A DNA stretch of 64,000 nucleotides from Paracoccaceae bacterium (lineage in GTDB: Bacteria > Pseudomonadota > Alphaproteobacteria > Rhodobacterales > Rhodobacteraceae): positions 1-64,000 of the forward strand of contig JANQPC010000061.1 in assembly GCA_028285485.1 (NCBI GenBank). The letters run 5' to 3'. The position numbers were made by a program, and so were the translations under genes. Shown here piece after piece: positions 1 to 64,000 of the stretch. Within the stretch, counting starts at the first letter, position 1, and each line of letters begins with the position of its first letter. Under the pieces are notes generated by a model. The model saw only the letters and a program-made list of their open reading frames with translations. It had not been told where the DNA came from and did no database searches.

Positions 1-495
1 GGCCGCCGCGCCGCGCCCCACGATCTGGGCCTGCATCCCAAGCCCGGTTTCGCGCGGCGCGATCAGCCGCAGCCCCGCGCGTTCGCCAATCACCTGCCCG
101 GGCCGCTCGCGATCCTTGTCGGGCAGCCGGATCAGCACCTCCTCCGTCAGATGCGCGCGGGCCAGATCCAGCGCGGGGCCGATCCGCTCCGGGTCAAAAA
201 CAACATCATCCTCCACCACAAGCCCCGCCAGTGCCCCCGCCTCGATGATCCGCGCCCAGGCCCTGCGGTGGCTGAGGGTTACCGCGATCTCGGTCGGGTT
301 CAGCGGAAAGGGGTAGCGCGGGCGCCGGCCAAGCCGGGGATCGTAGCGCGCCATCTCCCCCGGGTCGGCGGATTGGCCATCTACGGCGGGCAGGATTTCA
401 GACGGCACCGGCAACGCCGCGCGCAACTTGGCCACATGCGCCTTGCGCGCCTCTGCCCGCGCCAGATGGATGACAAGCCCGAGGATCTCTGCCAC
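1..495 (-). CDS. Glycosyltransferase family 25 (LPS type), partial
   Basis: The reading frame runs off the left edge, so the C-terminal part is missing. The visible N-terminus (VAEILGLVIHLARAEARK) has the I-x-L-x-R-x-x-x-R opening of family 25 glycosyltransferases. It is followed by a segment with LNPTEIAVTLSHRRAW and then LVVEDDVVF, the acidic motif expected at the sugar-nucleotide/metal site. These enzymes usually add sugars to LPS or other surface glycans. The start is a GTG at 495 with AAGGCGG just upstream; an in-frame stop, which is the hemerythrin gene's own stop, lies five codons before it. The gene is therefore probably cotranscribed with the hemerythrin gene about 12 bases upstream. 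Confidence 0.8.
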   Translation of the reverse strand, partial: MAEILGLVIHLARAEARKAHVAKLRAALPVPSEILPAVDGQSADPGEMARYDPRLGRRPRYPFPLNPTEIAVTLSHRRAWARIIEAGALAGLVVEDDVVFDPERIGPALDLARAHLTEEVLIRLPDKDRERPGQVIGERAGLRLIAPRETGLGMQAQIVGRGAAA

Positions 496-507
496 GCAAA
501 TCCGCCT

Positions 508-1077
508 TCAGGTGAGCTTCGGCGCATAGGTGAGGATAACGGGCACGATCAGATCCTCCTCATCCGTCAGATGCCGGTTGAGAAACCCCTCGAAGGCCGC
601 GAGCGCCCCCTGCAAGGCGCCAAGGCTGTTTCTTTCTGCATCGCCCTCTTCGGCGCGCAGATAGGCATTCACCGTCTCAGCCATCCCGTGGATATGGCCA
701 TCGAGCGCCCCGTGATCGGCATCGAGCAGCGTGAAGCCGCGGGTGAGCCGGGCATCGAGCCCCGCGAGATGCGGAAAGTAGTGCTGATCCTCGATCTGGT
801 GGTGGCCGTGAAGCTGGTTCAGCAGAAACCCGGCATAGCGCTGGGTTTCGTGCAAGTGGCGCTCCCGCGGCAGGGTGCCATCGATCCGCTCTTCAGCAGC
901 GGATCGCAACGTATTGAGAACGTTTCGAAACATCAGATGGCGATCCAGCCAGAAGCGGGTGAGTTCATCAAAGTTCGGATGCGCCTCCCACCCCGAGCGC
1001 GGCAGCGTATCGGCCAGCACGCGGAGCGCTTCGGGCAGGCCCGTGCGGGTTTCCAGAGCAAGCGCATCCTCGGTCAT
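508..1077 (-). CDS. Hemerythrin-like HHE domain protein
   Basis: A 189-residue soluble protein made mainly of one four-helix hemerythrin fold. Iron-ligand candidates are visible in RFWLDRHLMFRN, in LHGHHQIEDQHYFPHL, in LLDADHGALDGHIHG and in FLNRHLTDEEDLIVPVI, the His/Glu/Asp spacing of the HHE family. Such proteins bind a di-iron centre and are linked to oxygen sensing or storage and to nitrosative stress; the exact role here is unknown. The ATG at 1077 was chosen because the upstream extension of the frame is Arg/Pro-rich and overlaps betA coding sequence. It reads in the same direction as betA, 67 bases downstream of it. Confidence 0.78.
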   Translation of the reverse strand: MTEDALALETRTGLPEALRVLADTLPRSGWEAHPNFDELTRFWLDRHLMFRNVLNTLRSAAEERIDGTLPRERHLHETQRYAGFLLNQLHGHHQIEDQHYFPHLAGLDARLTRGFTLLDADHGALDGHIHGMAETVNAYLRAEEGDAERNSLGALQGALAAFEGFLNRHLTDEEDLIVPVILTYAPKLT

Positions 1078-1144
1078 CCCCGCCGGTGTAGGCGCTGGGG
1101 CGCGCGGTGTCCACGGGGGGCGGGCGCCCGCCCAGCCCCGCGGC

Positions 1145-2758
1145 TCAGGCGTGCGCGGCCTCTGCCCGAGGCTCCGCCAGCATTCCCTGCCCCAGGATGT
1201 GGTCAGCCGCCTTTTCGCCCACCATGATCGAGGGCGCATTGGTGTTGCCATTGGTGATCTGCGGGAAGATCGAGGCATCTGCCACCCGCAGGCCCTCCAC
1301 CCCGATCACGCGCGTCTCCGGATCCACCACCGCACGCGGGTCGCCCGGGGCGCCCATCCGGCAGGTGCCGCAAGGGTGATAGGCGCTTTCGGCATGCTCC
1401 TGGATGGCGGCATCAAGGGCTGCGTCGCTGTCGGTCCCGGCGCCGGGCAGGATCTCATGGCGGGAAAGCGCCGCAAGTGCGGGCTGGCCCGCCACCTCGC
1501 GCGCCATGGCGATGGCGCGGCGAAAGGCCGGGAAATCATCGGCATGGCTCATGTAGTTGAAGAAGATCTCCGGCGCCCCGCCCGGCCCCAGCCGCACATG
1601 GCCCCGGCTTTTTGACCGCATCGGCCCGGTATGGATCTGGTAGCCATGCCCCTCCGCCGCCGCGCGCCCGTCATAGCGCACGGCGATGGGGATGAAGTGA
1701 AACTGCACATCCGGATAGGGCACGTCCGGGGCGGAGCGCAGAAAGGCCAGCGCTTCGATCTGGTTCGAGGCGCCGGGCCCGCCCCGGGTGAGCAGCCAGT
1801 TCAGCCCCACATAGGCTTTCCCCGCCGGGTTCCAGTAGCGGTAGAGCGATACCGGCTCCGCGGCAGCCACCTGCACGTAAAGCTCCAGATGATCCTGCAG
1901 GTTCTCGCCCACTCCGGGGCGATCGGCCAGAACGGCGATCCCCTGTTCGGCCAGATGCGCGCCGGGCCCGATGCCCGAACGCATCAGCAGGAGCGGGCTG
2001 TTGATCGCGCCCGCCGCCAGTACCACCTCGCGCCGCGCCGCAATCTGTTCCACTGCCGCGCCGCGCGCAATCTCCACCGCCACCGCGCGGCCCTCGCGGA
2101 TCACCACGCGCCGGGCATCGCCCCTAACGAGCGTGCAGCCCTTCCGCGCGAGCGCCGGGCGCAGATAGGCCCGCGCGGCAGAGCATCTCTGCCCGCGCCA
2201 GATCGTAGCCTGCCCGGCGCAAACGCCTTCCTGCTCGGCCCCGTTGTAATCGGGGGTCAGCGGATGGCCTGCCTCCTGCCCCGCCTTCAGAAACGCCTGC
2301 ACCAGCGGGTTCGCTCCGGCCCCCTGGGTCACATGCACCGGCCCATCGGCCCCGCGCCACGCGCTTGGTGCCCCATGCCAGCGCTCCATCCGCCGGAAAT
2401 AGGGCAGCACATCGCTGTAGCCCCAGCCTGTGGCCCCAAGCGCCTCCCACGCCGCGAAATCCTGCTTGTGGCCGCGCACATAGACCATGCCGTTGATCGA
2501 GCTCGATCCCCCGATCACCTTGCCGCGCGGGCAGGCCAGCCGCCGCCCGCCCAGCCCCGGCTCGGGCACGGTATGATAGCCCCAGTCATAGCGCGCCATG
2601 TTCATCGGGTAGCTGAGCGCCCCGGGCATCTGTATGAAGGGCCCCGCATCGCTGCCGCCCGCCTCGATCACGATCACCGAGGCGCCCGATGCGCTTAGCC
2701 GGTAGGCCAGCGCGCAGCCCGCCGATCCCGCGCCAACAACAACGAAATCGGCCTCCAT
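1145..2758 (-). CDS. betA: Choline dehydrogenase (GMC oxidoreductase)
   Basis: This 537-residue flavoprotein oxidises choline to betaine aldehyde at the membrane, the first step of glycine betaine synthesis. The N-terminus has the FAD-binding motif [20 protein letters not shown] signature follows ([19 protein letters not shown]) and the second signature lies near [17 protein letters not shown]. The C-terminal HPCGTCRMG and the stretch before [15 protein letters not shown] contain the expected catalytic His/Asn region. Length matches BetA. It is the third gene of a betI-betB-betA operon and starts 12 bases after betB ends. Other GMC alcohol oxidases are possible on sequence alone, but the neighbours make choline the substrate. 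Confidence 0.93.
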
Positions 2759-2770
2759 CAGGCCGGCCTC

Positions 2771-4227
<1,457 letters not shown>

Positions 4228-4231
<4 letters not shown>

Positions 4232-4791
4232 GGCTCTGCCTCCACAAGCGCATCGATCAGCGCCGTGAGCGCGGCCTGCCCGCCGCCGCCGGTGACCGCG
4301 GCGCGCAGATACACCCCGTCAATCGCCGCCGCCACGATCTCTGCCGCCTGTTCCGGCGCCGCGACGAGCCCGCGAAACCCATGCGCCAGGTTCGATCGCA
4401 TCCGCGCCTGGTAGATCTGCAAAAGCCGCCGCGTGCCCGCCTCGTCCTGCGCCCGGGCATAGAAGGTCATCCAGGCGCGGATCACCGGGGGGGCAAAGCA
4501 GGCGGGATCGAAACTGGCCGCCACGATCGCCTCCACCCGCCCGCGCGGGCCCTGGGCCACGGCAAGCTCCCGCCGCGCCATGGCGCCGAATTCGGCAAGG
4601 ATCTGGCGCATCGCGGCGCAAAAGATCTGCTCCTTGCCGCCAAAGTAGTGATGCGCCAACGCGCTCGAAACGCCCGCGCGCCGGGCGATCTGGCGCACCG
4701 TCACGTCCAGCGAGCCGCGCGCGCCCACCTCCGCAATCGTCGCCTTTACAAGCGCGTCGCGTCGGATAGGCTCCATCCCAATCTTCGGCAT
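4228..4791 (-). CDS. betI: TetR-family repressor BetI
   Basis: A 187-residue TetR regulator expected to repress the bet and cho genes and to be relieved by choline. The N-terminal helix-turn-helix is clear: [20 protein letters not shown], then [20 protein letters not shown]. The C-terminal domain ends with an Ala/Leu-rich helix. I chose the ATG at 4791 ([11 protein letters not shown]) because it matches the usual BetI N-terminus; a longer frame reaches 4854 but would run across the operator palindrome. It heads the betI-betB-betA operon. Confidence 0.9.
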
Positions 4792-4838
4792 AAGGGGCCT
4801 CCTGCACTGGCCTTGACCGCCGCGAACCTTGCGGGTTT

Positions 4839-4858
4839 TTAATTGACCCGTCAATCAA
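4839..4858. promoter_or_regulatory. BetI-type operator palindrome
   Basis: TTAATTGACCCGTCAATCAA is a near-perfect palindrome centred in the 86-base gap between betI and choX. Its TTGA/TCAA half sites resemble the BetI box described in enterobacteria and rhizobia. Its position lets one repressor control both divergent transcription units. Seen: the palindrome. Inferred: BetI binding. Confidence 0.7.
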
Positions 4859-4877
4859 CAAAAACCGGGGAGACCTC

Positions 4878-5801
4878 ATGTTGAAATCCACCTTGTCCGC
4901 CACGGCCCTTTGCCTGGCCGCCGGCACCGCCTTTGCCGATTGCGAAACCATCACCTTTTCCGATGTCGGCTGGACGGACATCACCGCCACGACCGCGGCG
5001 GCCACCGTGGTGCTCGATGCGCTTGGCTATGAGACCGATATCAAGGTGCTCTCGGTGCCGGTAACCTACACCTCGCTCGCCAATGGCGATGTGGATGTGT
5101 TCCTGGGCAACTGGATGCCCACGATGGAGGCCGATATCGCGCCCTACCGCGAGGCCGGCACGGTGGATACGGTGCGCGCCAATCTCGAAGGTGCGAAATA
5201 CACGCTTGCCGCCAATGCCGCCGCCGCCGCGCTTGGCATCGCGAGCTTTGGCGATATCGCCGCGCAGGCGGATGCGCTTGAGGGCAAGATCTTCGGCATC
5301 GAGCCCGGCAACGATGGCAACCGCCTGATCATGGATATGATCGCCGCCGATGCCTTCGGGCTTTCAGGGTTCGAAGTTGTCGAAAGCTCCGAACAGGGGA
5401 TGCTCGCCCAGGTTGCCCGCGCGGACCGGCGCGATGAGCCGGTGGTGTTTCTGGGGTGGGAGCCGCATCCGATGAACGCCAATTTCGATCTCACCTATCT
5501 CGAGGGCGGGGATGACTGGTTCGGCCCCAACCTTGGCGGCGCCACAGTTTTCACCAACACCTCGGCGGGTTTTGCCGATACCTGCGCCAATGTCGGCCAG
5601 TTCTTGCAGAACCTTGAGTTCACGCTGGCGATGGAGAACGAGATCATGGGCGCGATCCTCGATGAGGGTGAAGAGCCCTCCGCCGCCGCCACCGCCTGGC
5701 TTACCGCCAATCCCGGCGCGCTCGAAGGCTGGCTTGCGGGCGTCACCACGAAAGACGGCGCCGAGGGCCTGCCCGCGGTGCAATCCGCGCTCGGGCTCTG
5801 A
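4878..5801 (+). CDS. choX: Choline ABC transporter, periplasmic binding protein
   Basis: A 307-residue secreted protein with a signal peptide ending near GTAFAD, so it acts in the periplasm and delivers choline to ChoWV. The aromatic box that holds the trimethylammonium group in Sinorhizobium ChoX (as I recall, W43, W90, Y119, W205) is present here as W32, W79, Y108 and W194, all at one constant offset of 11. The protein belongs to the OpuAC family. It is the first gene of choXWV and lies directly downstream of the BetI palindrome. Confidence 0.93.
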   Translation: MLKSTLSATALCLAAGTAFADCETITFSDVGWTDITATTAAATVVLDALGYETDIKVLSVPVTYTSLANGDVDVFLGNWMPTMEADIAPYREAGTVDTVRANLEGAKYTLAANAAAAALGIASFGDIAAQADALEGKIFGIEPGNDGNRLIMDMIAADAFGLSGFEVVESSEQGMLAQVARADRRDEPVVFLGWEPHPMNANFDLTYLEGGDDWFGPNLGGATVFTNTSAGFADTCANVGQFLQNLEFTLAMENEIMGAILDEGEEPSAAATAWLTANPGALEGWLAGVTTKDGAEGLPAVQSALGL

Positions 5802-5932
5802 CCCTTCTCTCCGGCGGGGCTTCCTTGTTTCCAAAACTCGCCCGCCGGAGGCCCCGCGCGGCCGTGAGGTGGCGCCATTACTGACGGCCGCGCCACCGGC
5901 GCGTCTGCCCCCAAGAAAGGCGGCCCCGCCAC

Positions 5933-6766
5933 ATGAACTGGCTGACCGATACGAAAATCCCCGTGGGCCGCGTGGCGGCTGATGGGTTTGACTGGCTGCA
6001 AATCAACGGGGCGTGGTTCTTCGACGGGCTGGCCGATGCGATGGAGGCGCTGATCGATGCGGTGCTCTGGGTGCTGCAAACCCCGCATCCGCTGCTCGTG
6101 GTCGCCGCCTTCGTGGCGCTCACCTGGGCGTTGCAGCGATCATGGAAAACCTGCCTGCTCGTGGCACTTGGTTTTCTCTTCATCCTCAACCAGGGCTACT
6201 GGGAGGAAACGACCGAAAGCCTCACGCTGGTGCTTTCGGCCTGCGTGGTGTGCATGGGCGTGGGCGTTCCGATCGGCATCGCTGCCGCGCATCGCCCCCG
6301 GCTTTATCGCGCCATGCGGCCCGTGCTTGATCTGATGCAAACGCTGCCGACCTTCGTCTACCTCATCCCCGCCATCGTGTTTTTCGGGATCGGCATGGTG
6401 CCGGGGCTGATCGCCACCGTGATCTTCGTGCTGCCCGCCCCGATCCGGTTGACCCATCTGGGGGTGACCTCCACCCCCAAGCCGCTTCTGGAAGCCGCGC
6501 AGGCCTTCGGTGCCACGCCGCGTCAGACGCTTTTCAAGGTGGAACTGCCTTACGCCTTTCCGCAGATCATGGCGGGGCTGAACCAAACGATCATGCTCTC
6601 GCTCTCCATGGTGGTGATCGCGGCCCTTGTGGGCGCCGATGGGCTGGGCGTGCCGGTGGTGCGCGCGCTCAACCAGGTCAACACCTCGCTGGGCTTTGAG
6701 AGCGGGTTCATCATCGTGGTGGTGGCGATCATGCTGGATCGGATGCTGCGGGTGGATCGGTCATGA
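5933..6766 (+). CDS. choW: Choline ABC transporter permease
   Basis: A 277-residue integral membrane protein with about six hydrophobic segments. The conserved permease EAA-type loop is visible around EAAQAFGATPRQTLFKVELP, which docks onto the ATPase. The sequence from QTLPTFVYLIPAIVFFGIG is typical of ProW/OpuAB/ChoW permeases. It follows choX after 131 bases and its stop overlaps the choV start by four bases. Confidence 0.92.
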   Translation: MNWLTDTKIPVGRVAADGFDWLQINGAWFFDGLADAMEALIDAVLWVLQTPHPLLVVAAFVALTWALQRSWKTCLLVALGFLFILNQGYWEETTESLTLVLSACVVCMGVGVPIGIAAAHRPRLYRAMRPVLDLMQTLPTFVYLIPAIVFFGIGMVPGLIATVIFVLPAPIRLTHLGVTSTPKPLLEAAQAFGATPRQTLFKVELPYAFPQIMAGLNQTIMLSLSMVVIAALVGADGLGVPVVRALNQVNTSLGFESGFIIVVVAIMLDRMLRVDRS

Positions 6767-7785
6767 GCGCGGTGGCGTTCGATAATGTCTCCATCGTTTT
6801 CGGCGATAAGCCGGAGGCGGCGCTACCGCTGATGGATGCGGGCCAGGACCGCGCCGAAATACAAGCCGCCACGGGCCAGATCCTGGGCGTGCACAACTGC
6901 TCGCTCGACGTGGCCGAAGGCGAGATCGTGGTGCTGATGGGCCTTTCGGGTTCCGGCAAATCCACGCTCCTGCGCGCGGTAAACGGGCTGAACCCGGTGG
7001 CGCGCGGCGAGGTGCGGGTGAACGATGGCGCCGCGATGATCTCTGTCACCCATGCGGGCAAGGCCACGCTGCGCGATCTGCGCCTCAGCCGGATTGCCAT
7101 GGTGTTTCAGCAGTTCGGCCTTCTGCCCTGGCGCACGGTGCGCGACAATGTGGGGTTGGGGCTGGAGCTTGGCGGGATGAGCGGCGCGGCGCGGCGCAAG
7201 AAGGTGGAAGACCAGCTTGCGCTTGTGGGCCTGGCCGATTGGGCGGATCGCAAGGTGGGCGAGTTGTCGGGCGGGATGCAGCAGCGCGTGGGCCTGGCCC
7301 GCGCCTTTGTGACCGATGCGCCGATCCTGCTGATGGATGAGCCCTACTCGGCGCTCGATCCGCTGATCCGCAACCGGCTGCAGGATGAGCTTCTCGATCT
7401 GCAGGAACGGCTGAAGCGCACGATCATCTTCGTCAGTCACGATCTGGACGAAGCGTTCAAGATCGGCAACCGGATCGCGATCATGGAGGGCGGGCGGATC
7501 GTGCAATGCGGCACGCCGCGGGAGATTTTTTCGGCCCCCGCCTCGGATTACGTGGCCGATTTCGTGGCCGAGATGAACCCGCTGGGCGTGCTTTGTGCCC
7601 GCGATGTGATGGAACCGCGCGCAGGCGAGACCGGCGCGCATGTGGGGCCGGATACGGAGATCCAGGCGGTGATGGAGATCGTGCGCCAGACCGGCCAGCC
7701 GGTTGCGGTGGTCGATGACGGCGCCGTGCTGGGGCAGATCACGAAAGACAGCGTGCTGACGAAGCTTCTCAACCCGCGGGGGTAA
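6763..7785 (+). CDS. choV: Choline ABC transporter ATP-binding protein
   Basis: A 340-residue cytoplasmic ATPase that powers ChoW. Walker A is GLSGSGKST, the Q-loop is MVFQQFGLLPWRTV, the signature is LSGGMQQRVGLARAF, Walker B is ILLMDEPYSALD, and the switch histidine is in IFVSHDLDEAF. The C-terminal 70 residues (from CARDVMEP) look like a CBS-type regulatory extension, as in ProV/OpuAA. The start overlaps choW (ATGA). Confidence 0.93.
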   Translation: MSAVAFDNVSIVFGDKPEAALPLMDAGQDRAEIQAATGQILGVHNCSLDVAEGEIVVLMGLSGSGKSTLLRAVNGLNPVARGEVRVNDGAAMISVTHAGKATLRDLRLSRIAMVFQQFGLLPWRTVRDNVGLGLELGGMSGAARRKKVEDQLALVGLADWADRKVGELSGGMQQRVGLARAFVTDAPILLMDEPYSALDPLIRNRLQDELLDLQERLKRTIIFVSHDLDEAFKIGNRIAIMEGGRIVQCGTPREIFSAPASDYVADFVAEMNPLGVLCARDVMEPRAGETGAHVGPDTEIQAVMEIVRQTGQPVAVVDDGAVLGQITKDSVLTKLLNPRG

Positions 7786-7923
7786 GCGTTTCGGTCTTGG
7801 CGCGGAGCCGCGCCATCGGCGGGCCGGGCGAAGCCCTCGCGGAGAACAAAGGCGTCAGCCCGCAGCGCGATCGGCAGGCCGTCCCGCGGCCTGCCTTTGC
7901 GCGGCTCATCGCTCTCCGGGTCC

Positions 7924-8826
7924 TCAAACCTTCGTCTCGTTCACAACCGGCGTCACCGCGCGCTGCTTTTGCACATGCTCGCGCCAGGTGATGAAGCTCA
8001 CCGCGCCCAGGATCACCGCGCCGCCCAGAACCACCCAGCCATCCACCGCCTCGTCAAACACCAGCCAGCCCAGAAGGATCGCCCAGAGCAGCTGCAAGAA
8101 CGTGACCGGCTGGGTCACCGTCACCGGCGCGGCGGCAAAGGCCAGCGTCATCGTATAGTGGCCCGCCGTGGCGAAGACGGCGACAAGGAAGATCCACCCA
8201 AGCTGCGCCAGCGTTGGCGTGACCCAGACGGCGGCAGCGAAGGGCAAAAGCACGATCGTCACCGTGATCGACAGAAAGCCCACGATCACCGCGGCACTCA
8301 CCTCGCCCGACAGCCGCTTGGCCAGGAGGTAAGAGGCGCCGAAAAGCACCGCAGTGCCAAGCATCGTGATATGGCCCAGATCAAGCTCCCGAAACCCCGG
8401 GCGCAGGATGATCATCGCGCCGAGAAAGGCCGCGGCAACCGCAAGGATGCGGCGCGCCGCAATACGTTCGCCCAGAAACAGCACCGCTCCCAGCGTCACG
8501 TAAACCGGGTTGAGGTAGTTGAGCGCTGTCACCTCCGCGATGGTGATCCGCGTCATCGCGTAAAACCAGAGCATCACGCCAAGGCCATGCACCAGCCCGC
8601 GCCAGCCAAAAAGCGCAAGGTGCTGGCGGGTCAGCCGCGCGGCCAGCATCGGGCGGATCATCGGGATCAGGAAGACGAGCCCCAGAAGATAGCGCAGAAA
8701 GGCCGATTGCGCCGCCGGCAGCCCATCGCCCACATGTTTCACGATCGCCGTGACGGCCACGAAATTCACGCCCGTGACAAGCATCCAGAGTATGCCGGCC
8801 AGGGGCCGGTCGTCGCGCGGTGCCAT
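7924..8826 (-). CDS. EamA/DMT-superfamily transporter
   Basis: A roughly 300-residue inner-membrane protein with about ten hydrophobic segments and the repeated EamA architecture (two halves, each starting with a GxxxWxLxTxxxF-like helix). The conserved TALNYLNPVYVTLGAVLFLGE motif of the first half is clear, with a matching ILLGWLVFDEAVD segment in the second half. Such permeases export metabolites or drugs; the substrate cannot be told from sequence. The ATG at 8826 (MAPRDDRPLAG) was preferred over 8883 because the longer frame overlaps the end of the upstream exporter gene. Confidence 0.85.
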   Translation of the reverse strand: MAPRDDRPLAGILWMLVTGVNFVAVTAIVKHVGDGLPAAQSAFLRYLLGLVFLIPMIRPMLAARLTRQHLALFGWRGLVHGLGVMLWFYAMTRITIAEVTALNYLNPVYVTLGAVLFLGERIAARRILAVAAAFLGAMIILRPGFRELDLGHITMLGTAVLFGASYLLAKRLSGEVSAAVIVGFLSITVTIVLLPFAAAVWVTPTLAQLGWIFLVAVFATAGHYTMTLAFAAAPVTVTQPVTFLQLLWAILLGWLVFDEAVDGWVVLGGAVILGAVSFITWREHVQKQRAVTPVVNETKV

Positions 8827-8849
8827 GGGCCCGGCATGCCCGATGACCG

Positions 8850-9452
8850 CTACATCAGCAAGAGCTTCGCCGCGATTGCCCACATCACGCAGCCGATGAT
8901 CAGATCAAGCACCCGCCAGGCCGCGGGCCGCGCAAAAAGCGGCGCCAGAAGCCGCGCGCCATAGCCGAGCGTGAAAAAGAAGGTGAAGCTTGCAAGCACC
9001 GCCCCGGCCCCGAAGGCCGCCGCGTGCGGATCGTATTGGGTGGAGATCGAACCGAGCAGCACCACGGTATCAAGATACACATGCGGGTTCAGCCAGGTCA
9101 GCGCGAGGCAGGTGAGAAGTGCGGCGCGCAGCGATCCCGCGCCGGTTTCCGCGGCCTCCAATGCCTCGCTCTGCCGCGCCGCGCGCCAGAAACTGAGCGC
9201 GCCGTAAAGTGTGAGGAACGCCGCGCCCCCCCATGTCATCACCGGGGTGATCCAGGGCGCGGCTTCCACGATCCAGCCGAACCCCGCCACACCGGCGGTG
9301 ATCAGGATCGCGTCCGAGGTCGCGCAGGTCAGCACCACCCAGAACACATGCGCCCGCCGCAGCCCCTGGCGCAGCACGAAGGCGTTCTGCGCGCCGATGG
9401 CAAGGATTAGGCTGAAGCCAAGCGCGAAGCCGGCGGGGAATGCGGCGGTCAT
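8850..9452 (-). CDS. LysE/ArgO-type amino acid exporter
   Basis: A 200-residue membrane protein with about six hydrophobic segments. The N-terminus has FSLILAIGAQNAFVLRQGL, the conserved GAQNAFVLRQG of LysE/ArgO exporters of lysine and arginine. LTWLNPHVYLDTVVLLGS is the second family signature. It is divergent from an ArgP/LysG-type LysR regulator 87 bases away, the classic arrangement for a regulator that senses basic amino acids and turns on the exporter. Confidence 0.9.
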   Translation of the reverse strand: MTAAFPAGFALGFSLILAIGAQNAFVLRQGLRRAHVFWVVLTCATSDAILITAGVAGFGWIVEAAPWITPVMTWGGAAFLTLYGALSFWRAARQSEALEAAETGAGSLRAALLTCLALTWLNPHVYLDTVVLLGSISTQYDPHAAAFGAGAVLASFTFFFTLGYGARLLAPLFARPAAWRVLDLIIGCVMWAIAAKLLLM

Positions 9453-9538
9453 GGGCCCTCCTGTTCAGGCCCGCTGGAATTGACGGAGTACAGGGCATAA
9501 CGCAAATTCATCTTTATGATGATGGATTAGGGTTTCTG

Positions 9539-10411
9539 ATGTTTGATTACGGCCATCTCCGCGCCCTCTCGGCGGTTCTGAAAACCGGCAGCTTCGAGGG
9601 CGCCGCCCACGCGCTGGGGCTCACGCAATCGGCGATCTCGCAGCGGATCCGCGCGCTGGAGGATCGCGCGGGCGCGGTGCTGATCGTGCGCGACAAGCCG
9701 TGCCGGGCCACCCCGGCCGGGCAGCGGCTTTACCGCCATGCCGAGGAGGTGGCGCTTCTCGAACGCGAGCTGGCGCGGGATCTGGGCGGCACCGCGGGGG
9801 CGGCCACCGCGCTTCGGATCGCGGTGAATGCCGATAGTCTGGCCACCTGGTTTCTGCCGCCCCTCGCCGAGACGCAGGGCTTTCTTTATGAGCTCGTGAT
9901 CGACGATCAGGATCACTCCGCCGATCTGCTGCGCGCGGGCGAGGTGATTGCGGCGATCACCGGCCATCCCGGCCCCGTGCAGGGCTGCACCACCGTGCCG
10001 CTCGGCGCGCTGCGCTACGTGGCGGTGGCAAGCCCGGCCTTTGCGGCGCAGTGGTTTCCGGATGGGGTGACGGCGGAGGCGCTCGGCAGCGCACCCGCCC
10101 TGATCTTCAGCGAGAAAGACAGGCTGCAGGGCGATTGGGCGGCAGAGCTGACCGGCGCGCGGCTGCGCCTGCCCGGCCACCGCCTGCCCTCCTCCACCGC
10201 GTTTGTGGAGGCCGCCTGCCTTGGGCTTGGCTGGGGGATGAACCCCGAAGCGCTGGTGGCCGAGGCGCTGGCCGACGGGCGGCTGATCGCCCTTGCCCCC
10301 GATCACCCGCTCGACACGCCGCTTTACTGGATTGCCACCCGCGCCGGCCAGTCCGCCCTGTCAGACCTGACCCGCGCGATCCGAAACGCGGCTCGCGCGC
10401 ATCTCCGTTAA
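9539..10411 (+). CDS. argP: LysR-family regulator, ArgP/LysG type
   Basis: A 290-residue regulator with an N-terminal winged helix-turn-helix (GSFEGAAHALGLTQSAISQRI) and a C-terminal effector domain. Short features such as ALEDRAGAVLIVRDKPCRAT match ArgP/LysG proteins, which respond to lysine and arginine. It is divergent from the lysE-type gene it probably controls. The ATG at 9539 (MFDYGHLRAL) gives the expected start; a longer in-frame extension has no family resemblance. The AT-rich stretch before it (9510-9538) is a plausible promoter and operator zone. Confidence 0.88.
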   Translation: MFDYGHLRALSAVLKTGSFEGAAHALGLTQSAISQRIRALEDRAGAVLIVRDKPCRATPAGQRLYRHAEEVALLERELARDLGGTAGAATALRIAVNADSLATWFLPPLAETQGFLYELVIDDQDHSADLLRAGEVIAAITGHPGPVQGCTTVPLGALRYVAVASPAFAAQWFPDGVTAEALGSAPALIFSEKDRLQGDWAAELTGARLRLPGHRLPSSTAFVEAACLGLGWGMNPEALVAEALADGRLIALAPDHPLDTPLYWIATRAGQSALSDLTRAIRNAARAHLR

Positions 10412-10438
10412 TCCGATTTTTCGCCGAAAGATTGAGTT

Positions 10439-10559
10439 CTAAAGCGGCCAGAAGATCAAGATCGCCGGGATCGAAACCGCAACCACCAGGATCTCCAGAG
10501 GCAGGCCCATCCGCCAGTAATCGCCAAACCGGTACCCGCCCGGGCCCAGGATCAGCGTA
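10439..10559 (-). pseudogene. Displaced native 3' end of the SLC13 transporter gene (tail copy 1)
   Basis: Read on the minus strand this segment encodes STLILGPGGYRF, then [28 protein letters not shown] and a stop. It matches the last 40 residues of the SLC13-type transporter that now ends at 24618. It is GC-rich like the chromosome and lies directly after argP, so it is probably the original chromosomal 3' end, cut off from its gene by the insertions. The longer open frame (to 10744) continues into element sequence and has no transporter character. Equivalent tails are at 23593-23714 and 24618-24738. Confidence 0.85.
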
Positions 10560-10701
10560 CTCTTACTATATTGACCTACCAATATGGCGTTCATAGATAG
10601 GTGGTAGTGCTGATCAGACTTCCGTTCGTTTCCGAGCGTTATCAGATAGATAAGCATGAAGTGAGACAGTAATACTGACCCTATTTTGAGGATCGATTCA
10701 G

Positions 10702-10866
10702 ATGCTTGCAGCCTACGTCGACACACTGATTGCCCTAGGTTCACCTCTAAGTGGCCTCGGGATCCTCATAGCGTTCTCTATCGGTCTTGGAGTGCCGATC
10801 GCGGCCACTTCAGGGGCGCTCAACGCCGTCCTTAGGCTGGTCAGAAGCGGAGCACCTAAGAGATGA
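10702..10866 (+). CDS. Small membrane protein coupled to the recombinase
   Basis: A 54-residue frame starting MLAAYVDTLIALGSP with one long hydrophobic stretch (about residues 5-42, rich in Gly, Ala, Ile, Leu) and a basic C-terminus (RLVRSGAPKR). Its stop overlaps the recombinase ATG (ATGA, 10863-10866), so translation of the two is probably coupled. The sequence TTTTGAGGATCG upstream offers a plausible ribosome binding site. I recognise no family. It could be a regulator of the recombinase, a small toxin or holin-like protein, or only a leader peptide. Confidence 0.6.
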   Translation: MLAAYVDTLIALGSPLSGLGILIAFSIGLGVPIAATSGALNAVLRLVRSGAPKR

Positions 10867-12413
10867 GTAGCCGGCCAACAGAGCGCCCAGCAGAGCGCCA
10901 AGCACGGCGTCCAATCGCGTACAGCTACCGCCGCTTCTCCTCCCCTGCTCAAGCGGAGGGGGACAGTATCCGGCGTCAAACTAAGGCGGCGCAGGAGTGG
11001 TGCGATAGGAACGGCTATGAGTTATCGACTGAGAACTACGAGGATCTCGGGGTTTCTGCCTTCAAGGGAGCCAACGCCGAGGTTGGGGCACTCAGGGCGT
11101 TCTTGGAGGCCATCGAGGAGGGCAAGGTGCCCCAAGGTTCCACCCTCCTGGTGGAGAACCTGGACCGCCTCAGCCGGCAACACTGGCGGCGAGGTTTGGA
11201 TGTTCTCGAGAGCATCACAGAGGCGGGGGTACACCTGGTTACCCTTACCGATGGCAAGCGCTTTGAAGCTGGCAAGCAGATGGATTTCGCAGATGCGATC
11301 ATGATGATCGTGAGCTTTGAGCGGGCCAACAACGAAAGCGTGATGAAGTCTCAGCGCGTGGGCAAAGCGTGGAAAGCCAATGCGGATGCGGTGAAGGAAG
11401 GCCGGCGGAAACGGTCCACTAAGACGCCTGGCTGGATCCGCAATGTCGGTCAGCGGCTTGAGGATCTTGAGTTCGAGGTAATCGAGGATAAGGCCCAGGC
11501 AGTCCGCACCATCTTCGAAGCCTTCGCAAGGGGTGAAGCCTACTCGGCTATCGCACGTGACCTTAGAGAGGCCGGATCCCCCACCATGTCAGGGAAAGGA
11601 ACCTGGACCGGTATGCTTGTGCGCCACATGGTCCGTGAGGTTACGCCATACGGCACACTCCTCATCGGCAAAGGAGCCTCCAAGGACCGCGTAATCGTCG
11701 ATACGGTGTTCAACTACTACCCGAGGATTGTGTCAGAAAGGACTGAAGAGGCTGTAAGAATGCGGCTTCAAGGAGAACCGTCCGAGGAAGAGAACCGCCT
11801 AGCCGCAGCAGCGTTGGGGCGGAAGACGCGTGGGCGACTAGTCGGTGTGCTGAGGTCCCCCTTTAGCGATGGCCCAACGAAGGTGAAGCAGAACGCGAGG
11901 TCCCACTCCTACTATGATGGGGTTCTCAACAAGTACATCGGCAGCGTGGTAATGATCGATCAGATCCTTCTCGACGGCTGGGTGCATGTCGTGAATGCCC
12001 ACGGGGTTGAGACCACACCGGAAGCGGAGGCGCTAGAGCAGCTGATAGCGGAGGCCCAGGATGCCCTCGAGGCCGCCCAAAGCCGCTACGAGCGTCGACC
12101 CTCGGATACCCTCGAAGCTGTCGTATGGGCCGCCCAGGCGGCACTCGAGGAACTCCAACAGGAGGCACTAGCCGCGCGAAAAGGAAGCCTTCTAGATGCC
12201 GAGGTTCCGCTGGACCTAGAGAGCCTCTCGATCCCTGATGCCAACCAATGGGTGCGGCGCCTGGTGGAATGGGCGGTGGTGGAGAAGGAAGGCAGGGGTC
12301 AGGAGGCTAAGGTCAAGCTTAGGTTGGGCTTGAAGAATGGCCTGACGGTGGCTCTGGGTGATCCCTCGATTGGGCTAAGGGCCCGAACAGATGCGAAGGT
12401 GAGCGACGGATAA
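10863..12413 (+). CDS. Large serine recombinase (integrase of element A)
   Basis: A 516-residue site-specific recombinase. The N-terminal resolvase domain (about residues 18-165) opens with AYSYRRFSSPAQAEGDSIRR; Ser26 fits the catalytic serine of the Y-x-R-x-S motif. ENLDRLSRQ is the second resolvase motif. A recombinase domain follows (about 190-300), then a coiled-coil-like Ala/Glu-rich segment (about 385-440). Unlike many large serine integrases it has almost no cysteines, so the usual four-cysteine zinc ribbon is missing. It sits next to the attachment end, as expected for the enzyme that inserted the element into the SLC13 gene. It overlaps its upstream and downstream neighbours by four bases and one base. 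Confidence 0.92.
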   Translation: MSSRPTERPAERQARRPIAYSYRRFSSPAQAEGDSIRRQTKAAQEWCDRNGYELSTENYEDLGVSAFKGANAEVGALRAFLEAIEEGKVPQGSTLLVENLDRLSRQHWRRGLDVLESITEAGVHLVTLTDGKRFEAGKQMDFADAIMMIVSFERANNESVMKSQRVGKAWKANADAVKEGRRKRSTKTPGWIRNVGQRLEDLEFEVIEDKAQAVRTIFEAFARGEAYSAIARDLREAGSPTMSGKGTWTGMLVRHMVREVTPYGTLLIGKGASKDRVIVDTVFNYYPRIVSERTEEAVRMRLQGEPSEEENRLAAAALGRKTRGRLVGVLRSPFSDGPTKVKQNARSHSYYDGVLNKYIGSVVMIDQILLDGWVHVVNAHGVETTPEAEALEQLIAEAQDALEAAQSRYERRPSDTLEAVVWAAQAALEELQQEALAARKGSLLDAEVPLDLESLSIPDANQWVRRLVEWAVVEKEGRGQEAKVKLRLGLKNGLTVALGDPSIGLRARTDAKVSDG

Positions 12414-13147
12414 TGGTCAAGCGTGTCCTGCCAAGTCGAATAAGGTCCCTGTGGCAAGAGGGAGATGATCTGATGCCTTGGGCAGAGGAGGTCCTCGCAT
12501 CTGAGGACTATCTCTCTGATCATTTAGACCTAATCGAAGCCTATATGGACTGCGTCGATCAGGTTAGACGCAAGGGACTAAGAACAGAGCGTTTCATTGC
12601 TATCTGTGGCCTACATCTTCGGACATTTGATGCCTTCGGACACTGCTTGAGAGCCGCGGTGTCTGGGAATTATTCGGGCTGCGCGATGTATGCCAGGGAC
12701 CTTTTGGAAACTGCCTTCTTGATCGACTATCTGCTTGATGAACCCGGTAGGCCCGAAACATGGCTGAGAAGCGATCCAGATACGGCCTACAAGTCATACA
12801 AACCCGCAGCGATAAGGGAGGCCTTGGATCGACGTGACGGCTTCAAAACGATGAAGCGGCGCGATCACTATAGAATGCTTTCTGCACTAGGTGCGCACCC
12901 AACTCCCTCGGCGTTCAACTTGAAACGTGACGCAACCCAGACGATAAACTTCGGGCCCTTCAAACAAGCCGATATGGTTAAGGAGTGCGTGCAGGAGGCC
13001 GCGAAGCTAGCAGTAGTCTTAGGCGGTAGGCTTCAGCATTACTGCATTCTCGAGTTTCCCGACGGAGAACTGTTGTCGAGTAGGCTATCGATAGTTCTGC
13101 AGCGAATGGAAGAAAAGTACTTCAGCCGCGGGCAGAAGGAAGGCTGA
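12413..13147 (+). CDS. Unknown protein coupled to the recombinase
   Basis: A 244-residue protein whose ATG overlaps the recombinase stop by one base (TAATG), so it is the last gene of a three-gene coupled operon. It looks soluble and alpha-helical, with a central segment HLRTFDAFGHCLRAAVSGNY followed by CAMYARDLLETAFLIDYLLD. This pattern reminds me of uncharacterised proteins with helical histidine/cysteine-containing cores, but I cannot name a family. Coupling to the recombinase suggests a role in recombination control or element maintenance; this is inference only. Confidence 0.75.
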   Translation: MVKRVLPSRIRSLWQEGDDLMPWAEEVLASEDYLSDHLDLIEAYMDCVDQVRRKGLRTERFIAICGLHLRTFDAFGHCLRAAVSGNYSGCAMYARDLLETAFLIDYLLDEPGRPETWLRSDPDTAYKSYKPAAIREALDRRDGFKTMKRRDHYRMLSALGAHPTPSAFNLKRDATQTINFGPFKQADMVKECVQEAAKLAVVLGGRLQHYCILEFPDGELLSSRLSIVLQRMEEKYFSRGQKEG

Positions 13148-13188
13148 AAAGCAACCTTCACAAATTCCTCGGGATTTCAAAGGCTTAG

Positions 13189-13450
13189 AATTACACCCCT
13201 CCCATGAGGGTAGTGACACTGGGAAGAAAACGCTATGAACGCACCTTTGATCACTCAGGAACTCGTCGAGTACCTCGAGTTCATCTGCCCGGACCGCTCT
13301 CCGCGGCTCCAGGACAGCGACCGAGAGGTCTGGTTCAAGGCCGGTAAGTTCTAAGTGACCCTCGCAGATAGACATGGGGGGAGAACACCAATTACCCCAC
13401 ACCCATGAATAGGAGCGAAACGACCTGTCCGAATTACAGCCCTCCCATGA
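13189..13450. repeat. Three 19-base imperfect repeats (AATTACAsCCCTCCCATGA)
   Basis: Copies at 13189-13207, 13390-13408 and 13432-13450. The first and third differ at one base; the second differs from the first at three. Two copies lie close together after the small gene at 13235 and one lies just before it. They could be operators or recombinase/replication accessory sites. All three are in the same orientation. Confidence 0.6.
13235..13354 (+). CDS. Small protein, 39 residues
   Basis: A short frame, MNAPLITQELVEYLEF then ICPDRSPRLQDSDREVWFKA, preceded by GGGAAGAAAA as a ribosome binding site. The pattern 'LITQELVEYLE..FPDR.P....DRE.W' recalls a small protein found near structural genes of some podoviruses, where it is longer and continues after the KAG. 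That comparison is from memory and weak. If right, this copy is truncated by its stop. The gene stands alone between repeats. Confidence 0.45.
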   Translation: MNAPLITQELVEYLEFICPDRSPRLQDSDREVWFKAGKF

Positions 13451-13855
13451 ATAAAGACCAGAGCGTCCCCGGCCTTAGCGCCGGAGTTTAACGGCCCACC
13501 GGTCCTCACCCTACACCCTAAGAAACACCCCAACATCGAGTTGGCAGTAGGCGATCACCTACAGCGGTCTCGATGCATCCCTTAGCTGAGACTTGATTGG
13601 AAGGGGCCGGTGCCCCTCCCCTTTGGTCTCCATCTCTGGTCTCCAGCGAAGCGTCAGCCTGGGCACAGCCCCGGGTGATCGCCCGGGGTATAACCCCAGG
13701 TAACACCTCAACACAGCACATCCTGTCCTCCTCATTACATGTGCGGAGGGCGGATTACGGCTGCGTTCCGTCTACTCCCCACGTTCTCATTACATGTGCG
13801 GAGGGCGGATTAGCGCCCACACCCCATTCCCATCACACACGAAGGACCTGTCGCC
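13355..13855. other. Intergenic regulatory stretch in element A
   Basis: 500 bases without a supported gene. It holds two of the 19-base repeats, a weak hairpin CCGGGGT-ATA-ACCCCAGG near 13683-13700, and the two 27-base direct repeats described separately. It separates the recombinase operon from the plus-strand gene set and is the best candidate for the main promoter or an origin. Confidence 0.5.
13731..13812. repeat. Two exact 27-base direct repeats, 55 bases apart
   Basis: CTCATTACATGTGCGG followed by AGGGCGGATTA occurs at 13731-13757 and again at 13786-13812 with no mismatch. It contains ACATGT, a small palindrome. The copies end about 45 bases before the ATG of the zinc-finger-like gene at 13856. 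Exact conservation with a five-turn spacing suggests a protein-binding operator pair or an iteron-like element. Confidence 0.8.
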
Positions 13856-14338
13856 ATGCTCGAAGCGATGGAATGCCCCCATTGCGCCTCGGTGTTCACT
13901 CCTAAACGCAGCAATCAGAAGTTCTGTTCACGTCGCTGCCAACTAGCCTCCAGCCGGAATGCAACCCGAGGCTCCCGAAGCGAAGAGAACGAAGCCCGCA
14001 AGGCCAAACACTTCGAGAGGTCCCAGCGCCTCTTCGAGATGCTCTACTTGGCCCCTCCCCTGGAGCGCCTCGGGGTGATGCAAGAGATCCTCTCCTACGT
14101 CCCCACCGATACTGGTCTCAGGAACATCCTCACCGACCCCGTGCTCCTCTCGGAGCGCCCCCGAGTGGACGGAAGGATGAACATCGCGAAGGCGGCCAGT
14201 GCCTATACGCAGAAGTTCTATGGGATCTCAGGCACCACCTATGTCCGAAAAGTTCGCCTGGGCGACGAGGTCGACGCAATCGAGGTCTCCCCCGTCGTAG
14301 ACACCGCCGAGGCCCCCCAGACCTCAGAGGCTGAATAG
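13856..14338 (+). CDS. Cys-rich zinc-finger-like protein, unknown
   Basis: A 160-residue protein. The N-terminus has MECPHCASVFTP followed by QKFCSRRCQLASSR, a CxxC...CxxxC pattern expected to bind zinc, as in small DNA-binding proteins. The remainder is helical and charged with an acidic C-terminal tail. It is the first gene of the plus-strand set of element A and lies directly after the 27-base repeats, so it may be a regulator of that set. AAGGACCTGTCGCC precedes the ATG. I cannot name a family. Confidence 0.7.
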   Translation: MLEAMECPHCASVFTPKRSNQKFCSRRCQLASSRNATRGSRSEENEARKAKHFERSQRLFEMLYLAPPLERLGVMQEILSYVPTDTGLRNILTDPVLLSERPRVDGRMNIAKAASAYTQKFYGISGTTYVRKVRLGDEVDAIEVSPVVDTAEAPQTSEAE

Positions 14339-14641
14339 TCCGCCCAAAGAATACCCCAGGCCAGCCCTGCACCATCCCCTCTCTATCTCACATGTTCTTC
14401 GTGGGAGGAACGCGGGGCCGGCTCTGGCTATCCCAAGCGACCGCATCGAGGCAGCCCTCGGGGCGAGTGGTGTCGCAACTACCTCGCAGCACCCGCTGCA
14501 TCCACCGAGGATCCCCGGCCCCGAGCAGGTCGCACCCAGCGCCTTCCGAGCGGTTAGCGCCGCCCGCCGCCTGCGATGACGGGCTGGGGTCCTCACCCCT
14601 CCAAACCATCCGCCAATCACCAAAGACACTGGAGCCGCGCC
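14339..14641. other. 303-base gap, no gene seen
   Basis: Frames here are short and in low-quality codon context. The last 60 bases become rich in A and C with few G or T, as in the other leaders of this gene set. No clear hairpin or repeat was noticed. Confidence 0.5.
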
Positions 14642-15625
14642 ATGCCCTGTCCTGTGTGCATCAACCCAGCCTGCGGAGAACTCCGATCGACCGCGGACCC
14701 CCAGGGCGACATCGGGCTCTGCGCGTTATGCCGCCGTGCTTGGTTCCAGTACCGCCTCCCGACAGGCGGCTACTTCCCCACAACCGAGGTGATCCGGATA
14801 GCGTCCAAGCTCCGCAACGAGGAGTTTGTTAAGCCGCCCTCATCGATCGCTGAGTTCAGGGCGGTGGAGTGGATGCGGACAAGGCACAGCGCAGGCCACT
14901 GGGACGACCGCCCCTTATTCAGCCTCCACAAGCTATTCAACAAGACCCATTGGACACGCCGACTACCTCATGTCCTCGTAGGCAGGCGTTACGCACCCCG
15001 CCTGCGTAACCTGGTCGAGGCTTTGGTCCACTATCACCTGGGCAGGTACGTCCTCGGGGCTGGCCCCGGATACGCTTTCTACCTGGCGGGAGCACAGTAC
15101 TTCGGGACCCGAGGATTGATTAGGCCGCCCGGGCAGCGCAACACGGTCCTCGACGCCCGTACAAGGGAGATCCGCGAGGTCCGCGGGAAGACTTACCATC
15201 TGACTACGGGCGACTACCGAAGCATCGGGCGTCGGTGCATTGATGCCCTCGACCGCTTCAACATAGCCCGGAACCCCTTAGGCCAGGAAATGAAGGACCT
15301 GATTTTGGGTCTCCACTTCGAAGGCGTCGCCGCCGGTGATTTTCACCAAGCCGTAGTTGTTCATCCCGGGTCCATCGCAACGTTCGCTCCCGCGGACCAC
15401 CCGTTCTGCCATTGGACACCCAAGAACACCTGGTGGGCACCCCAGTTCGCCAACAAGGTCCGCCGAGGCGGGGGCACGATCGCCCGTCAGTGGCCTGAGG
15501 GTCTCGACCTCTCGGTAGATCAGAAGATCGCCCTCCGCCGCAAGCTGAACGCGCAGTGGGGCAAGATGCCATTCGATCCCGAAGAGACACTCGAGGCCGA
15601 CCCTGGGTGGCTCCTGGAGAGTTGA
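14642..15625 (+). CDS. Unknown element protein with N-terminal Cys knuckles
   Basis: A 327-residue protein starting MPCPVCINPACGE, with a second pair in GLCALCRRAWF, so a four-cysteine zinc site (CxxC...CxxC) over about residues 3-36. The body is basic and aromatic, with FNIARNPLGQEMKDLILGLH and HPFCHWTPKNTWWAP as notable stretches. No enzyme motif is evident. A zinc-binding head on a large basic body suggests nucleic acid binding, perhaps replication or transcription, but this is a guess. The ATG at 14642 was chosen because the Cys motif starts there and the leader is A/C-rich. Confidence 0.7.
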   Translation: MPCPVCINPACGELRSTADPQGDIGLCALCRRAWFQYRLPTGGYFPTTEVIRIASKLRNEEFVKPPSSIAEFRAVEWMRTRHSAGHWDDRPLFSLHKLFNKTHWTRRLPHVLVGRRYAPRLRNLVEALVHYHLGRYVLGAGPGYAFYLAGAQYFGTRGLIRPPGQRNTVLDARTREIREVRGKTYHLTTGDYRSIGRRCIDALDRFNIARNPLGQEMKDLILGLHFEGVAAGDFHQAVVVHPGSIATFAPADHPFCHWTPKNTWWAPQFANKVRRGGGTIARQWPEGLDLSVDQKIALRRKLNAQWGKMPFDPEETLEADPGWLLES

Positions 15626-15675
15626 TGATCACAAGAAACGCAATCTGATCGACAAACACATAGGAGGCCGCAGCC

Positions 15676-16596
15676 ATGAGCATCCCGCCCCCTGGTGACC
15701 CCGCCACACTTGAGGATCTCCTGGCCGCCAGAGAGGCCGCCAAGGCCGCCGGAGATGACCGAGAGGCCACCCGCCTCAATAGCCGCTACAAGCGCCTCCG
15801 GGCCAAGGTTGGCGGCCTAGTCACGAAGCAATGTTTGGCTTGCGGTGTGACGTACCAGGGCACTCCTGCGTCCACCCGGTGCGACACATGCAAGTCCGAA
15901 GGCCGGATGGTCTCCTCCGCCTCCCAGCGTGCCGGCTACTTCATCGCCTTCGGTGCGATCCCAAGGCCCAAGCCACACGCCGGCCCAGCAATCCCGAACC
16001 TCCAGACCCGCATCTATCGCTGCAAGGAATGCGTCCGACTTGAGAAGGAAGCCAAGGCCGAGCGGAAGCGGATCTTCGAGGCTGAACTCGCCAGCATCTC
16101 CGAGATGGACGACCGCAGCCTAGAGAAACTCGAGGCTGAACTCGAGGAACAGACCAGGAGCCAGTGGCGGAGAACCGTCGGGGAGCACCTCGAGCTACTC
16201 CACCGGCGCGACAAGAAACCACGAGGATACAAGCAAATGACCAAAGCCACAGCGAAGAGCCCCCTAGGCATCATATGGCTCCACCTCTGCGACCATGACG
16301 GCCAGGCCGCCGCCGCGTTCCACACGCCGCTCCAGGTCTCCCATGAGGACAACGCCACACTCCTCCTCACGTATCACCGTCTGCGTCTCAAAGGTTTCAG
16401 ACCAGATGCGATCGCGAAGTTGTGCCCCAAGGCTCTCCTCGAGCCAAAAGCCCAGGATGCCCTCACGGGTCTGCCCATAGTAACCGAGGAGGATGACCGT
16501 GAGGAGCCCACCGGAGACCTAGTCGAGGTCGCTCAGGAGATCCTGGCCCAGCAAGACCGAGAACTCGAAGCCCGCGCCCTGGGTCTCGCTCATTAA
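15676..16596 (+). CDS. Unknown element protein with zinc-ribbon-like Cys pairs
   Basis: A 306-residue protein preceded by a good ribosome binding site (AGGAGG). An N-terminal helical segment rich in Ala/Arg is followed by KQCLACGVTYQG and TRCDTCKSEGR, a four-cysteine zinc ribbon near residues 53-75, and one further CKEC pair near residue 117. The middle is a charged coiled-coil-like segment (about 115-175). The C-terminus is acidic. It resembles HNH-like or ribbon-containing phage proteins in its head but I see no HNH active-site histidines. Unknown function. Confidence 0.7.
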   Translation: MSIPPPGDPATLEDLLAAREAAKAAGDDREATRLNSRYKRLRAKVGGLVTKQCLACGVTYQGTPASTRCDTCKSEGRMVSSASQRAGYFIAFGAIPRPKPHAGPAIPNLQTRIYRCKECVRLEKEAKAERKRIFEAELASISEMDDRSLEKLEAELEEQTRSQWRRTVGEHLELLHRRDKKPRGYKQMTKATAKSPLGIIWLHLCDHDGQAAAAFHTPLQVSHEDNATLLLTYHRLRLKGFRPDAIAKLCPKALLEPKAQDALTGLPIVTEEDDREEPTGDLVEVAQEILAQQDRELEARALGLAH

Positions 16597-16638
16597 TACC
16601 AACACCACAACACAACCAACCACAGAGGAAACACCACT

Positions 16639-17379
16639 ATGGCCGTAATCACAGCAAGCACCAACTCAGAGACCGGCGAGCAGCAAATAACCGAGCAGGC
16701 GTCTGTCAAAGGCCGGGCCTCCAGCGAGGACTACAACCCCTACGGCGTCACCGCCCGCGGATCACGCGGCTATGTTGTCGCCCAAACTCAGGATCAACTC
16801 TCGGACAATGATATCGTGAAGTTCGAGGGCATGGACCTGACGGTTGCCCAGGCGAAGGAATATGGCGTCCTTGATCAGATCTTCGGCAAGCTGGACCAGG
16901 AGGCATCCGGCGACGCACCCCAAGACAACTCAGAGCCCGCCGAAAGCGCACCTGCCGACCCTACCGTGGCCAGCCTACAGGCCGCCCTGGAAGCAGGCGA
17001 GATCACCGCGGAAGAGGCTCAACTATACGACACAATCAACGCGGAACTCGAATTGGCGGGCATAGACACCCAGAGCGCACTCGAGGCAATCGAAGAGATC
17101 GCCAAGGGGGGCAATCCGGAAATCTCAGGCGACGCCCGCAGTATGCTCGAAAGGATCCACCAAGACGTCACCGCTGCCTCCACGAAGGCCGCGCACGCCG
17201 AACTGGGTCCCGAAGCCTATGCACAGCTCCAAGGCTGGGCGTCTGTTTCGTCTGACGTGGACGGGGCGATACGAGGGTTTGCTGCAAAACGCGCCACAGG
17301 TGACCGCTCAATAGGCACTTGGAGCGACTTCTACACGACTGTGAGCAATCTCATGGCAGGAGGGGAGTTCGGTAATTGA
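16639..17379 (+). CDS. Acidic scaffold-like protein, unknown
   Basis: A 246-residue, strongly acidic protein (MAVITASTNSETGEQQITEQ at the start) with a disordered Pro/Ala/Glu segment around residues 95-115 and helical flanks. The pattern of an acidic, Gln/Glu-rich N-terminus, helical repeats and a short 'AYAQLQGWAS' near the end resembles podoviral scaffolding proteins in general make-up, not in any motif I can align. Leader: CACAGAGGAAACACC. An acidic DNA-mimic or assembly role are alternatives. Family unknown. Confidence 0.65.
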   Translation: MAVITASTNSETGEQQITEQASVKGRASSEDYNPYGVTARGSRGYVVAQTQDQLSDNDIVKFEGMDLTVAQAKEYGVLDQIFGKLDQEASGDAPQDNSEPAESAPADPTVASLQAALEAGEITAEEAQLYDTINAELELAGIDTQSALEAIEEIAKGGNPEISGDARSMLERIHQDVTAASTKAAHAELGPEAYAQLQGWASVSSDVDGAIRGFAAKRATGDRSIGTWSDFYTTVSNLMAGGEFGN

Positions 17380-17738
17380 CCCGCAAGTTCCAGCCGTTAG
17401 CGTAGAAGTCCTTGTGTGCCGATTTCTCTGTTTGCCAGTACCCGCGGAGAGGCAGCCCAGGTCCCTGAGCCACTCCGCGTGTGCTAATTGGGCTTGCCTC
17501 CCGCAACCACACTGACGTCGAGCAAGACGCCAGGCGAGGCACGTGCAAGAGGTCCAGTGCCTAAGGCGAGTGGCGGGCAATAGACCACTTCGTAGAGGCT
17601 GCGAAAGCCAATAGCTCTGTGGCGCTTCTAACCCGCGCATAGTTATTCGAGTTGAAGACCCGCGCTCCTCCGCTAGATCCCCACAAATTTGCCACTTTGC
17701 TACGGTCCAGTGGTGACGCTCATTTGATGGAGCTACAC
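17380..17738. other. 359-base gap, no gene seen
   Basis: Short frames only. The sequence is less GC-rich than the genes around it. No repeat or strong hairpin was noticed. A promoter for the secreted-protein gene at 17739 may lie near the end. Confidence 0.4.
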
Positions 17739-18122
17739 ATGAAGTCTGCTCTTGCTGCCGCCGTTTTCGCCGGCTTGGCCACTTCAGCGACGGCTACGCC
17801 TGTCGATCTGACTGGCAACTCATGCGTTCAGATGACCAGCCGCGGCCCGCTGACTTGGGAGTTCTACGGAGACGTCACCATCCGATACTTTGGGGACGGG
17901 AGTGTCTCGAGCCTACCCCGCGCTGGCGTCGGGGCCTACGAAAGGTACAACTATCAGGGCGAGTGGCAGGCAATCTACTACTTCTTTGACAGTGGTGATG
18001 GCCTGAAGGTCAGGGTTCTCTCTAGGGCCGGCTTAGTTGTCCGAATTGAGAACCCCAACGCTCCTCTCGAGTTGAATGTTATCGACTTCGATGCAGCCTG
18101 CTTTCCCCTCTCGGGGCAGTAA
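17739..18122 (+). CDS. Small secreted protein, unknown
   Basis: 127 residues with a signal peptide (MKSALAAAVFAGLATSATAT, cleavage likely after ATA) and a beta-rich mature part containing two cysteines (NSCVQM near the N-terminus and DAACFPL near the C-terminus) that could form a disulfide. GGAG lies seven bases before the chosen ATG; an ATG twelve bases earlier is possible. It is probably periplasmic. In an element this could be a surface-exclusion, lysis-related or cargo protein. No family recognised. Confidence 0.65.
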   Translation: MKSALAAAVFAGLATSATATPVDLTGNSCVQMTSRGPLTWEFYGDVTIRYFGDGSVSSLPRAGVGAYERYNYQGEWQAIYYFFDSGDGLKVRVLSRAGLVVRIENPNAPLELNVIDFDAACFPLSGQ

Positions 18123-18329
18123 TACACTCACGCAAATCCTGGCCGCCAACCACTACATCCCGACGTTACATTAGAGCCTTACCCTACAGGCCCGTGGATT
18201 AGTGAGTGTTTAGTTACTGGTCGTGGCAAGGAGGCCAGCCATAGTCCCGTGTGTCGCACAAGCTGCGCTCATGGCCGGTCCCTTGCCACTCCCTGCTGCC
18301 GATAAAACTATACCAACAGGGCAATCGCC
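18123..18329. other. 207-base gap, no gene seen
   Basis: Holds no supported frame. A region around 18190-18300 is more AT-rich and could contain a promoter for the next genes. Confidence 0.4.
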
Positions 18330-18611
18330 ATGACAAACCCCTCGTTTCTACGCGAGTGGGTCTGGGACACCGATGTCGAACTTGAGGTGACGCAGGCGTA
18401 TGTAAACCGGACCCTGCGCAATCACCATCTCGCAGATCAGATCATCGAGGGCCGGCGCCCGAAATCGGATCTCCATCTGATCTACCAACCGGACACAGAA
18501 GAGGAGCCACAGCAATGTCCAGGCTCGACATACGCCGTGCGCCCACGCGGCTCCGCACGGACTACTTCAAGACGCGCACCCGGGACCTCTCAGAGATCAC
18601 CGGCGTCCTGA
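18330..18611 (+). CDS. Small protein overlapping the amidase-like gene
   Basis: 93 residues. The first 60 (MTNPSFLREWVWDTDVELEV onward) look like ordinary protein; the last 30 lie inside the next gene in another frame and are Arg/Ser/Pro-rich. The overlap is 97 bases. It could be a real small gene whose C-terminus is dictated by the overlap, as phages sometimes show, or a decayed gene. Confidence 0.45.
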   Translation: MTNPSFLREWVWDTDVELEVTQAYVNRTLRNHHLADQIIEGRRPKSDLHLIYQPDTEEEPQQCPGSTYAVRPRGSARTTSRRAPGTSQRSPAS

Positions 18612-19057
18612 TCAAGTTCGCCCCCACGATCCCGGACCCACGCATCGATGCCGCGTTCTTTGACGCAGTTCTCCCGAGAAAAGGCTACTTCGGGGTGCCA
18701 TACCACTACGTATGCAAGATGGACGGCACGGTACAGGTCGCCAGAGATCCCCTCACAGTCTCCACTGTAGGCCACCGCATCCACGTCCCCCACAACCTTA
18801 CGATCGGGGTGGTAGGCGGCCTGGACGAGGAGACAGGCGATCGGGTCGACACAATGACAGACGCCCAGCGCGGTGCCGTCGAGGAGTTACTCCAGCGCCT
18901 GGCTGACTACCTGGGCCGGCCCCTCGAAGTAACCGACCTCACCGTGGGATGGTCTAGACACACCAACACCGCACAGGTCTCCCTCGACGCCGAAGAGGCA
19001 GCCGATGAAGCCCGTGAGGAGGCCCTGGCCGCGGCAGAGGCGCTCTTCCACAACTGA
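18515..19057 (+). CDS. T7-lysozyme-like amidase fold protein lacking zinc ligands
   Basis: 180 residues. The central segment KGYFGVPYHYVCKMDGTVQV with DPLTVSTVGHRIHVPHNLT and then IGVVGGLDEETG follows the amidase_2/PGRP layout (in T7 lysozyme: 'GYHFVIKRDGT', a His/Gly-rich loop and 'IGVCLVGG'). TDAQRGAVEELLQRLADYLG matches the helix after it. In active amidases the first zinc histidine follows 'VHCS' near residue 20; here that strand reads ITGVLIKFAPT, with no His, and the C-terminal His-x(7)-Cys pair is not seen either. It may be an inactive peptidoglycan binder or a regulator rather than a lysin. The C-terminus is a long Ala/Glu helix. Confidence 0.65.
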   Translation: MSRLDIRRAPTRLRTDYFKTRTRDLSEITGVLIKFAPTIPDPRIDAAFFDAVLPRKGYFGVPYHYVCKMDGTVQVARDPLTVSTVGHRIHVPHNLTIGVVGGLDEETGDRVDTMTDAQRGAVEELLQRLADYLGRPLEVTDLTVGWSRHTNTAQVSLDAEEAADEAREEALAAAEALFHN

Positions 19058-19094
19058 CCACCACAAACAACAAGAACAAGAAAGCACTCAAACC

Positions 19095-19814
19095 ATGCTC
19101 ACAACACAGAAACGGACCCCCGATGAGGGGGCCCGCCAATCCCGCACGTCTAAACCTCTGAAGACACCCACGGCGGTCTCCGAGTTGCACGCCGAGGCGA
19201 TCGCTCTCGCCGAAGAGATGGAGCGCGACTACGGCCCAAGCCATACCGCACAGGACCACGCCGAGTTGCGGCGCCTGGATGGCCTCGCGATCGACGGTAA
19301 GCTCACCAAGAGTGAACTCGAGAGGATCCGCAGAAAGCTCTTAGGTCCCTCGCAAGCTCACCTTCCAGAAGGCGCATCCCTGATTGGGAGGCCCCGGTCC
19401 TTCGCCATCGATCACAGCACTGGCAAAGTGGACCCCCGCTTCTGGGAAGTCCCCGGCTACCTCGCCCGACGTAAGTCTATCCTCAGGAACCGGGGGATCA
19501 CCCGCAGGGAGCGCCAGACCATCGCCAAGGCAGGGAAGGCCTCCTCGGCACACTCCACGGTCGCCCACGCCCACCTCTGGCGGGACACTGAAGTTGAACG
19601 CCAGAAGACGGACGCAGCCCTCACGAAGGGGGCCAACCAGGAACCCTACAGGAAAGAGGCCGCCCAGTCGGTCCTAGAGGAAGCACAGGTAGCAGCTGAA
19701 AGGCGCAGTGTCGTTCTCCGGGACGCACTCAAGGCGAACCCTGAGACCGGCCAGGAACGCTCCTGGGCCGCCATTCTGAGGCGCCCGGAGTTCGACCGTT
19801 CCTGGGAGCCCTGA
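19095..19814 (+). CDS. Basic, helical element protein, unknown
   Basis: 239 residues, rich in Arg, Lys, Ala and Glu, starting MLTTQKRTPDEG after an A/C-rich leader. No cysteine motif, membrane segment or enzyme signature was seen. The middle has REGITRRERQT-like basic stretches that could bind nucleic acid. It lies between the amidase-like gene and the 202-residue gene. Family unknown. Confidence 0.6.
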   Translation: MLTTQKRTPDEGARQSRTSKPLKTPTAVSELHAEAIALAEEMERDYGPSHTAQDHAELRRLDGLAIDGKLTKSELERIRRKLLGPSQAHLPEGASLIGRPRSFAIDHSTGKVDPRFWEVPGYLARRKSILRNRGITRRERQTIAKAGKASSAHSTVAHAHLWRDTEVERQKTDAALTKGANQEPYRKEAAQSVLEEAQVAAERRSVVLRDALKANPETGQERSWAAILRRPEFDRSWEP

Positions 19815-19970
19815 ATTAAGGGGTTAGGACCCCGAAAATCGTCCGTATTCTACTCCTAATATCAATAACTTACAAGGCGCAAACTTGGCACGAGCTACTT
19901 TCCTACTTGTGCCAGGTTTTGAGGCCTACACGAGCCGCTCCGCGACCCCTTAAAACAGGACAAAACCACC

Positions 19971-20579
19971 ATGCCAAAAGACCACGCACCAGACGACCAA
20001 TCCAATATCCTCGAACTTGCCAATACCCCCGCACATATGCAGATCGGGCCGGACGCGGTCACTCTCCTCGCCGGCTATGGCCTCAAAATATTCGGCAACA
20101 GGTATGCCCTCTGGGATTCCCTTGTCCAGGTAGCATCGGACGGCAGCATAGCCAGACGTGTAAACCCGGCGCACATCTTCTCAACCGACCACAGCTTCAG
20201 CACCTACGGGGCGTTTCTCAGGGAATACCTCTTGCCCCGTGCAGAGGAGATCTCAAGCAGGCTCAAAGACCTCTCTGACGTCCAGCGCCTTCACACCTTA
20301 AATGGGCTGGTTGAACGCTCGACTGACTGCCCGCGGACCTTCTGGTTGCTATCCAGCAACTACGTCCGTCCCTACCTATTCCCAGGCGCTTACGCCCCCG
20401 GCACTCGCCGCCGGATCGACCGCGTCCGCTACAAGATCCACGCCCACCGTTCGCATCAGAACGGAAAGTTCATCTCACCCCGGAGCCTCGACAAGGCCGA
20501 GGTTGAGAAGTGGCAGGCAGAAGTGGCGGCAAGTCTTCCCAACTACGACGTGGAGCGCTTTGCTCCAGTGATCGCCTAA
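19971..20579 (+). CDS. Unknown element protein, 202 residues
   Basis: A mixed alpha/beta-looking soluble protein with an N-terminal MPKDHAPDDQSNILELAN and aromatic patches (FWLLSSNYVRPYLFPGAYAP). No motif recognised. The leader CAAAACCACC lacks a strong Shine-Dalgarno, as several genes of this set do. It starts the last coupled group (this gene, then 86 and 110 residues). Confidence 0.65.
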   Translation: MPKDHAPDDQSNILELANTPAHMQIGPDAVTLLAGYGLKIFGNRYALWDSLVQVASDGSIARRVNPAHIFSTDHSFSTYGAFLREYLLPRAEEISSRLKDLSDVQRLHTLNGLVERSTDCPRTFWLLSSNYVRPYLFPGAYAPGTRRRIDRVRYKIHAHRSHQNGKFISPRSLDKAEVEKWQAEVAASLPNYDVERFAPVIA

Positions 20580-20599
20580 ACAGAGAGGATATCGAGACC

Positions 20600-20860
20600 A
20601 TGCCCACTAAGCCCACTAAGAAGGTACCGACCAAACCATCGCATGAACTCCTGGCTGACCTCTTCGCCGCGGCCCATGTGATTCATGAGGTTGCCGAGAG
20701 AGAACACGAGGAAGCAGCCGCCAACCGCCGTCCGGGTGCCTACTACGATCCTCGGGAGAACTTCACGCGGCAGATGAGAGCGACTTGTGAGCAGCTTGAG
20801 GGACTTGAGGTGGACTTTAGGCGGACCATGCGTGCCAATGGGATCGAGGTGAAGCCATGA
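20600..20860 (+). CDS. Small helical protein, unknown
   Basis: 86 residues starting MPTKPTKKVPTKPSHELLAD, with a Lys/Pro-rich head and a charged helical body. AGAGAGGATATCGAGACC provides a ribosome binding site. It overlaps the next gene by four bases. No family recognised. Confidence 0.6.
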   Translation: MPTKPTKKVPTKPSHELLADLFAAAHVIHEVAEREHEEAAANRRPGAYYDPRENFTRQMRATCEQLEGLEVDFRRTMRANGIEVKP

Positions 20861-21189
20861 ACAGGCACCCTGATTACAGCACGCTGCTCCGCATAAGGGA
20901 GAAACTTCAAGCCTCCAAGGCGTCCGTCGAGGGCGCCTTCGGCTTCGGAGGCGACTACGTTATCATGAAGGGCGCCGAGGAGGATCCTGAGCCGTTCGTG
21001 TTTTCACGAGATAGCTCTCTATGGACCCAGCACTTCTCACAGGCACTGGCAGTGCACCCTGGGTTCGACGTGGGGTTTCTTGGGGGACACGTGGTTGGAC
21101 TAGAGGAGGCACGTAAGGCGATACTTGATACACTTGAGCGGCAGGCCAATCCCGTGTTTCGGTTCTTATCACCTGAGTGGCACCCTTAA
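20857..21189 (+). CDS. Small soluble protein, unknown
   Basis: 110 residues starting MNRHPDYSTLLRIREKLQAS. Coupled to the previous gene (ATGA). It contains FGFGGDYVIMKGAEEDPEPF but no recognisable site. It ends four bases into the convergent membrane-protein gene. Confidence 0.6.
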   Translation: MNRHPDYSTLLRIREKLQASKASVEGAFGFGGDYVIMKGAEEDPEPFVFSRDSSLWTQHFSQALAVHPGFDVGFLGGHVVGLEEARKAILDTLERQANPVFRFLSPEWHP

Positions 21190-21623
21190 TATGGGTCGAT
21201 GCCCGGTCGGAAAGTCTTGCACTCCTCACGAGCATAACAAACGCCCTCCCCCCGAGTACGTTCGGGCGCTGGATCATAGCCCAAGTATCCTCGCGCAATG
21301 CAGCCATTGTTATGGTGTTCGTAGGGACCGGTGAGTCTCGGAACGCGGCAGTCATCGTAAGGAACTGCTTCGGCTACGGTGCCTTGGACTTCTTCTTCGC
21401 CGGCGGAACCCCAGAGCGGGAAGAAGCCAGCAACTGCCACAAGAAAGGCCGCGGGGCCACCTACGCGCAGTCCAAGCGTCGAACGATTCCGGAAAGCGGG
21501 CACCTTTAAAGGGCCAATTTCGAGACCACCGAACCACGGGGCCAATGCAATGCTCAGCGCTATGAGAACGATGGCAGTTGCAAGAGCCTCCGGGACACCA
21601 AAAAACGCGTAGGTGCTTTCCAA
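21186..21623 (-). CDS. Membrane protein with Cys-containing tail, unknown
   Basis: 145 residues, on the minus strand and convergent with the plus-strand set. Two hydrophobic segments (about 13-31 and 53-72) anchor it, and the C-terminal half outside or inside carries four cysteines (DDCRVP, NNGCIARG, GVCYAREECK). It may form disulfides if exported. The opposite orientation suggests separate regulation, perhaps a cargo or exclusion function. No family recognised. Confidence 0.6.
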   Translation of the reverse strand: MESTYAFFGVPEALATAIVLIALSIALAPWFGGLEIGPLKVPAFRNRSTLGLRVGGPAAFLVAVAGFFPLWGSAGEEEVQGTVAEAVPYDDCRVPRLTGPYEHHNNGCIARGYLGYDPAPERTRGEGVCYAREECKTFRPGIDPY

Positions 21624-22108
21624 GTTCAGTTCCCCATTAGGCGTATGGCCGGAACTTTCTTCATCGGTTCATCCACCCAAATCATGCAACACACTAATGG
21701 TACCCTAGATTATGCACATATGATTCGAATGAAAGACTTACTGGCAGATTCAGCGTAGAACCCATCTCAGGTAAGAGGAGCCGCTTGGTGCCCGGACCAC
21801 CAGTTCTTGCTACTAGCACCAAATCAACTGCTAGTCGGATAAGAGCAGATAATCTGGAGGGAGTCATAGACTGCCCCTAGGTGAGCTTAACGGTGTCCCT
21901 TTGTCTTGCCCGCGGTGGCCAGGAACAGACCGCCACTCGACGATCGGGACGCCTGTTCGCTGCCCATCCCTGGCCGACCGGGTTCCACTCACTTCGCCCC
22001 GGCCACATGTGCTAACTGTTCTCTGTCGCCCAGCTCTCAACCTAAAGCGACAAAAGGCCGCCCGGAGTTGTACTGCCTGGGTCCCATGTGAACGTGAAGA
22101 AAGCACCC
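21624..22108. other. About 485 bases with no supported gene
   Basis: Several short frames on both strands, none with convincing protein character. The AT-rich part near 21640-21790 is a likely promoter region for the minus-strand membrane protein. Confidence 0.45.
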
Positions 22109-22312
22109 ATGCCCGACCGAAGAGGCCGCAAAGGCCGACTTGAAGATCTGATCCCTAGGGACCGCGTAAGGTGGGCTCGGGAAATCTGGGCGGAACGTAA
22201 GGAGTGCGCGAGGACGTCCACGGGGATCTGGATGCTCAGGGAGGCAGAGAAAATCTTGGGGTTACCTGAGGAGGCGGTAGACGAAGTCTTGAGGGTTCAT
22301 GGGGTGCACTAG
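22109..22312 (+). CDS. Small basic protein, possible DNA-binding
   Basis: 67 residues starting MPDRRGRKGRLEDLIPRDRV, strongly basic at the N-terminus, then a helical segment (MLREAEKILGLPEEAVDEVL) that could be a helix-turn-helix-like unit. GAAGAAAG lies before the ATG; a GTG at 22088 would add seven residues. Could be an excisionase-like or regulatory protein of element A; not proven. Confidence 0.5.
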   Translation: MPDRRGRKGRLEDLIPRDRVRWAREIWAERKECARTSTGIWMLREAEKILGLPEEAVDEVLRVHGVH

Positions 22313-22379
22313 CGGGTTAAATCATTTGCCTCTTCTAGCTCGTTTGATGGTTGGCTACGCTTGCAACTTCTAGCAGGCG

Positions 22380-22440
22380 ACTAACGGCGGCTATGCGGAC
22401 AAAGTGAGCTTTCGCTGCAGCTGCGCCAACGTCAGTTTTT
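22380..22440. repeat. Rhodobacterales-type intergenic repeat fragment
   Basis: GGCTATGCGGACAAAGTGAG followed by CTTTCGCTGCAGCTG matches the core (CTATGCGGACGAAGC) seen also near 36504, 38108 and 38745. It is a degenerate intergenic repeat; its presence in element A suggests that this end picked up chromosomal or plasmid DNA. Confidence 0.55.
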
Positions 22441-22541
22441 TGATCCCTGGTCCATATGATCGCGTGCGATGTCACAGGCAGATTTGAAGACGGAAAGCTG
22501 GACAGCAGTAACGGAAAAGAGCATCAACCATACAAGTCGGA

Positions 22542-23066
22542 ATGCCTGAGTTGTGTTCACAAATGCGACTACACGCCTGTCCGTTTGCCTTCGCAATTGC
22601 ATCCTTCTTCACATGGGTGCCGTCCGGACTTGAGAGCCAGGGACGCAACGAAGGCTTGAGGCTTCTTCAAGATTGTATTGCGCGGCACGGCTTTGCAGAG
22701 ACCGCGACCATAAAGCCCAACAAGGGTGAAAATGTCATCGAGGTGGAAATTACAAATGTCTGGGACATAACAATAACCGGTGTGATGGTGGTGCCCTTGG
22801 GTCCAGCAGCAGAGGAGCACTTCTCTGGAGGCTGGTTCGTTTTCGAGTTTGATCCTTTTTTCTTACGTCCAGGTGAAGTGAGGACACACACGCACAGCTT
22901 CCAAGGGCTAGCGCATGCTTTTCCTGAGGAGATCGAGATAGAAATTGCCGTTGTTAATGTTCGAAACATTCGGCCCAGATGGATTCTGGCCGATTTCGAC
23001 TCGCCGTGGCCATACATATCAGAAGCAGAACGTTTTCAATTTGCAGAGCGTGTGCTCTGTCAGTGA
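22542..23066 (+). CDS. Probable secreted or membrane-anchored protein, unknown
   Basis: 174 residues. The N-terminus (RLHACPFAFAIASFFTWV) is hydrophobic and could be a signal peptide or anchor. The rest is beta-rich with an immunoglobulin-like run: VIEVEITNVWDITITGVMVV, then GGWFVFEFDPFFLRPGEV. Codon use is more AT-rich than in the chromosome. It follows the intergenic repeat and may be cargo near the right end of element A. The start could also be the ATG at 22563. Confidence 0.5.
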   Translation: MPELCSQMRLHACPFAFAIASFFTWVPSGLESQGRNEGLRLLQDCIARHGFAETATIKPNKGENVIEVEITNVWDITITGVMVVPLGPAAEEHFSGGWFVFEFDPFFLRPGEVRTHTHSFQGLAHAFPEEIEIEIAVVNVRNIRPRWILADFDSPWPYISEAERFQFAERVLCQ

Positions 23067-23592
23067 GACACTATGAACCAAGGCTGGCCTCGAGTGTCTT
23101 CGAACCGGGCATTCGCGTGTTACGCAGCATCAGTCAACACGGGCTCAAAGCCGACCTTCGACGCATCCGCAAACGAGGACGCCCGTCGCTAGAGGGGCTG
23201 CCAACGTGGACCTCTATGGGCCCTCCAGCCACACTTCACGCCCCCCCCCCGAAGCCGACCTCAAAGAGCACCCAAAGAGCAACTCCAGTCGCCGCCGTTC
23301 AGATCCCGGCGTCAATAAACTAGCTCAGTCACCAGAACTCAGGATAGCTGTCGCTAGAGCATGCACCCCTGCACACCCCCAAAATCGCTCAAGGCACACC
23401 CCTAGGCACACCTCATGCTATGCCAGCCAAATCAGAAAATCGGCGCCTCGCGTGCAGCCTTGGGAGCAGCCATGCGATCAACCCAGGGAAGCCTTTAAGC
23501 ACACCTTCAGCGCCCTCGGGTTACACCCTCTGTGACACGAACAACCTCCATTTCCCAATGAAACATGGGCTCCGGCGATGATATCGGATCAC
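23067..23592. other. Right-end non-coding region of element A
   Basis: About 525 bases without a supported gene. It includes a C-rich run (CCCCCCCCCC near 23230) and, from about 23480, sequence that aligns with the region before tail copy 3 (24505-24617): shared blocks GTGACAC, CCTC, CCAAyGAAACAwGGG and GATGATA in the same order and spacing. Confidence 0.55.
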
Positions 23593-23714
23593 CTAAAGTG
23601 GCCAGAACACTAGTATTGCAGGGATCGATACGGCCACCACCAGGATCTCAAGTGGTAGCCCCATGCGCCAGTAGTCCCCAAACCGGTAACCACCCGCAGA
23701 AAGAATAAGCGGTA
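23593..23714 (-). repeat. SLC13 gene 3' end carried by element A (tail copy 2)
   Basis: Minus-strand translation: [40 protein letters not shown], stop. It matches 35 of 40 residues of the native tail at 10439. It is not joined to a transporter gene now, because element B lies between it and the 5' part. It marks one attachment site of element A. Confidence 0.82.
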
Positions 23715-24008
23715 TACACTCTAAGTGTACTCTATGTCCTCTATAGGTGGACCTGAGGTCCTCTTAGATTGGACTGTCCGTTTCACTGATGTGGACTACT
23801 CAGATCCACCAGCCTCACCCACCACTCATAACCTCACTTGCCGTTTCCGTAGAGGTGCCACGAGCAGCGCGGCGTGCGCTAAGGAGATCCGACTTCCGCA
23901 CAACAATACCTGCGGTTGTCGTGACGCCACGTCAAGTTGGCCGGCGCAAACTGGAACCGCTAGTCTCGATACTTGCGCCTATTGCAAACGTAAACCCCAG
24001 GGCTGACT

Positions 24009-24287
24009 ATGGACGACCGCCACAACTTCGGCACCGAGTACCTTGAGCTTGAGTTGGCTGCCCTCGGTGAAGGCTTCGATGAGACCAGGCTCCAGGCAGT
24101 GAGAAAAGCTCTAGGTGAACTCGCGTTGCGTCTTGAAATGGCGCCAAGTGAATTGCTCACTACCGAAAGGGGTCAGAAGATTACCAGGCTCGTTTTGACC
24201 GCTTCACGCCTTTCTAGAGCCGACTATGACAAGCTCTTGGACTTGGCCAGAGAGCTGCGTTCGAAAGCGGAGGCCAAGATCAACTGA
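24009..24287 (+). CDS. Small protein of element B, unknown
   Basis: 92 residues starting MDDRHNFGTEYLELELAALG, mostly helical and charged, with no cysteines or membrane segment. It is the only frame in element B with good protein character. Possible regulator; no family recognised. Confidence 0.55.
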   Translation: MDDRHNFGTEYLELELAALGEGFDETRLQAVRKALGELALRLEMAPSELLTTERGQKITRLVLTASRLSRADYDKLLDLARELRSKAEAKIN

Positions 24288-24617
24288 TTATGCGGAAGCG
24301 CCGATTTCGCCAGAAAAACCAGAGCGGGTAATCATACGTAAGGCCTCCCACAATTCCCCCCGTGGGGGCCCTTGCACCCTTGGAATTCCAATTGAGCCAC
24401 CCCACCCCCACCCTGCTTTGCTAGGTCAGCGCAGTCCTTCAAAGGTATGCATGCGCAGCGCCACGGGATCAGGAAAGAGCCCTGGCAAGTGAGGCTTCAA
24501 GTCCACCCTGAGCACGCCACAAAGACACTCAGGGTCACACCTCATGTGACACAAGCGGCCCTCAAACCCCAACGAAACAAGGGACATGGGGATGATACAT
24601 AACCATCCCTGGGTTAC
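24288..24617. other. 330-base gap at the end of element B
   Basis: No supported gene. Includes GTGGGGG/CCCCCAC-type short inverted arms near 24358-24410 and, from about 24505, the stretch that is similar to the same position in element A. Confidence 0.45.
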
Positions 24618-24738
24618 TCAGAGGGGCCAGAAGAAGAGAATGGCGGGAATGCTCACGGCCACGACGAGGATCTCTACAGGCAGCCCCATACGCCAGTAAT
24701 CCGAAAAGCGATATCCCCCTGCTGATAGTATTAATGTA
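24618..24738 (-). repeat. SLC13 gene 3' end supplied by element B (tail copy 3)
   Basis: The functional end of the transporter gene. By hand alignment it shares about two thirds of its bases with tail copy 1 but 34 of 40 residues. Most changes fall on wobble positions, the pattern of selection for the peptide. Confidence 0.8.
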
Positions 24739-26399
24739 TTGTTCTTATGCCCGATCGGCGTGAGAAAGGCGCAGGAGGCCGCCACGGCCACCGCCATCAG
24801 GAAGGGGTCGGGATCTACCCCCAGCGCGCGCGCCATCTCGATCCCCACGGGCGCGGCGACAATCGCGGTGGCGGTGTTGTTGAGCACATCCGAAAGCGTC
24901 ATCGTCACCACCATGAGCGCGGTCAGAACCGCCCAGGCCGGCAGCCCCTGGGTGGCGGTGACCAGCCAGCCCGCGATCAGTTCGGTGCCGCCCGAGGCCT
25001 CCAGCGCCGCGCCAAGGGGGATCATAGAGCCCAGAAGCACCACCACGGGCCATTCGATATGGGTGTAAAGCTCGGAAAGCGGCAGCACGCGGGCCAGCAC
25101 ATAGGCCACCACCACGATGCCCAGCGCCACCGGCAGGTAGATCAGCCCGAGCGAGGCCGCGATCACCGCGCCCGCAAAGATCCCGATCGCGAGCCAGACT
25201 TTCGAGCTCTCGGTCACCGCCAGCCCGCGATCGGCCAGCGGCAGGGTGCCGAGCCAGTCGGCCACATCCCGTTCTGCGCCCTCGGGCACGAGGAGAAGAA
25301 GAATATCGCCGGGCTGCACCACCGTCTTGCGCACCCGGCTGGTGATCCGCCGCCCCTGGCGCGCGATGCCCAATAGCACGGTGCGGCGGCGCCAGGACAG
25401 ACCGATGGCCTGCGCCGTCTTCCCTGCAATCCGCGCGCCCACGGGCACCACGGCCTCCACAAGGGTTACGCCCGCGCCCTCTGCGCGAAGCAGATCCTCG
25501 CGCTGCTTTTCGGCATAGTCGAGGCTCAGCGCGGCGCGAAACTCGTCCAGCGCATCGGGCACAGCCTCGATCACCAGCGCATCGCCCGCTGCAAGCGGCG
25601 TGTTGCGCTGGCGGCCGTAAAGCCGCTTGCCGCCGCGCACGAGGCCCAGGATAGCCACGTCGTTTTTCTCGGCCGCCTCGTCAAGCTCGGAAATCCGCTG
25701 GCCGATCAGCTTCGATCCCTCCGGAATGGTGAGCTCCGCAAGATAGGCCGCAATCTCTTCCATCGCGGCGCCAGCCGCATCGGCAGTCTCACCCTGCGGG
25801 ATCAGCCGCCAGCCCAGAAGCGCTACGAAGGCGAGCCCCGCAATCGCCACCACCCCGCCCACCGGCGCGAAATCGAACATCGCGAAGCTTTCGCCCAGCG
25901 CATCCTCCCGGATCCCGGCAATGATGATGTTGGGGGGCGTGCCGATGAGGGTGACCATACCGCCGAGGATCGTGGCAAAGCTCAGCGGCATCAGCGAAAG
26001 CCCAGGGGCCCGCCCCGCCTTCCGCGCCGTCTGGATATCGACGGGCATCAGAAGCGCCAGCGCCGCCACGTTATTCATAAAGGCCGAAAGCACGCCCCCC
26101 ACACCGCCCATGATCGCGATATGGGCGCCAAGCGCGCGCGTGCTGTCCACCAGCGTGCGGGTGATCAGATAGACGGCGCCGGATCGCACCAGCCCGGCGG
26201 ACACCACCAGCACCAGCGCCACCACCAGCGTGGCGGGATGGCCGAAGCCCGCGAAGGCCGCGTCTGCCGGCACGACCCCCAGCACAACGCCCAGCATCAG
26301 CGCCCCGAAGGCCACGATATCGTAACGAAAGCGCCCCCAGATCAGAAGCACGAAGACCGCAGCGAAAAGCGTGAAAAGGATTGTCTGATCGGTGGTCAT
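24618..26399 (-). CDS. SLC13-type transporter with two TrkA_C domains; 3' end replaced by element B
   Basis: 593 residues. Membrane segments flank a cytosolic insert (about residues 205-380) that holds two TrkA_C (RCK_C)-like domains, for example [20 protein letters not shown] and [39 protein letters not shown] is the first conserved Na+/substrate motif of the divalent anion:sodium symporter family, repeated as [19 protein letters not shown]. The substrate may be sulfate or a dicarboxylate. The last 40 codons (24618-24738) are element-derived and less GC-rich than the rest, yet encode [14 protein letters not shown] and the final FWPL, so the protein looks intact. The ATG at 26399 avoids a poorly conserved 23-residue extension. 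Confidence 0.88.
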
Positions 26400-26522
26400 C
26401 AGCCCCTGCCCGTCGTGCCGCCAAGCCAAGCCGATGCGGTTGCCGAATGCAATGGCCCCCGCTTGCACCCCACCCGCCCGTTTCCTAAAAGAACGCCGGT
26501 TTCAGGCTTTGGGAGGCGCGTT

Positions 26523-27263
26523 GTGGCAGGCCATTCAAAATGGGCAAACATCCAGCACCGCAAGGGGCGGCAGGATGCGGCGCGTTCAAAGCTGTTTTCG
26601 AAACTTTCCAAGGAAATCACCGTGGCCGCCAAGATGGGCGATCCCGATCCCGAGAAGAACCCGCGCCTGCGCCTTGCGGTGAAGGAAGCGAAATCGAACT
26701 CGGTGCCCAAGGATGTGATCGAACGCGCGATCTCCAAAAGCCAGGCCGGCGATGGCGATGAATATGAAGAGATCCGCTATGAGGGCTACGGCCCGGGCGG
26801 GGTGGCGGTGATCGTTGAGGCGATGACGGACAATCGCAACCGCACCGCCTCCACCGTGCGCTCCACCTTCGGCAAACACGGCGGGAACCTCGGCGAAACC
26901 GGCTCCGTTTCCTTCATGTTCGAGCGGAAGGGCGAGATCCTCTACACCGCCGAGGCGGGCGATGAAGATACGATCATGATGGCCGCCATCGAGGCGGGCG
27001 CGGAAGATGTGGAAAGCTCCGAAGACGGCCATGCGATCTACACCGCCGATACCGATCTCAATGAGGTCTCCACCGCGCTCGAAGCCGATCTGGGCGAAGC
27101 GGAATCCACAAAGCTGATCTGGAAACCCACCACCACGACCGAACTCGATCTCGACGGCGCGCAGAAACTCATGCGCCTGATTGAGGTGCTGGAAGACGAT
27201 GATGACGTGCAGCGCGTGACCGCGAATTTCGAGATCTCCGATGAGGTGATGGCGGCGCTCTAG
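26523..27263 (+). CDS. yebC: YebC/TACO1-family protein
   Basis: 246 residues of the YebC/PmpR family, which was long annotated as transcriptional regulator and is now linked to translation through proline stretches. The N-terminus [20 protein letters not shown] is diagnostic, with the conserved [19 protein letters not shown] and the [13 protein letters not shown] segments. The start is a GTG at 26523 with GGGAGG upstream. It is divergent from the SLC13 gene (124 bases). Confidence 0.93.
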
Positions 27264-27701
27264 GCGCCCCGTTCCGGCAGAATCGCTTTGTGGCGCCGGT
27301 TTCACCCCCGGCGCCAATCCCGGGGGCCAAATCGCGCTCCGTTCACCTCTGGGAACAGGTGAAACAGTGCCACAATTTTGACGCCGGTTGCGCAACAGTG
27401 AATGCGCGAAAATCCATCCCGATTTGTTCAATGATTCCAACGGCGGATTCCCTTGCTGGCAACGTTCTGCCGAGGAATGGCCGGTTGCTCGCCGAGATGG
27501 CGAAATCGCAGAATGCGGCCCTTTTCTTGCCACATTCTCCCATAGCGTTGACGCCAAGTTAGTCAGTTCATCCGGTTCGTTCCCATTGTTCCCAACGGGG
27601 CATCAGGGGGCCGGGCCTGCGCCATCCGAGTACCTCAACAACACACTCAATGACCCGCCGTGCGCGAACGCTCCGCGCAACGGCCATGGGAGAGGTTTGC
27701 C
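27264..27701. other. 438-base gap before the giant acidic gene
   Basis: Contains a GC-rich hairpin TGGCGCCGG...CCGGCGCCA (27291-27316) shortly after yebC that may end its transcript although no T-run follows. The AT-richer part at 27360-27600 is the probable promoter region of the giant gene. Confidence 0.5.
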
Positions 27702-30700
27702 ATGACGACGACAACGTATTTCGACCCCTCGAATCCCGACACACCCGAAGGCCTTGCGGCCGCCCTCTCCCCAGCCGCGATCAGCGGCGTGCCCGCCTCG
27801 GGCACCGGCCTTGCAGGGGCCGTTTTCGCGCCGGGCAACCGCATCTTTAGTACCGAAAGTGCGGCTGAGGCGGCCGAAGGCACGCCGGACGCCACCTTTA
27901 CCGCAAGCGAAGTGGCCTATGGCGGCAAGAAAAGCGATACCACCGTCGCGCAGTTTCTCGGCGCCGATGCGGCCTCGATCGAAGGCGATGGCGATGTGGA
28001 GATGGGGCCCTCTGCGGTAACGCTTTCGGGCTATGTCTACATCCCCGCGGGCGTGCATGAGATCAAGGTGATCTCGGATGACGGGTTCGCGCTGCAGCTT
28101 GGCGGCGTGGAGTTCATGGAATTCGAAGGCACCCGCGCCGCCGATGATACCGCCCGGGTGGCGGAGTTCGAAGGCGGGCTTTACGAGCTGGAGATGCTGT
28201 ATTTCGATGCCGGCGGGGCGATGACGCTCTCGCTCGAAATCGATGGGCTGCCGGTGGATCAGAGCGCCTTCTACCAGTCGGTCGATGATTTTGAGAACCC
28301 GCCCGCCGATGTGCCGCTTGTGCCGGTGGACGAATACCACCCTTCATACTTCCTCGGCGAGGGATCTCTGGAAACCCCCGTGACCCAGGCCGCCACTGCC
28401 GGGCATGACGAAATTCACGGCGCCGCGGCGGATGACACGATCGAAGGCGGCGCAGGCGACGACGATCTTACCGGCGGCTATGGCGACGATATCCTGCGCG
28501 GCGGCGAAGGCGACGATTTCCTCGATGGCGGGCGCGGCTCTGACCTTCTTGAAGGCGGCGCGGGCAACGATACGCTGCTCTCCACCTCCGATGCCGGCGT
28601 GCAGCGGATTGGCCAGTTGGCCATCGGCAAGCCCACGCGCGACGATCCCGATGGCGAAGTGGATGCCGCGCGCCAGAAGCTGACCGCCTATCTCGATGAG
28701 CCGCTGGTGGCCGACGATATCCTCGTGGGCGGCGAAGGCGAGGATACGTTCCTCTTCAAACCCCAGATCAACGCCAAGCTCGAGATCATCCAGAAGCACG
28801 TTCAGGCAGACGGTTCGATCAACTGGGCGGGCGTGGCCGGCGAAAACGACGAACTGCACGATCACTGGGTCGATAGCTTCGGGATCGATATCATCGCCGA
28901 TTACAACGCCGCCGAAGACAAGATCGCGGTGATCGGCCACACCGCCAATGTCTATGTCACCCATGCCGATGTGATCGGGGATGAGGCCGAGGAATCGATC
29001 ATCACCGTGATCTCCAAGCAGCATGGCAATGGCGGTGCCCATGACAACGATCTGCTTGGCCAGATCATCGTGCATGGCGACCGGGTGGAGAAAGAGGATA
29101 TCCAGACCGACGACATGGTCACCTACGGCATTGTCGACAACTACGCCGATGTCGCCGAAGCGCTGAACCCGATGGGCGATCAGAAGGTGACCGAGATCGA
29201 TGGCGAAACGGTCTATGGCTACGACACGCGCTCGCCTTCCACGATGCAGGGCATGTCGGGCCATGACGGGCCGGGCACCAACAATCTGGGGCCCATCACC
29301 GGCGATCCCGCGGCCTTCTTCGAGAATGACAATTTCGACGAAAGCATGCTTTCGGCCCCCGCAGATGCGCCGGATTACGAAGAAACCCGCGCGCCGTTCG
29401 AGCAGCTTGGCACCGTGGACGGCACCGGCCAGACGATGGCGGGCACCAATGGCGCCGATACCATGGCGCAGCCCGAAACCGCGGAGGCCGGCCTGCCCGG
29501 CGCGCTGGGGTTCTGGAGCTTCAATGGCGGCGCAGACGGCGCCTATGGCGATGACCGGGGCGAAGGCGAGCCGATTAAAGCCTACACGTTGGACGAAAAC
29601 GCCGCGATGCTGCGCACCGATGGCACCGTTGAGGGGCCCCGCCCCGGCTCGGAAGCGCTGAGCTTCAATGGCGAGGATCAGTTCGCCTATCTCGGCCACG
29701 ATCCCTCGATGAACGTCACCCAGGGCACGATTGCGATGTGGGTGAAGCCCGAGGATCTTGATGATTTCTCGATCTTCGTCTCCAAGGATCACATCAATGC
29801 CAAGGATGGCGGCCATTTCCGGCTGGGCCACACCGATGACGGCGGCCTCTTTTTGCGCATGGCCGAAGGCGATGGCGGTTCGAACCATTCCTGGGAAACC
29901 GGGCCGCTTCTGACCGAAGGCGAATGGTCCCACGTGGCCGTTTCGTTCACCGCGGGCGGCGTGACCGTCTATCTCGATGGCGATCCGATCCCGAACAACG
30001 CGTGGTCGGCCAAGGTGGGCGATGTGAACACGCCCGGCGAATACACCGAGGCCTATCTTCTGCAGAACGAAGAACCCTGGGTCTTCGGCGCCGATCAGCA
30101 CAAGACCGATCTGAACGAAACCGCGCAGGCCTTCGCGCTGGATAACGAAGATCTGCGCAATGCCTTCGAAGGCTCGATTGCCGAGTTCGGCGTTTGGGGT
30201 GGCTTCACTCCCGAAGACGCGCTGGATGCCGGCGAGGTCAGCGATCTCTACGAAAACGGCCCCGGTGCCGCGATCACCAACCCCTCGGGCGCCCAGCCCA
30301 TGGTGGCGGCCGATGATATGATGGAGGGCCTTGGCGGCGATGACGAGATGGATGGCGGCGCGGGCGACGATATGCTCGACGGCGGCGATGGCAACGACAC
30401 GCTGCTGGGCGGCTATGGCGACGACCACCTGAAGGGCGGCGCCGGGAACGACACGCTCGATGGCGGCCGCGGCAACGACTATCTCGAAGGCGGCGATGGC
30501 GACGATACGCTCTACAGCCGCTCGGATGCGGGCGAGCAGCGCATCGGCCAGCTTGTGATCGATGATCCCTCGCGCGATTTCCCCGATCCGTCGGTGGATA
30601 ACGAGTATCTCAAACTCGTTGACTGGGTGGATCAGGAACTTCAGGCCGATGACGTTCTGGTGGGCGGCGCCGGGGCCGACCACTTCAAGTTCGAAACCCT

Positions 30701-32447
30701 GATCAACGCCAAGAAGGATATCCTGGTGGAGCACACCATGGATAACCGGATGATCCACTGGCATGGCGTTGCGGGCGAGAACGACCGCCTGCACGATCAC
30801 TGGGTGGATGCCATCGGCATCGACGTGATCGCGGATTTCGACAAATCCGAAGGCGATACGATCTCGGTCATCGGCCATACCACGCAGGTCGAGGTTTCCT
30901 ACGAGACCGTCGATACCGATGGTGACGGGGTGGAAGACGATACCGTCTCGGTCATCCGCGTCTATTCCCAGCAGGGCAATGGCGGGGCGCATGACGAAGA
31001 TGCGCTGGGCTACATCGTCGTGCATGGCGACCGGGTGGAGGAAGATGACATCACCACCGATGCCGGCGCCCATTACGGCATCGTCGATACCATTGACGAG
31101 ATCCAGGAAGCCGTCGCCCCCACGGGCGAGACAAAGTGGAACGATGTCGGTGGCGACGAGCTGCTTCTGGGCAATGACAGCCGCGATGTGGCGGGCGATC
31201 CGATCCAGGCCGATCCCGAAAGCTTCTCGGCCAACCCCTGGCTTGAACAGGGGCTTGTGGAGTTCGACAGTTCGCTGCCCGATGATCTCGATCAACCGCT
31301 CGTGCTGCTTTCCCACGCGGGCGGCAGCATCGGCGGCGCCGACGATCCCATCGAGATCCCCCATGATGACGCCCAGCTCACCCATGAGGGCACCGTTGCC
31401 TTTGCCTTCACGGCCTATAACCCGGGCAACGATCAGAACCAGGCGCTCTTTTCGAAGGATCACTCAGGCTTCAAGGATGGCGGCCATCTGACGGCTTACA
31501 TCACCGGCAACGGCATGCTGAAGGTGCGCTTCCAGTCCGAAGACGGCGAGAAGTACCTCTTCGACAACCAGGTGAAGATCGAGGAAGATCAGGAATACCA
31601 CCTGGCGTTCACCTTCGATGCCGATGAAATCGCCCTCTATCTCGATGGCGAGCTTGTCGATAGCGACACGGGCTATGCCGAGGGCATGTCCGGCAATGAG
31701 GAAGATCTCGTGCTGGGCGCCTCCACCCGGGTGCGCCAGGGCGATGACGACAATCTTCAGTGGCACTTCGATGGCGAGATCTCCAATCTGTTGATCCTCG
31801 ACCGGCCGCTTGAAGAGGTGGAGCTGACCTTCCTGTCCTCCGCCGGTGGCGATTTCGACGCGCTGAACCCGCTTTACGGGCTCGAAACAGGCGAGTCGGA
31901 GGAAGAGGAAGCCGCCGAGGAAGAGACCGCCGAAGAAGAAAACTCTGAGGAGGAGACCACCGGGGAGGAAACCTCTGAGGAGGAAACCTCCGAGGAGGAG
32001 ACGTCCGAAGAGGAAACGTCCGAGGAGGAGACCTCCGAGGAGGAGACTTCCGAGGAGGAAACGTCCGAGGAGGAGACGTCCGAGGAGGAGACGTCCGAGG
32101 AGGAAACGTCCGAGGAGGAGACGTCCGAAGAAGAACCTTCTGAGGAAGAAACCGCCGAGGAGGAATCCTCAGAAGAAGAAGCCGAAGAAGAAGAAACCGA
32201 AGAAGAGGAAGCCCCGGAGGAAGAGGAAGATCCCGCACAGATCTTCACCAAGATCCTCTCGATCCTGCTCTCCATCTTCGGCCTTGATGAAGACGAAGAA
32301 GACCGTCCGAGCCAGGAGGAAATCGCGGAAACGCTCGATGAGGTGGAAACGCTTCTGAGCGATCTGATCCCGCAGACCGGCTCGATGGAAGAGGCGGACG
32401 CGCCGGCGGATGAGGACGAGGAAGACCCGCTCGACCTTGCAGCCTAA
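27702..32447 (+). CDS. Giant acidic RTX/LamG protein, probably secreted by type I
   Basis: 1581 residues, very acidic. Approximate layout: PA14-like domain (97-190), calcium-binding RTX nonapeptides (233-292; [15 protein letters not shown]), an AGENDxLHDHWVD module (345-470), a LamG-like jellyroll (600-857), a second RTX block (870-941), a second copy of the HDHWVD module (987-1130), a second LamG (1183-1386), an EEETS repeat tail (about 1397-1508) and a C-terminal acidic end. There is no N-terminal signal peptide, consistent with type I secretion, but no transporter genes are near. The role (adhesion, glycan binding, matrix) is inferred. The ATG at 27702 has GAGAGG upstream. Confidence 0.85.
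31965..32135 (+). repeat. 15-base tandem repeats encoding EEETS
   Basis: About a dozen units of GAGGAGACGTCCGAG-like 15-mers encode repeated Glu-Glu-Glu-Thr-Ser near the end of the giant protein. As each unit is five codons, slippage would change length without a frameshift. Confidence 0.85.
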
Positions 32448-32663
32448 GGCGCCAAGCATGGGCGGTTCCGGGCAAGTCCCGTGCCCCGGGACCGCCCCAC
32501 CCTCACCCGCGCAAGCACTCCCCGCCCGATTATTGCGCGCGGAGCCGCGCCATCGCCGGGCCCAGGTCCGGCGACACCACGTTTGTTCTTTGCGATTTAT
32601 CCCAGAGGCACCGCATTGCGCGCGCTCAGCGCGCCAACCTCACCCAACCGGCGCCCCGCCCGC

Positions 32664-34442
32664 CTAAAGCGGCCAGATCACCGGGATAAGCGCCGAGGCC
32701 AGAAGCCCCACGCTGAGGTTCAGCGGAATGCCGATCTTCATGAAATCAGTGAAGCGGTAGCCCCCCGGCCCGTAAACCAGCATGTTCGTCTGATAGCCGA
32801 TGGGCGTGGCAAAGCTCGCCGAGGCCGCCACCATCACTGCCACCACAAGGGGCCGCGGATCGATGCCCAGCGCCGCAGCCAGCCCGATGGCGATCGGGGT
32901 CACCACCACTGCCACGGCGTTGTTGGAGACAAGCTCGGTCAGCACCGATGTCAGCAGATACACCGCCCAGACGATCAGGAAGGGCGGCATCGCACCCAGC
33001 GCGGGCGCCACGGAATTGACGATCAGCGCTACCGCCCCGCTTTCCTCCAGCGCCGCGCCGATCGCGAGCATCGCGAAGATCAGCGCCAGAAGCCTGCCAT
33101 CGACGAAGCCGAACGCCTCATCGGCATCGATGCAGCGGGTTACCAGCACGGCCGCCACCGCAAGCACCGCCAAGAGGAAGATCGGCGCCACGTTGAGTGC
33201 CGCAAGCGCCACGATCGCCAGAAGCGCCCCGATGGCAATCGGCGCATGGCTTCGGCGATAGGCGCGGGCCGAGGGCTGCGCCACATCGAGCAGTTCCATA
33301 TCCACCGCCAGCCGCTGGATATCGCCCGGCGCGCCTTCCAAGAGCAGCGTATCGCCCACGCGCACCACCAGATCATCCAGCTGGCGCCCGATATTCTGGT
33401 TTCGCCGGTGCACGGCGAGCGGATACACCCCGTAGCGCCGGCGGAGCCGGAGTTCCCCGAGCGAACGCCCGACCATGCGCGCGCCGGGGGTGATCAGAAC
33501 CTCGACCGTCGTGGTTTCCACCGAAGAAAGCGTCTCCACCGCGCGCAGCGCCTTGTTCTGCTGGAGCCCCAGAAGCTCCGCCATCGCCGTGCGCAGCACT
33601 ACTCTGTCGCCTGCCCGCAGGATCACCTCGGGCAGGTTCCGCCGAAGCGAGGCATCGCCGCGCAGCACGTCGATCATCCGCACGCCGTCGCGCCTGAAAA
33701 GATCAACCTCCATCACCTTGCTGCCGATCAGCGGGCTGCCCTCGGGGATCGCGACCTCGGTGAAAAACTTCATCGAGGCGCGGTGTGAGAGCAGATCGGC
33801 CATACTATCGCGCTCCGGCAAAAGCCGCGGGCCCAGCAGCCAGAGATACAGCATCCCCCAGGCCACCAGCACCACGGCCAGGGGCGTGACCTCGAAGATC
33901 GTGAACGGGGCAAGCCCGTTGGCGCGCGCAACGCCATCCACCAACAGGTTCGTCGAGGTGCCGATCAGCGTGAGCGTGCCGCCGAGGATCGCGGCGTAGG
34001 AAAGCGGGATCAGCAGTTTCGAAGCCGGGCGCCCGAGCCGCCGCGCCAGCTGCACGAAAACCGGGATCATCACCACCACCACGGGCGTGTTCGAAACGAT
34101 GGCGGAGGCGAGGATCACAAAACCCATCAGCGCCGCGATGGCCAGAACCGGGTTTGTGGCCGCGCGCGCCTCCGCCCGGCCCGTAAACCAATCCAGCGCT
34201 CCGGTGCGCACCAGCGCGCCCATCACGATGAACATCGCCGCAATCGTCCAGGGTGCGGGGTTTGACAGCACGCCCAGCGCCGCCTCATAGGGCAGCGTGC
34301 CGAGGATCAGCATCGCCGCCACGCCGCCGATGGCGATCACCTCCGCAGGGTAGCGTTCGCGCACGAAAAACACGAACATCGCGGCCACAACGCCCAGCGT
34401 TGCAAACGCCCCCGCCATGGGCCCAAGTGCAATCAGCTCCAT
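32664..34442 (-). CDS. SLC13-type transporter with TrkA_C domains
   Basis: 592 residues, a paralogue of the transporter at 24618. Family motifs: LGGTLTLIGTSTNLLVDGV and TELVSNNAVAVVVTPIAIGL, with two TrkA_C (RCK_C)-like domains in the central insert (for example PEGSPLIGSKVMEVDLFRRD and TPGARMVGRSLGELRLRRR). The C-terminus MLVYGPGGYRFTDFMKIGIP and the final IWPL show what the native end of this family looks like, and it matches tail copy 1 at 'GPGGYRF'. The ATG at 34442 gives a normal length; a longer open frame upstream is low-quality. No mobile element interrupts this copy. Confidence 0.88.
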   Translation of the reverse strand: MELIALGPMAGAFATLGVVAAMFVFFVRERYPAEVIAIGGVAAMLILGTLPYEAALGVLSNPAPWTIAAMFIVMGALVRTGALDWFTGRAEARAATNPVLAIAALMGFVILASAIVSNTPVVVVMIPVFVQLARRLGRPASKLLIPLSYAAILGGTLTLIGTSTNLLVDGVARANGLAPFTIFEVTPLAVVLVAWGMLYLWLLGPRLLPERDSMADLLSHRASMKFFTEVAIPEGSPLIGSKVMEVDLFRRDGVRMIDVLRGDASLRRNLPEVILRAGDRVVLRTAMAELLGLQQNKALRAVETLSSVETTTVEVLITPGARMVGRSLGELRLRRRYGVYPLAVHRRNQNIGRQLDDLVVRVGDTLLLEGAPGDIQRLAVDMELLDVAQPSARAYRRSHAPIAIGALLAIVALAALNVAPIFLLAVLAVAAVLVTRCIDADEAFGFVDGRLLALIFAMLAIGAALEESGAVALIVNSVAPALGAMPPFLIVWAVYLLTSVLTELVSNNAVAVVVTPIAIGLAAALGIDPRPLVVAVMVAASASFATPIGYQTNMLVYGPGGYRFTDFMKIGIPLNLSVGLLASALIPVIWPL

Positions 34443-34477
34443 CCACGCTCCGCGGGAAAGGTCTGCCCCGTGTCGTC

Positions 34478-35404
34478 TCAGGCCGTATCTTCGCCGCTGG
34501 GGCGCGGCGGGGCAAGCGGCGCGCTTTGCCGCGGCTGCACAAGGAAAAGGCCCGTGAACATCAGCGCCAGCGCCGCCCAGATCCAGCCCGAATAGCTTTC
34601 GCCCAGCAGTGCCATCGCCCAGAGCACGCCAAAACCGGTGACCAGATAGCTCACCTGAGCGGCAAACACCGCCCCTGCCCGGCCCACGAGCCAGACATAG
34701 ACGGAATAGACCACCGCATGCACCAGGGCCGAGAGCACCAGGGCCAGATCCGGGGCGCCGTAGGGCGGGCGCGGATCGATCCACTGGCCCGAAGCCATGG
34801 CCAGCGGGAAGGCCACCGCGGCGCCAATGACCGAGGCGCCGAACAGAAGCTGGATCGGATCCAGCCCCGCCATCCCCCATTTGGCCACGATGTTGCCCTC
34901 CAGCGCGTAGAAGGCCGGTGCGATCAGCGCGATGGGGATGAAGGCCACCATGGCGCGTTCCGGCAGGCTGGCTTCTGGCGCAACGATCAGAAGCACACCG
35001 CCGAGCCCGCAAGCCAGGCCCAGAAGGCGCAGGCCCGAAAACCTGTCGGTTCCCAGGGCAAGCGCAATCGGAAAGGCCATCATCGGCACGAGCGAAAGCA
35101 GGATCGAGATCAGCCCGGCCGGCAAATGGCGCGCCGCCTCATAGCTTGCCGAGTTGGGCATGACCGAGCCCACAAGCGCGATCACAACGCAAAGCGTGAT
35201 CTGCGCGCGCCCCAGCGGCAGGCGCCGCCCGCGGGCAAGCGTGACGGCGCCCAGCACCACCGCGCCGATGGCGAGCTGCCAGAAGATGAGGCCCAGAGGG
35301 CGGTAGCCTTCACTGACGGCAATCTTGGCCAGCGGCTGGGTTACCCCCCAGCCCGCGCCAAGCACCGCCAGCAGCCCGGTCAGCCAAAGCGTGTCACGGC
35401 TCAC
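34478..35404 (-). CDS. EamA/DMT-superfamily transporter
   Basis: 308 residues with ten predicted membrane segments and the two-halves EamA layout (GWGVTQPLAKIAVSEGYRPL at the start of half one, PEASLPERAMVAFIPIALIA in the middle). Substrate unknown. The start is a GTG at 35404, after ymdB ends 31 bases upstream, so the two are probably cotranscribed. The tail 'RDLARDLAREL' in the same frame upstream shows a small internal repeat and is likely untranslated. Confidence 0.82.
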   Translation of the reverse strand: MSRDTLWLTGLLAVLGAGWGVTQPLAKIAVSEGYRPLGLIFWQLAIGAVVLGAVTLARGRRLPLGRAQITLCVVIALVGSVMPNSASYEAARHLPAGLISILLSLVPMMAFPIALALGTDRFSGLRLLGLACGLGGVLLIVAPEASLPERAMVAFIPIALIAPAFYALEGNIVAKWGMAGLDPIQLLFGASVIGAAVAFPLAMASGQWIDPRPPYGAPDLALVLSALVHAVVYSVYVWLVGRAGAVFAAQVSYLVTGFGVLWAMALLGESYSGWIWAALALMFTGLFLVQPRQSAPLAPPRPSGEDTA

Positions 35405-35435
35405 GTCAAGCTCACGGGCCAGATCACGGGCCAGA

Positions 35436-36248
35436 TCACGGCGCGGCTTCCGGCAGCCGCCCGCCCTGGCGGATGGCCACGGCTTGGGTGGCCGCGCCCG
35501 TGGCATCGTCGGTCTCCACAAAGAGCCCCGCAAGGCTTGCCGGGCCGGTGGCAGGCGTGAAGCGCCCCTTGGGCATGCCGGTGATGAAGCGGCGCATGGG
35601 CTCGCCCGTCTCCATCCCGATGACCGAGTTGTAATCGCCGCACATGCCCGCATCGGTTAGATATGCAGTGCCGCCCGGCAGCACCATCGCGTCCGCCGTG
35701 GGCACATGGGTGTGGCTGCCCACCACCACGCTCGCCCGCCCATCGCAGAAATGGCCCATCGCCATCTTCTCAGATGTCGCTTCGCAATGCATATCCACGA
35801 GCGCCGCCTGCACCTGGCCGCCACGGGGGAACTTGCGCAAAACCGCATCAACGGCGCTGAACGGATCGTCAAACGGGCGCTTCATGAAGACCTGGCCCAG
35901 CACTTGCGCCACCAGCACCCGCTGCCCGCCCGGCGCCTCGTAAACCCGCGCGCCATGGCCCGGCGCCTCCTTGGCGAAATTGAGCGGGCGCAGGATGCGC
36001 GGCTCGCGCGCGATGTAATCAAGCATATCCTTCTGATCGAAGGCATGATCGCCCAGCGTGATCACATCCGCGCCTGCATCGAGAAGCGCGCGGGCATGGG
36101 CTGCGGAGAGGCCCACGCCCGAGGTAGCGTTCTCGCCGTTGACAACGATGAAATCGAGCGCCCAGTCGGCGCGAAGCGTGGGCAAGCGTTCGGCCACCGC
36201 CGCGCGCCCGGCCCGGCCCATCACATCGCCCAGATAGAGAATGCGCAT
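35436..36248 (-). CDS. ymdB: YmdB-type metallophosphoesterase
   Basis: 270 residues of the YmdB/TIGR00282 family, cyclic-nucleotide or phosphate-ester hydrolases. Metal-binding motifs are complete: GDVMGRAG, NGENATSG, GDHAFDQKDM, VDMHCEATSEK and GSHTHVPTADA. The role in alphaproteobacteria is not fixed; in Bacillus the homologue affects sporulation and biofilm through cAMP-type signalling. It starts an operon with the EamA gene. Confidence 0.9.
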   Translation of the reverse strand: MRILYLGDVMGRAGRAAVAERLPTLRADWALDFIVVNGENATSGVGLSAAHARALLDAGADVITLGDHAFDQKDMLDYIAREPRILRPLNFAKEAPGHGARVYEAPGGQRVLVAQVLGQVFMKRPFDDPFSAVDAVLRKFPRGGQVQAALVDMHCEATSEKMAMGHFCDGRASVVVGSHTHVPTADAMVLPGGTAYLTDAGMCGDYNSVIGMETGEPMRRFITGMPKGRFTPATGPASLAGLFVETDDATGAATQAVAIRQGGRLPEAAP

Positions 36249-36528
36249 GGCGCAGCCCTACGCGCGGCAGATGCGGGGGGCAAGGGGGGTGCGTGCCGCG
36301 CTGGAAAGCGCCCGCTGGGCGCCCTGAGGCGCGAACGGGTGCGCCCCCGGGGTGGAGTTCGGCGATTGGCTGGGCCTTCGGCTGACCGGCAGAGGTCAGA
36401 TGCCGGACACAACCCACTTCGAAAGCAGAGTGCCCCGGACCCGTGCCGGGAGACCCGGCCCGCGGCACCGGCGCACTTTCCAAGACCCCTGACGGCATGT
36501 CGGCTTTGCGGACGAAGCGGACGTTTTG
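36249..36528. other. 280-base gap with intergenic repeat
   Basis: Non-coding sequence between ymdB and an orphan gene. The end (36496-36525) carries the GCGGACGAAGC motif shared with 22380, 38108 and 38745. Confidence 0.5.
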
Positions 36529-37068
36529 CTAGGGCTCAAGTTCCAGAGCCCTGTCAAGCATCTCAGGTGTGACATACGGAACAAAACCGTAAGGATTTCC
36601 ATCCGAAAACGATCTTCGATAGTCCAGCAACTGGTCTCGTCTGCCGAGCAGCGCTAACGCGACGAGGTGGCCTACTACGTATCCGGGCACTGCTGTGGTA
36701 CTGTAGGCAGCATATCTCTCCAAGGCTTCGATCCGATTGACTTTCGATGCCCATGACTGGGCGCCTTCCAGAAGCGACTGGACACCGGCCTCATCGAAGT
36801 GAGAACGTATTTCGCTCGTCGACGGTTGGCGATTGCTAAGAATTCCGGACCAATGGTCCTTGCCAACGACGAAGTCCATTGACCGTTTCATTTCTTCCGT
36901 GATGCAGGATTCACTCAGGTCAATTACGATACCGCCTGTAATTGGTGCTACCGAAGGTATGATCTGAACCGTACATTGATCCAATACCTTTCGGAAATAG
37001 GTGTCGACATCTCGGTGGCGCGTCCATCCGTAATGAACTGCAATTCGCCCAAACTCTCGTTTATTCAT
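36529..37068 (-). CDS. Unknown protein, 179 residues
   Basis: Starts MNKREFGRIAVHYGWTRHRD. Soluble, mixed composition, less GC-rich than flanking genes. The segment PYGFVPYVTPEMLDRALELE ends it. Resembles small uncharacterised proteins scattered in alphaproteobacteria, possibly immunity or defence related, but I cannot identify it. Sits at one edge of an accessory patch. Confidence 0.6.
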   Translation of the reverse strand: MNKREFGRIAVHYGWTRHRDVDTYFRKVLDQCTVQIIPSVAPITGGIVIDLSESCITEEMKRSMDFVVGKDHWSGILSNRQPSTSEIRSHFDEAGVQSLLEGAQSWASKVNRIEALERYAAYSTTAVPGYVVGHLVALALLGRRDQLLDYRRSFSDGNPYGFVPYVTPEMLDRALELEP

Positions 37069-37217
37069 TTCTGGTCTTCGAAAAAGGAGTGTCGTTTCAT
37101 TCGATATTCAATGCGGATTATCGACGAGTGGCAAAGCCTAAATTGTCTTACGAGCGCGAGTGGGCGTCGGCTGCGGGCTCACAGCGGCCGTTCGCCGATT
37201 TATGCGAGTGAAGCGCC

Positions 37218-37904
37218 TCAGCGACTACAGCTACCCCCCAAGTCTTCAACTAACCGGTCTACGGACTTCTGGCGTGCCTCGCAAAGCCTCTCCGTGTCTT
37301 TCGCCAGCGGAGCAATTTCTTGAACGAGACCCTCCCAGTCAATCGTATTCGTCTCTCTTACGGTTCTGATGTTTCCAGTGGACGTGTCTGCCTCAATGAG
37401 GACAGCCGTACCATACCGGCCGGTCCCCGTTAGTAACCCGACCAACACTGCGATACCGTTGTATCCCACAACGGGACTCAGCATCGTTTCGGTCAAGTGC
37501 AGATCAAATTCTGTGACTCTGGGAAGCTCGAATTCCGTCACTTCGCCTTCGATCGAAACGGCCAGAACAAATTCGCCTAGTTCAGGGCGTTCAAATGCAG
37601 GGTTGATCACTACAGCCCAGGCGGCGGCGCGCTTTTCCGACCCATCCGAATACCGCATCGTAAAAGGAAGGGCTTGTGAAGAGAGAGTGTGAGGATCTTC
37701 GAAAATGAGACCACCTGCTGTCTCGGGAAAGGTTACGACAATCGATCTTGGTATAGGATACCAAGGCCGGCGGATAGACACCGACACCTTGTCGTCGCCA
37801 GTCCCTGCGCTCCGAGAAAGGGTGACATAGCCTACGCTAGGACGGATGATTGCGAATGCGATCGCCCCGAGCAGGATCACAAGTAGCCATCGCTTGGCCG
37901 TCAT
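37218..37904 (-). CDS. Membrane-anchored protein, unknown
   Basis: 228 residues with one N-terminal membrane segment (LLVILLGAIAFAIIR) and a long extracytoplasmic beta-rich part that includes paired TEFELPRVTEFDLHL. AAGG precedes the ATG at 37904 (MTAKRWLLVI); a 21-residue longer frame is possible. No family recognised. Two cysteines near the C-terminus. Confidence 0.6.
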   Translation of the reverse strand: MTAKRWLLVILLGAIAFAIIRPSVGYVTLSRSAGTGDDKVSVSIRRPWYPIPRSIVVTFPETAGGLIFEDPHTLSSQALPFTMRYSDGSEKRAAAWAVVINPAFERPELGEFVLAVSIEGEVTEFELPRVTEFDLHLTETMLSPVVGYNGIAVLVGLLTGTGRYGTAVLIEADTSTGNIRTVRETNTIDWEGLVQEIAPLAKDTERLCEARQKSVDRLVEDLGGSCSR

Positions 37905-38039
37905 TAGACCCTTGCCTTCTCCCATCCAAGGTACTTGCAGGCAGTCGCGCCTGACGACCTGAGCCAAGCTTGCGAGATCTCTTGCAAGAGCTCAAGCATC
38001 TGCGAAGGCATGAAAACTCGCAATCAATTGCCTCCGTAG

Positions 38040-38150
38040 ACCTGACCGATTTGGGCTCGGAGCAGACATTCGCCGCGCTGGCAGCCACCTAGCAGGCGCT
38101 GAATGGCCGCTATGCGGACGAAGCTGCCATTGGCTTCTTCGACAAAGTTC
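38040..38150. repeat. Intergenic repeat, about 100 bases
   Basis: TTGGGCTCGGAGCAGACATT followed by CGCCGC and, 45 bases on, GGCCGCTATGCGGACGAAGC. A second copy of the same arrangement lies at 38685-38790. The arrangement is typical of degenerate intergenic repeats in Roseobacter-group genomes. Confidence 0.6.
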
Positions 38151-38203
38151 GTGAATTTCGATAAGGCTGTCGGTGACAGTGCTGACGAAGGAACCAGCTA
38201 CCC

Positions 38204-38662
38204 ATGCCAATGCCGTGGACATATCGGCACGCTTCCAAGGAGTGGCATGCTTTCCTTGATGACGTGAAAGAGCGGATGTCCCTTGAGTCAGACAACATGG
38301 CATACACGGCGGTCGATGCGGTATTTCAGGTATTCCGGCGTCGTCTGACCGCTCAAGAGGGTTTGGAGTTCGCAAGTGTTTTGCCCAGCGTGCTTCGCGC
38401 GGTTTTTGTTCAAAACTGGGATGTTACGGAACCTCGCGCGGCATTTGTTGGCCGAGAGGCGCTCATCTCGGAAGTCAAACAGGTGCGGGTGAACCACAAC
38501 TTGACGCCAGACAATGCGATTGAGGCAACGGCATGGGCAGTTCGGCGCTGCACCAACGAAAGAGACTTCGAGCGCGTGTTAGCCAAGCTTTCGGTTGAAG
38601 CGCGCGCTTTTTGGCATATCGACGTGGCCGATCCTACCGAGTTGAAGCAACGGATCATCTAG
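38204..38662 (+). CDS. Unknown protein, 152 residues
   Basis: Starts MPMPWTYRHASKEWHAFLDD. Soluble and helical; VDAVFQVFRRRLTAQEGLEF and AVFVQNWDVTEP suggest a DUF2267-like fold, in which these segments recur, but this is from memory. It is flanked by two copies of the same intergenic repeat. Confidence 0.65.
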   Translation: MPMPWTYRHASKEWHAFLDDVKERMSLESDNMAYTAVDAVFQVFRRRLTAQEGLEFASVLPSVLRAVFVQNWDVTEPRAAFVGREALISEVKQVRVNHNLTPDNAIEATAWAVRRCTNERDFERVLAKLSVEARAFWHIDVADPTELKQRII

Positions 38663-38684
38663 CTGCCTTGCAGCATTCGGTGCC

Positions 38685-38790
38685 TTTGGGCTCAGAGCCG
38701 CCCTTCGCTGCTGTCGTGGCGTCTCGGGGGCTGCTCAATGTCTGCTATGCGGACGAAGCGGCAATTCGCTGCAATAGCCCGAATGACCGC
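38685..38790. repeat. Intergenic repeat, second copy
   Basis: TTTGGGCTCAGAGCCGCCCT, then TCGCTGCTG, then TCTGCTATGCGGACGAAGCG. Same order as at 38040-38150. Confidence 0.6.
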
Positions 38791-38817
38791 AATATGAAGG
38801 CGCAAGCCGTTTGGAGG

Positions 38818-38902
38818 TGGTGGGGAGTCTAGGATTCGAACCTAGGTGGGTTGCCCCAACGGATTTACAGTCCGCCGCATTTGACCGCTCTGCCAACTCC
38901 CC
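38818..38902 (-). tRNA. tRNA-Tyr (anticodon GTA)
   Basis: The minus strand reads GGGGAGTTGGCAGAGCGGTC onward, with anticodon GTA (CTGTAAA loop at 38865-38869), a long variable arm as expected for tRNA-Tyr, the T-arm GGTTCGAATCC, an acceptor stem pairing GGGGAGT with ACTCCCC, and an encoded CCA end. Length 85. Confidence 0.95.
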
Positions 38903-39403
38903 TGAGTTGGAACCTTGGTTTTTGGCTAAACTATAGATGCGCAGGCTCTCAACATGCGGCATCGACAGTAAGAAAACTCCAAGGTAGTAGATGGGTCTAG
39001 CGGTGTATATGGATTATGAAACAATCGACCAGCACCCATCATTCGGGCACTTTCGCACCCGTTAGATATAATAAGTGTTCTGATAGCTCATCTGTTTCAT
39101 GGGATCCGGCTAGCATAGCCACAACTCTCCAGCAACCCCGAACCGGACATAAGCCGCATTGCGGAATTTCAGCACACTGGGCTCCGAGCCGACGCTTCCG
39201 GCAACGGCAGAACGGAGTGCTGCTACGAAGGCTCCGGCACGAAGACCGGGGCCAACCGAAGCCCAAAACCTGAGTGCTGCTGCACCGGCGCGAGCCCTAG
39301 GTCTGTCATCGCACGTGAGCCCCGCAAGGTGGCACGCCTGAACCCGCGCGCCTGCACCTTTGGCGTGTTCCGGGCCCAGGGAAGCAACGCACCGCGCGTC
39401 CCC
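38903..39403. other. About 500 bases with no gene
   Basis: Sequence between tRNA-Tyr and the aldo/keto reductase stop. Short frames only. The stretch TGGGCTCCGAGCCGACGCTT at 39179 is a partial match to the 38040/38685 repeats. Confidence 0.5.
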
Positions 39404-40396
39404 TCACCACCGCCCCGCCACATGCGGCGCAATGAGCGTGTCGTAGACCTCCCGCACCGCGCCCATCTGCGCCTCGGTCAGCGCGGGCACGGCGTCTGCC
39501 GCGGCGTTTGCCGCCGCCTGATCGGGCCGCCGCGCGCCGGGGATCACCACCGTCACCGCCGCATGCATCAGGATCCAGCGCAGCGCGAACTGCGCCATCG
39601 TCACACCACCGGGCACCAGGCCGCGCAGGCGCTCAACCGCCTCCAACCCCACCTCGTAGGGCACGCCCGAGAAGGTTTCGCCCACATCGAACGCCTCCCC
39701 GAAGCGGTTGAAATTGCGGTGATCGTCAGCCGCGAAGGCGGTATCGGCGGCCATCTTGCCGGTTAAAAGCCCGCTGGCCAGGGGCACCCGCGCGATCACG
39801 CCCACGCCCGCCGCCTCCGCCGCCGCAAAGAAGCGCGCGGCGGGCTTCTGGCGGAACGCGTTGAAGATGATCTGAACGGAAACAACGCCGGGATGGCCGA
39901 GCGCCGCCATCGCCTCATCCACGGTTTCGACCGACACGCCGTACTGCTGGATCTTGCCCGCCGCCTTCAGCCCCTCAAGCGCGGCGAACACCTCGGCATC
40001 GTGGTACACGGCGGTTGGCGGGCAGTGGAGCTGCAGCAGATCGATCCGCGCCACCCCAAGGTTTGCAAGGCTCCGATCCACAAACGCCGTGAGGTTTTCG
40101 GCGGTGTAGCCCTCGGCCACATGCGGATCGAGCCGGCGGCCCGCCTTCGTGGCAACAAGCGGGCGCGCCCCGCCCCGTTCGCCCAGCACATCGCGGATCA
40201 GCCGTTCCGACCGGCCATCGCCATAAACATCGGCGGTATCGAGGAACGTCACGCCCGCGTCGAGCACCGCGTGCAGCGTGGCTTTCGCCTCTGCCTCGGT
40301 CACATCGCCCCAGCTGCCGCCGATGGCCCAGGCGCCGAAGCCGATGGCCGTTGACTCCCACCCCGCGCGCCCGAAGGCCCGTTTGCTCAATGTCAT
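39404..40396 (-). CDS. Aldo/keto reductase
   Basis: 330 residues. NADPH-dependent oxidoreductase of the AKR superfamily, with FLDTADVYGDGRSERLIRDV (catalytic Asp/Tyr), VATKAGRR (Lys), DLLQLHCPP (His) and the C-terminal cofactor segment VTVVIPGARRPDQAAANAAA. Closest in style to the D-threo-aldose-dehydrogenase/YhdN group. The physiological substrate is unknown. Its start overlaps the end of the folate cyclo-ligase gene by four bases. Confidence 0.88.
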   Translation of the reverse strand: MTLSKRAFGRAGWESTAIGFGAWAIGGSWGDVTEAEAKATLHAVLDAGVTFLDTADVYGDGRSERLIRDVLGERGGARPLVATKAGRRLDPHVAEGYTAENLTAFVDRSLANLGVARIDLLQLHCPPTAVYHDAEVFAALEGLKAAGKIQQYGVSVETVDEAMAALGHPGVVSVQIIFNAFRQKPAARFFAAAEAAGVGVIARVPLASGLLTGKMAADTAFAADDHRNFNRFGEAFDVGETFSGVPYEVGLEAVERLRGLVPGGVTMAQFALRWILMHAAVTVVIPGARRPDQAAANAAADAVPALTEAQMGAVREVYDTLIAPHVAGRW

Positions 40397-40974
40397 GGCG
40401 TATTCTCCCCTGTTGCGGCGCGGTCAAAGCGCCGAATGCCGGCCTCTGTTACGATGGCGTCCAGCGGCGCGTCGGTCGCCTCGCGCGGCAGGTCCGCCGC
40501 CTCTTGCGCGGCATAGGCGAAACCCACCGCGAAGATCGGGCGCACCGGGCGCAGGGCGGCCAGCGTGCGGTCATAGAACCCGCCGCCATAGCCCAGGCGA
40601 TAGCCCGCCCCATCAAAGGCCGCGAGCGGTACGATCAGCACATCCGGCACGGCAGGCACATCCGCCTCCGGGATCATCACGCCAAATGCCCCTGCCACGA
40701 GCCCGCCGCCCGGCACCCAGCGCCGGAAGGCCAGCGGCTGGCCGGGCCCCGCCACCACGGGCACGCAAACCTCGCCGCTCCAACCCGCCATCACCGGGCG
40801 GGGATCGATCTCTGTGCGGATCGGCAGGTAGCCCGCAAGGCAGCGCCCGTGATGCGGGGCAAGCGCCCGGGCCAGATGCGCCGCCGCTGCCGTGGCCCCG
40901 CCCGCCGCATGCGCCGCCTTGCGCCGTGCAAAGGCCGCCGTCCGCGCCCGCGCCTTGGCCTCGGCAAGGCTCAC
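40393..40974 (-). CDS. 5-formyltetrahydrofolate cyclo-ligase
   Basis: 193 residues; converts 5-formyl-THF to 5,10-methenyl-THF with ATP. The family motif GYRLGYGGGFYDRTLAALRP is complete, and PLAAFDGAG precedes it. The N-terminus SLAEAKARARTAAFARRKAA fits. The start is a GTG at 40974 that overlaps the mgtE stop; a longer frame is not credible. Confidence 0.87.
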   Translation of the reverse strand: MSLAEAKARARTAAFARRKAAHAAGGATAAAAHLARALAPHHGRCLAGYLPIRTEIDPRPVMAGWSGEVCVPVVAGPGQPLAFRRWVPGGGLVAGAFGVMIPEADVPAVPDVLIVPLAAFDGAGYRLGYGGGFYDRTLAALRPVRPIFAVGFAYAAQEAADLPREATDAPLDAIVTEAGIRRFDRAATGENTP

Positions 40975-42353
40975 AGCAAAAGCACCACGGCCAGGCCGAG
41001 GAAGGCGAAAAAGCCCACCACATCCGTGACTGTGGTCACAAACGCGCCAGAGGCCAGCGCCGGGTCCACCCCCAGCTTTTCCAGCACCACCGGAATGCCG
41101 ATACCCGCAAGCCCCGCCACAACGAGGTTGACCACCATCGCCACCGCGATCACCACGCCCAGCATCGGCAGGCCGAACCACACCACGCCGACGATGCCCA
41201 TGATCACGGCAAAGGCGAGGCCGTTCAAAAGCCCCACCGCCGCCTCGCGCCGGATCACGCGCCAGACGTTTTCGCCGGTAAGGTCTTTCGTCGCGATGGC
41301 GCGCACCGCCACGGTGAGCGATTGCGTGCCCGCATTGCCGCCCATGGAGGCCACGATCGGCATCAGCACCGCCAGCGCCACGATCTGCGCAATCGCCGCC
41401 TCGAACTGCGCGATCACCAGCGAAGCGAGGATTGCCGTGGCAAGGTTCACCGCCAGCCAGGGGAAGCGGCGCTTGGTGGTATCAATCACCTTGTCCGAAA
41501 GCCGCCCCTCGCCCACGCCCGCAAGGCGCAGAATGTCTTCCTCATGCTCTTCGTCGAGCACAACCATCGCATCGTCGATGGTGATCACGCCCACAAGCCG
41601 GCCATCCTCATCCACCACCGGGGCCGAGATCAGATGATACTGGTTGAACGCATAGGCCACTTCCGCCTCTTCCTGCGTGGCCGGGATGGGGCGAAAGCTG
41701 TCTTCGAGAATCTCGTTCAGCTTCACGCCGCGGCGCGAACCCATCAGCTTGCCAAGCGTTACGTATCCCGTGGGCCGGTGGCGGGGATCCACAAGGATGA
41801 TGTGATAGAACTGCTCCGGCAGATCGTCATGGGCGCGCAGAAAATCGATCGTGTCGCCCACATCCCAATGCTCCGGCGCCACCACCACTTCGCGCTGCAT
41901 CAGGCGGCCGGCAGAGGTTTCGGGGTAGCTCAGCGCGTGTTCCACCGCGGCGCGGTCGGCATCCTCCAGCTCGTCCAGAAGCGCCTGCTGCTGCGGCTCC
42001 TCAAGATCCTCGATGAGGTCCACCACATCATCGGTCTCTAGCTCGCGCACCGCCTCGCCCAGCGCCTCGGCGGGAAGGAAGGCGATCACCTCTTCGCGCA
42101 GGCCCTCATCGAGTTCCGAAAGCACCTCGCCATCCACAAGATCGTGGGCGAAAAGCAGAATCTCGCGCCGCTCGGCCTCGGGCACCTGTTCGAGGATGTC
42201 GGCGATATCGGCGGCGTGGAGCGGCTCGAAGAGTTCATGCAACCGGTCGCGATCGCCCGTTGCGACCGCCAGGTGAACCGCGGAAAGCACCTTGCCGTCG
42301 AGGGCATAGCCCTCATCCTGCTCCGGTGCGTCGGGCTCCAGAACCTCGGTCAT
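40971..42353 (-). CDS. mgtE: Magnesium transporter MgtE
   Basis: 460 residues. An N-terminal superhelical domain (LHAADIADILEQVPEAER), a CBS pair (about 140-265; DDLPEQFYHIILVDPRHRPT and the AFNQYHLISAPVVDEDGRLV strand) and five membrane segments with GNAGTQSLTVAVRA, the pore motif. The channel is gated by intracellular Mg2+. It begins the mgtE, folate cyclo-ligase, aldo/keto reductase operon. Confidence 0.93.
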   Translation of the reverse strand: MTEVLEPDAPEQDEGYALDGKVLSAVHLAVATGDRDRLHELFEPLHAADIADILEQVPEAERREILLFAHDLVDGEVLSELDEGLREEVIAFLPAEALGEAVRELETDDVVDLIEDLEEPQQQALLDELEDADRAAVEHALSYPETSAGRLMQREVVVAPEHWDVGDTIDFLRAHDDLPEQFYHIILVDPRHRPTGYVTLGKLMGSRRGVKLNEILEDSFRPIPATQEEAEVAYAFNQYHLISAPVVDEDGRLVGVITIDDAMVVLDEEHEEDILRLAGVGEGRLSDKVIDTTKRRFPWLAVNLATAILASLVIAQFEAAIAQIVALAVLMPIVASMGGNAGTQSLTVAVRAIATKDLTGENVWRVIRREAAVGLLNGLAFAVIMGIVGVVWFGLPMLGVVIAVAMVVNLVVAGLAGIGIPVVLEKLGVDPALASGAFVTTVTDVVGFFAFLGLAVVLLL

Positions 42354-42362
42354 CGCGCAATC

Positions 42363-42425
42363 CCTTATTCGATTGGCCTTTATTCGACGGGCCTTCTTTC
42401 GATGGGCCCTCCTTGATGGGGCCCG
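42363..42425. repeat. Imperfect tandem repeat, about 17 bases x 4
   Basis: Successive TTATTCGATTGGCC, TTATTCGACGGGCC, TTCTTTCGATGGGCC and TCCTTGATGGGGCC between the divergent mgtE and guaD genes. Possibly a regulatory array or only slippage. Confidence 0.55.
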
Positions 42426-42552
42426 CCCGCTTTGCGGCAGACCATAGGCGAAGCACTTTCTGGAAAACAGAGGGGACGGGCCAATTTACGCCCCCCGCCG
42501 GGGCGCCTAGTCTGCGCCCAAACACGGGCAGGATGCATCAAGGCGGGGGCGC

Positions 42553-43845
42553 ATGGGCGAGACACAGCTGATCACCGGGCAGGTGCTCTGGTTCGAGGGC
42601 TCGCCCTTCGAGGCGGGGCTCGATGCGGCCCGCCATGAGCGTCGGGGGGCCGTCGCGGTGGCCGATGGGCGTATCCTGGCGGTGGGGGCGGAAGACGATC
42701 TGGCCGCCGCGCATCCCGGCGCCGCGCGCCACGCCTATGGCGAAGGGCTGATCCTGCCCGGCTTTGTCGACGCCCACGCGCATTACCCGCAAACGGCCAT
42801 CATCGCGAGCTGGGGCAAGCGGCTGATCGACTGGCTCAACACCTATACCTTCCCCGAAGAGATGCGCTTTTCCGACCCGGCCTATGCGGCCGAGATCGCG
42901 GGCCGGTACCTCGACCTGCTGCTGGCTCACGGCACCACAACGGTTGCCAGCTACTGCACGATTCACCCCGAAAGCGTGGAGGCGTTCTTTGAGGCCGCCG
43001 CCCGGCGCAACATGCGCGTGGCCGCTGGGAAAACCTGCATGGATCGCAATGCGCCCGAGGGCCTGACCGATACCGCCCAATCGGCCTATGATGACAGCAG
43101 GCGCCTGCTCGAACGCTGGCATGGGACGGGCCGTGCAGAGTATGTGATCACGCCGCGCTTCTCGCCCACTTCGAGCCCCGAGCAACTCTCCGCCCTCGGC
43201 GCGCTCTGGGCCGAGCACCCCGATTGCCTGATGCAAACGCATCTGTCGGAGCAAACCGATGAGATCGCCTGGGTGCAAAGCCTTTTTCCCGAGGCGCGCG
43301 ATTACCTTGATACCTACGAGGCGCATGGGCTTCTGGGTGCCCGGGGCCTTTACGGCCACGCGATCCACCTTGAGCCCCGCGAACGCGCGCGGCTGGGCGA
43401 GATCGGCGCGGGCCTCATCCATTGCCCCACATCGAATACCTTTATCGGATCGGGGCTGTTCGATCTTGATGGGCTGATGGGCACGGGTGCGGCCATCGGG
43501 CTGGCCACCGATACCGGCGGCGGCTCGTCCTTCTCGATGCTGCGCACGATGGCCTCCGCCTACGAGATCGCGCATCTGAGGGGCCGCGTGCTGCATCCGG
43601 CCGAGCTTTTATGGCTTGCCACCGAAGGCTCCGCCCGCGCGATGCATATGGCAGGCCGCGTGGGGACGCTTGCGCCCGGATCGGAGGCCGATCTCCTGGT
43701 GCTCGATCTCGCCTCCACCCCCGCCATCGCCCAGGCGACCCTGCATGCGGAAAGCCTCTGGGGGGCGGTGTTCCCCACGATCATGATGGGGGATGACCGG
43801 GCGATTGCCGATGTGTGGGTGGCGGGCCAACGGGTCGCGCGCTAA
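42553..43845 (+). CDS. guaD: Guanine deaminase
   Basis: 430 residues of the amidohydrolase superfamily. Zinc ligands and substrate motifs: GFVDAHAHYPQT, THLSEQTDEI, GHAIHLEPRE, ATDTGGGSSFSMLRTM. Converts guanine to xanthine in purine salvage or catabolism. It is convergent with an 8-oxoguanine-deaminase-like gene, and both concern oxidised or free purines. ATG at 42553 with AAGGCGGGGGC upstream. Confidence 0.92.
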   Translation: MGETQLITGQVLWFEGSPFEAGLDAARHERRGAVAVADGRILAVGAEDDLAAAHPGAARHAYGEGLILPGFVDAHAHYPQTAIIASWGKRLIDWLNTYTFPEEMRFSDPAYAAEIAGRYLDLLLAHGTTTVASYCTIHPESVEAFFEAAARRNMRVAAGKTCMDRNAPEGLTDTAQSAYDDSRRLLERWHGTGRAEYVITPRFSPTSSPEQLSALGALWAEHPDCLMQTHLSEQTDEIAWVQSLFPEARDYLDTYEAHGLLGARGLYGHAIHLEPRERARLGEIGAGLIHCPTSNTFIGSGLFDLDGLMGTGAAIGLATDTGGGSSFSMLRTMASAYEIAHLRGRVLHPAELLWLATEGSARAMHMAGRVGTLAPGSEADLLVLDLASTPAIAQATLHAESLWGAVFPTIMMGDDRAIADVWVAGQRVAR

Positions 43846-43953
43846 GCGGGCAACCGCGGGTGAGCCGCGGCACCGCCCGCAGCGCCCCAGATCACCGACG
43901 AGCGGGCGTGGCGACCCGTTTGAGCGCCGGGCTCAGGGCGCCCGCCGCATGCG

Positions 43954-45294
43954 CTAGCCCATCAGGCGCGCCACCAGCGCTTCGGCCCTCCGCAGCAGCG
44001 CGCCCGTATCCACCGTGGTGATCCGCCCGTCGCGCACCACCTGCCGCCCCTCCACGAAGAGATCTCGCACCTGCCGGGGGCCGGCAAGCAGCAGCGCCGC
44101 CTTATCCCAGCTTCCCGCCGCCTCAAGCCCCGAGATATCCCAGATCGCGATATCGGCGCGCAGGCCCGGCGCGATCTGCCCGATATCGTCGCGCCCCAGC
44201 ACCGCCGCGCCACCTCGCGTGGCGATCTCAAGCGCCTCGCGGGCACCCATCGCATCGCCGCCCAGCGCCACGCGCTGCAGCAGCATCGCCTGTCGGGCCT
44301 CGCCAACAAGGCTTGCGGCATCGTTTGAGGCCGAGCCATCCACGCCCAGCCCCACATGCACGCCGGCATCCCGCATCGCCCGGACCGGGGCAATCCCGCT
44401 GCCCAACCGGCAGTTCGAACACGGGCAATGGGCCACGCCGGTGCCGGTTTGGGCAAAAAGATCAATCTCCTGCCCATCGAGCTTCACGCAGTGGGCATGC
44501 CAGACATCCTCGCCCACCCAGCCCAGATCTTCCGCATATTGCCCCGGGCGGCAGCCGAACTGCGCCTCGCTATAGGCCACATCCTCGCCGTTCTCCGCCA
44601 GGTGGGTGTGAAGCCGCACGCCCTTGTCGCGCGCCAGGAGCGCCGCATCGCGCATCAACTCGCGGCTCACCGAGAAGGGCGAACAGGGCGCAACACCCAC
44701 CCGCACCATCGCGCCCGGGGCGGGATCGTGAAAGGCATCGATCACGCGGATCGTATCCTCTAGGATCGCGCGCTCTTCCTCCACCAGCAGATCGGGCGGC
44801 AGCCCGCCCGCGCTTTCGCCGATGCTCATCGCGCCGCGCGTGGGGTGGAACCGCAGCCCGATCTCACCGGCGGCCGCAATGGTATCTTCAAGCCGTGCCC
44901 CATTGGGGAAAAGGTAGAGATGGTCGGCACTTGTGGTGCATCCCGAAAGCGCCAGCTCGGCGAGGCCAAGCTGGGTAGAGACAAACATCTCCTCCGGTCC
45001 GAAGCGCGCCCAAATCGGGTAAAGCGCGCGGAGCCAGCCGAAAAGCAGCGCATCTTGCCCGGCGGGCACCGCGCGCGTCAGTGTCTGATACAGGTGGTGG
45101 TGGGTGTTGATCAGGCCCGGGGTGACAAGCGTGCCGCCCGCCTCGATCACCTCGGCCCCCGGGGCGTCAAGGCCCGGCCCGACCTCCGCAATCACCCCAT
45201 CTTCGATCCGGATATCCGCACCCGCCAGCTCGCGCGCGCGCTCATCGAAGGTGAGGATGATCTCTGCGTTTTTGATCAGGATGTTGCGCAGCAC
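43954..45294 (-). CDS. 8-oxoguanine deaminase-like amidohydrolase
   Basis: 446 residues of the amidohydrolase superfamily, with the zinc-site motifs LINTHHHLYQTLTRA, THLAENGEDVAYSE, HAHCVKLDGQ and LGVDGSASNDAAS. Its pattern of HAHC and CPCSNCRLGSG resembles the group that includes 8-oxoguanine deaminase and hydroxyatrazine hydrolases. The neighbour guaD supports a purine substrate. Other deaminases in the ATZ/TRZ family cannot be excluded. Confidence 0.82.
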   Translation of the reverse strand: MLRNILIKNAEIILTFDERARELAGADIRIEDGVIAEVGPGLDAPGAEVIEAGGTLVTPGLINTHHHLYQTLTRAVPAGQDALLFGWLRALYPIWARFGPEEMFVSTQLGLAELALSGCTTSADHLYLFPNGARLEDTIAAAGEIGLRFHPTRGAMSIGESAGGLPPDLLVEEERAILEDTIRVIDAFHDPAPGAMVRVGVAPCSPFSVSRELMRDAALLARDKGVRLHTHLAENGEDVAYSEAQFGCRPGQYAEDLGWVGEDVWHAHCVKLDGQEIDLFAQTGTGVAHCPCSNCRLGSGIAPVRAMRDAGVHVGLGVDGSASNDAASLVGEARQAMLLQRVALGGDAMGAREALEIATRGGAAVLGRDDIGQIAPGLRADIAIWDISGLEAAGSWDKAALLLAGPRQVRDLFVEGRQVVRDGRITTVDTGALLRRAEALVARLMG

Positions 45295-45376
45295 AGATCA
45301 AGCTTTCTCTTAAGTTTAGGTCAAAGCGAGGAGATCTGCCATATGGAAGCGTTTCCAGCGCTTTAAACGCCTCACC

Positions 45377-46177
45377 TCATGCATCACGCGAAAGAAGCTC
45401 CAGCGCCGCCGCATGCACCTCGGGGTTCGCCGCGGCCACCGCGCGGCCGCCGCCATGGGCCGGGCCACCGGCCCAATCGGTCACGATCCCGCCCGCCGCC
45501 TCGATCACGGCGATGGGGGCGGCAATATCATAGGGCGCGAGGCCCGCTTCGATCACCAGATCCGCCTGGCCCGCCGCCACCAGCGCATAAGCGTAGCAAT
45601 CCATGCCGTAGCGCGTGAGCCGCACCTCGCGGGCCACACGGTCAAACCCCGCGCGCTCTTCCGCGCTGCCCACTTCGGGAAAGGTGGTGAAGAGCGTCGC
45701 CTCCGAAAGCGCGCGGTGGCCCCGCGTGGCAAGCGGCCGGCGCCCCTGCGGGCCCGTCACCTCGGCCACGCCGCCCCCGCCAAAGAACCGCTCGCCGATA
45801 TAGGGCTGGTCGATCACGCCGAGGCACGGCCCGTCGCTATCGGAGACCGCGATCAGCACGCCCCAGGTGGGGGTGCCCGCGATGTAGCCGCGCGTGCCAT
45901 CGATGGGGTCAAGCACCCAGGTCAGGCCAGACTTGCCCTCAACGGCCCCGTATTCCTCGCCCAAGATGCCATCATCGGGCCGCCGTGCGGCGATGATGGC
46001 GCGCATGGCGCGCTCTGCCGCGCGATCCGCCTCGGTGACGGGATCGAAATCCGCGCGCTTGCTCTCCGCTTCAAGCCCCGCCTGGCGGAAGAACCGCAGC
46101 GTTTCACCGCGCGCAGCATCTGCCAGCGCATGGGCCACCGCGCACAGATCGTCAAACTCTTCGGGAATTCGCCGCAT
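45377..46177 (-). CDS. hisN: Inositol-monophosphatase-family phosphatase (HisN type)
   Basis: 266 residues. Metal motifs GEEYGAVEGKSG, WVLDPIDGTRGYIAGTPTWG and the C-terminal APYDIAAPIAVIEAAGG. In alphaproteobacteria this subfamily performs the histidinol-phosphate phosphatase step of histidine synthesis. Non-specific inositol phosphatase is the alternative. Confidence 0.85.
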   Translation of the reverse strand: MRRIPEEFDDLCAVAHALADAARGETLRFFRQAGLEAESKRADFDPVTEADRAAERAMRAIIAARRPDDGILGEEYGAVEGKSGLTWVLDPIDGTRGYIAGTPTWGVLIAVSDSDGPCLGVIDQPYIGERFFGGGGVAEVTGPQGRRPLATRGHRALSEATLFTTFPEVGSAEERAGFDRVAREVRLTRYGMDCYAYALVAAGQADLVIEAGLAPYDIAAPIAVIEAAGGIVTDWAGGPAHGGGRAVAAANPEVHAAALELLSRDA

Positions 46178-46213
46178 GGCCCCGCGTTACGGGGGCCGGT
46201 GCGGGCGGTCAAG

Positions 46214-46579
46214 TCAGCTCGGGTCGCTCAACGCCCGGGCCAAATCGAACAGCCGCCGCCGCTGCGCCTCCGGGATCGCGTAGTAGGACCGTACGAGTTC
46301 CAGCGCCTCCTTATCGGTCATCATGTCCTGCGGCAGGCCGTTGTCTTCGGCCACTGCGCCGTCTTCGAGACCTTCGAAGAAGAACGAAACCGGCACCCCA
46401 AGCGCATCGGCAATGTCCCAAAGCCTGGATGCGCTGACGCGGTTCATACCCGTTTCGTATTTCTGGATCTGCTGGAACTTAATCCCGACCTGTTCGGCCA
46501 GTTGTTGTTGTGTCATGCCGATCATCCAACGGCGGTGCCGTATGCGCTTTCCGACGTGGACGTCTACGGGGTGCTTCAT
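46214..46579 (-). CDS. XRE-family regulator
   Basis: 121 residues with a Cro/CI-type helix-turn-helix in the first 65 (KRIRHRRWMIGMTQQQLAEQ then GIKFQQIQKYETG) and a short C-terminal tail. Related to a conserved alphaproteobacterial one-domain regulator. Start ATG 46579 (MKHPVDVHVG). The palindrome 46631-46644 in front may be its own operator. No clear target is apparent. Confidence 0.88.
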   Translation of the reverse strand: MKHPVDVHVGKRIRHRRWMIGMTQQQLAEQVGIKFQQIQKYETGMNRVSASRLWDIADALGVPVSFFFEGLEDGAVAEDNGLPQDMMTDKEALELVRSYYAIPEAQRRRLFDLARALSDPS

Positions 46580-46630
46580 GTGTCTTATCTCCAGCAAGAC
46601 TGGCCCGCCTCAGATTGCAAAAACCCGTAT

Positions 46631-46644
46631 AGGTTGCACAACCT
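46631..46644. promoter_or_regulatory. Putative operator palindrome AGGTTG-CA-CAACCT
   Basis: Perfect 6-base arms around a 2-base spacer, 52 bases upstream of the XRE regulator start and within its promoter region. Likely autoregulatory. Seen: the palindrome. Inferred: the binding. Confidence 0.6.
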
Positions 46645-46852
46645 GTCTTTTTAGCCAAGCTGGTGGTCCGGCAAGGCGGGTGTTTCAAGCAATTAGTATG
46701 GGCCACCGAAATTGGTAGCTCAAGTCGTAAACGCCCCGTTCGCGCATAACGTGTATTACACGAATCGGCTCCCCCGCGCAAATGGAAACGCCGGGCCTTG
46801 CAATCGCCGCTGTGGCCGGTAGGCCGATGAAAACTGTTGCAGGAGCTCTACG

Positions 46853-47812
46853 ATGCGCGCCTTTCAGGTCACGGATTTCGAGGCGCCGCCAGCGCTTGCG
46901 AGTCTCTCTTCACCCGATCCGGGGCCCGGAGAGGCGCTGATCGCGGTCCGCGCCTGCGGGCTCAACTTCGCCGATCTACTCGCCGCACGCGGGAAATACC
47001 AGGAACGCCGCGATCCGCCCTTCACACTTGGGATGGAGGTTGCGGGCGAGATTGTTGCCTGTGGCGCGGGGGTTACGGGGCTTGCCCCAGGCCAGCGGGT
47101 GGCCGCCTTCACCGGCGCGGGCGGGCTGGCCGAGCGCGTGGTGGTGCCGGCCGCGCGCGCCGTTCCCCTGCCCGATCAGATGCCCTTTGATGAGGCGGCC
47201 GCCTTCCAGGTGGCCTACGGCACCTCGCATCTTGCACTGGCAGAAAAGGCGCGGCTTGCGCCCGGCGAAACGCTTCTGGTTCTGGGTGCCGCAGGCGGCG
47301 TAGGGCTGACGGCGGTGGAGATCGGCAAACGGCTGGGCGCGCGCGTGATTGCCAGCGCACGGGGGCCCGAAAAGCTCGCCGTCGCCGAAAAGGCGGGCGC
47401 CGATCACCTGATCGACAGCACAGCGGGCGATCTGCGCGAGGCGGTGCTGGCGCTAGGCGGCGCCGATGTTGTTTACGATCCGGTGGGCGGTGCGGGTTTC
47501 ACTGCCGCCTTCCGCGCCACCAAGCCCGAAGGCCGCATTCTCGTGGTGGGCTTTGCCAGCGGCGATGTGCCTCCGATCCCCGCCAACCACATGCTGGTGA
47601 AGAACATCTCGGTCATCGGCTTCTGGTGGGGCGGCTACCTCGCCTTTGCGCCCGATAAGCTGACTGCAAGCCTTGCCACGCTGTTTGATTGGTATGCCGC
47701 CGGGGGCCTCCGCCCCCATATCAGCCACCGCCTGCCGCTGGAGCAGGCGGCGGAGGGGCTTGAGCTACTCCGCGGCCGTCATTCGACCGGGAAGATCGTG
47801 ATCACGCCCTAG
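46853..47812 (+). CDS. NADPH:quinone oxidoreductase (zinc-independent MDR)
   Basis: 319 residues of the medium-chain dehydrogenase fold, with GLNFADLLAARGKYQERRDP, LGMEVAGEIVACG, the nucleotide motif VLGAAGGVGLTAVEIGKRLG and HISHRLPLEQAAEGLE. The group includes quinone reductases and enoyl reductases; no structural zinc cysteines were noticed. Its last 48 bases overlap the convergent LysR gene. Confidence 0.87.
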   Translation: MRAFQVTDFEAPPALASLSSPDPGPGEALIAVRACGLNFADLLAARGKYQERRDPPFTLGMEVAGEIVACGAGVTGLAPGQRVAAFTGAGGLAERVVVPAARAVPLPDQMPFDEAAAFQVAYGTSHLALAEKARLAPGETLLVLGAAGGVGLTAVEIGKRLGARVIASARGPEKLAVAEKAGADHLIDSTAGDLREAVLALGGADVVYDPVGGAGFTAAFRATKPEGRILVVGFASGDVPPIPANHMLVKNISVIGFWWGGYLAFAPDKLTASLATLFDWYAAGGLRPHISHRLPLEQAAEGLELLRGRHSTGKIVITP

Positions 47813-48664
47813 CCGGCTTTGGAACGCCTGACGGATGAAATTCGTCAGCGCCGCACGGGGGGCATCGGCCGCGCCCGCCTCGGTGTACAGGTTGATCCGC
47901 TTGCCCTGCAGCTTGGGCAAGGCGCCGTCGTGCTGGATGGCGGCCATGTATTGCGGGATCGTGCCGTAGAGCACGGCGCTGACCGCGAGATCGGCGCTGA
48001 CACTGGCCTCGATGGTGCGCGAGCTGTCGGATTCCACGGCCATCTCCCAAGGGATGCCCGCCTCGTCGAGCGCCCGCTGCGCCCCGATGCGGAAGATGCA
48101 GTTCTGCTCGAAGGCCAGTCGCAAGGGCCGCCGCCGCCAGGCCGATCCGCCGGGCGCGCCCATCCAGATCAGCGGCAGTTCCACCAGCGTTTCCCCGCCC
48201 GTATCGAGCCCGTCCTCGGTGCCGAGGATCAGCTGGCATTCGCCGCGGGCGAACATCTCCTTCAGCCGCCGGGTGTAGCTTGAGAGCAGGTTCACCCGCA
48301 TCCGCGGAAACTCCGCATGAAAGCGCTGCAGCACCTGGGGGATCGCGGGGTACACGATGTCATGCGGCACCCCCAGCACGATCTCGCCCTCATAGGCGCA
48401 ATCGGTCATCTTGGCGTAGACCTCATCATTAAGATCCAGCATCCGCCGGGCATAGCTGAGAAGCTGTTCGCCCGCCGTTGTCAGCACCAGCGCGCGCCCA
48501 GTGCGATCGAAAAGCGCCACGCCGAGGCTTTCTTCCAGCCGTTTGAGCTGCATCGAGACGGCCGATTGCGTGAGGTTGAGAAAGCCCGCCGCGCGCGTCA
48601 CCCCGCCGGTTTCCGTAACCGCCACGAAAGACCGCAGGGCGGTGAGATCGAGATTTCGCGGCAT
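47765..48664 (-). CDS. LysR-family regulator
   Basis: 299 residues. DNA-binding domain GGVTRAAGFLNLTQSAVSMQ followed by LKRLEESLGVALFDRTGRAL; the C-terminal domain has an effector-binding shape. It is divergent from the DUF1127 gene (97 bases). The C-terminal 15 codons overlap the quinone oxidoreductase gene on the other strand. Confidence 0.85.
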   Translation of the reverse strand: MPRNLDLTALRSFVAVTETGGVTRAAGFLNLTQSAVSMQLKRLEESLGVALFDRTGRALVLTTAGEQLLSYARRMLDLNDEVYAKMTDCAYEGEIVLGVPHDIVYPAIPQVLQRFHAEFPRMRVNLLSSYTRRLKEMFARGECQLILGTEDGLDTGGETLVELPLIWMGAPGGSAWRRRPLRLAFEQNCIFRIGAQRALDEAGIPWEMAVESDSSRTIEASVSADLAVSAVLYGTIPQYMAAIQHDGALPKLQGKRINLYTEAGAADAPRAALTNFIRQAFQSRLGRDHDLPGRMTAAE

Positions 48665-48761
48665 ATCACATCTCCTGATGGCTTATCTCACAATCATTCG
48701 TTTCACGAATAGAACATGCTGCGCCATATATATCAACAGCAATGATGCTAGGCCGATTTAG

Positions 48762-48995
48762 ATGAAGGATACGAAAGCAATGACCGTTCGTTCGCTCACC
48801 CGCTCCTCCACCGCCCATCGCCGCCGGACATCGTTTTTCGGCTGGCTCTTGGGGCTTGATCACACCCGCCGCCAGCGCAATCAGCTGCGCAGCCTCGATG
48901 CGCATATGCGCGAGGATATCGGGGTAACGGATGCCGATGTGGAACGCGAATTGGCGCGCTCGCTCTGGGATGCCCCGCAACACTGGCGAAAATAA
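48762..48995 (+). CDS. DUF1127 (YjiS-like) small protein
   Basis: 77 residues, with a C-terminal DUF1127 motif: RQRNQLRSLDAHMREDIGVT. Such proteins are small, often stress-linked, and affect RNA or phosphate metabolism in alphaproteobacteria. An ATG at 48780 is an alternative start. Confidence 0.85.
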   Translation: MKDTKAMTVRSLTRSSTAHRRRTSFFGWLLGLDHTRRQRNQLRSLDAHMREDIGVTDADVERELARSLWDAPQHWRK

Positions 48996-49141
48996 CCTGC
49001 GGGCCTGTGCGGCAATCCGACAGAAACGGTTTGATTTGCCGCGTGGCGCCTTGAAAAACACAAGGTTCCGGCCAATATTCCTAACCGAGGGCGTCCCCGC
49101 ATTGCGGGTGCGCCCATTGGCTTACCTTTTTGGAGGAACAC

Positions 49142-49882
49142 ATGGCTGACTATCAGACGGTTCGGACGCAGGCCGGTGCCCGCCCAGCCGCCGTGATTGA
49201 CGAGGGCCTTCGCGCCCATATGAGCAAGGTCTACGGCACGATGTCCGTGGGCATGCTGGTAACCGCGGGCGTATCCTGGGCGGTGGGCACAAGCCCGATG
49301 CTGTTGTCGATCTTCCGCGATCCCGCAACGCTTCAGCCGAACATCCTGGGCTGGATCGCGATGTTCGCGCCGCTCATCATGGTTTTCGCCTTCGGGGCGA
49401 TGATCAACCGGCTCTCCGCGGCCGGCGCGCAGACCTTCTTCTACGTCTTCGCCGCCGTCATGGGCCTTTCGATCGCGTGGATCTTCGCGGCCTTCACCGG
49501 GCTGTCGATCGCGCAGACCTTCCTGGTAACCGCGATTGCCTTCGCGGGGCTCAGCCTTTGGGGCTACACCACGAAGAAGGATATCTCGGGATGGGGCGCC
49601 TTCCTGATCATGGGCGTGATCGGCCTGATCGTGGCCTCGATCGTGAACATCTTCCTCGGCTCGCCCGCCATTGCCTTCGCGGTGTCTGTGATCGGCCTGC
49701 TGATCTTCGCGGCCCTCACGGCCTACGATACGCAGCGGATCAAGACGGAATATGTGGCCCACGCCAGCGCGATGGATCAGGAGTGGCTCGACAAATCCGC
49801 CATCATGGGCGCGCTGAGCCTCTACATCAACTTTATCAACATGTTCATGTTCCTGCTCCAATTCCTCGGAAATCGCGAGTAA
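49142..49882 (+). CDS. Bax inhibitor-1/YccA family membrane protein
   Basis: 246 residues with about seven hydrophobic segments and the family features MSKVYGTMSVGMLVTAGVSW, LTAYDTQRIKTEYVAHASAM and the C-terminal LYINFINMFMFLLQFLGNRE. Bacterial BI-1 proteins are thought to handle calcium leak or membrane protein quality control. GGAGGAACAC precedes the ATG. Confidence 0.92.
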   Translation: MADYQTVRTQAGARPAAVIDEGLRAHMSKVYGTMSVGMLVTAGVSWAVGTSPMLLSIFRDPATLQPNILGWIAMFAPLIMVFAFGAMINRLSAAGAQTFFYVFAAVMGLSIAWIFAAFTGLSIAQTFLVTAIAFAGLSLWGYTTKKDISGWGAFLIMGVIGLIVASIVNIFLGSPAIAFAVSVIGLLIFAALTAYDTQRIKTEYVAHASAMDQEWLDKSAIMGALSLYINFINMFMFLLQFLGNRE

Positions 49883-50190
49883 TAGGCGGAATATCGGAAC
49901 AATCGGAAGGGCCGGCGGAAGCGCCGGCCCTTTTTCTATGCACTGTTTCCGGATTGGGCCGCCGATATCGGCTGATTGCCCGCGCGGAGGCTTGTGAAGG
50001 CCTTCGCACCTGCGGTATTCTCCTGGCAGTGGTGTTCGCAGCTGCCGCGCAGCGCCGCTCCAGGGTGGGGGCCCTGATGACAGGGATCCTGGATTTCCCC
50101 AGAGCGAAGATGCCGTCGGCGGCCTGCCAGTTACCGGTGCGTGTGTATCCGCGTGGTGTCGCGGGGCCCGCATCTGGGGGGTGTGGGAAT
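49883..50190. other. 308-base gap with terminator
   Basis: Begins with the terminator at 49907-49935. The rest has no supported gene and is probably the promoter region of the membrane-anchored protein at 50191. Confidence 0.55.
49907..49935 (+). terminator. Rho-independent terminator after the BI-1 gene
   Basis: A GC-rich stem (AAGGGCCGGCG / CGCCGGCCCTT) with a GAAG loop, followed by five T residues, 25 bases downstream of the stop. Confidence 0.9.
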
Positions 50191-51567
50191 ATGAGTGATG
50201 TCAGCCGGCCCGATACGGGCCAGACCTCGGGCCGCAAGGCAGGCCGGAAAGATCTTCTCAATGGTGCTGCGCCGCAGCCGCTTAGCTGGGAACGGCGGAT
50301 TGCGGAGGCGCGCAAGCACAAGGCCGATGCGCTAGCAAAAACCGCGCGCAGTGCCGCGCCTGCCGATGCCCCGCCCCCGCCGCCAGTTGTGGCGCTGGGC
50401 GAGGTGGATACCGAGACGGTGCCGGCAAGCTCCGAGCCGCCCGCCTGGATGATCACCGATGCCGAACCGCCGGTGGCCCCGGCGGCAGCGCCGGAGGAAC
50501 CCGCCGTGGCGCCGCCCGTTGCCGCCGCGGCCGCCGCCGCTCCCCGCCGCAGCCGCTGGCTCGATCGCGGCGCGGCCGTCTTCACCATCGCCGTGCTCGC
50601 CGCGCTGTATTTCACCGGCCAGTTCGATCCCGCGCCGCAGATCGCAACCGTCACGCCGCCCGCGGCGGTGACCCCTGCCCCGGCAGAGCCCGAGGCGGCG
50701 CCCGCGCCGGAGGTTGCCGCCGCCCTCCCGCAAACGCGCCCGCTGGCCCGGCCCGAAGCGGCCCCGGCAGAGGGAGCGGCCACCCAGGCCGCGCTTGTGC
50801 TGCCCGATACGGCCACCGGCAGCCTGTCAGACACGGCCACTGCACCCGCCGCTGCGCCTGCCACTGCGCCTGCCACTGCGCCTGCCGCAACCGCAGAGCC
50901 CGCGCTGCCCATCGTGGCGGCCCCGGAACCGGCAACCGCTAGCCCGGCGCCCGAACAAACCCTCGCCGCGGAGACACCCAGCGCCATTGCCACGCTGACA
51001 GCCCCTGCGGATGCGCCCGAGGTGGCCCCGGACGCGCCCGAAGCGCTTGCCGCCCTGGCCGCGCCCGAAACCGCCCTGCCCACGGCGCCTGAAGCAACGG
51101 CTCCCGGCGCTGCGCTAAACAGTGCAGCCCCCGTCATCGCCGCGATCCCGCCCGCCGCCCGGCCCTGGGATCCGCGTGGCCGGGATCTGGCCGCCGCGCA
51201 AAACCTGCGGATTATCCTCACCACCTCCAGCGCTATGTCCGCCACCCAGCGCGCAGGGTTTGAGGCCGCCATCGAAAGCTTCGGCTTCTCCATCGGCACC
51301 GCGCAAACCGCGGGCTTCCGGATCTCGGAGAACCAGGTGCGCTTCTTCCACCCCGAGGATATCAACGCCGCGGGCGCGCTGGCCGATGCCGTGGGCGCCC
51401 GTGTACGCGATTTCACCTCTTTCCGCCCCGCACCGCCCCCCGGCACGCTTGAGATCTACCTCAATGCCGAGGGCCTTGCGCCGCTTCAGCCCGCATCTGC
51501 CGGCGAGGCGCTCGACCGGCTGCGTGACCGGCTGGCCGAAGCCATCCGGCGCGGGGATCACCTCTAA
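50191..51567 (+). CDS. Membrane-anchored protein with Ala/Pro-rich linker, unknown
   Basis: 458 residues. One membrane segment (AAVFTIAVLAALYF, about residue 130), a long Ala/Pro/Glu-rich linker (about 145-320), and a folded C-terminal domain (about 325-458) with QNLRIILTTSSAMSATQRAG and FHPEDINAAGALADAVGARV, recalling SPOR or LytR_cpsA-type peptidoglycan-binding folds. It could span the periplasm like TonB-type or cell-division anchors. Family not named. It heads a plus-strand group with the glycosyltransferase-like genes. Confidence 0.7.
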   Translation: MSDVSRPDTGQTSGRKAGRKDLLNGAAPQPLSWERRIAEARKHKADALAKTARSAAPADAPPPPPVVALGEVDTETVPASSEPPAWMITDAEPPVAPAAAPEEPAVAPPVAAAAAAAPRRSRWLDRGAAVFTIAVLAALYFTGQFDPAPQIATVTPPAAVTPAPAEPEAAPAPEVAAALPQTRPLARPEAAPAEGAATQAALVLPDTATGSLSDTATAPAAAPATAPATAPAATAEPALPIVAAPEPATASPAPEQTLAAETPSAIATLTAPADAPEVAPDAPEALAALAAPETALPTAPEATAPGAALNSAAPVIAAIPPAARPWDPRGRDLAAAQNLRIILTTSSAMSATQRAGFEAAIESFGFSIGTAQTAGFRISENQVRFFHPEDINAAGALADAVGARVRDFTSFRPAPPPGTLEIYLNAEGLAPLQPASAGEALDRLRDRLAEAIRRGDHL

Positions 51568-51590
51568 CCCCCAAGCGAGGCTCGCGCCCC

Positions 51591-51899
51591 ATGCCCAACC
51601 CCCGCCTCACCGCCGTGATCACCGCGATGATCCTGCTGGCCGCGCCCGCGGGCCGGGCCGCGCCGGAGATGGCACAGCTCATGGAGCTTGAGCGCCTTGT
51701 GCTGGGCCGCGATTGCGGCGCGCTTCGGGGCTTTCTTGCCATCAACCCCACGCTGATGGAGGGCACCGATCCGCTGGCGCGCGAATTGCGCAGCTTCGCC
51801 GATGAGGTGGATGCGGGCCTTCTGCCCTGCCTCTCGGCGGAGGTGGAGGTCACCTCGCGCGAGGCCGATTTCGCGGCCTCGGTCACGACCACCTACTGA
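51591..51899 (+). CDS. Small secreted protein, unknown
   Basis: 102 residues with a signal peptide (MPNPRLTAVITAMILLAAPA, cleavage after GRA). The mature part has two cysteines (GRDCGALRG and LLPCLSAE). Starts 23 bases after the membrane-anchored gene. No family recognised. Confidence 0.65.
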   Translation: MPNPRLTAVITAMILLAAPAGRAAPEMAQLMELERLVLGRDCGALRGFLAINPTLMEGTDPLARELRSFADEVDAGLLPCLSAEVEVTSREADFAASVTTTY

Positions 51900-51916
51900 T
51901 TGGCCCACGGCGCGCC

Positions 51917-52975
51917 ATGACCAAGACGCGCCCGCAGATCGCCTATGTGATCGATCCCCGTTTTCCCGGCGGCACCTCTGCTGCGGTGGCCGATGAGTTG
52001 GCCGTTGCGGCGGGGATGGGCGATCTGGCCGTTCACGCCGTCTCCTCGGCCATGTTCAAGGGGCGGCAGGTGGCGCCGGTGCTGGACCGTGCGCTGGCCG
52101 CACTGGGGCTGCGCCTGAACTGGGATGCCCCCGCGATCGGCGGCGATCTCGTGATCCTGCACAACCCCAGTTTCCTCAAGTTTCAGGCCCGGCTCGCGCC
52201 CCGCCTTGTTGCGCGCCGCCTCGTTGTGGTGACGCATGAAAACTTCGCGCTGCCCGGCGGGCTGCCGGGGTTTGACGTGGCCGCCTGCCTGGCACAGATC
52301 GATGCGGCAAGCTTTGCGGGCGAGAAGATCCTTGCCCCCGTCTCGCCCTACAATCGCGAAACGGTTGCCGCCTGGTGCGCCGCCCACCCTGCCGCCGCCC
52401 GGCCCTGGGCGCTTGCGGGGGAAGACTGGTTCAACATCTGCGCGCCGGGCGATGCCGCCGCCACGCCCCGGCCCCGCGACCGGCGCGGGCGCCATTCGCG
52501 CGCGGGGATCGAAAAGTTCCCGCCCCTCGCCGATCTTGATCTCAGCTTCCCCGAAAGCGCCGAAGCCAATGTGATCCTCGGCGCCGATAGCCTGATGGCG
52601 GCTGGGCCGCTCCGGCCACACTGGGCGCTCTTCCCCTTTCACGGCATTGAAATCGAACGCTATTTCGAGATGATCGATTTCATGGTCTACCACACCGCCC
52701 CCACCTTGCGCGAAAGCTTTGGCCGCGTGCTGGCCGAAGGCATCGCCGCGGGCAAGGTGGTGATCGCCGATCCCGATACCGCATCCGTCTTCGAGGGCGG
52801 CGTGATCGGCGCGCGGCCCGATGAGGTGAGCGATGTGATCGCACGGCATATCGAGGCCACGCATCTTTATGCCCAGCAGGTGGATCGCGGCCGCGCCGCG
52901 CTGGCCCGCTTCTCGGCCAGCCGTTTCGCGGCGATGATGGCGCAGCATCTCGCGCCCGCGGAGGCGGCGGCGTGA
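51917..52975 (+). CDS. Glycosyltransferase-like protein (GT-B type)
   Basis: 352 residues, starting MTKTRPQIAYVIDPRFPGGT, a GT4-like N-terminal Rossmann start. The C-terminal half has FHGIEIERYFEMIDFMVYHT and LRESFGRVLAEGIAAGKVVI with a conserved Glu, the nucleotide-sugar site of GT-B enzymes. The donor and acceptor are unknown. Its stop overlaps the next gene's GTG by four bases. Confidence 0.75.
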   Translation: MTKTRPQIAYVIDPRFPGGTSAAVADELAVAAGMGDLAVHAVSSAMFKGRQVAPVLDRALAALGLRLNWDAPAIGGDLVILHNPSFLKFQARLAPRLVARRLVVVTHENFALPGGLPGFDVAACLAQIDAASFAGEKILAPVSPYNRETVAAWCAAHPAAARPWALAGEDWFNICAPGDAAATPRPRDRRGRHSRAGIEKFPPLADLDLSFPESAEANVILGADSLMAAGPLRPHWALFPFHGIEIERYFEMIDFMVYHTAPTLRESFGRVLAEGIAAGKVVIADPDTASVFEGGVIGARPDEVSDVIARHIEATHLYAQQVDRGRAALARFSASRFAAMMAQHLAPAEAAA

Positions 52976-55026
52976 TCGTTGTGGAGGCCGGGCGGCGCGA
53001 TGAGCGCAGCCTCGATGCCCGCCTGCTCTTCGCCGCCGATCTGGCCGCCCATGGCTATGACGCGGTGATCGATGAGGAAACGGTGCCCGAGGCGCTGGCC
53101 CGCGCCACCCGCTACGACGCCGCGCCCTACCTTTCCGCCCGCGCCGATCTCGCCCCCGCGGCCATTCTGGTGATCGGGGCCGAGGAAATCGGCGATGACA
53201 CGCTTCTGACCTTGCGCGATTACGCCTTGCCGCCCGAGGTGCAGATCGCCGGGCTCGGGCGCTTCGCCAGCCATCAGGCGCGTCTCACCGCCGAGGCGCG
53301 GCTGGCCCATGCCACCGGCCGTACGCCCGTGATCGTGGATCTCGAAGCCGAGGCGCCGGGCCTTGCCCCCGGCAGCGTGCTGCCGCTTCTGGCATCGGCG
53401 GGCGCGGCACCTGCGGCGGAGATTCCCACCTTGGCCCTCGCCTTCGGGGCCGAGCTTCTCGAAGATCCGCAAACCCTGCCGCTTCTGACGGCGATGAACA
53501 ATCTCGGCGCGATGCGGCTGCGGCTCATCACCACCGGCAAGGCGAAGGATCAGATCAAGGGCACCCGCTACGCCGCGCTGCCGGTTTTTTCGGTGACCGA
53601 ACTGCCGCCCGCGGCGCTCGCGCGCGGGATCGAACTGCTGGCGGTTCTGGGCCCCGGAGCGCCGGGCGAACGGGTGGCGGCCCTCGCCACGGCGCTTCTC
53701 GCGCGCGGCGGCGCGGTGATCGACAGTACAGAGGAGGCCGCGCTGGCGGCCAGCGGCGCACCGGTCTTGCGCGGCCCCGCAACGCTTGCGGGCCTGCCGG
53801 GCTTTGCCGAACACACCGTGCTGCCGAACCGCGCCGAGATCGCGCGCGCCGCCGAGGGCGATCCGTGGATCGCGCGCCACGCGCTGCCCCGCATCGCGGC
53901 GCTTGCCGGGCTGCCTGCCCCCGAGCGATCCGGCGCAACCGCGCCCCCGGCGCGCGGCCCGCGCGCCCTTTTCGTGCCCACCAACGGCAACGGCCTCGGA
54001 CATGCCCAGCGCGCCGCGCAGATCGCGCGCGCGCTGCCCGCCGATCTGCCCGCCGGCTTCTGCGCCTTCCCAAGCTGCCTGCCGCTTCTGAACGCGCAAG
54101 GCTTTGCCGCCGCACCGCTCGTCTCTCCCACCGGCGCCCATGAGGCCGATGATGCCAATGACGTACTGAACGCCCTGCGGCTTTCGCGCGCGCTCGCCCC
54201 CGGCGATCAGCTTGTCTTCGATGGCGGTTATGTCTTCACCTCGATCTTCCGCGCGATCGTGGAAAGCGGCGCGCGGGCCACCTGGGTGCGCCGCGGGCTC
54301 TGGCGCCCCGGCCAGATCGCCGAAAGCCATCTGGATCGTGAGAAGGTGTTCGATCAGGTGATCGTGCCGGGCGAGGCCTTTGACGAGCTTAACACCGATC
54401 TCACCTTCGGCCCCCATATCCACAAGGTCGGCCCTATCGTGCAGGCCGCGGGGGCCGAGGCGCCCGAGGCCATGCGCAGCGCGCTGGCAGAGGCGCTTGG
54501 CGCGGCGTTTGAAACCCTCGTTGTCTCCATGCTCGGGGGCGGAGTGGCGGCGGACCGCACCGCGCAGCTGCAAACGATCTCCGCCGCGCTCGCCCCCCGG
54601 CCCGGTGCGGTGCATGTGATCGTGGCCTGGCCCGGCGCCACGCTGCCCGCGGTGCTTGCCCAATGGCCCAACACCCATATTGTCACCACGCTCGAAGCGC
54701 TGCCGCTTGCGCGCGCAGCGGATCTGGTGATCTCGGCGGCGGGCTACAATGCGTTTCACGAGCTGATCTATGCCCGAACGCCCGCGATCTTCATCCCCCA
54801 GATCGCGCCTTACATGGATGATCAGGAGCGCCGCGCCCGCGCGGCCTCCGACAGGGGGCTGGCGCTGACGGTTCTGCCCGATGAACTCATCGTGCTCAGC
54901 CGCGCGATTGAGGGCGCGCTCGATCACGGCGAGGGCGCCGCGCGCGCCCGCGCGCTCGCCGAACTCACCCTGCCCGCGCCCGGCACCGAAGATGCCGCGC
55001 GCCTGATTGCGGAGCGGATGGCATGA
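52972..55026 (+). CDS. Large MurG/GT28-like protein
   Basis: 684 residues with a GTG start. The N-terminal part (to about residue 320) is unrecognised, and the C-terminal part (from about 330) resembles MurG-type (GT28) glycosyltransferases: LFVPTNGNGLGHAQRAAQIA, VSMLGGGVAADRTAQLQTI, ISAAGYNAFHELIYARTPAI and FIPQIAPYMDDQERRARAAS. MurG itself is about 360 residues, so this is a long variant or fusion. It overlaps its neighbours at both ends, so the three genes are probably one unit. Confidence 0.75.
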   Translation: MIVVEAGRRDERSLDARLLFAADLAAHGYDAVIDEETVPEALARATRYDAAPYLSARADLAPAAILVIGAEEIGDDTLLTLRDYALPPEVQIAGLGRFASHQARLTAEARLAHATGRTPVIVDLEAEAPGLAPGSVLPLLASAGAAPAAEIPTLALAFGAELLEDPQTLPLLTAMNNLGAMRLRLITTGKAKDQIKGTRYAALPVFSVTELPPAALARGIELLAVLGPGAPGERVAALATALLARGGAVIDSTEEAALAASGAPVLRGPATLAGLPGFAEHTVLPNRAEIARAAEGDPWIARHALPRIAALAGLPAPERSGATAPPARGPRALFVPTNGNGLGHAQRAAQIARALPADLPAGFCAFPSCLPLLNAQGFAAAPLVSPTGAHEADDANDVLNALRLSRALAPGDQLVFDGGYVFTSIFRAIVESGARATWVRRGLWRPGQIAESHLDREKVFDQVIVPGEAFDELNTDLTFGPHIHKVGPIVQAAGAEAPEAMRSALAEALGAAFETLVVSMLGGGVAADRTAQLQTISAALAPRPGAVHVIVAWPGATLPAVLAQWPNTHIVTTLEALPLARAADLVISAAGYNAFHELIYARTPAIFIPQIAPYMDDQERRARAASDRGLALTVLPDELIVLSRAIEGALDHGEGAARARALAELTLPAPGTEDAARLIAERMA

Positions 55027-55442
55027 GCCTGGAAGACAACTGGCGCGCAATCGCCGCGCGCATCACACCCGGCGCCCCGGTGCCCCTTGGCGCGGCCCCC
55101 GCCGATCAGGCGCTTGCGGCGGCGCCCGCGCCGCGCGCGCCCTCCGGGCGGCTTTTTCCCCAGCGGGCGGAGGGGCAATCCTATCTCGGCGTGCGCATCA
55201 CACAGCCGCCTGCCGATCCGGCGGGCACGGCGGCGCGCCTGGCCGCCGCTGCGCTTGAACGGCGCGTGGTGCCGATCCTGCTGTCGCACCTGCCGCAATC
55301 GGGGTTCGAGCGCTTCGGCTTTCGCGTGGAACGGATCCTCGGCGGAAGCCCGGCCGAGCGCGCCGCGCAGGAGGCCGAACTGCAGCGCTTCTGGGATCTC
55401 GCGATCATCATCGATCTCGGGGATGTGGCGGGGATGGGCTAG
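55023..55442 (+). CDS. Small partner protein of the glycosyltransferase group, unknown
   Basis: 139 residues starting MSLEDNWRAIAARITPGAPV, overlapping the previous gene by four bases (ATGA). Mixed alpha/beta composition; LERRVVPILLSHLPQSGFER and FGFRVERILGG are the strongest stretches. It may be a partner or regulator of the glycosyltransferases. It overlaps the convergent GNAT gene by four bases. Confidence 0.65.
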   Translation: MSLEDNWRAIAARITPGAPVPLGAAPADQALAAAPAPRAPSGRLFPQRAEGQSYLGVRITQPPADPAGTAARLAAAALERRVVPILLSHLPQSGFERFGFRVERILGGSPAERAAQEAELQRFWDLAIIIDLGDVAGMG

Positions 55443-55936
55443 CTGAAGATGCGCTGCATCCGGATCACGGGGAAATCGATCCCCGGGCGCAGCCCGATCG
55501 TGATCTCGCCCAGCGACTTGAAGCCCATCGCCTCATAGAACGGCTCGGCCGTGCGCGTGGCCAGGCAATCCAGCCGGTCGGCCCCCGCCAGCCGCGCTTC
55601 CGAGACGACGGCCATCATCACCCGGCGCCCGATGCCCCGGCGGATGTGGCGATCATCGGTCACAAGATGGCGCACATCGGCGGTGCCCGCGCGTTTGATC
55701 GACCGTGTCCACCCACCCGCGCCGAGGATTTCGCCCGCCTCGGTTTCGGCCACATAATAGGTGCCGCCCGACACAAGGCCGGGGTTCGCGCGTGACAGGA
55801 TCGGAACCGCCGTCACCATCACGGAAGGCGGGTAGTCTGCCTTGAGCTGCCGGGGATAGCTGCGCCTCAAGAGCGCATCCACCGCGGCAATATCGGCCTC
55901 GGTGCCACGTCTCAGTGAGATTACAGGCGCGCCCAT
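55439..55936 (-). CDS. GNAT-family N-acetyltransferase
   Basis: 165 residues. The acetyl-CoA site RRGIGRRVMMAVVSEARLAG and the LVTDDRHI strand are typical of GNAT. Substrate unknown. Convergent with the small partner gene. Confidence 0.87.
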   Translation of the reverse strand: MGAPVISLRRGTEADIAAVDALLRRSYPRQLKADYPPSVMVTAVPILSRANPGLVSGGTYYVAETEAGEILGAGGWTRSIKRAGTADVRHLVTDDRHIRRGIGRRVMMAVVSEARLAGADRLDCLATRTAEPFYEAMGFKSLGEITIGLRPGIDFPVIRMQRIFS

Positions 55937-56074
55937 ATGACGCAGGTAGCCCGCAATTCGGTCATGAAAAGGGCCAATCGCACGGAAATTTCCGCCTGTG
56001 CCTCCGATCCCTTGCCAAGCTGCCCCACGCCTTCATAATCGGCCGATCAAAAAAACCAATCAGGGAGACATTTC

Positions 56075-57667
56075 ATGAAACTTCGCCACCTCATGCTGGC
56101 CGCCTCCGCCGTGGCGTTGACGGCCGGGGCAGCCTCGTCAGAAACGCTGCGATGGGCGCGCGCGGGGGATTCGCTCACGCTTGATCCCCACGCCCAGAAC
56201 GAAGGCCCCACCTCAACCCTCGCCCACCAGATCATGGAGCCGCTTATCATGCGCGACATGACGGGCGCGATCACACCGGTGCTCGCCACTGACTGGGCGC
56301 CTGCGCCCGACAATCCAAACGTCTGGGTTTTCAACCTTCGCGAAGGGGTAACCTTCCATGATGGGGCCGAGTTCGACAGTTCCGATGTTGTCTTCAGCCT
56401 GAACCGCGCGATGAGCGAGAACTCCGATTACAAGGAACTGCTCGCCTCCGTCGTCGAAGTGCGCGCGCCCTCGAAATATGTGGTGGAGATCGAGACCGCG
56501 GGCCCGAACCCGATCATGCCCTCGAACCTCACCAACATGTTCATGCTCGATCAGGGCTGGGCGGAGGCCAACGGCGCCGTCGAGGTGCAGGACTATGAGG
56601 GTGGCGAAGATACGTTCGCGGCCAAGAACGCCAATGGCACCGGCCCTTACCGGCTGGTGAGCCGTGAGCCGGATGTGCGCACGGTTATGGAGCTTTACGA
56701 AGGCTATTGGGGCGCCGGCCAATACCCGCTTGAAGTGACCCGCATCGAATACACCCCGATCCAGAACGCCGCGACGCGGGTGGCCGCGCTGCTCTCCGGC
56801 GAGGTGGATTTCATCCAGGATGTGCCGGTGCAGGATCTCGAACGCGTTGCCGCCACCGATGGGCTGGATGTGCGCACCACGCCGCAGAACCGGGTGATCT
56901 TCTTCGGCATGAACGTGGGCGAGGCCGATGCCGCCAACGATAATGTCGATGGTGCCAACCCGCTGAGCGACAAGCGCGTGCGCCAGGCGATCAATACCGC
57001 GATCAACCGCGATGCGATCCAGCAGGTGGTGATGCGCGGCCAGTCGGCGCCCGCCGGCGTGATCATGCCGCCCTTCGTGAACGGGTGGACAGAAGCGCTT
57101 GATGCGGTGCCAGCCACCGATGTGGAAGCCGCCAAGGCGCTGATGGCCGAAGCAGGCTATGGCGATGGCTTCTCGATCCAGCTCGATTGCCCCAACGATC
57201 GCTACATCAATGACGAAGCGATCTGCCAGGCCGCGGTTGGGATGCTGGCCCAGATCGGGATCGAGGTGAACCTCGATGCCAAGCCCAAGGCGCAGCACTT
57301 CCCGCTGATCAACAACGAACCTCCGCAGACCGATTTCTACATGCTCGGCTGGGGCGTTCCGACCTTCGATTCCGAATACATCTTCAACTTCCTCGTCCAT
57401 TCCCGTGGCGAGAAATACGGCTCCTGGAACGGCACGCGCTATTCCAACCCCGAGCTTGATATGAAGATCCAGGCCCTGGCCTCGGAAACCGATCTCGACG
57501 CCCGGAACGGTATGATCGCCGAGATCTGGGAAGTGGTGCAGGACGAGATGCTCTATATCCCGATCCACCACCAGGTGCTGAACTGGGGCATGCGCTCGGA
57601 CATCGGCACGGTGGTGCAGCCGGAAGACCAGCCGAAGATCAAATACCTCACGATGACGCGCTCCTGA
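56075..57667 (+). CDS. Peptide/nickel-type ABC transporter binding protein (family 5)
   Basis: 530 residues, signal peptide ending at GAASSE, with the family-5 motif DWAPAPDNPNVWVFNLREGV TFHDG-like and VRQAINTAINRDAIQQVVMR. The solute-binding lobe has LMAEAGYGDGFSIQLDCPND. DppA/OppA-like; substrate unknown. No permease or ATPase genes follow, so the partners are elsewhere. A strong terminator lies directly downstream. Confidence 0.9.
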   Translation: MKLRHLMLAASAVALTAGAASSETLRWARAGDSLTLDPHAQNEGPTSTLAHQIMEPLIMRDMTGAITPVLATDWAPAPDNPNVWVFNLREGVTFHDGAEFDSSDVVFSLNRAMSENSDYKELLASVVEVRAPSKYVVEIETAGPNPIMPSNLTNMFMLDQGWAEANGAVEVQDYEGGEDTFAAKNANGTGPYRLVSREPDVRTVMELYEGYWGAGQYPLEVTRIEYTPIQNAATRVAALLSGEVDFIQDVPVQDLERVAATDGLDVRTTPQNRVIFFGMNVGEADAANDNVDGANPLSDKRVRQAINTAINRDAIQQVVMRGQSAPAGVIMPPFVNGWTEALDAVPATDVEAAKALMAEAGYGDGFSIQLDCPNDRYINDEAICQAAVGMLAQIGIEVNLDAKPKAQHFPLINNEPPQTDFYMLGWGVPTFDSEYIFNFLVHSRGEKYGSWNGTRYSNPELDMKIQALASETDLDARNGMIAEIWEVVQDEMLYIPIHHQVLNWGMRSDIGTVVQPEDQPKIKYLTMTRS

Positions 57668-57684
57668 CGCGCATCTGCAAAACA

Positions 57685-57722
57685 CCGCGCGGCGGATCAC
57701 CCCGCCGCGCGGGCTTTTTTGG
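57685..57722 (+). terminator. Rho-independent terminator after the binding-protein gene
   Basis: Stem CCGCGCGGCGG / CCGCCGCGCGG (57685-57695 and 57702-57712) followed by GC and a run of T. Confidence 0.9.
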
Positions 57723-57831
57723 GGGGCCATCGCGAGGCCACGACCTTGGGTCGATAGCACGCCCACATGAGCGGTGACTATCGGGCCGATGGGTGCCCCG
57801 GCCCGGGAAAGCGGGGCATTCCAGACCCACT

Positions 57832-58743
57832 TTAGTCGCGGCGCGCCACGCTTCTCACAACAAGATCCCGAAACCAGGAAAACATCGGCGAACGATCAAC
57901 ACCGCGGCCCCAGATCATCTGCGCGTCCACGGAGGGAACGTGGATCGGAAGCTCATAGATATTGAGCGGCAGGGTCTCCTGCGCCTTGAGCGCCAGGCGG
58001 CGGGGAAGCGCCGCAATCAGATCGGTTTCCGCGATCATGTTGGGCAGCGCGGCAAATCCCGAAACGCTGGCCACAACGTTGCGCGACAGGTCCATCGCGC
58101 CCAGCGCCGCGTCGACGATGCCCACCCCATCCTGCCTGTGCGAGATCAGCGCATGCCTGCAGGCCAGGAACGCCTCAAGCGTGAGATCGGTTTTCACCTC
58201 GGGGTGCCCCTTGCGGGCGATGCACACGAAGGGTTCCCGAAACAGCGGGATGTGATGAAACCTCTTTGCGATTTGGCCCGCCGCGCAGATCGCGATGTCT
58301 GCCCCGCCGCTATCGAGAACCGGCGCAAATTCGTCCCGCACCGCGGCGCGGGTGAACAGGCGGATGCCCGGCGCCTGTTCGTGCAGCGCCCGCATCACCT
58401 GCGGCAAAGCGGTTAGTTCGATCAGGTCGTTGGTGAGCAGGCGAATATCGGCATCTGCCGTTTCGGGGTTGAAATCGGTCCCGACATTGATTGCGCTTTC
58501 GGCTGCCGCGATCGCCGCGGTCACATGATGGGCCGCCTCGACGGCAAGTGCCGTGGGCACCATGCCCGCGGGCGTGCGCACGAAAAGCTCATCATCAAAC
58601 AGTGCCCGCAGCCGCGCCAGCGCATTGCTCATTGAAGGTTGGGCAAGGCCGATCCGCTGGCCCGCCCGCGTGACGTTGCGCTCGCTCATCATCGCATCGA
58701 AGGCCACGAGCAGGTTCAGATCGAGGGATTTTACATTCCTCAT
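57832..58743 (-). CDS. LysR-family regulator
   Basis: 303 residues. Start MRNVKSLDLNLLVAFDAMMS; HTH VTRAGQRIGLAQPSMSNALA. The C-terminal domain is of the usual length. The ATG at 58764 would add seven residues. Divergent from the MBL-fold gene, which it probably regulates. An AT-rich stretch lies between. Confidence 0.85.
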   Translation of the reverse strand: MRNVKSLDLNLLVAFDAMMSERNVTRAGQRIGLAQPSMSNALARLRALFDDELFVRTPAGMVPTALAVEAAHHVTAAIAAAESAINVGTDFNPETADADIRLLTNDLIELTALPQVMRALHEQAPGIRLFTRAAVRDEFAPVLDSGGADIAICAAGQIAKRFHHIPLFREPFVCIARKGHPEVKTDLTLEAFLACRHALISHRQDGVGIVDAALGAMDLSRNVVASVSGFAALPNMIAETDLIAALPRRLALKAQETLPLNIYELPIHVPSVDAQMIWGRGVDRSPMFSWFRDLVVRSVARRD

Positions 58744-58830
58744 ATCAATGAATCTTATTTTCACTATCCATTGGACGAATGGTAGGCGATGCGCTTCTCT
58801 CGGGCCAGTTCAAACGGATTGGATCTCAGG

Positions 58831-59742
58831 ATGGCTGGCCCCACCGCTCCCCTCTCCCGCCGCGGCCTGATCAGGCTGGCTCTGGGCACAGGCGTCGTCT
58901 CCGCCACCTTTGCCACGAGGGGGCATGTTGCGCGCGCCGATAGCCATGCCGCCACGCCGTTGAGCGGCCTTGTCACATCCCATCGGTTGGGGCCCGTCAC
59001 GCTTCACACCTATGCCGCGCCCGAAGCCTCGTCCTGGGTCACCACCCAGATCATCGAAACGGCAAATGAGATCCACGTCATCGATACCCAGATGGTGCAG
59101 GCATTTGCCGCCGAGGCCCGCGCCTTAATCGACAGCCTCGGAAAGCCGATCAAACGAGTCTATCTGAGCCACGCGCATCACGACCACATCTTTGGCATCA
59201 CGCAATATCCGGAGGCGGAATTCGTTACCTCTGCCGCGGTGCTGGGTGACGTGCAGGGCTTCATCGATGCGGGCACCTATGCGCAGCGCAAGGCCGGGCT
59301 GGAAGATACGTCAGAGCTCCGGCTCCCCGAAGATGGCCTGGCGGCTGGCGCGGCCAATTGGGATGGCGTTAACGTGATGATCTCCGAGGTCGCCGATTGC
59401 GAAGCCAGCAACACGCTGCTCTTTCACATCCCCGAAGCGGGGCTGCTGGTGGCGCAGGATCTTCTCTATGCGAATGTGCATGCCTTTCCCGTGGCCAACC
59501 ATCCAAACTGGATCGCGGCCCTGCAAGACCTGCGCGGGATGGAGGGCCTGCGGGTGATCGGTGCGGGGCACGGGCTTGCCGCCGCACCCGGCGCCATCGA
59601 TGACGCCATCGCGTATCTGACCTTCCGTGAAAACGTGATTGCGGCCAGCGCCGGCGCCGAAGACGCAATCGCGGCGATCGGCGCGGCATATCCAAGTTAC
59701 GGGGCGAAAACTCTGTTGTCCTTTGTCGGCATGCGCTTCTGA
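58831..59742 (+). CDS. MBL-fold metallohydrolase with Tat signal
   Basis: 303 residues. Starts MAGPTAPLSRRGLIRLALGT with a twin-arginine (SRRGLIR) signal peptide, cleaved near RAD, so the enzyme is exported folded. The metal motif SHAHHDHIFGITQYP is complete, and GAGHGLAA follows later. The substrate is unknown; similar enzymes act on lactones, sulfates or thiols. An ATG at 58789 would add 14 residues before the Tat motif. Confidence 0.85.
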   Translation: MAGPTAPLSRRGLIRLALGTGVVSATFATRGHVARADSHAATPLSGLVTSHRLGPVTLHTYAAPEASSWVTTQIIETANEIHVIDTQMVQAFAAEARALIDSLGKPIKRVYLSHAHHDHIFGITQYPEAEFVTSAAVLGDVQGFIDAGTYAQRKAGLEDTSELRLPEDGLAAGAANWDGVNVMISEVADCEASNTLLFHIPEAGLLVAQDLLYANVHAFPVANHPNWIAALQDLRGMEGLRVIGAGHGLAAAPGAIDDAIAYLTFRENVIAASAGAEDAIAAIGAAYPSYGAKTLLSFVGMRF

Positions 59743-59853
59743 GGAGCCCGAGAGCTTCGGGGCCGGCCCCGGCGCGTACACTGTTACCCGCGCTTTGCAT
59801 AGTATCGCTAGGGTGCGGCCACGGCCCCGGGCGAACACGCGAGACGAAGACAA

Positions 59854-60462
59854 GTGACAGAAGTTCTAAGCCACAGCGCGAATGCGGGCGAACGCCCCGG
59901 CAACGGCCCAGATAGCGCCTGCCCCGGCAGCGTTGCAGCCGTGGCGGCGCATGCGCCCCACGCATTCTCCAAGCCGGTTTGCGACATGATCGAACTGGTG
60001 GCGGGCATGGGCGTTCAGGGCGATGCGCATTTTGGCGCCACCGTTCGGCACCGCAGCCGCGTCGCGGCTGATCCCACCCAACCAAACCTGCGCCAGGTCC
60101 ACCTCATCGCGGGAGAGCTTCATGATGCCCTGGTCGCGAAGGGTTTCAAAGTTGGGCCCGGTGCGATGGGCGAAAACGTGACCACGCGCGGGGTGGATCT
60201 TCTCGCCCTGCCGGTTGGCACCCTGCTGCGGCTGGGGGAAGACGCCGTCGTGGCGCTGACCGGGCTGCGCAATCCCTGCAAGCAGCTCGACGATTACCAG
60301 GCTGGCCTGATGCGCGCGGTTCTTGAGCGCGCGCCCGATGGCACGCTTCTGCGCAAGGCCGGGGTGATGGCGGTTGTCGTCGCCCCCGGAGCTGTTCGCC
60401 CGGGCGATGAGATCAGGGTCGCCCTGCCCCCGGCGCCGCACCAGGCGCTCGAACGGGTCTGA
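59854..60462 (+). CDS. MOSC-domain protein
   Basis: 202 residues with a GTG start. RQVHLIAGELHDALVAKGFK, GAMGENVTTRGVDLLALPVG and the GLRNPCKQLDDYQ cysteine are typical of MOSC-domain sulfur-carrier or moco-sulfurase-like proteins (YiiM group). Role not fixed. Confidence 0.85.
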   Translation: MTEVLSHSANAGERPGNGPDSACPGSVAAVAAHAPHAFSKPVCDMIELVAGMGVQGDAHFGATVRHRSRVAADPTQPNLRQVHLIAGELHDALVAKGFKVGPGAMGENVTTRGVDLLALPVGTLLRLGEDAVVALTGLRNPCKQLDDYQAGLMRAVLERAPDGTLLRKAGVMAVVVAPGAVRPGDEIRVALPPAPHQALERV

Positions 60463-60561
60463 CAGGTTGGCCCGCACGCGGGGCCTTCCCCGATAGCGGC
60501 GAAAGCAAAAGTCCGCGCGGCCCACAAGAGAGCGCCTGCCATCGCACCCGCCTGAAGCCGG

Positions 60562-61479
60562 TTAGCGGCCCGATGCAGCCCGCGCGCGTTTTGGCTGCCC
60601 GGGCGCAAACTGGGCCAAGTGATCAACAAGGCGCGCGCCCAGGCCCGATTTTGCCGCGTTCTGCGGCCAGAGAACGTAAACGCCGATCGGGTCAAGCTGC
60701 CAGTCGGGCAGAAGGCGAGCCAGGCTGCCCTGCCGGATATCTTCGCCCACCAGGCAATCGGGCAGCACCGCAAGCCCGGCCCCGGCGCGCACCATCTGGC
60801 CAAGCGCCAGAGCATCGTTCACGATATGCGCCGCGTTGGGTTTGATCGTCACGGCGGGGCGCCCGTGCTTTCGAAACCGGGGTTTGAGGGGAAGATCGCG
60901 CAGTTCGACCCAATCGAGGCCGCCCAACCCATCGGGATGGGTGATCTCGGGAAGGGTGGCGGCATAATCGGCAGAGGCCACGACAACACGCTGAAATTCG
61001 TTCAGCTTGCGCATCTTCAGGGCACTATCGCGCATGTTTCCCATGCGGATGGCCAGATCATACCCGCCTCCGATGATATCCTGCAGCGCGTCGGAAAAGT
61101 GGAACTCCAGCCGGATCTTCGTGTGATCCTTCGCAAAGGCCACGATCCTGTCAACGACGACGGACTGAGACAAAACCGCGGGCATCGCGATCCGGATCAC
61201 CCCGGATAGAACGCTTCCGCGATCCGAGAGATCGTCAAGCCCGGCCTCGGCGGCGCGCACCATGATCTGCGCCTGTTTCAACAGCCGCGCGCCGTCTTCG
61301 GTGAGTGAGATCTTGCGCGTGGATCGGTAGAGAAGCGTTGTGCCCAGCCGGTCTTCAAGCTGGGCAATGTGGTGGCTCACCACCGAGGGTGAGATCCGCA
61401 GCGCCTGCGCGGCACCCCGGAAGCTCCCCTGCTCCACCGTCTTCGCGAAGATCGCCATCTGTCGCAGCTCATCCAGCAT
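60562..61479 (-). CDS. LysR-family regulator
   Basis: 305 residues. MLDELRQMAIFAKTVEQGSF and RGAAQALRISPSVVSHHIAQ form the HTH. The effector domain is normal. Divergent from the SnoaL-type gene (97 bases), which it may regulate. Confidence 0.88.
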   Translation of the reverse strand: MLDELRQMAIFAKTVEQGSFRGAAQALRISPSVVSHHIAQLEDRLGTTLLYRSTRKISLTEDGARLLKQAQIMVRAAEAGLDDLSDRGSVLSGVIRIAMPAVLSQSVVVDRIVAFAKDHTKIRLEFHFSDALQDIIGGGYDLAIRMGNMRDSALKMRKLNEFQRVVVASADYAATLPEITHPDGLGGLDWVELRDLPLKPRFRKHGRPAVTIKPNAAHIVNDALALGQMVRAGAGLAVLPDCLVGEDIRQGSLARLLPDWQLDPIGVYVLWPQNAAKSGLGARLVDHLAQFAPGQPKRARAASGR

Positions 61480-61575
61480 TGTTCGCCATCCCGAACAGTA
61501 AAACCAGTTTATACCAGATTTTGCACAATGGCCCGCCCTCCTACAATCGCCGCACAGCTGGATTGGAGGTGACCG

Positions 61576-62412
61576 ATGAACGTCTTGCACGCCACACTCA
61601 CTGCCGGGCTCTGCGCCCTGCCTCTTGCCATGCCCGCGGGCGCCGACAGCCATCAGGATCTGGGCGCATTCGTCGTCGAGGCACTCAACAACACGCTGAT
61701 GGCGGGGAATGCGAGCGCGATCCCCGATTACTTTTCGCCGGGCTACATAAACCACAACCCCGGGGTGGCAGACGGGCTTGAGCCCCTGGCCGGACTTGCC
61801 GATAAGCTTCAGCCCGTGGGCGGGCTTCAGGGCGAAATTCACCGCGTGATCGTCGATGGCAGCACCGTGGCGCTGCACAGCACCTGGACGAATGTGGGCC
61901 CCGCCCCCCTTGTTGCGTTCGACGTGTTCCGCGTGGAAGACGGGCTGATCGTCGAGCACTGGGATAACCTTACTCCGGCAACGGGGCTCAACCCCTCCGG
62001 CCGCAGCCAGACCGACGGGCAGACCGAGGTCACGGATCTCGACAGGACCGAGGAGAACCGGGCATTGGTGATCGAGCTGATCACCAAGGCATTCATCAAT
62101 GGCGAGAACGTCGATTTCGCCCGCTACATCAACCCCGAGACCTAAGTCCAGCACAATTCAGATATCGGGGACGGGCTTGAAGGGCTGGCGGCTGCGATGC
62201 AATCGGGCCTGTCGATCCGGTACGATGTGATCCACCGCACAGTCGCCCAGGGCAACTTCGTTCTCACCATGTCCGAAGGCGCGCTGAACGGCACCGCCTC
62301 TGCCTTCTACGATCTCTTCCGCCTCGACGAGGGGCTCATCGTGGAGCACTGGGACGTGATCGCCGAAATGCCGGACCCATCCGCACCAACAAACGCCTCC
62401 GGCAAATTCTGA
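61576..62412 (+). pseudogene. Two-domain SnoaL-type protein interrupted by a nonsense codon
   Basis: The intact frame is 278 codons with a signal peptide (MNVLHATLTAGLCALPLAMP). It has two SnoaL/NTF2-like units, the first with YFSPGYINHNPGVADGLEPL and EHWDNLTPAT, the second with IRYDVIHRTVAQGNFVLTMS and EHWDVIAEMP. A TAA at 62143-62145 splits them. The expected text at this point is 'NPET[Y]VQHNSDIGDG', so TAC or TAT has probably become TAA. Codons after it stay in frame and remain protein-like, which suggests a recent mutation, read-through or a sequencing error. An upstream product of 189 residues could still be made. Confidence 0.8.
62143..62145 (+). other. Premature TAA codon in the SnoaL-type gene
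   Basis: TAA directly after GAGACC and before GTCCAGCAC, in frame with both flanking parts. Confidence 0.85.
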
Positions 62413-62476
62413 CCGCGAAGCGCGCCGGGGCCCGCGCCCCGGAAGCAAGCGGCGGGAAACGGGCGCCCGGTGCGCC

Positions 62477-62899
62477 CTAGCCCACCACCTCGATCCCGGC
62501 GAAGAAATACGCGATTTCCTCGGCGGCGGTTTCGGGGGCGTCGGAGCCGTGAACGGAGTTTTCGCCCACGCTTTCGGCAAACTCGGCGCGGATCGTGCCG
62601 GGCGCGGCATCGGCGGGATTGGTGGCGCCCATCACATCGCGGTTCTTCGCGATGGCGCCCTCGCCTTCCAGCACCTGAACCACAACGGGGCCCGAGGCCA
62701 TGAAGGTGCAAAGCTCGTCATAGAACGGGCGCTCGGCATGCACCTTGTAGAATTCGCCCGCCTGCGCCTTAGTCAGGTGAATGCGCTTCTGCGCGGCGAT
62801 CCGAAGGCCCGCTTCCTCGAATTTCGCGTTGATCTTGCCGGTGAGGTTGCGCGCCGTGGCGTCCGGTTTGATGATGGAAAGCGTGCGTTCTGTCGCCAT
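62477..62899 (-). CDS. ndk: Nucleoside diphosphate kinase
   Basis: 140 residues. The active-site segment [20 protein letters not shown] contains the catalytic His. The N-terminus [20 protein letters not shown] is conserved. Phosphorylates NDPs with ATP to balance nucleotide pools. Chosen ATG at 62899; a longer frame has no resemblance. Confidence 0.95.
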
Positions 62900-63003
62900 G
62901 TCTTGGCCCTGTCTCTGCCCTTGGTCAATAAGGGCGGCAGGCCCGAGGCCCGCCGCCCAAACTCGGCGCCCGCCTAGCACGGAGCGCCGGGGAAGTAAAA
63001 GGC

Positions 63004-63708
63004 TTACTCCACCCGAAGGAGCGGTTGCTGCAGCCCCACCTGCGGGCGGTTTTCCTCGGCATAAAAGCCGGTGCCATCCACATGCTTGGCGCCCATGAAG
63101 AGAAGGTCGGGCATATCCTCGCGCACGTAGAGCAGATCGTGATCCACAACGAAGGGATTGCCCTCCTCAAACCGCACCAGCACGCAGGGCTGGCCAAGCA
63201 CGTCCTTCGCCTCGCCCACCGCGAACGCGCCCTGCCCGCAGGCGCCCTCTGGCAGGGCGTTCAGCTGATCGGCGAAAGGCTGGGCCAGGGGCGTGAGTTC
63301 GAGCTTGGCGTTCAGCACATAATCCTGCGAATAGGCCCCCGGCGCGGCCGGGTTCGGCCCGTGCCACACCACCTCGCCCGCGAAGGAGAACAGAACGGTG
63401 GGCTGGGTGCAGGCGGGATCGGCGAAGATGGTGATCATGGCCGAAAACCCGCCCTCCGCCTCGAAGGTGAAATCGCGGGTAAGATAGGTGGGCGTGGGCG
63501 CGGCTGCGGGATCGGCGGGGTTTTGCTGCGGGCGAAGCTCGCAGGAGATCGAAGTCCATGTTCCCGCAACGCGGGATTTGAGGCCCGCAAGCGCGGCGTC
63601 GTCTGCATGCGCCGGGGCGAGGGGCAAAAGGAATGCAAGGGCAGTGGATAGGGTGGCGGTGGATAGGGTGGCAGTGGATCGGGTGGCGGCAGAAAGCAGG
63701 CGTGTCAT
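63004..63708 (-). CDS. Secreted protein, unknown
   Basis: 234 residues with a signal peptide that contains three repeats ([11 protein letters not shown]), ending near APAHAD. The mature part is beta-rich with [20 protein letters not shown] and [18 protein letters not shown]. Four cysteines could form disulfides. Family not recognised. Divergent from the HxlR gene. Confidence 0.7.
63644..63688 (-). repeat. 15-base tandem repeat x 3 inside a signal-peptide region
   Basis: GTGGATAGGGTGGCG, GTGGATAGGGTGGCA and GTGGATCGGGTGGCG, five codons each. The repeat can change signal-peptide length in steps of five residues. Confidence 0.8.
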
Positions 63709-63792
63709 CGAAATCTCCGGTTCTTGACGATGACATCGCAATTTGCGCATAAAATTTATTCTGGCAACTAGCCATAAATTTCTGAGGTAGTC

Positions 63793-64000
63793 ATGAAAAC
63801 CGAACCATTGACTCCGGATAATGGTGAGTCCTGCCCCGTGACCCGCTGCCTTTCGGTCATCGGCGGCAAGTGGAAGCCCGTGATCCTGTTTTCCGTGGCC
63901 CATGGGGTGAACCGGTTCGGCGCGATGCGGCGGGCGATTCCGGCGGTGACAAAACAGATGCTGACCCAGCAGTTGCGGGAACTTGAGGCCGATGGCGTGC
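63793..64000 (+). CDS. HxlR-family regulator, partial
   Basis: Runs off the right edge; 69 residues visible. CPVTRCLSVIGGKWKPVILF is the HxlR signature, with MLTQQLRELEADGV as the recognition region. It probably controls the divergent secreted-protein gene or another neighbour. Confidence 0.88.
   Translation, partial: MKTEPLTPDNGESCPVTRCLSVIGGKWKPVILFSVAHGVNRFGAMRRAIPAVTKQMLTQQLRELEADGV

Follow-up and report, generated by a model that had tools for sequence, protein, structure and literature searches.

Rhodobacteraceae integrative elements that share a zinc-knuckle protein and possible links to T7-type podoviruses

A marine bacterium of the Paracoccaceae carries a plus-strand gene set within an integrative element of about 13 kb (~10,560-23,590 of the window, by which we mean the whole 64,000-nucleotide stretch of DNA analysed). 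Our best explanation, to which we give roughly even chances of being right, is that this gene set forms the body of a site-specific element from a new family of Rhodobacteraceae islands that exploits or interferes with T7-type podoviruses in a satellite-like manner. This reading is suggested by the recombinase and the triplicate target-gene ends, by the co-occurrence of the proteins p160 and p320, by gp16-type genes close to p320, by the likeness of p320 to phage scaffolds, by a lysozyme homologue that lacks zinc ligands, by a conserved noncoding site and by defence cargo. It is weakened by the lack of a packaging gene, by single-sequence scaffold matches that fall short of significance, by the presence of gp16-type proteins in just two relatives (one of them fragmentary), by the lack of an IMG/VR match to the core, and by the remaining genes having no relatives.

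There are three copies of the 3′ end of a DASS/SLC13 transporter gene (its last ~40 codons) in the window, located at 10439, 23593 and 24618 by a direct-repeat search. The ORF and the repeats mark the DASS/SLC13-type transporter gene at 24618..26468 (minus strand), whose 3′ end lies at 24618, as the integration target. The outer copy (10439..10557, minus strand; direct-repeat family D1) aligns to codons 574-616 with 79% protein identity and forms the left boundary of the element, and the second copy (23593..23711, minus strand) has 90% protein identity to codons 578-616 and forms the right boundary of the main element. A large serine recombinase of 516 amino acids is encoded at 10863..12413 on the plus strand (Pfam Resolvase E 4e-20 and Recombinase E 4e-10; phrog_95 integrase E 2e-48). 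Together, the serine recombinase and the duplicated DASS 3′ ends demonstrate site-specific integration by an element-encoded recombinase. The DASS 3′-end copies have diverged, which suggests that every insertion carried in its own replacement for the end of the gene. Homologues of the target gene are intact in relatives. A LysR gene adjoining DASS, sought as an empty site, was not found in the stretches of relatives examined, and therefore the empty-site comparison draws only on single intact DASS ends. A shared DASS attachment site was also considered for one relative (locus L018) and dropped, as its element sits between murA and EamA/LysE/DASS genes.

The recombinase gene is followed on the same strand by a gene for p244 (12413..13147), a weakly DUF5677-like protein (E 0.0017, below the Pfam cutoff). 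Three noncoding 20-nucleotide repeats (at 13188, 13389 and 13431, within 13188..13450 of the plus strand; direct-repeat family D3) are also located 3′ of the recombinase gene and are possible iterons. Similar repeats follow a resolvase gene in loci L027 and L066, where they might be iterons or res sites. A second tandem mini-element or remnant of ~0.9 kb (23712-24617), with a single small gene at 24009-24287, lies between two of the DASS 3′ ends and apparently uses the same attachment site. A second DASS-type transporter gene (32667-34391, minus strand, 32% identity) is found ~6 kb from the integration target. A 40-nucleotide stretch (22390-22429) that is possibly a dispersed repeat is 90% identical to sequence close to the end of C7, a contig belonging to this genome, and low GC content (54-56%) at 37001-39000, around a tRNA-Tyr gene (38818-38902), might indicate a further insertion.

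The initial annotation had proposed eight or more genes in one direction, and such a set is real. There are 8 plus-strand ORFs of at least 150 amino acids in 13150-21200, whereas 200 dinucleotide shuffles average 1.8 such ORFs and never exceed 5. Their GC3-GC2 bias ranges from 0.18 to 0.33, and all but one of the ORFs exceed the shuffle maximum of 0.20. Downstream starts, judged from the leaders, were preferred over the longest-ORF starts at 14642 (instead of 14576), 17739 (17652), 19095 (19005) and 20600 (20510). The leaders are A/C-rich as annotated, whereas the Shine-Dalgarno sites, which had been described as weak, are variable in strength and are clear for p306 and p180.

Three zinc-binding-like proteins had also been proposed, and Cys-pair motifs are indeed present in p160 (CPHC..CSRRC), p327 (14642..15625; CPVC..CALC) and p306 (15676..16596; CLAC..CDTC..CKEC), the latter two being orphans. 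The additional plus-strand orphans are p127 (17739..18122), which is signal-peptide-like and matches no family, p239 (19095..19814), p202 (19971..20579), and the small proteins p86 (20600..20860) and p110 (20857..21189), whose genes overlap by 4 nucleotides and are thus coupled as predicted. The ORF at 18330-18611 includes p62 (18330..18514, plus strand), which runs into p180 in another frame.

Matches in Pfam and PHROGs are limited to the recombinase, a zinc knuckle of NinG type in p160 and the similarity of p180 to T7 lysozyme. The searches made revealed no relative of p327, p306, p180, p239, p202, p86 or p110, except for distant phage lysozymes in the case of p180. A concatenated set of the orphans, without p180, matched none of the 50,697 phage and 72,556 plasmid records searched. 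When 394 genomes of the bacterial family were searched with the concatenated set, just two candidates were scored per genome, and thus the negative result for genes other than p160 is a weak one; single-protein searches of about 100-160 genomes were likewise negative for the other window genes. Conservation of the whole gene set elsewhere was rejected, as relatives other than phage lysozymes were found only for p160 and the p246 family. The initial annotation had named two findings that would count against it, strong matches to a known plasmid or ICE family and a lack of co-occurrence elsewhere. Neither applies to p160 and p246, which recur jointly in several genomes. Among the products scanned with Pfam and PHROGs there is no capsid, portal, tail, terminase, primase or known packaging gene, in accord with what had been noted, and Pfam detects no relaxase or T4SS domain among the products of the window element. 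Thus, the full virion gene set is absent from the element.

The Cys4 zinc-knuckle and helical protein p160 (13856..14338, plus strand) is a core component of the element family. Its relatives are present in 14 of the 394 family genomes, including the window's own, and no other member of the concatenated set had relatives there. Identity among the relatives reaches 63%. There are 15 loci with relatives in a scan of 84,980 species genomes (GTDB), and their hosts include Oceaniglobus, Ruegeria, Pseudoruegeria, Yoonia, Roseovarius, Poseidonocella, Primorskyibacter and others. The AlphaFold model of p160 has a pLDDT of 90.5; assignment to a known fold was rejected, as searches of PDB and BFVD gave no convincing match. 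IMG/VR holds no match to the element core beyond short, weak p160-like matches.

A conserved 25-nucleotide site (yATTAyATrTGCGGAGGGCGGATTA) flanks the p160 gene. In the window, repeat and matrix searches locate it within two exact 27-nucleotide copies on the plus strand (13731-13757 and 13786-13812). The 13 best sites found with a position weight matrix in 614 kb are all located within 500 nucleotides of a p160 gene and represent 12 elements, including that of the window, although the matrix was built from known instances and most of these sites belong to its training set. Those sites had originally come to light in scans of entire loci that took no account of where p160 lies. The site is not found in IMG/VR or in 148 other family genomes, and occurs at chance level only in phage records. 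A promoter for a phage RNA polymerase that drives the operon is not supported, because neither the strand of the site nor its side relative to p160 is fixed, and because IMG/VR lacks it and phages have it at chance level only. A site of the origin or packaging type would better fit this variable orientation.

The acidic protein p246 (16639..17379, plus strand) had been annotated as scaffold-like. With an HMM for the p320 family that was built without p246 and excluded the window, p246 scores 17.1 bits (E 9e-4 among 5823 ORFs), and the best of 2000 shuffled versions of p246 scores 8.6 bits. This difference places p246 in the p320 family as a divergent member, and with it the window element in the element family. 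A separate search recovered p320 from 5 of the 394 genomes of the bacterial family and from 13 of 390 genomes of the order. The predicted p320 model (pLDDT 68) has a helical core with additional beta-hairpin/helix units at both ends, and its first-ranked match in BFVD is a capsid assembly protein from an uncultured tailed phage (prob 0.93, E 0.07); the corresponding protein of phi15 ranks seventh. Comparison to T7-type scaffolds with hhalign gives 26.1-26.9, as opposed to 8-19 for reversed, column-shuffled and unrelated alignments. A scaffold HMM of 91 sequences places three p320 members at the top of 5823 ORFs, at a nonsignificant E of about 0.2 and with two of the three coming from one genome. 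Across 19 genomes, phrog_1052 recovers no p320 gene even at an E cutoff of 10, following the first-look filter of the search tool, and a PDB search with the p320 model returns generic helical matches only (best Z 5.1). The profile and fold signals exceed all controls but have a low absolute probability, and we consider it probable that the p320 family is related to T7-type scaffolding proteins. The annotated acidity of p246 is correct, and its scaffold likeness is weak but reproducible at the level of the p246/p320 family, the relationship being less certain for p246 itself.

The initial annotation of p180 (18515..19057, plus strand) as T7-lysozyme-like was correct. The protein is a true homologue (phrog_822 E 4e-11; PDB 1ARO_L E 6e-7; alignment with the T3 and Lo5R7ANS amidases), although it is without zinc ligands. 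T7 lysozyme (gp3.5; 1ARO, 1LBA) binds zinc through His17, His122 and Cys130 (PMC4573324). The similarity extends over ~130 residues with ~30% identity and the same motif order, whereas p180 has longer N- and C-terminal ends, carries Lys in place of His17 and Gln in place of Cys130, aligns no His at position 122, and replaces Lys128 with Thr. Because the zinc ligands are lost, an active endolysin was rejected, and p180 is probably not a lysin. In T7 lysozyme, K128T strongly reduces amidase activity, and inhibition of the polymerase is intact or nearly so in Y46F, K128T and H36N (PMC4573324). Thus, an amidase-dead homologue could still act on a T7-type polymerase.

A virion-type protein is found among the relatives. 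Locus L046 encodes a full-length gp16-type internal virion protein of 1282 amino acids (phrog_342 E 3e-154) that is closest to proteins of pelagiphages and Mesorhizobium phage Lo5R7ANS. Its gene is directly upstream of p329, which is the p320/p246 homologue of this locus. Just two strong matches in 19 genomes extend into the C-terminal portion of gp16, namely that of L046 and fragments in L072 that lie ~2 kb from the p320 gene, and thus both are within ~2.5 kb of a p320 gene. The gp16-type protein and the lysozyme never occur in the same element.

Overall, p160 and p246 form the shared core of Rhodobacteraceae integrative elements from about 25 genomes (Ruegeria, Yoonia, Roseovarius, Pseudoruegeria and others). 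Proteins of the p160 and p320/p246 families are found together in L013, L016, L066, L068, L072, L074, L024 and the window. The p160 neighbourhoods include small resolvases, tyrosine integrases and the recurrent proteins p140 (ribbon-helix-helix-like by eye), p98, p320 and p77. The window element has all three features that define the family, namely a p160 homologue, a p320-family protein and the flanking 25-nucleotide site. The family is apparently undescribed and is absent from Pfam and PHROGs. Relatives often have defence genes nearby, among them Lamassu (LmuB E 3e-184), restriction systems (type I restriction-modification and a type IV enzyme), a DruE-like helicase and a KAP-type NTPase. 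The defence loci adjoin the p160/p320/p140 core (L027 11004-13859; L030 13429-18702; L066 10772-14227; L067 1-7076; L075 1-5958; L029 11420-12802), and part of this cargo may be neighbouring rather than inside the elements, whose limits were drawn for some relatives only. In a Cytobacillus locus (L038 4634-6636), a homologue of the helicase-like protein of L046 (phrog_2467) immediately precedes a p160-like zinc protein, and this pairing may therefore reach beyond the Rhodobacteraceae.

The satellite-like reading that we favour would operate as follows. Infection by a T7-like phage would trigger excision of the element via its recombinase, and the element would replicate from the repeat-rich region before p160, where p160 might serve as a DNA-binding initiator or packaging factor. 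Perhaps p246/p320 acts on the helper capsid as an alternative scaffold-like protein, in the manner of CpmB in SaPIs, and some members could supply their own gp16-type ejection protein, such that element DNA would enter helper particles. The zinc-less p180 may damp the T7-type RNA polymerase of the helper instead of lysing the cell. Tentatively, the elements could even represent a previously unrecognised class of satellites specialised on T7-type podoviruses, equipped with a T7-type alternative scaffold, in some members a gp16-type ejection protein, and a lysin-dead lysozyme that inhibits the helper RNA polymerase. The initial annotation had offered a phage-related satellite or a new class of integrative element. 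This is supported in part: the element is integrative, its family is missing from Pfam and PHROGs, and the link to phages is real, while packaging by a helper is inferred.

The main rival is an anti-phage interference island that is never packaged, in which decoy T7-type proteins (scaffold-like, ejection protein and dead lysozyme) poison T7-like assembly and transcription beside ordinary defence, and which spreads by its integrase and other transfer. The defence cargo of the relatives, the failure to find packaging genes and the suitability of a zinc-less lysozyme as an inhibitor all agree with this scenario, but the conserved noncoding site and the recombination and DNA-binding core around p160 suggest a replication or packaging cycle of its own, and we regard the scenario as doubtful. 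An ordinary integrative or mobilisable island, with a core (p160, p140 and p320) for replication, maintenance or recombination, unrelated phage-like cargo, and a convergent scaffold similarity due to helical and acidic character, would account for the variable cargo, for gp16 in only two relatives, and for a scaffold signal that from sequence alone is below the usual thresholds. It is nevertheless improbable, given that both gp16 C-terminal matches adjoin p320, that independent fold and profile signals agree on scaffolds, and that Pfam detects neither a relaxase nor a T4SS domain in the window element. A T7-type prophage in decay, stripped of its genes for head, tail and packaging, is very improbable even though T7-type homologues exist, because the small core, which lacks capsid genes, is preserved intact in different genera, the window ORFs retain strong codon bias, and gp16 and the lysozyme are not in one element.

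A family of integrating elements with relatives of T7-type ejection, scaffold-like and lysozyme proteins beside defence genes would open two questions to testing: whether the T7-like phages that abound in the sea are accompanied by satellites, and whether inhibition of the polymerase by T7 lysozyme was recruited alone as a weapon. A search of the open-access literature on phage satellites together with Autographiviridae gave a paper on helicases in immunity and no described T7-type satellite system, and the only satellites with virulent helpers named in PMC10803314 are PLE and PICMI. The elements resemble known phage satellites (SaPI/PICI, P4-like, PLE and PICMI) in being site-specific integrative elements of ~10-15 kb with an incomplete virion set, a capsid-assembly-like protein and variable defence genes. 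In contrast to these satellites, AlpA, primase, Stl and TerS are not found in the element, the virion-type relatives are T7-type, and the p160 and p320 core is not in Pfam or PHROGs. The window element also uses a large serine recombinase, whereas most relatives have a tyrosine integrase. PICMIs show that virulent phages in the sea can have small satellites that carry variable defence genes (PMC10803314), but their core differs from that described here. In SaPIs, CpmB is an alternative scaffold (PMC6893505). Unlike T7-type phages, the elements are without portal, capsid and terminase, and unlike the T7-type scaffold gp9 (phrog_1052), p320 carries terminal beta-hairpin/helix units and is missed by the phrog_1052 profile. 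However, the p320 family shows a weak resemblance to gp9 in profile and fold, and L046 encodes a clear homologue of T7 gp16 (phrog_342).
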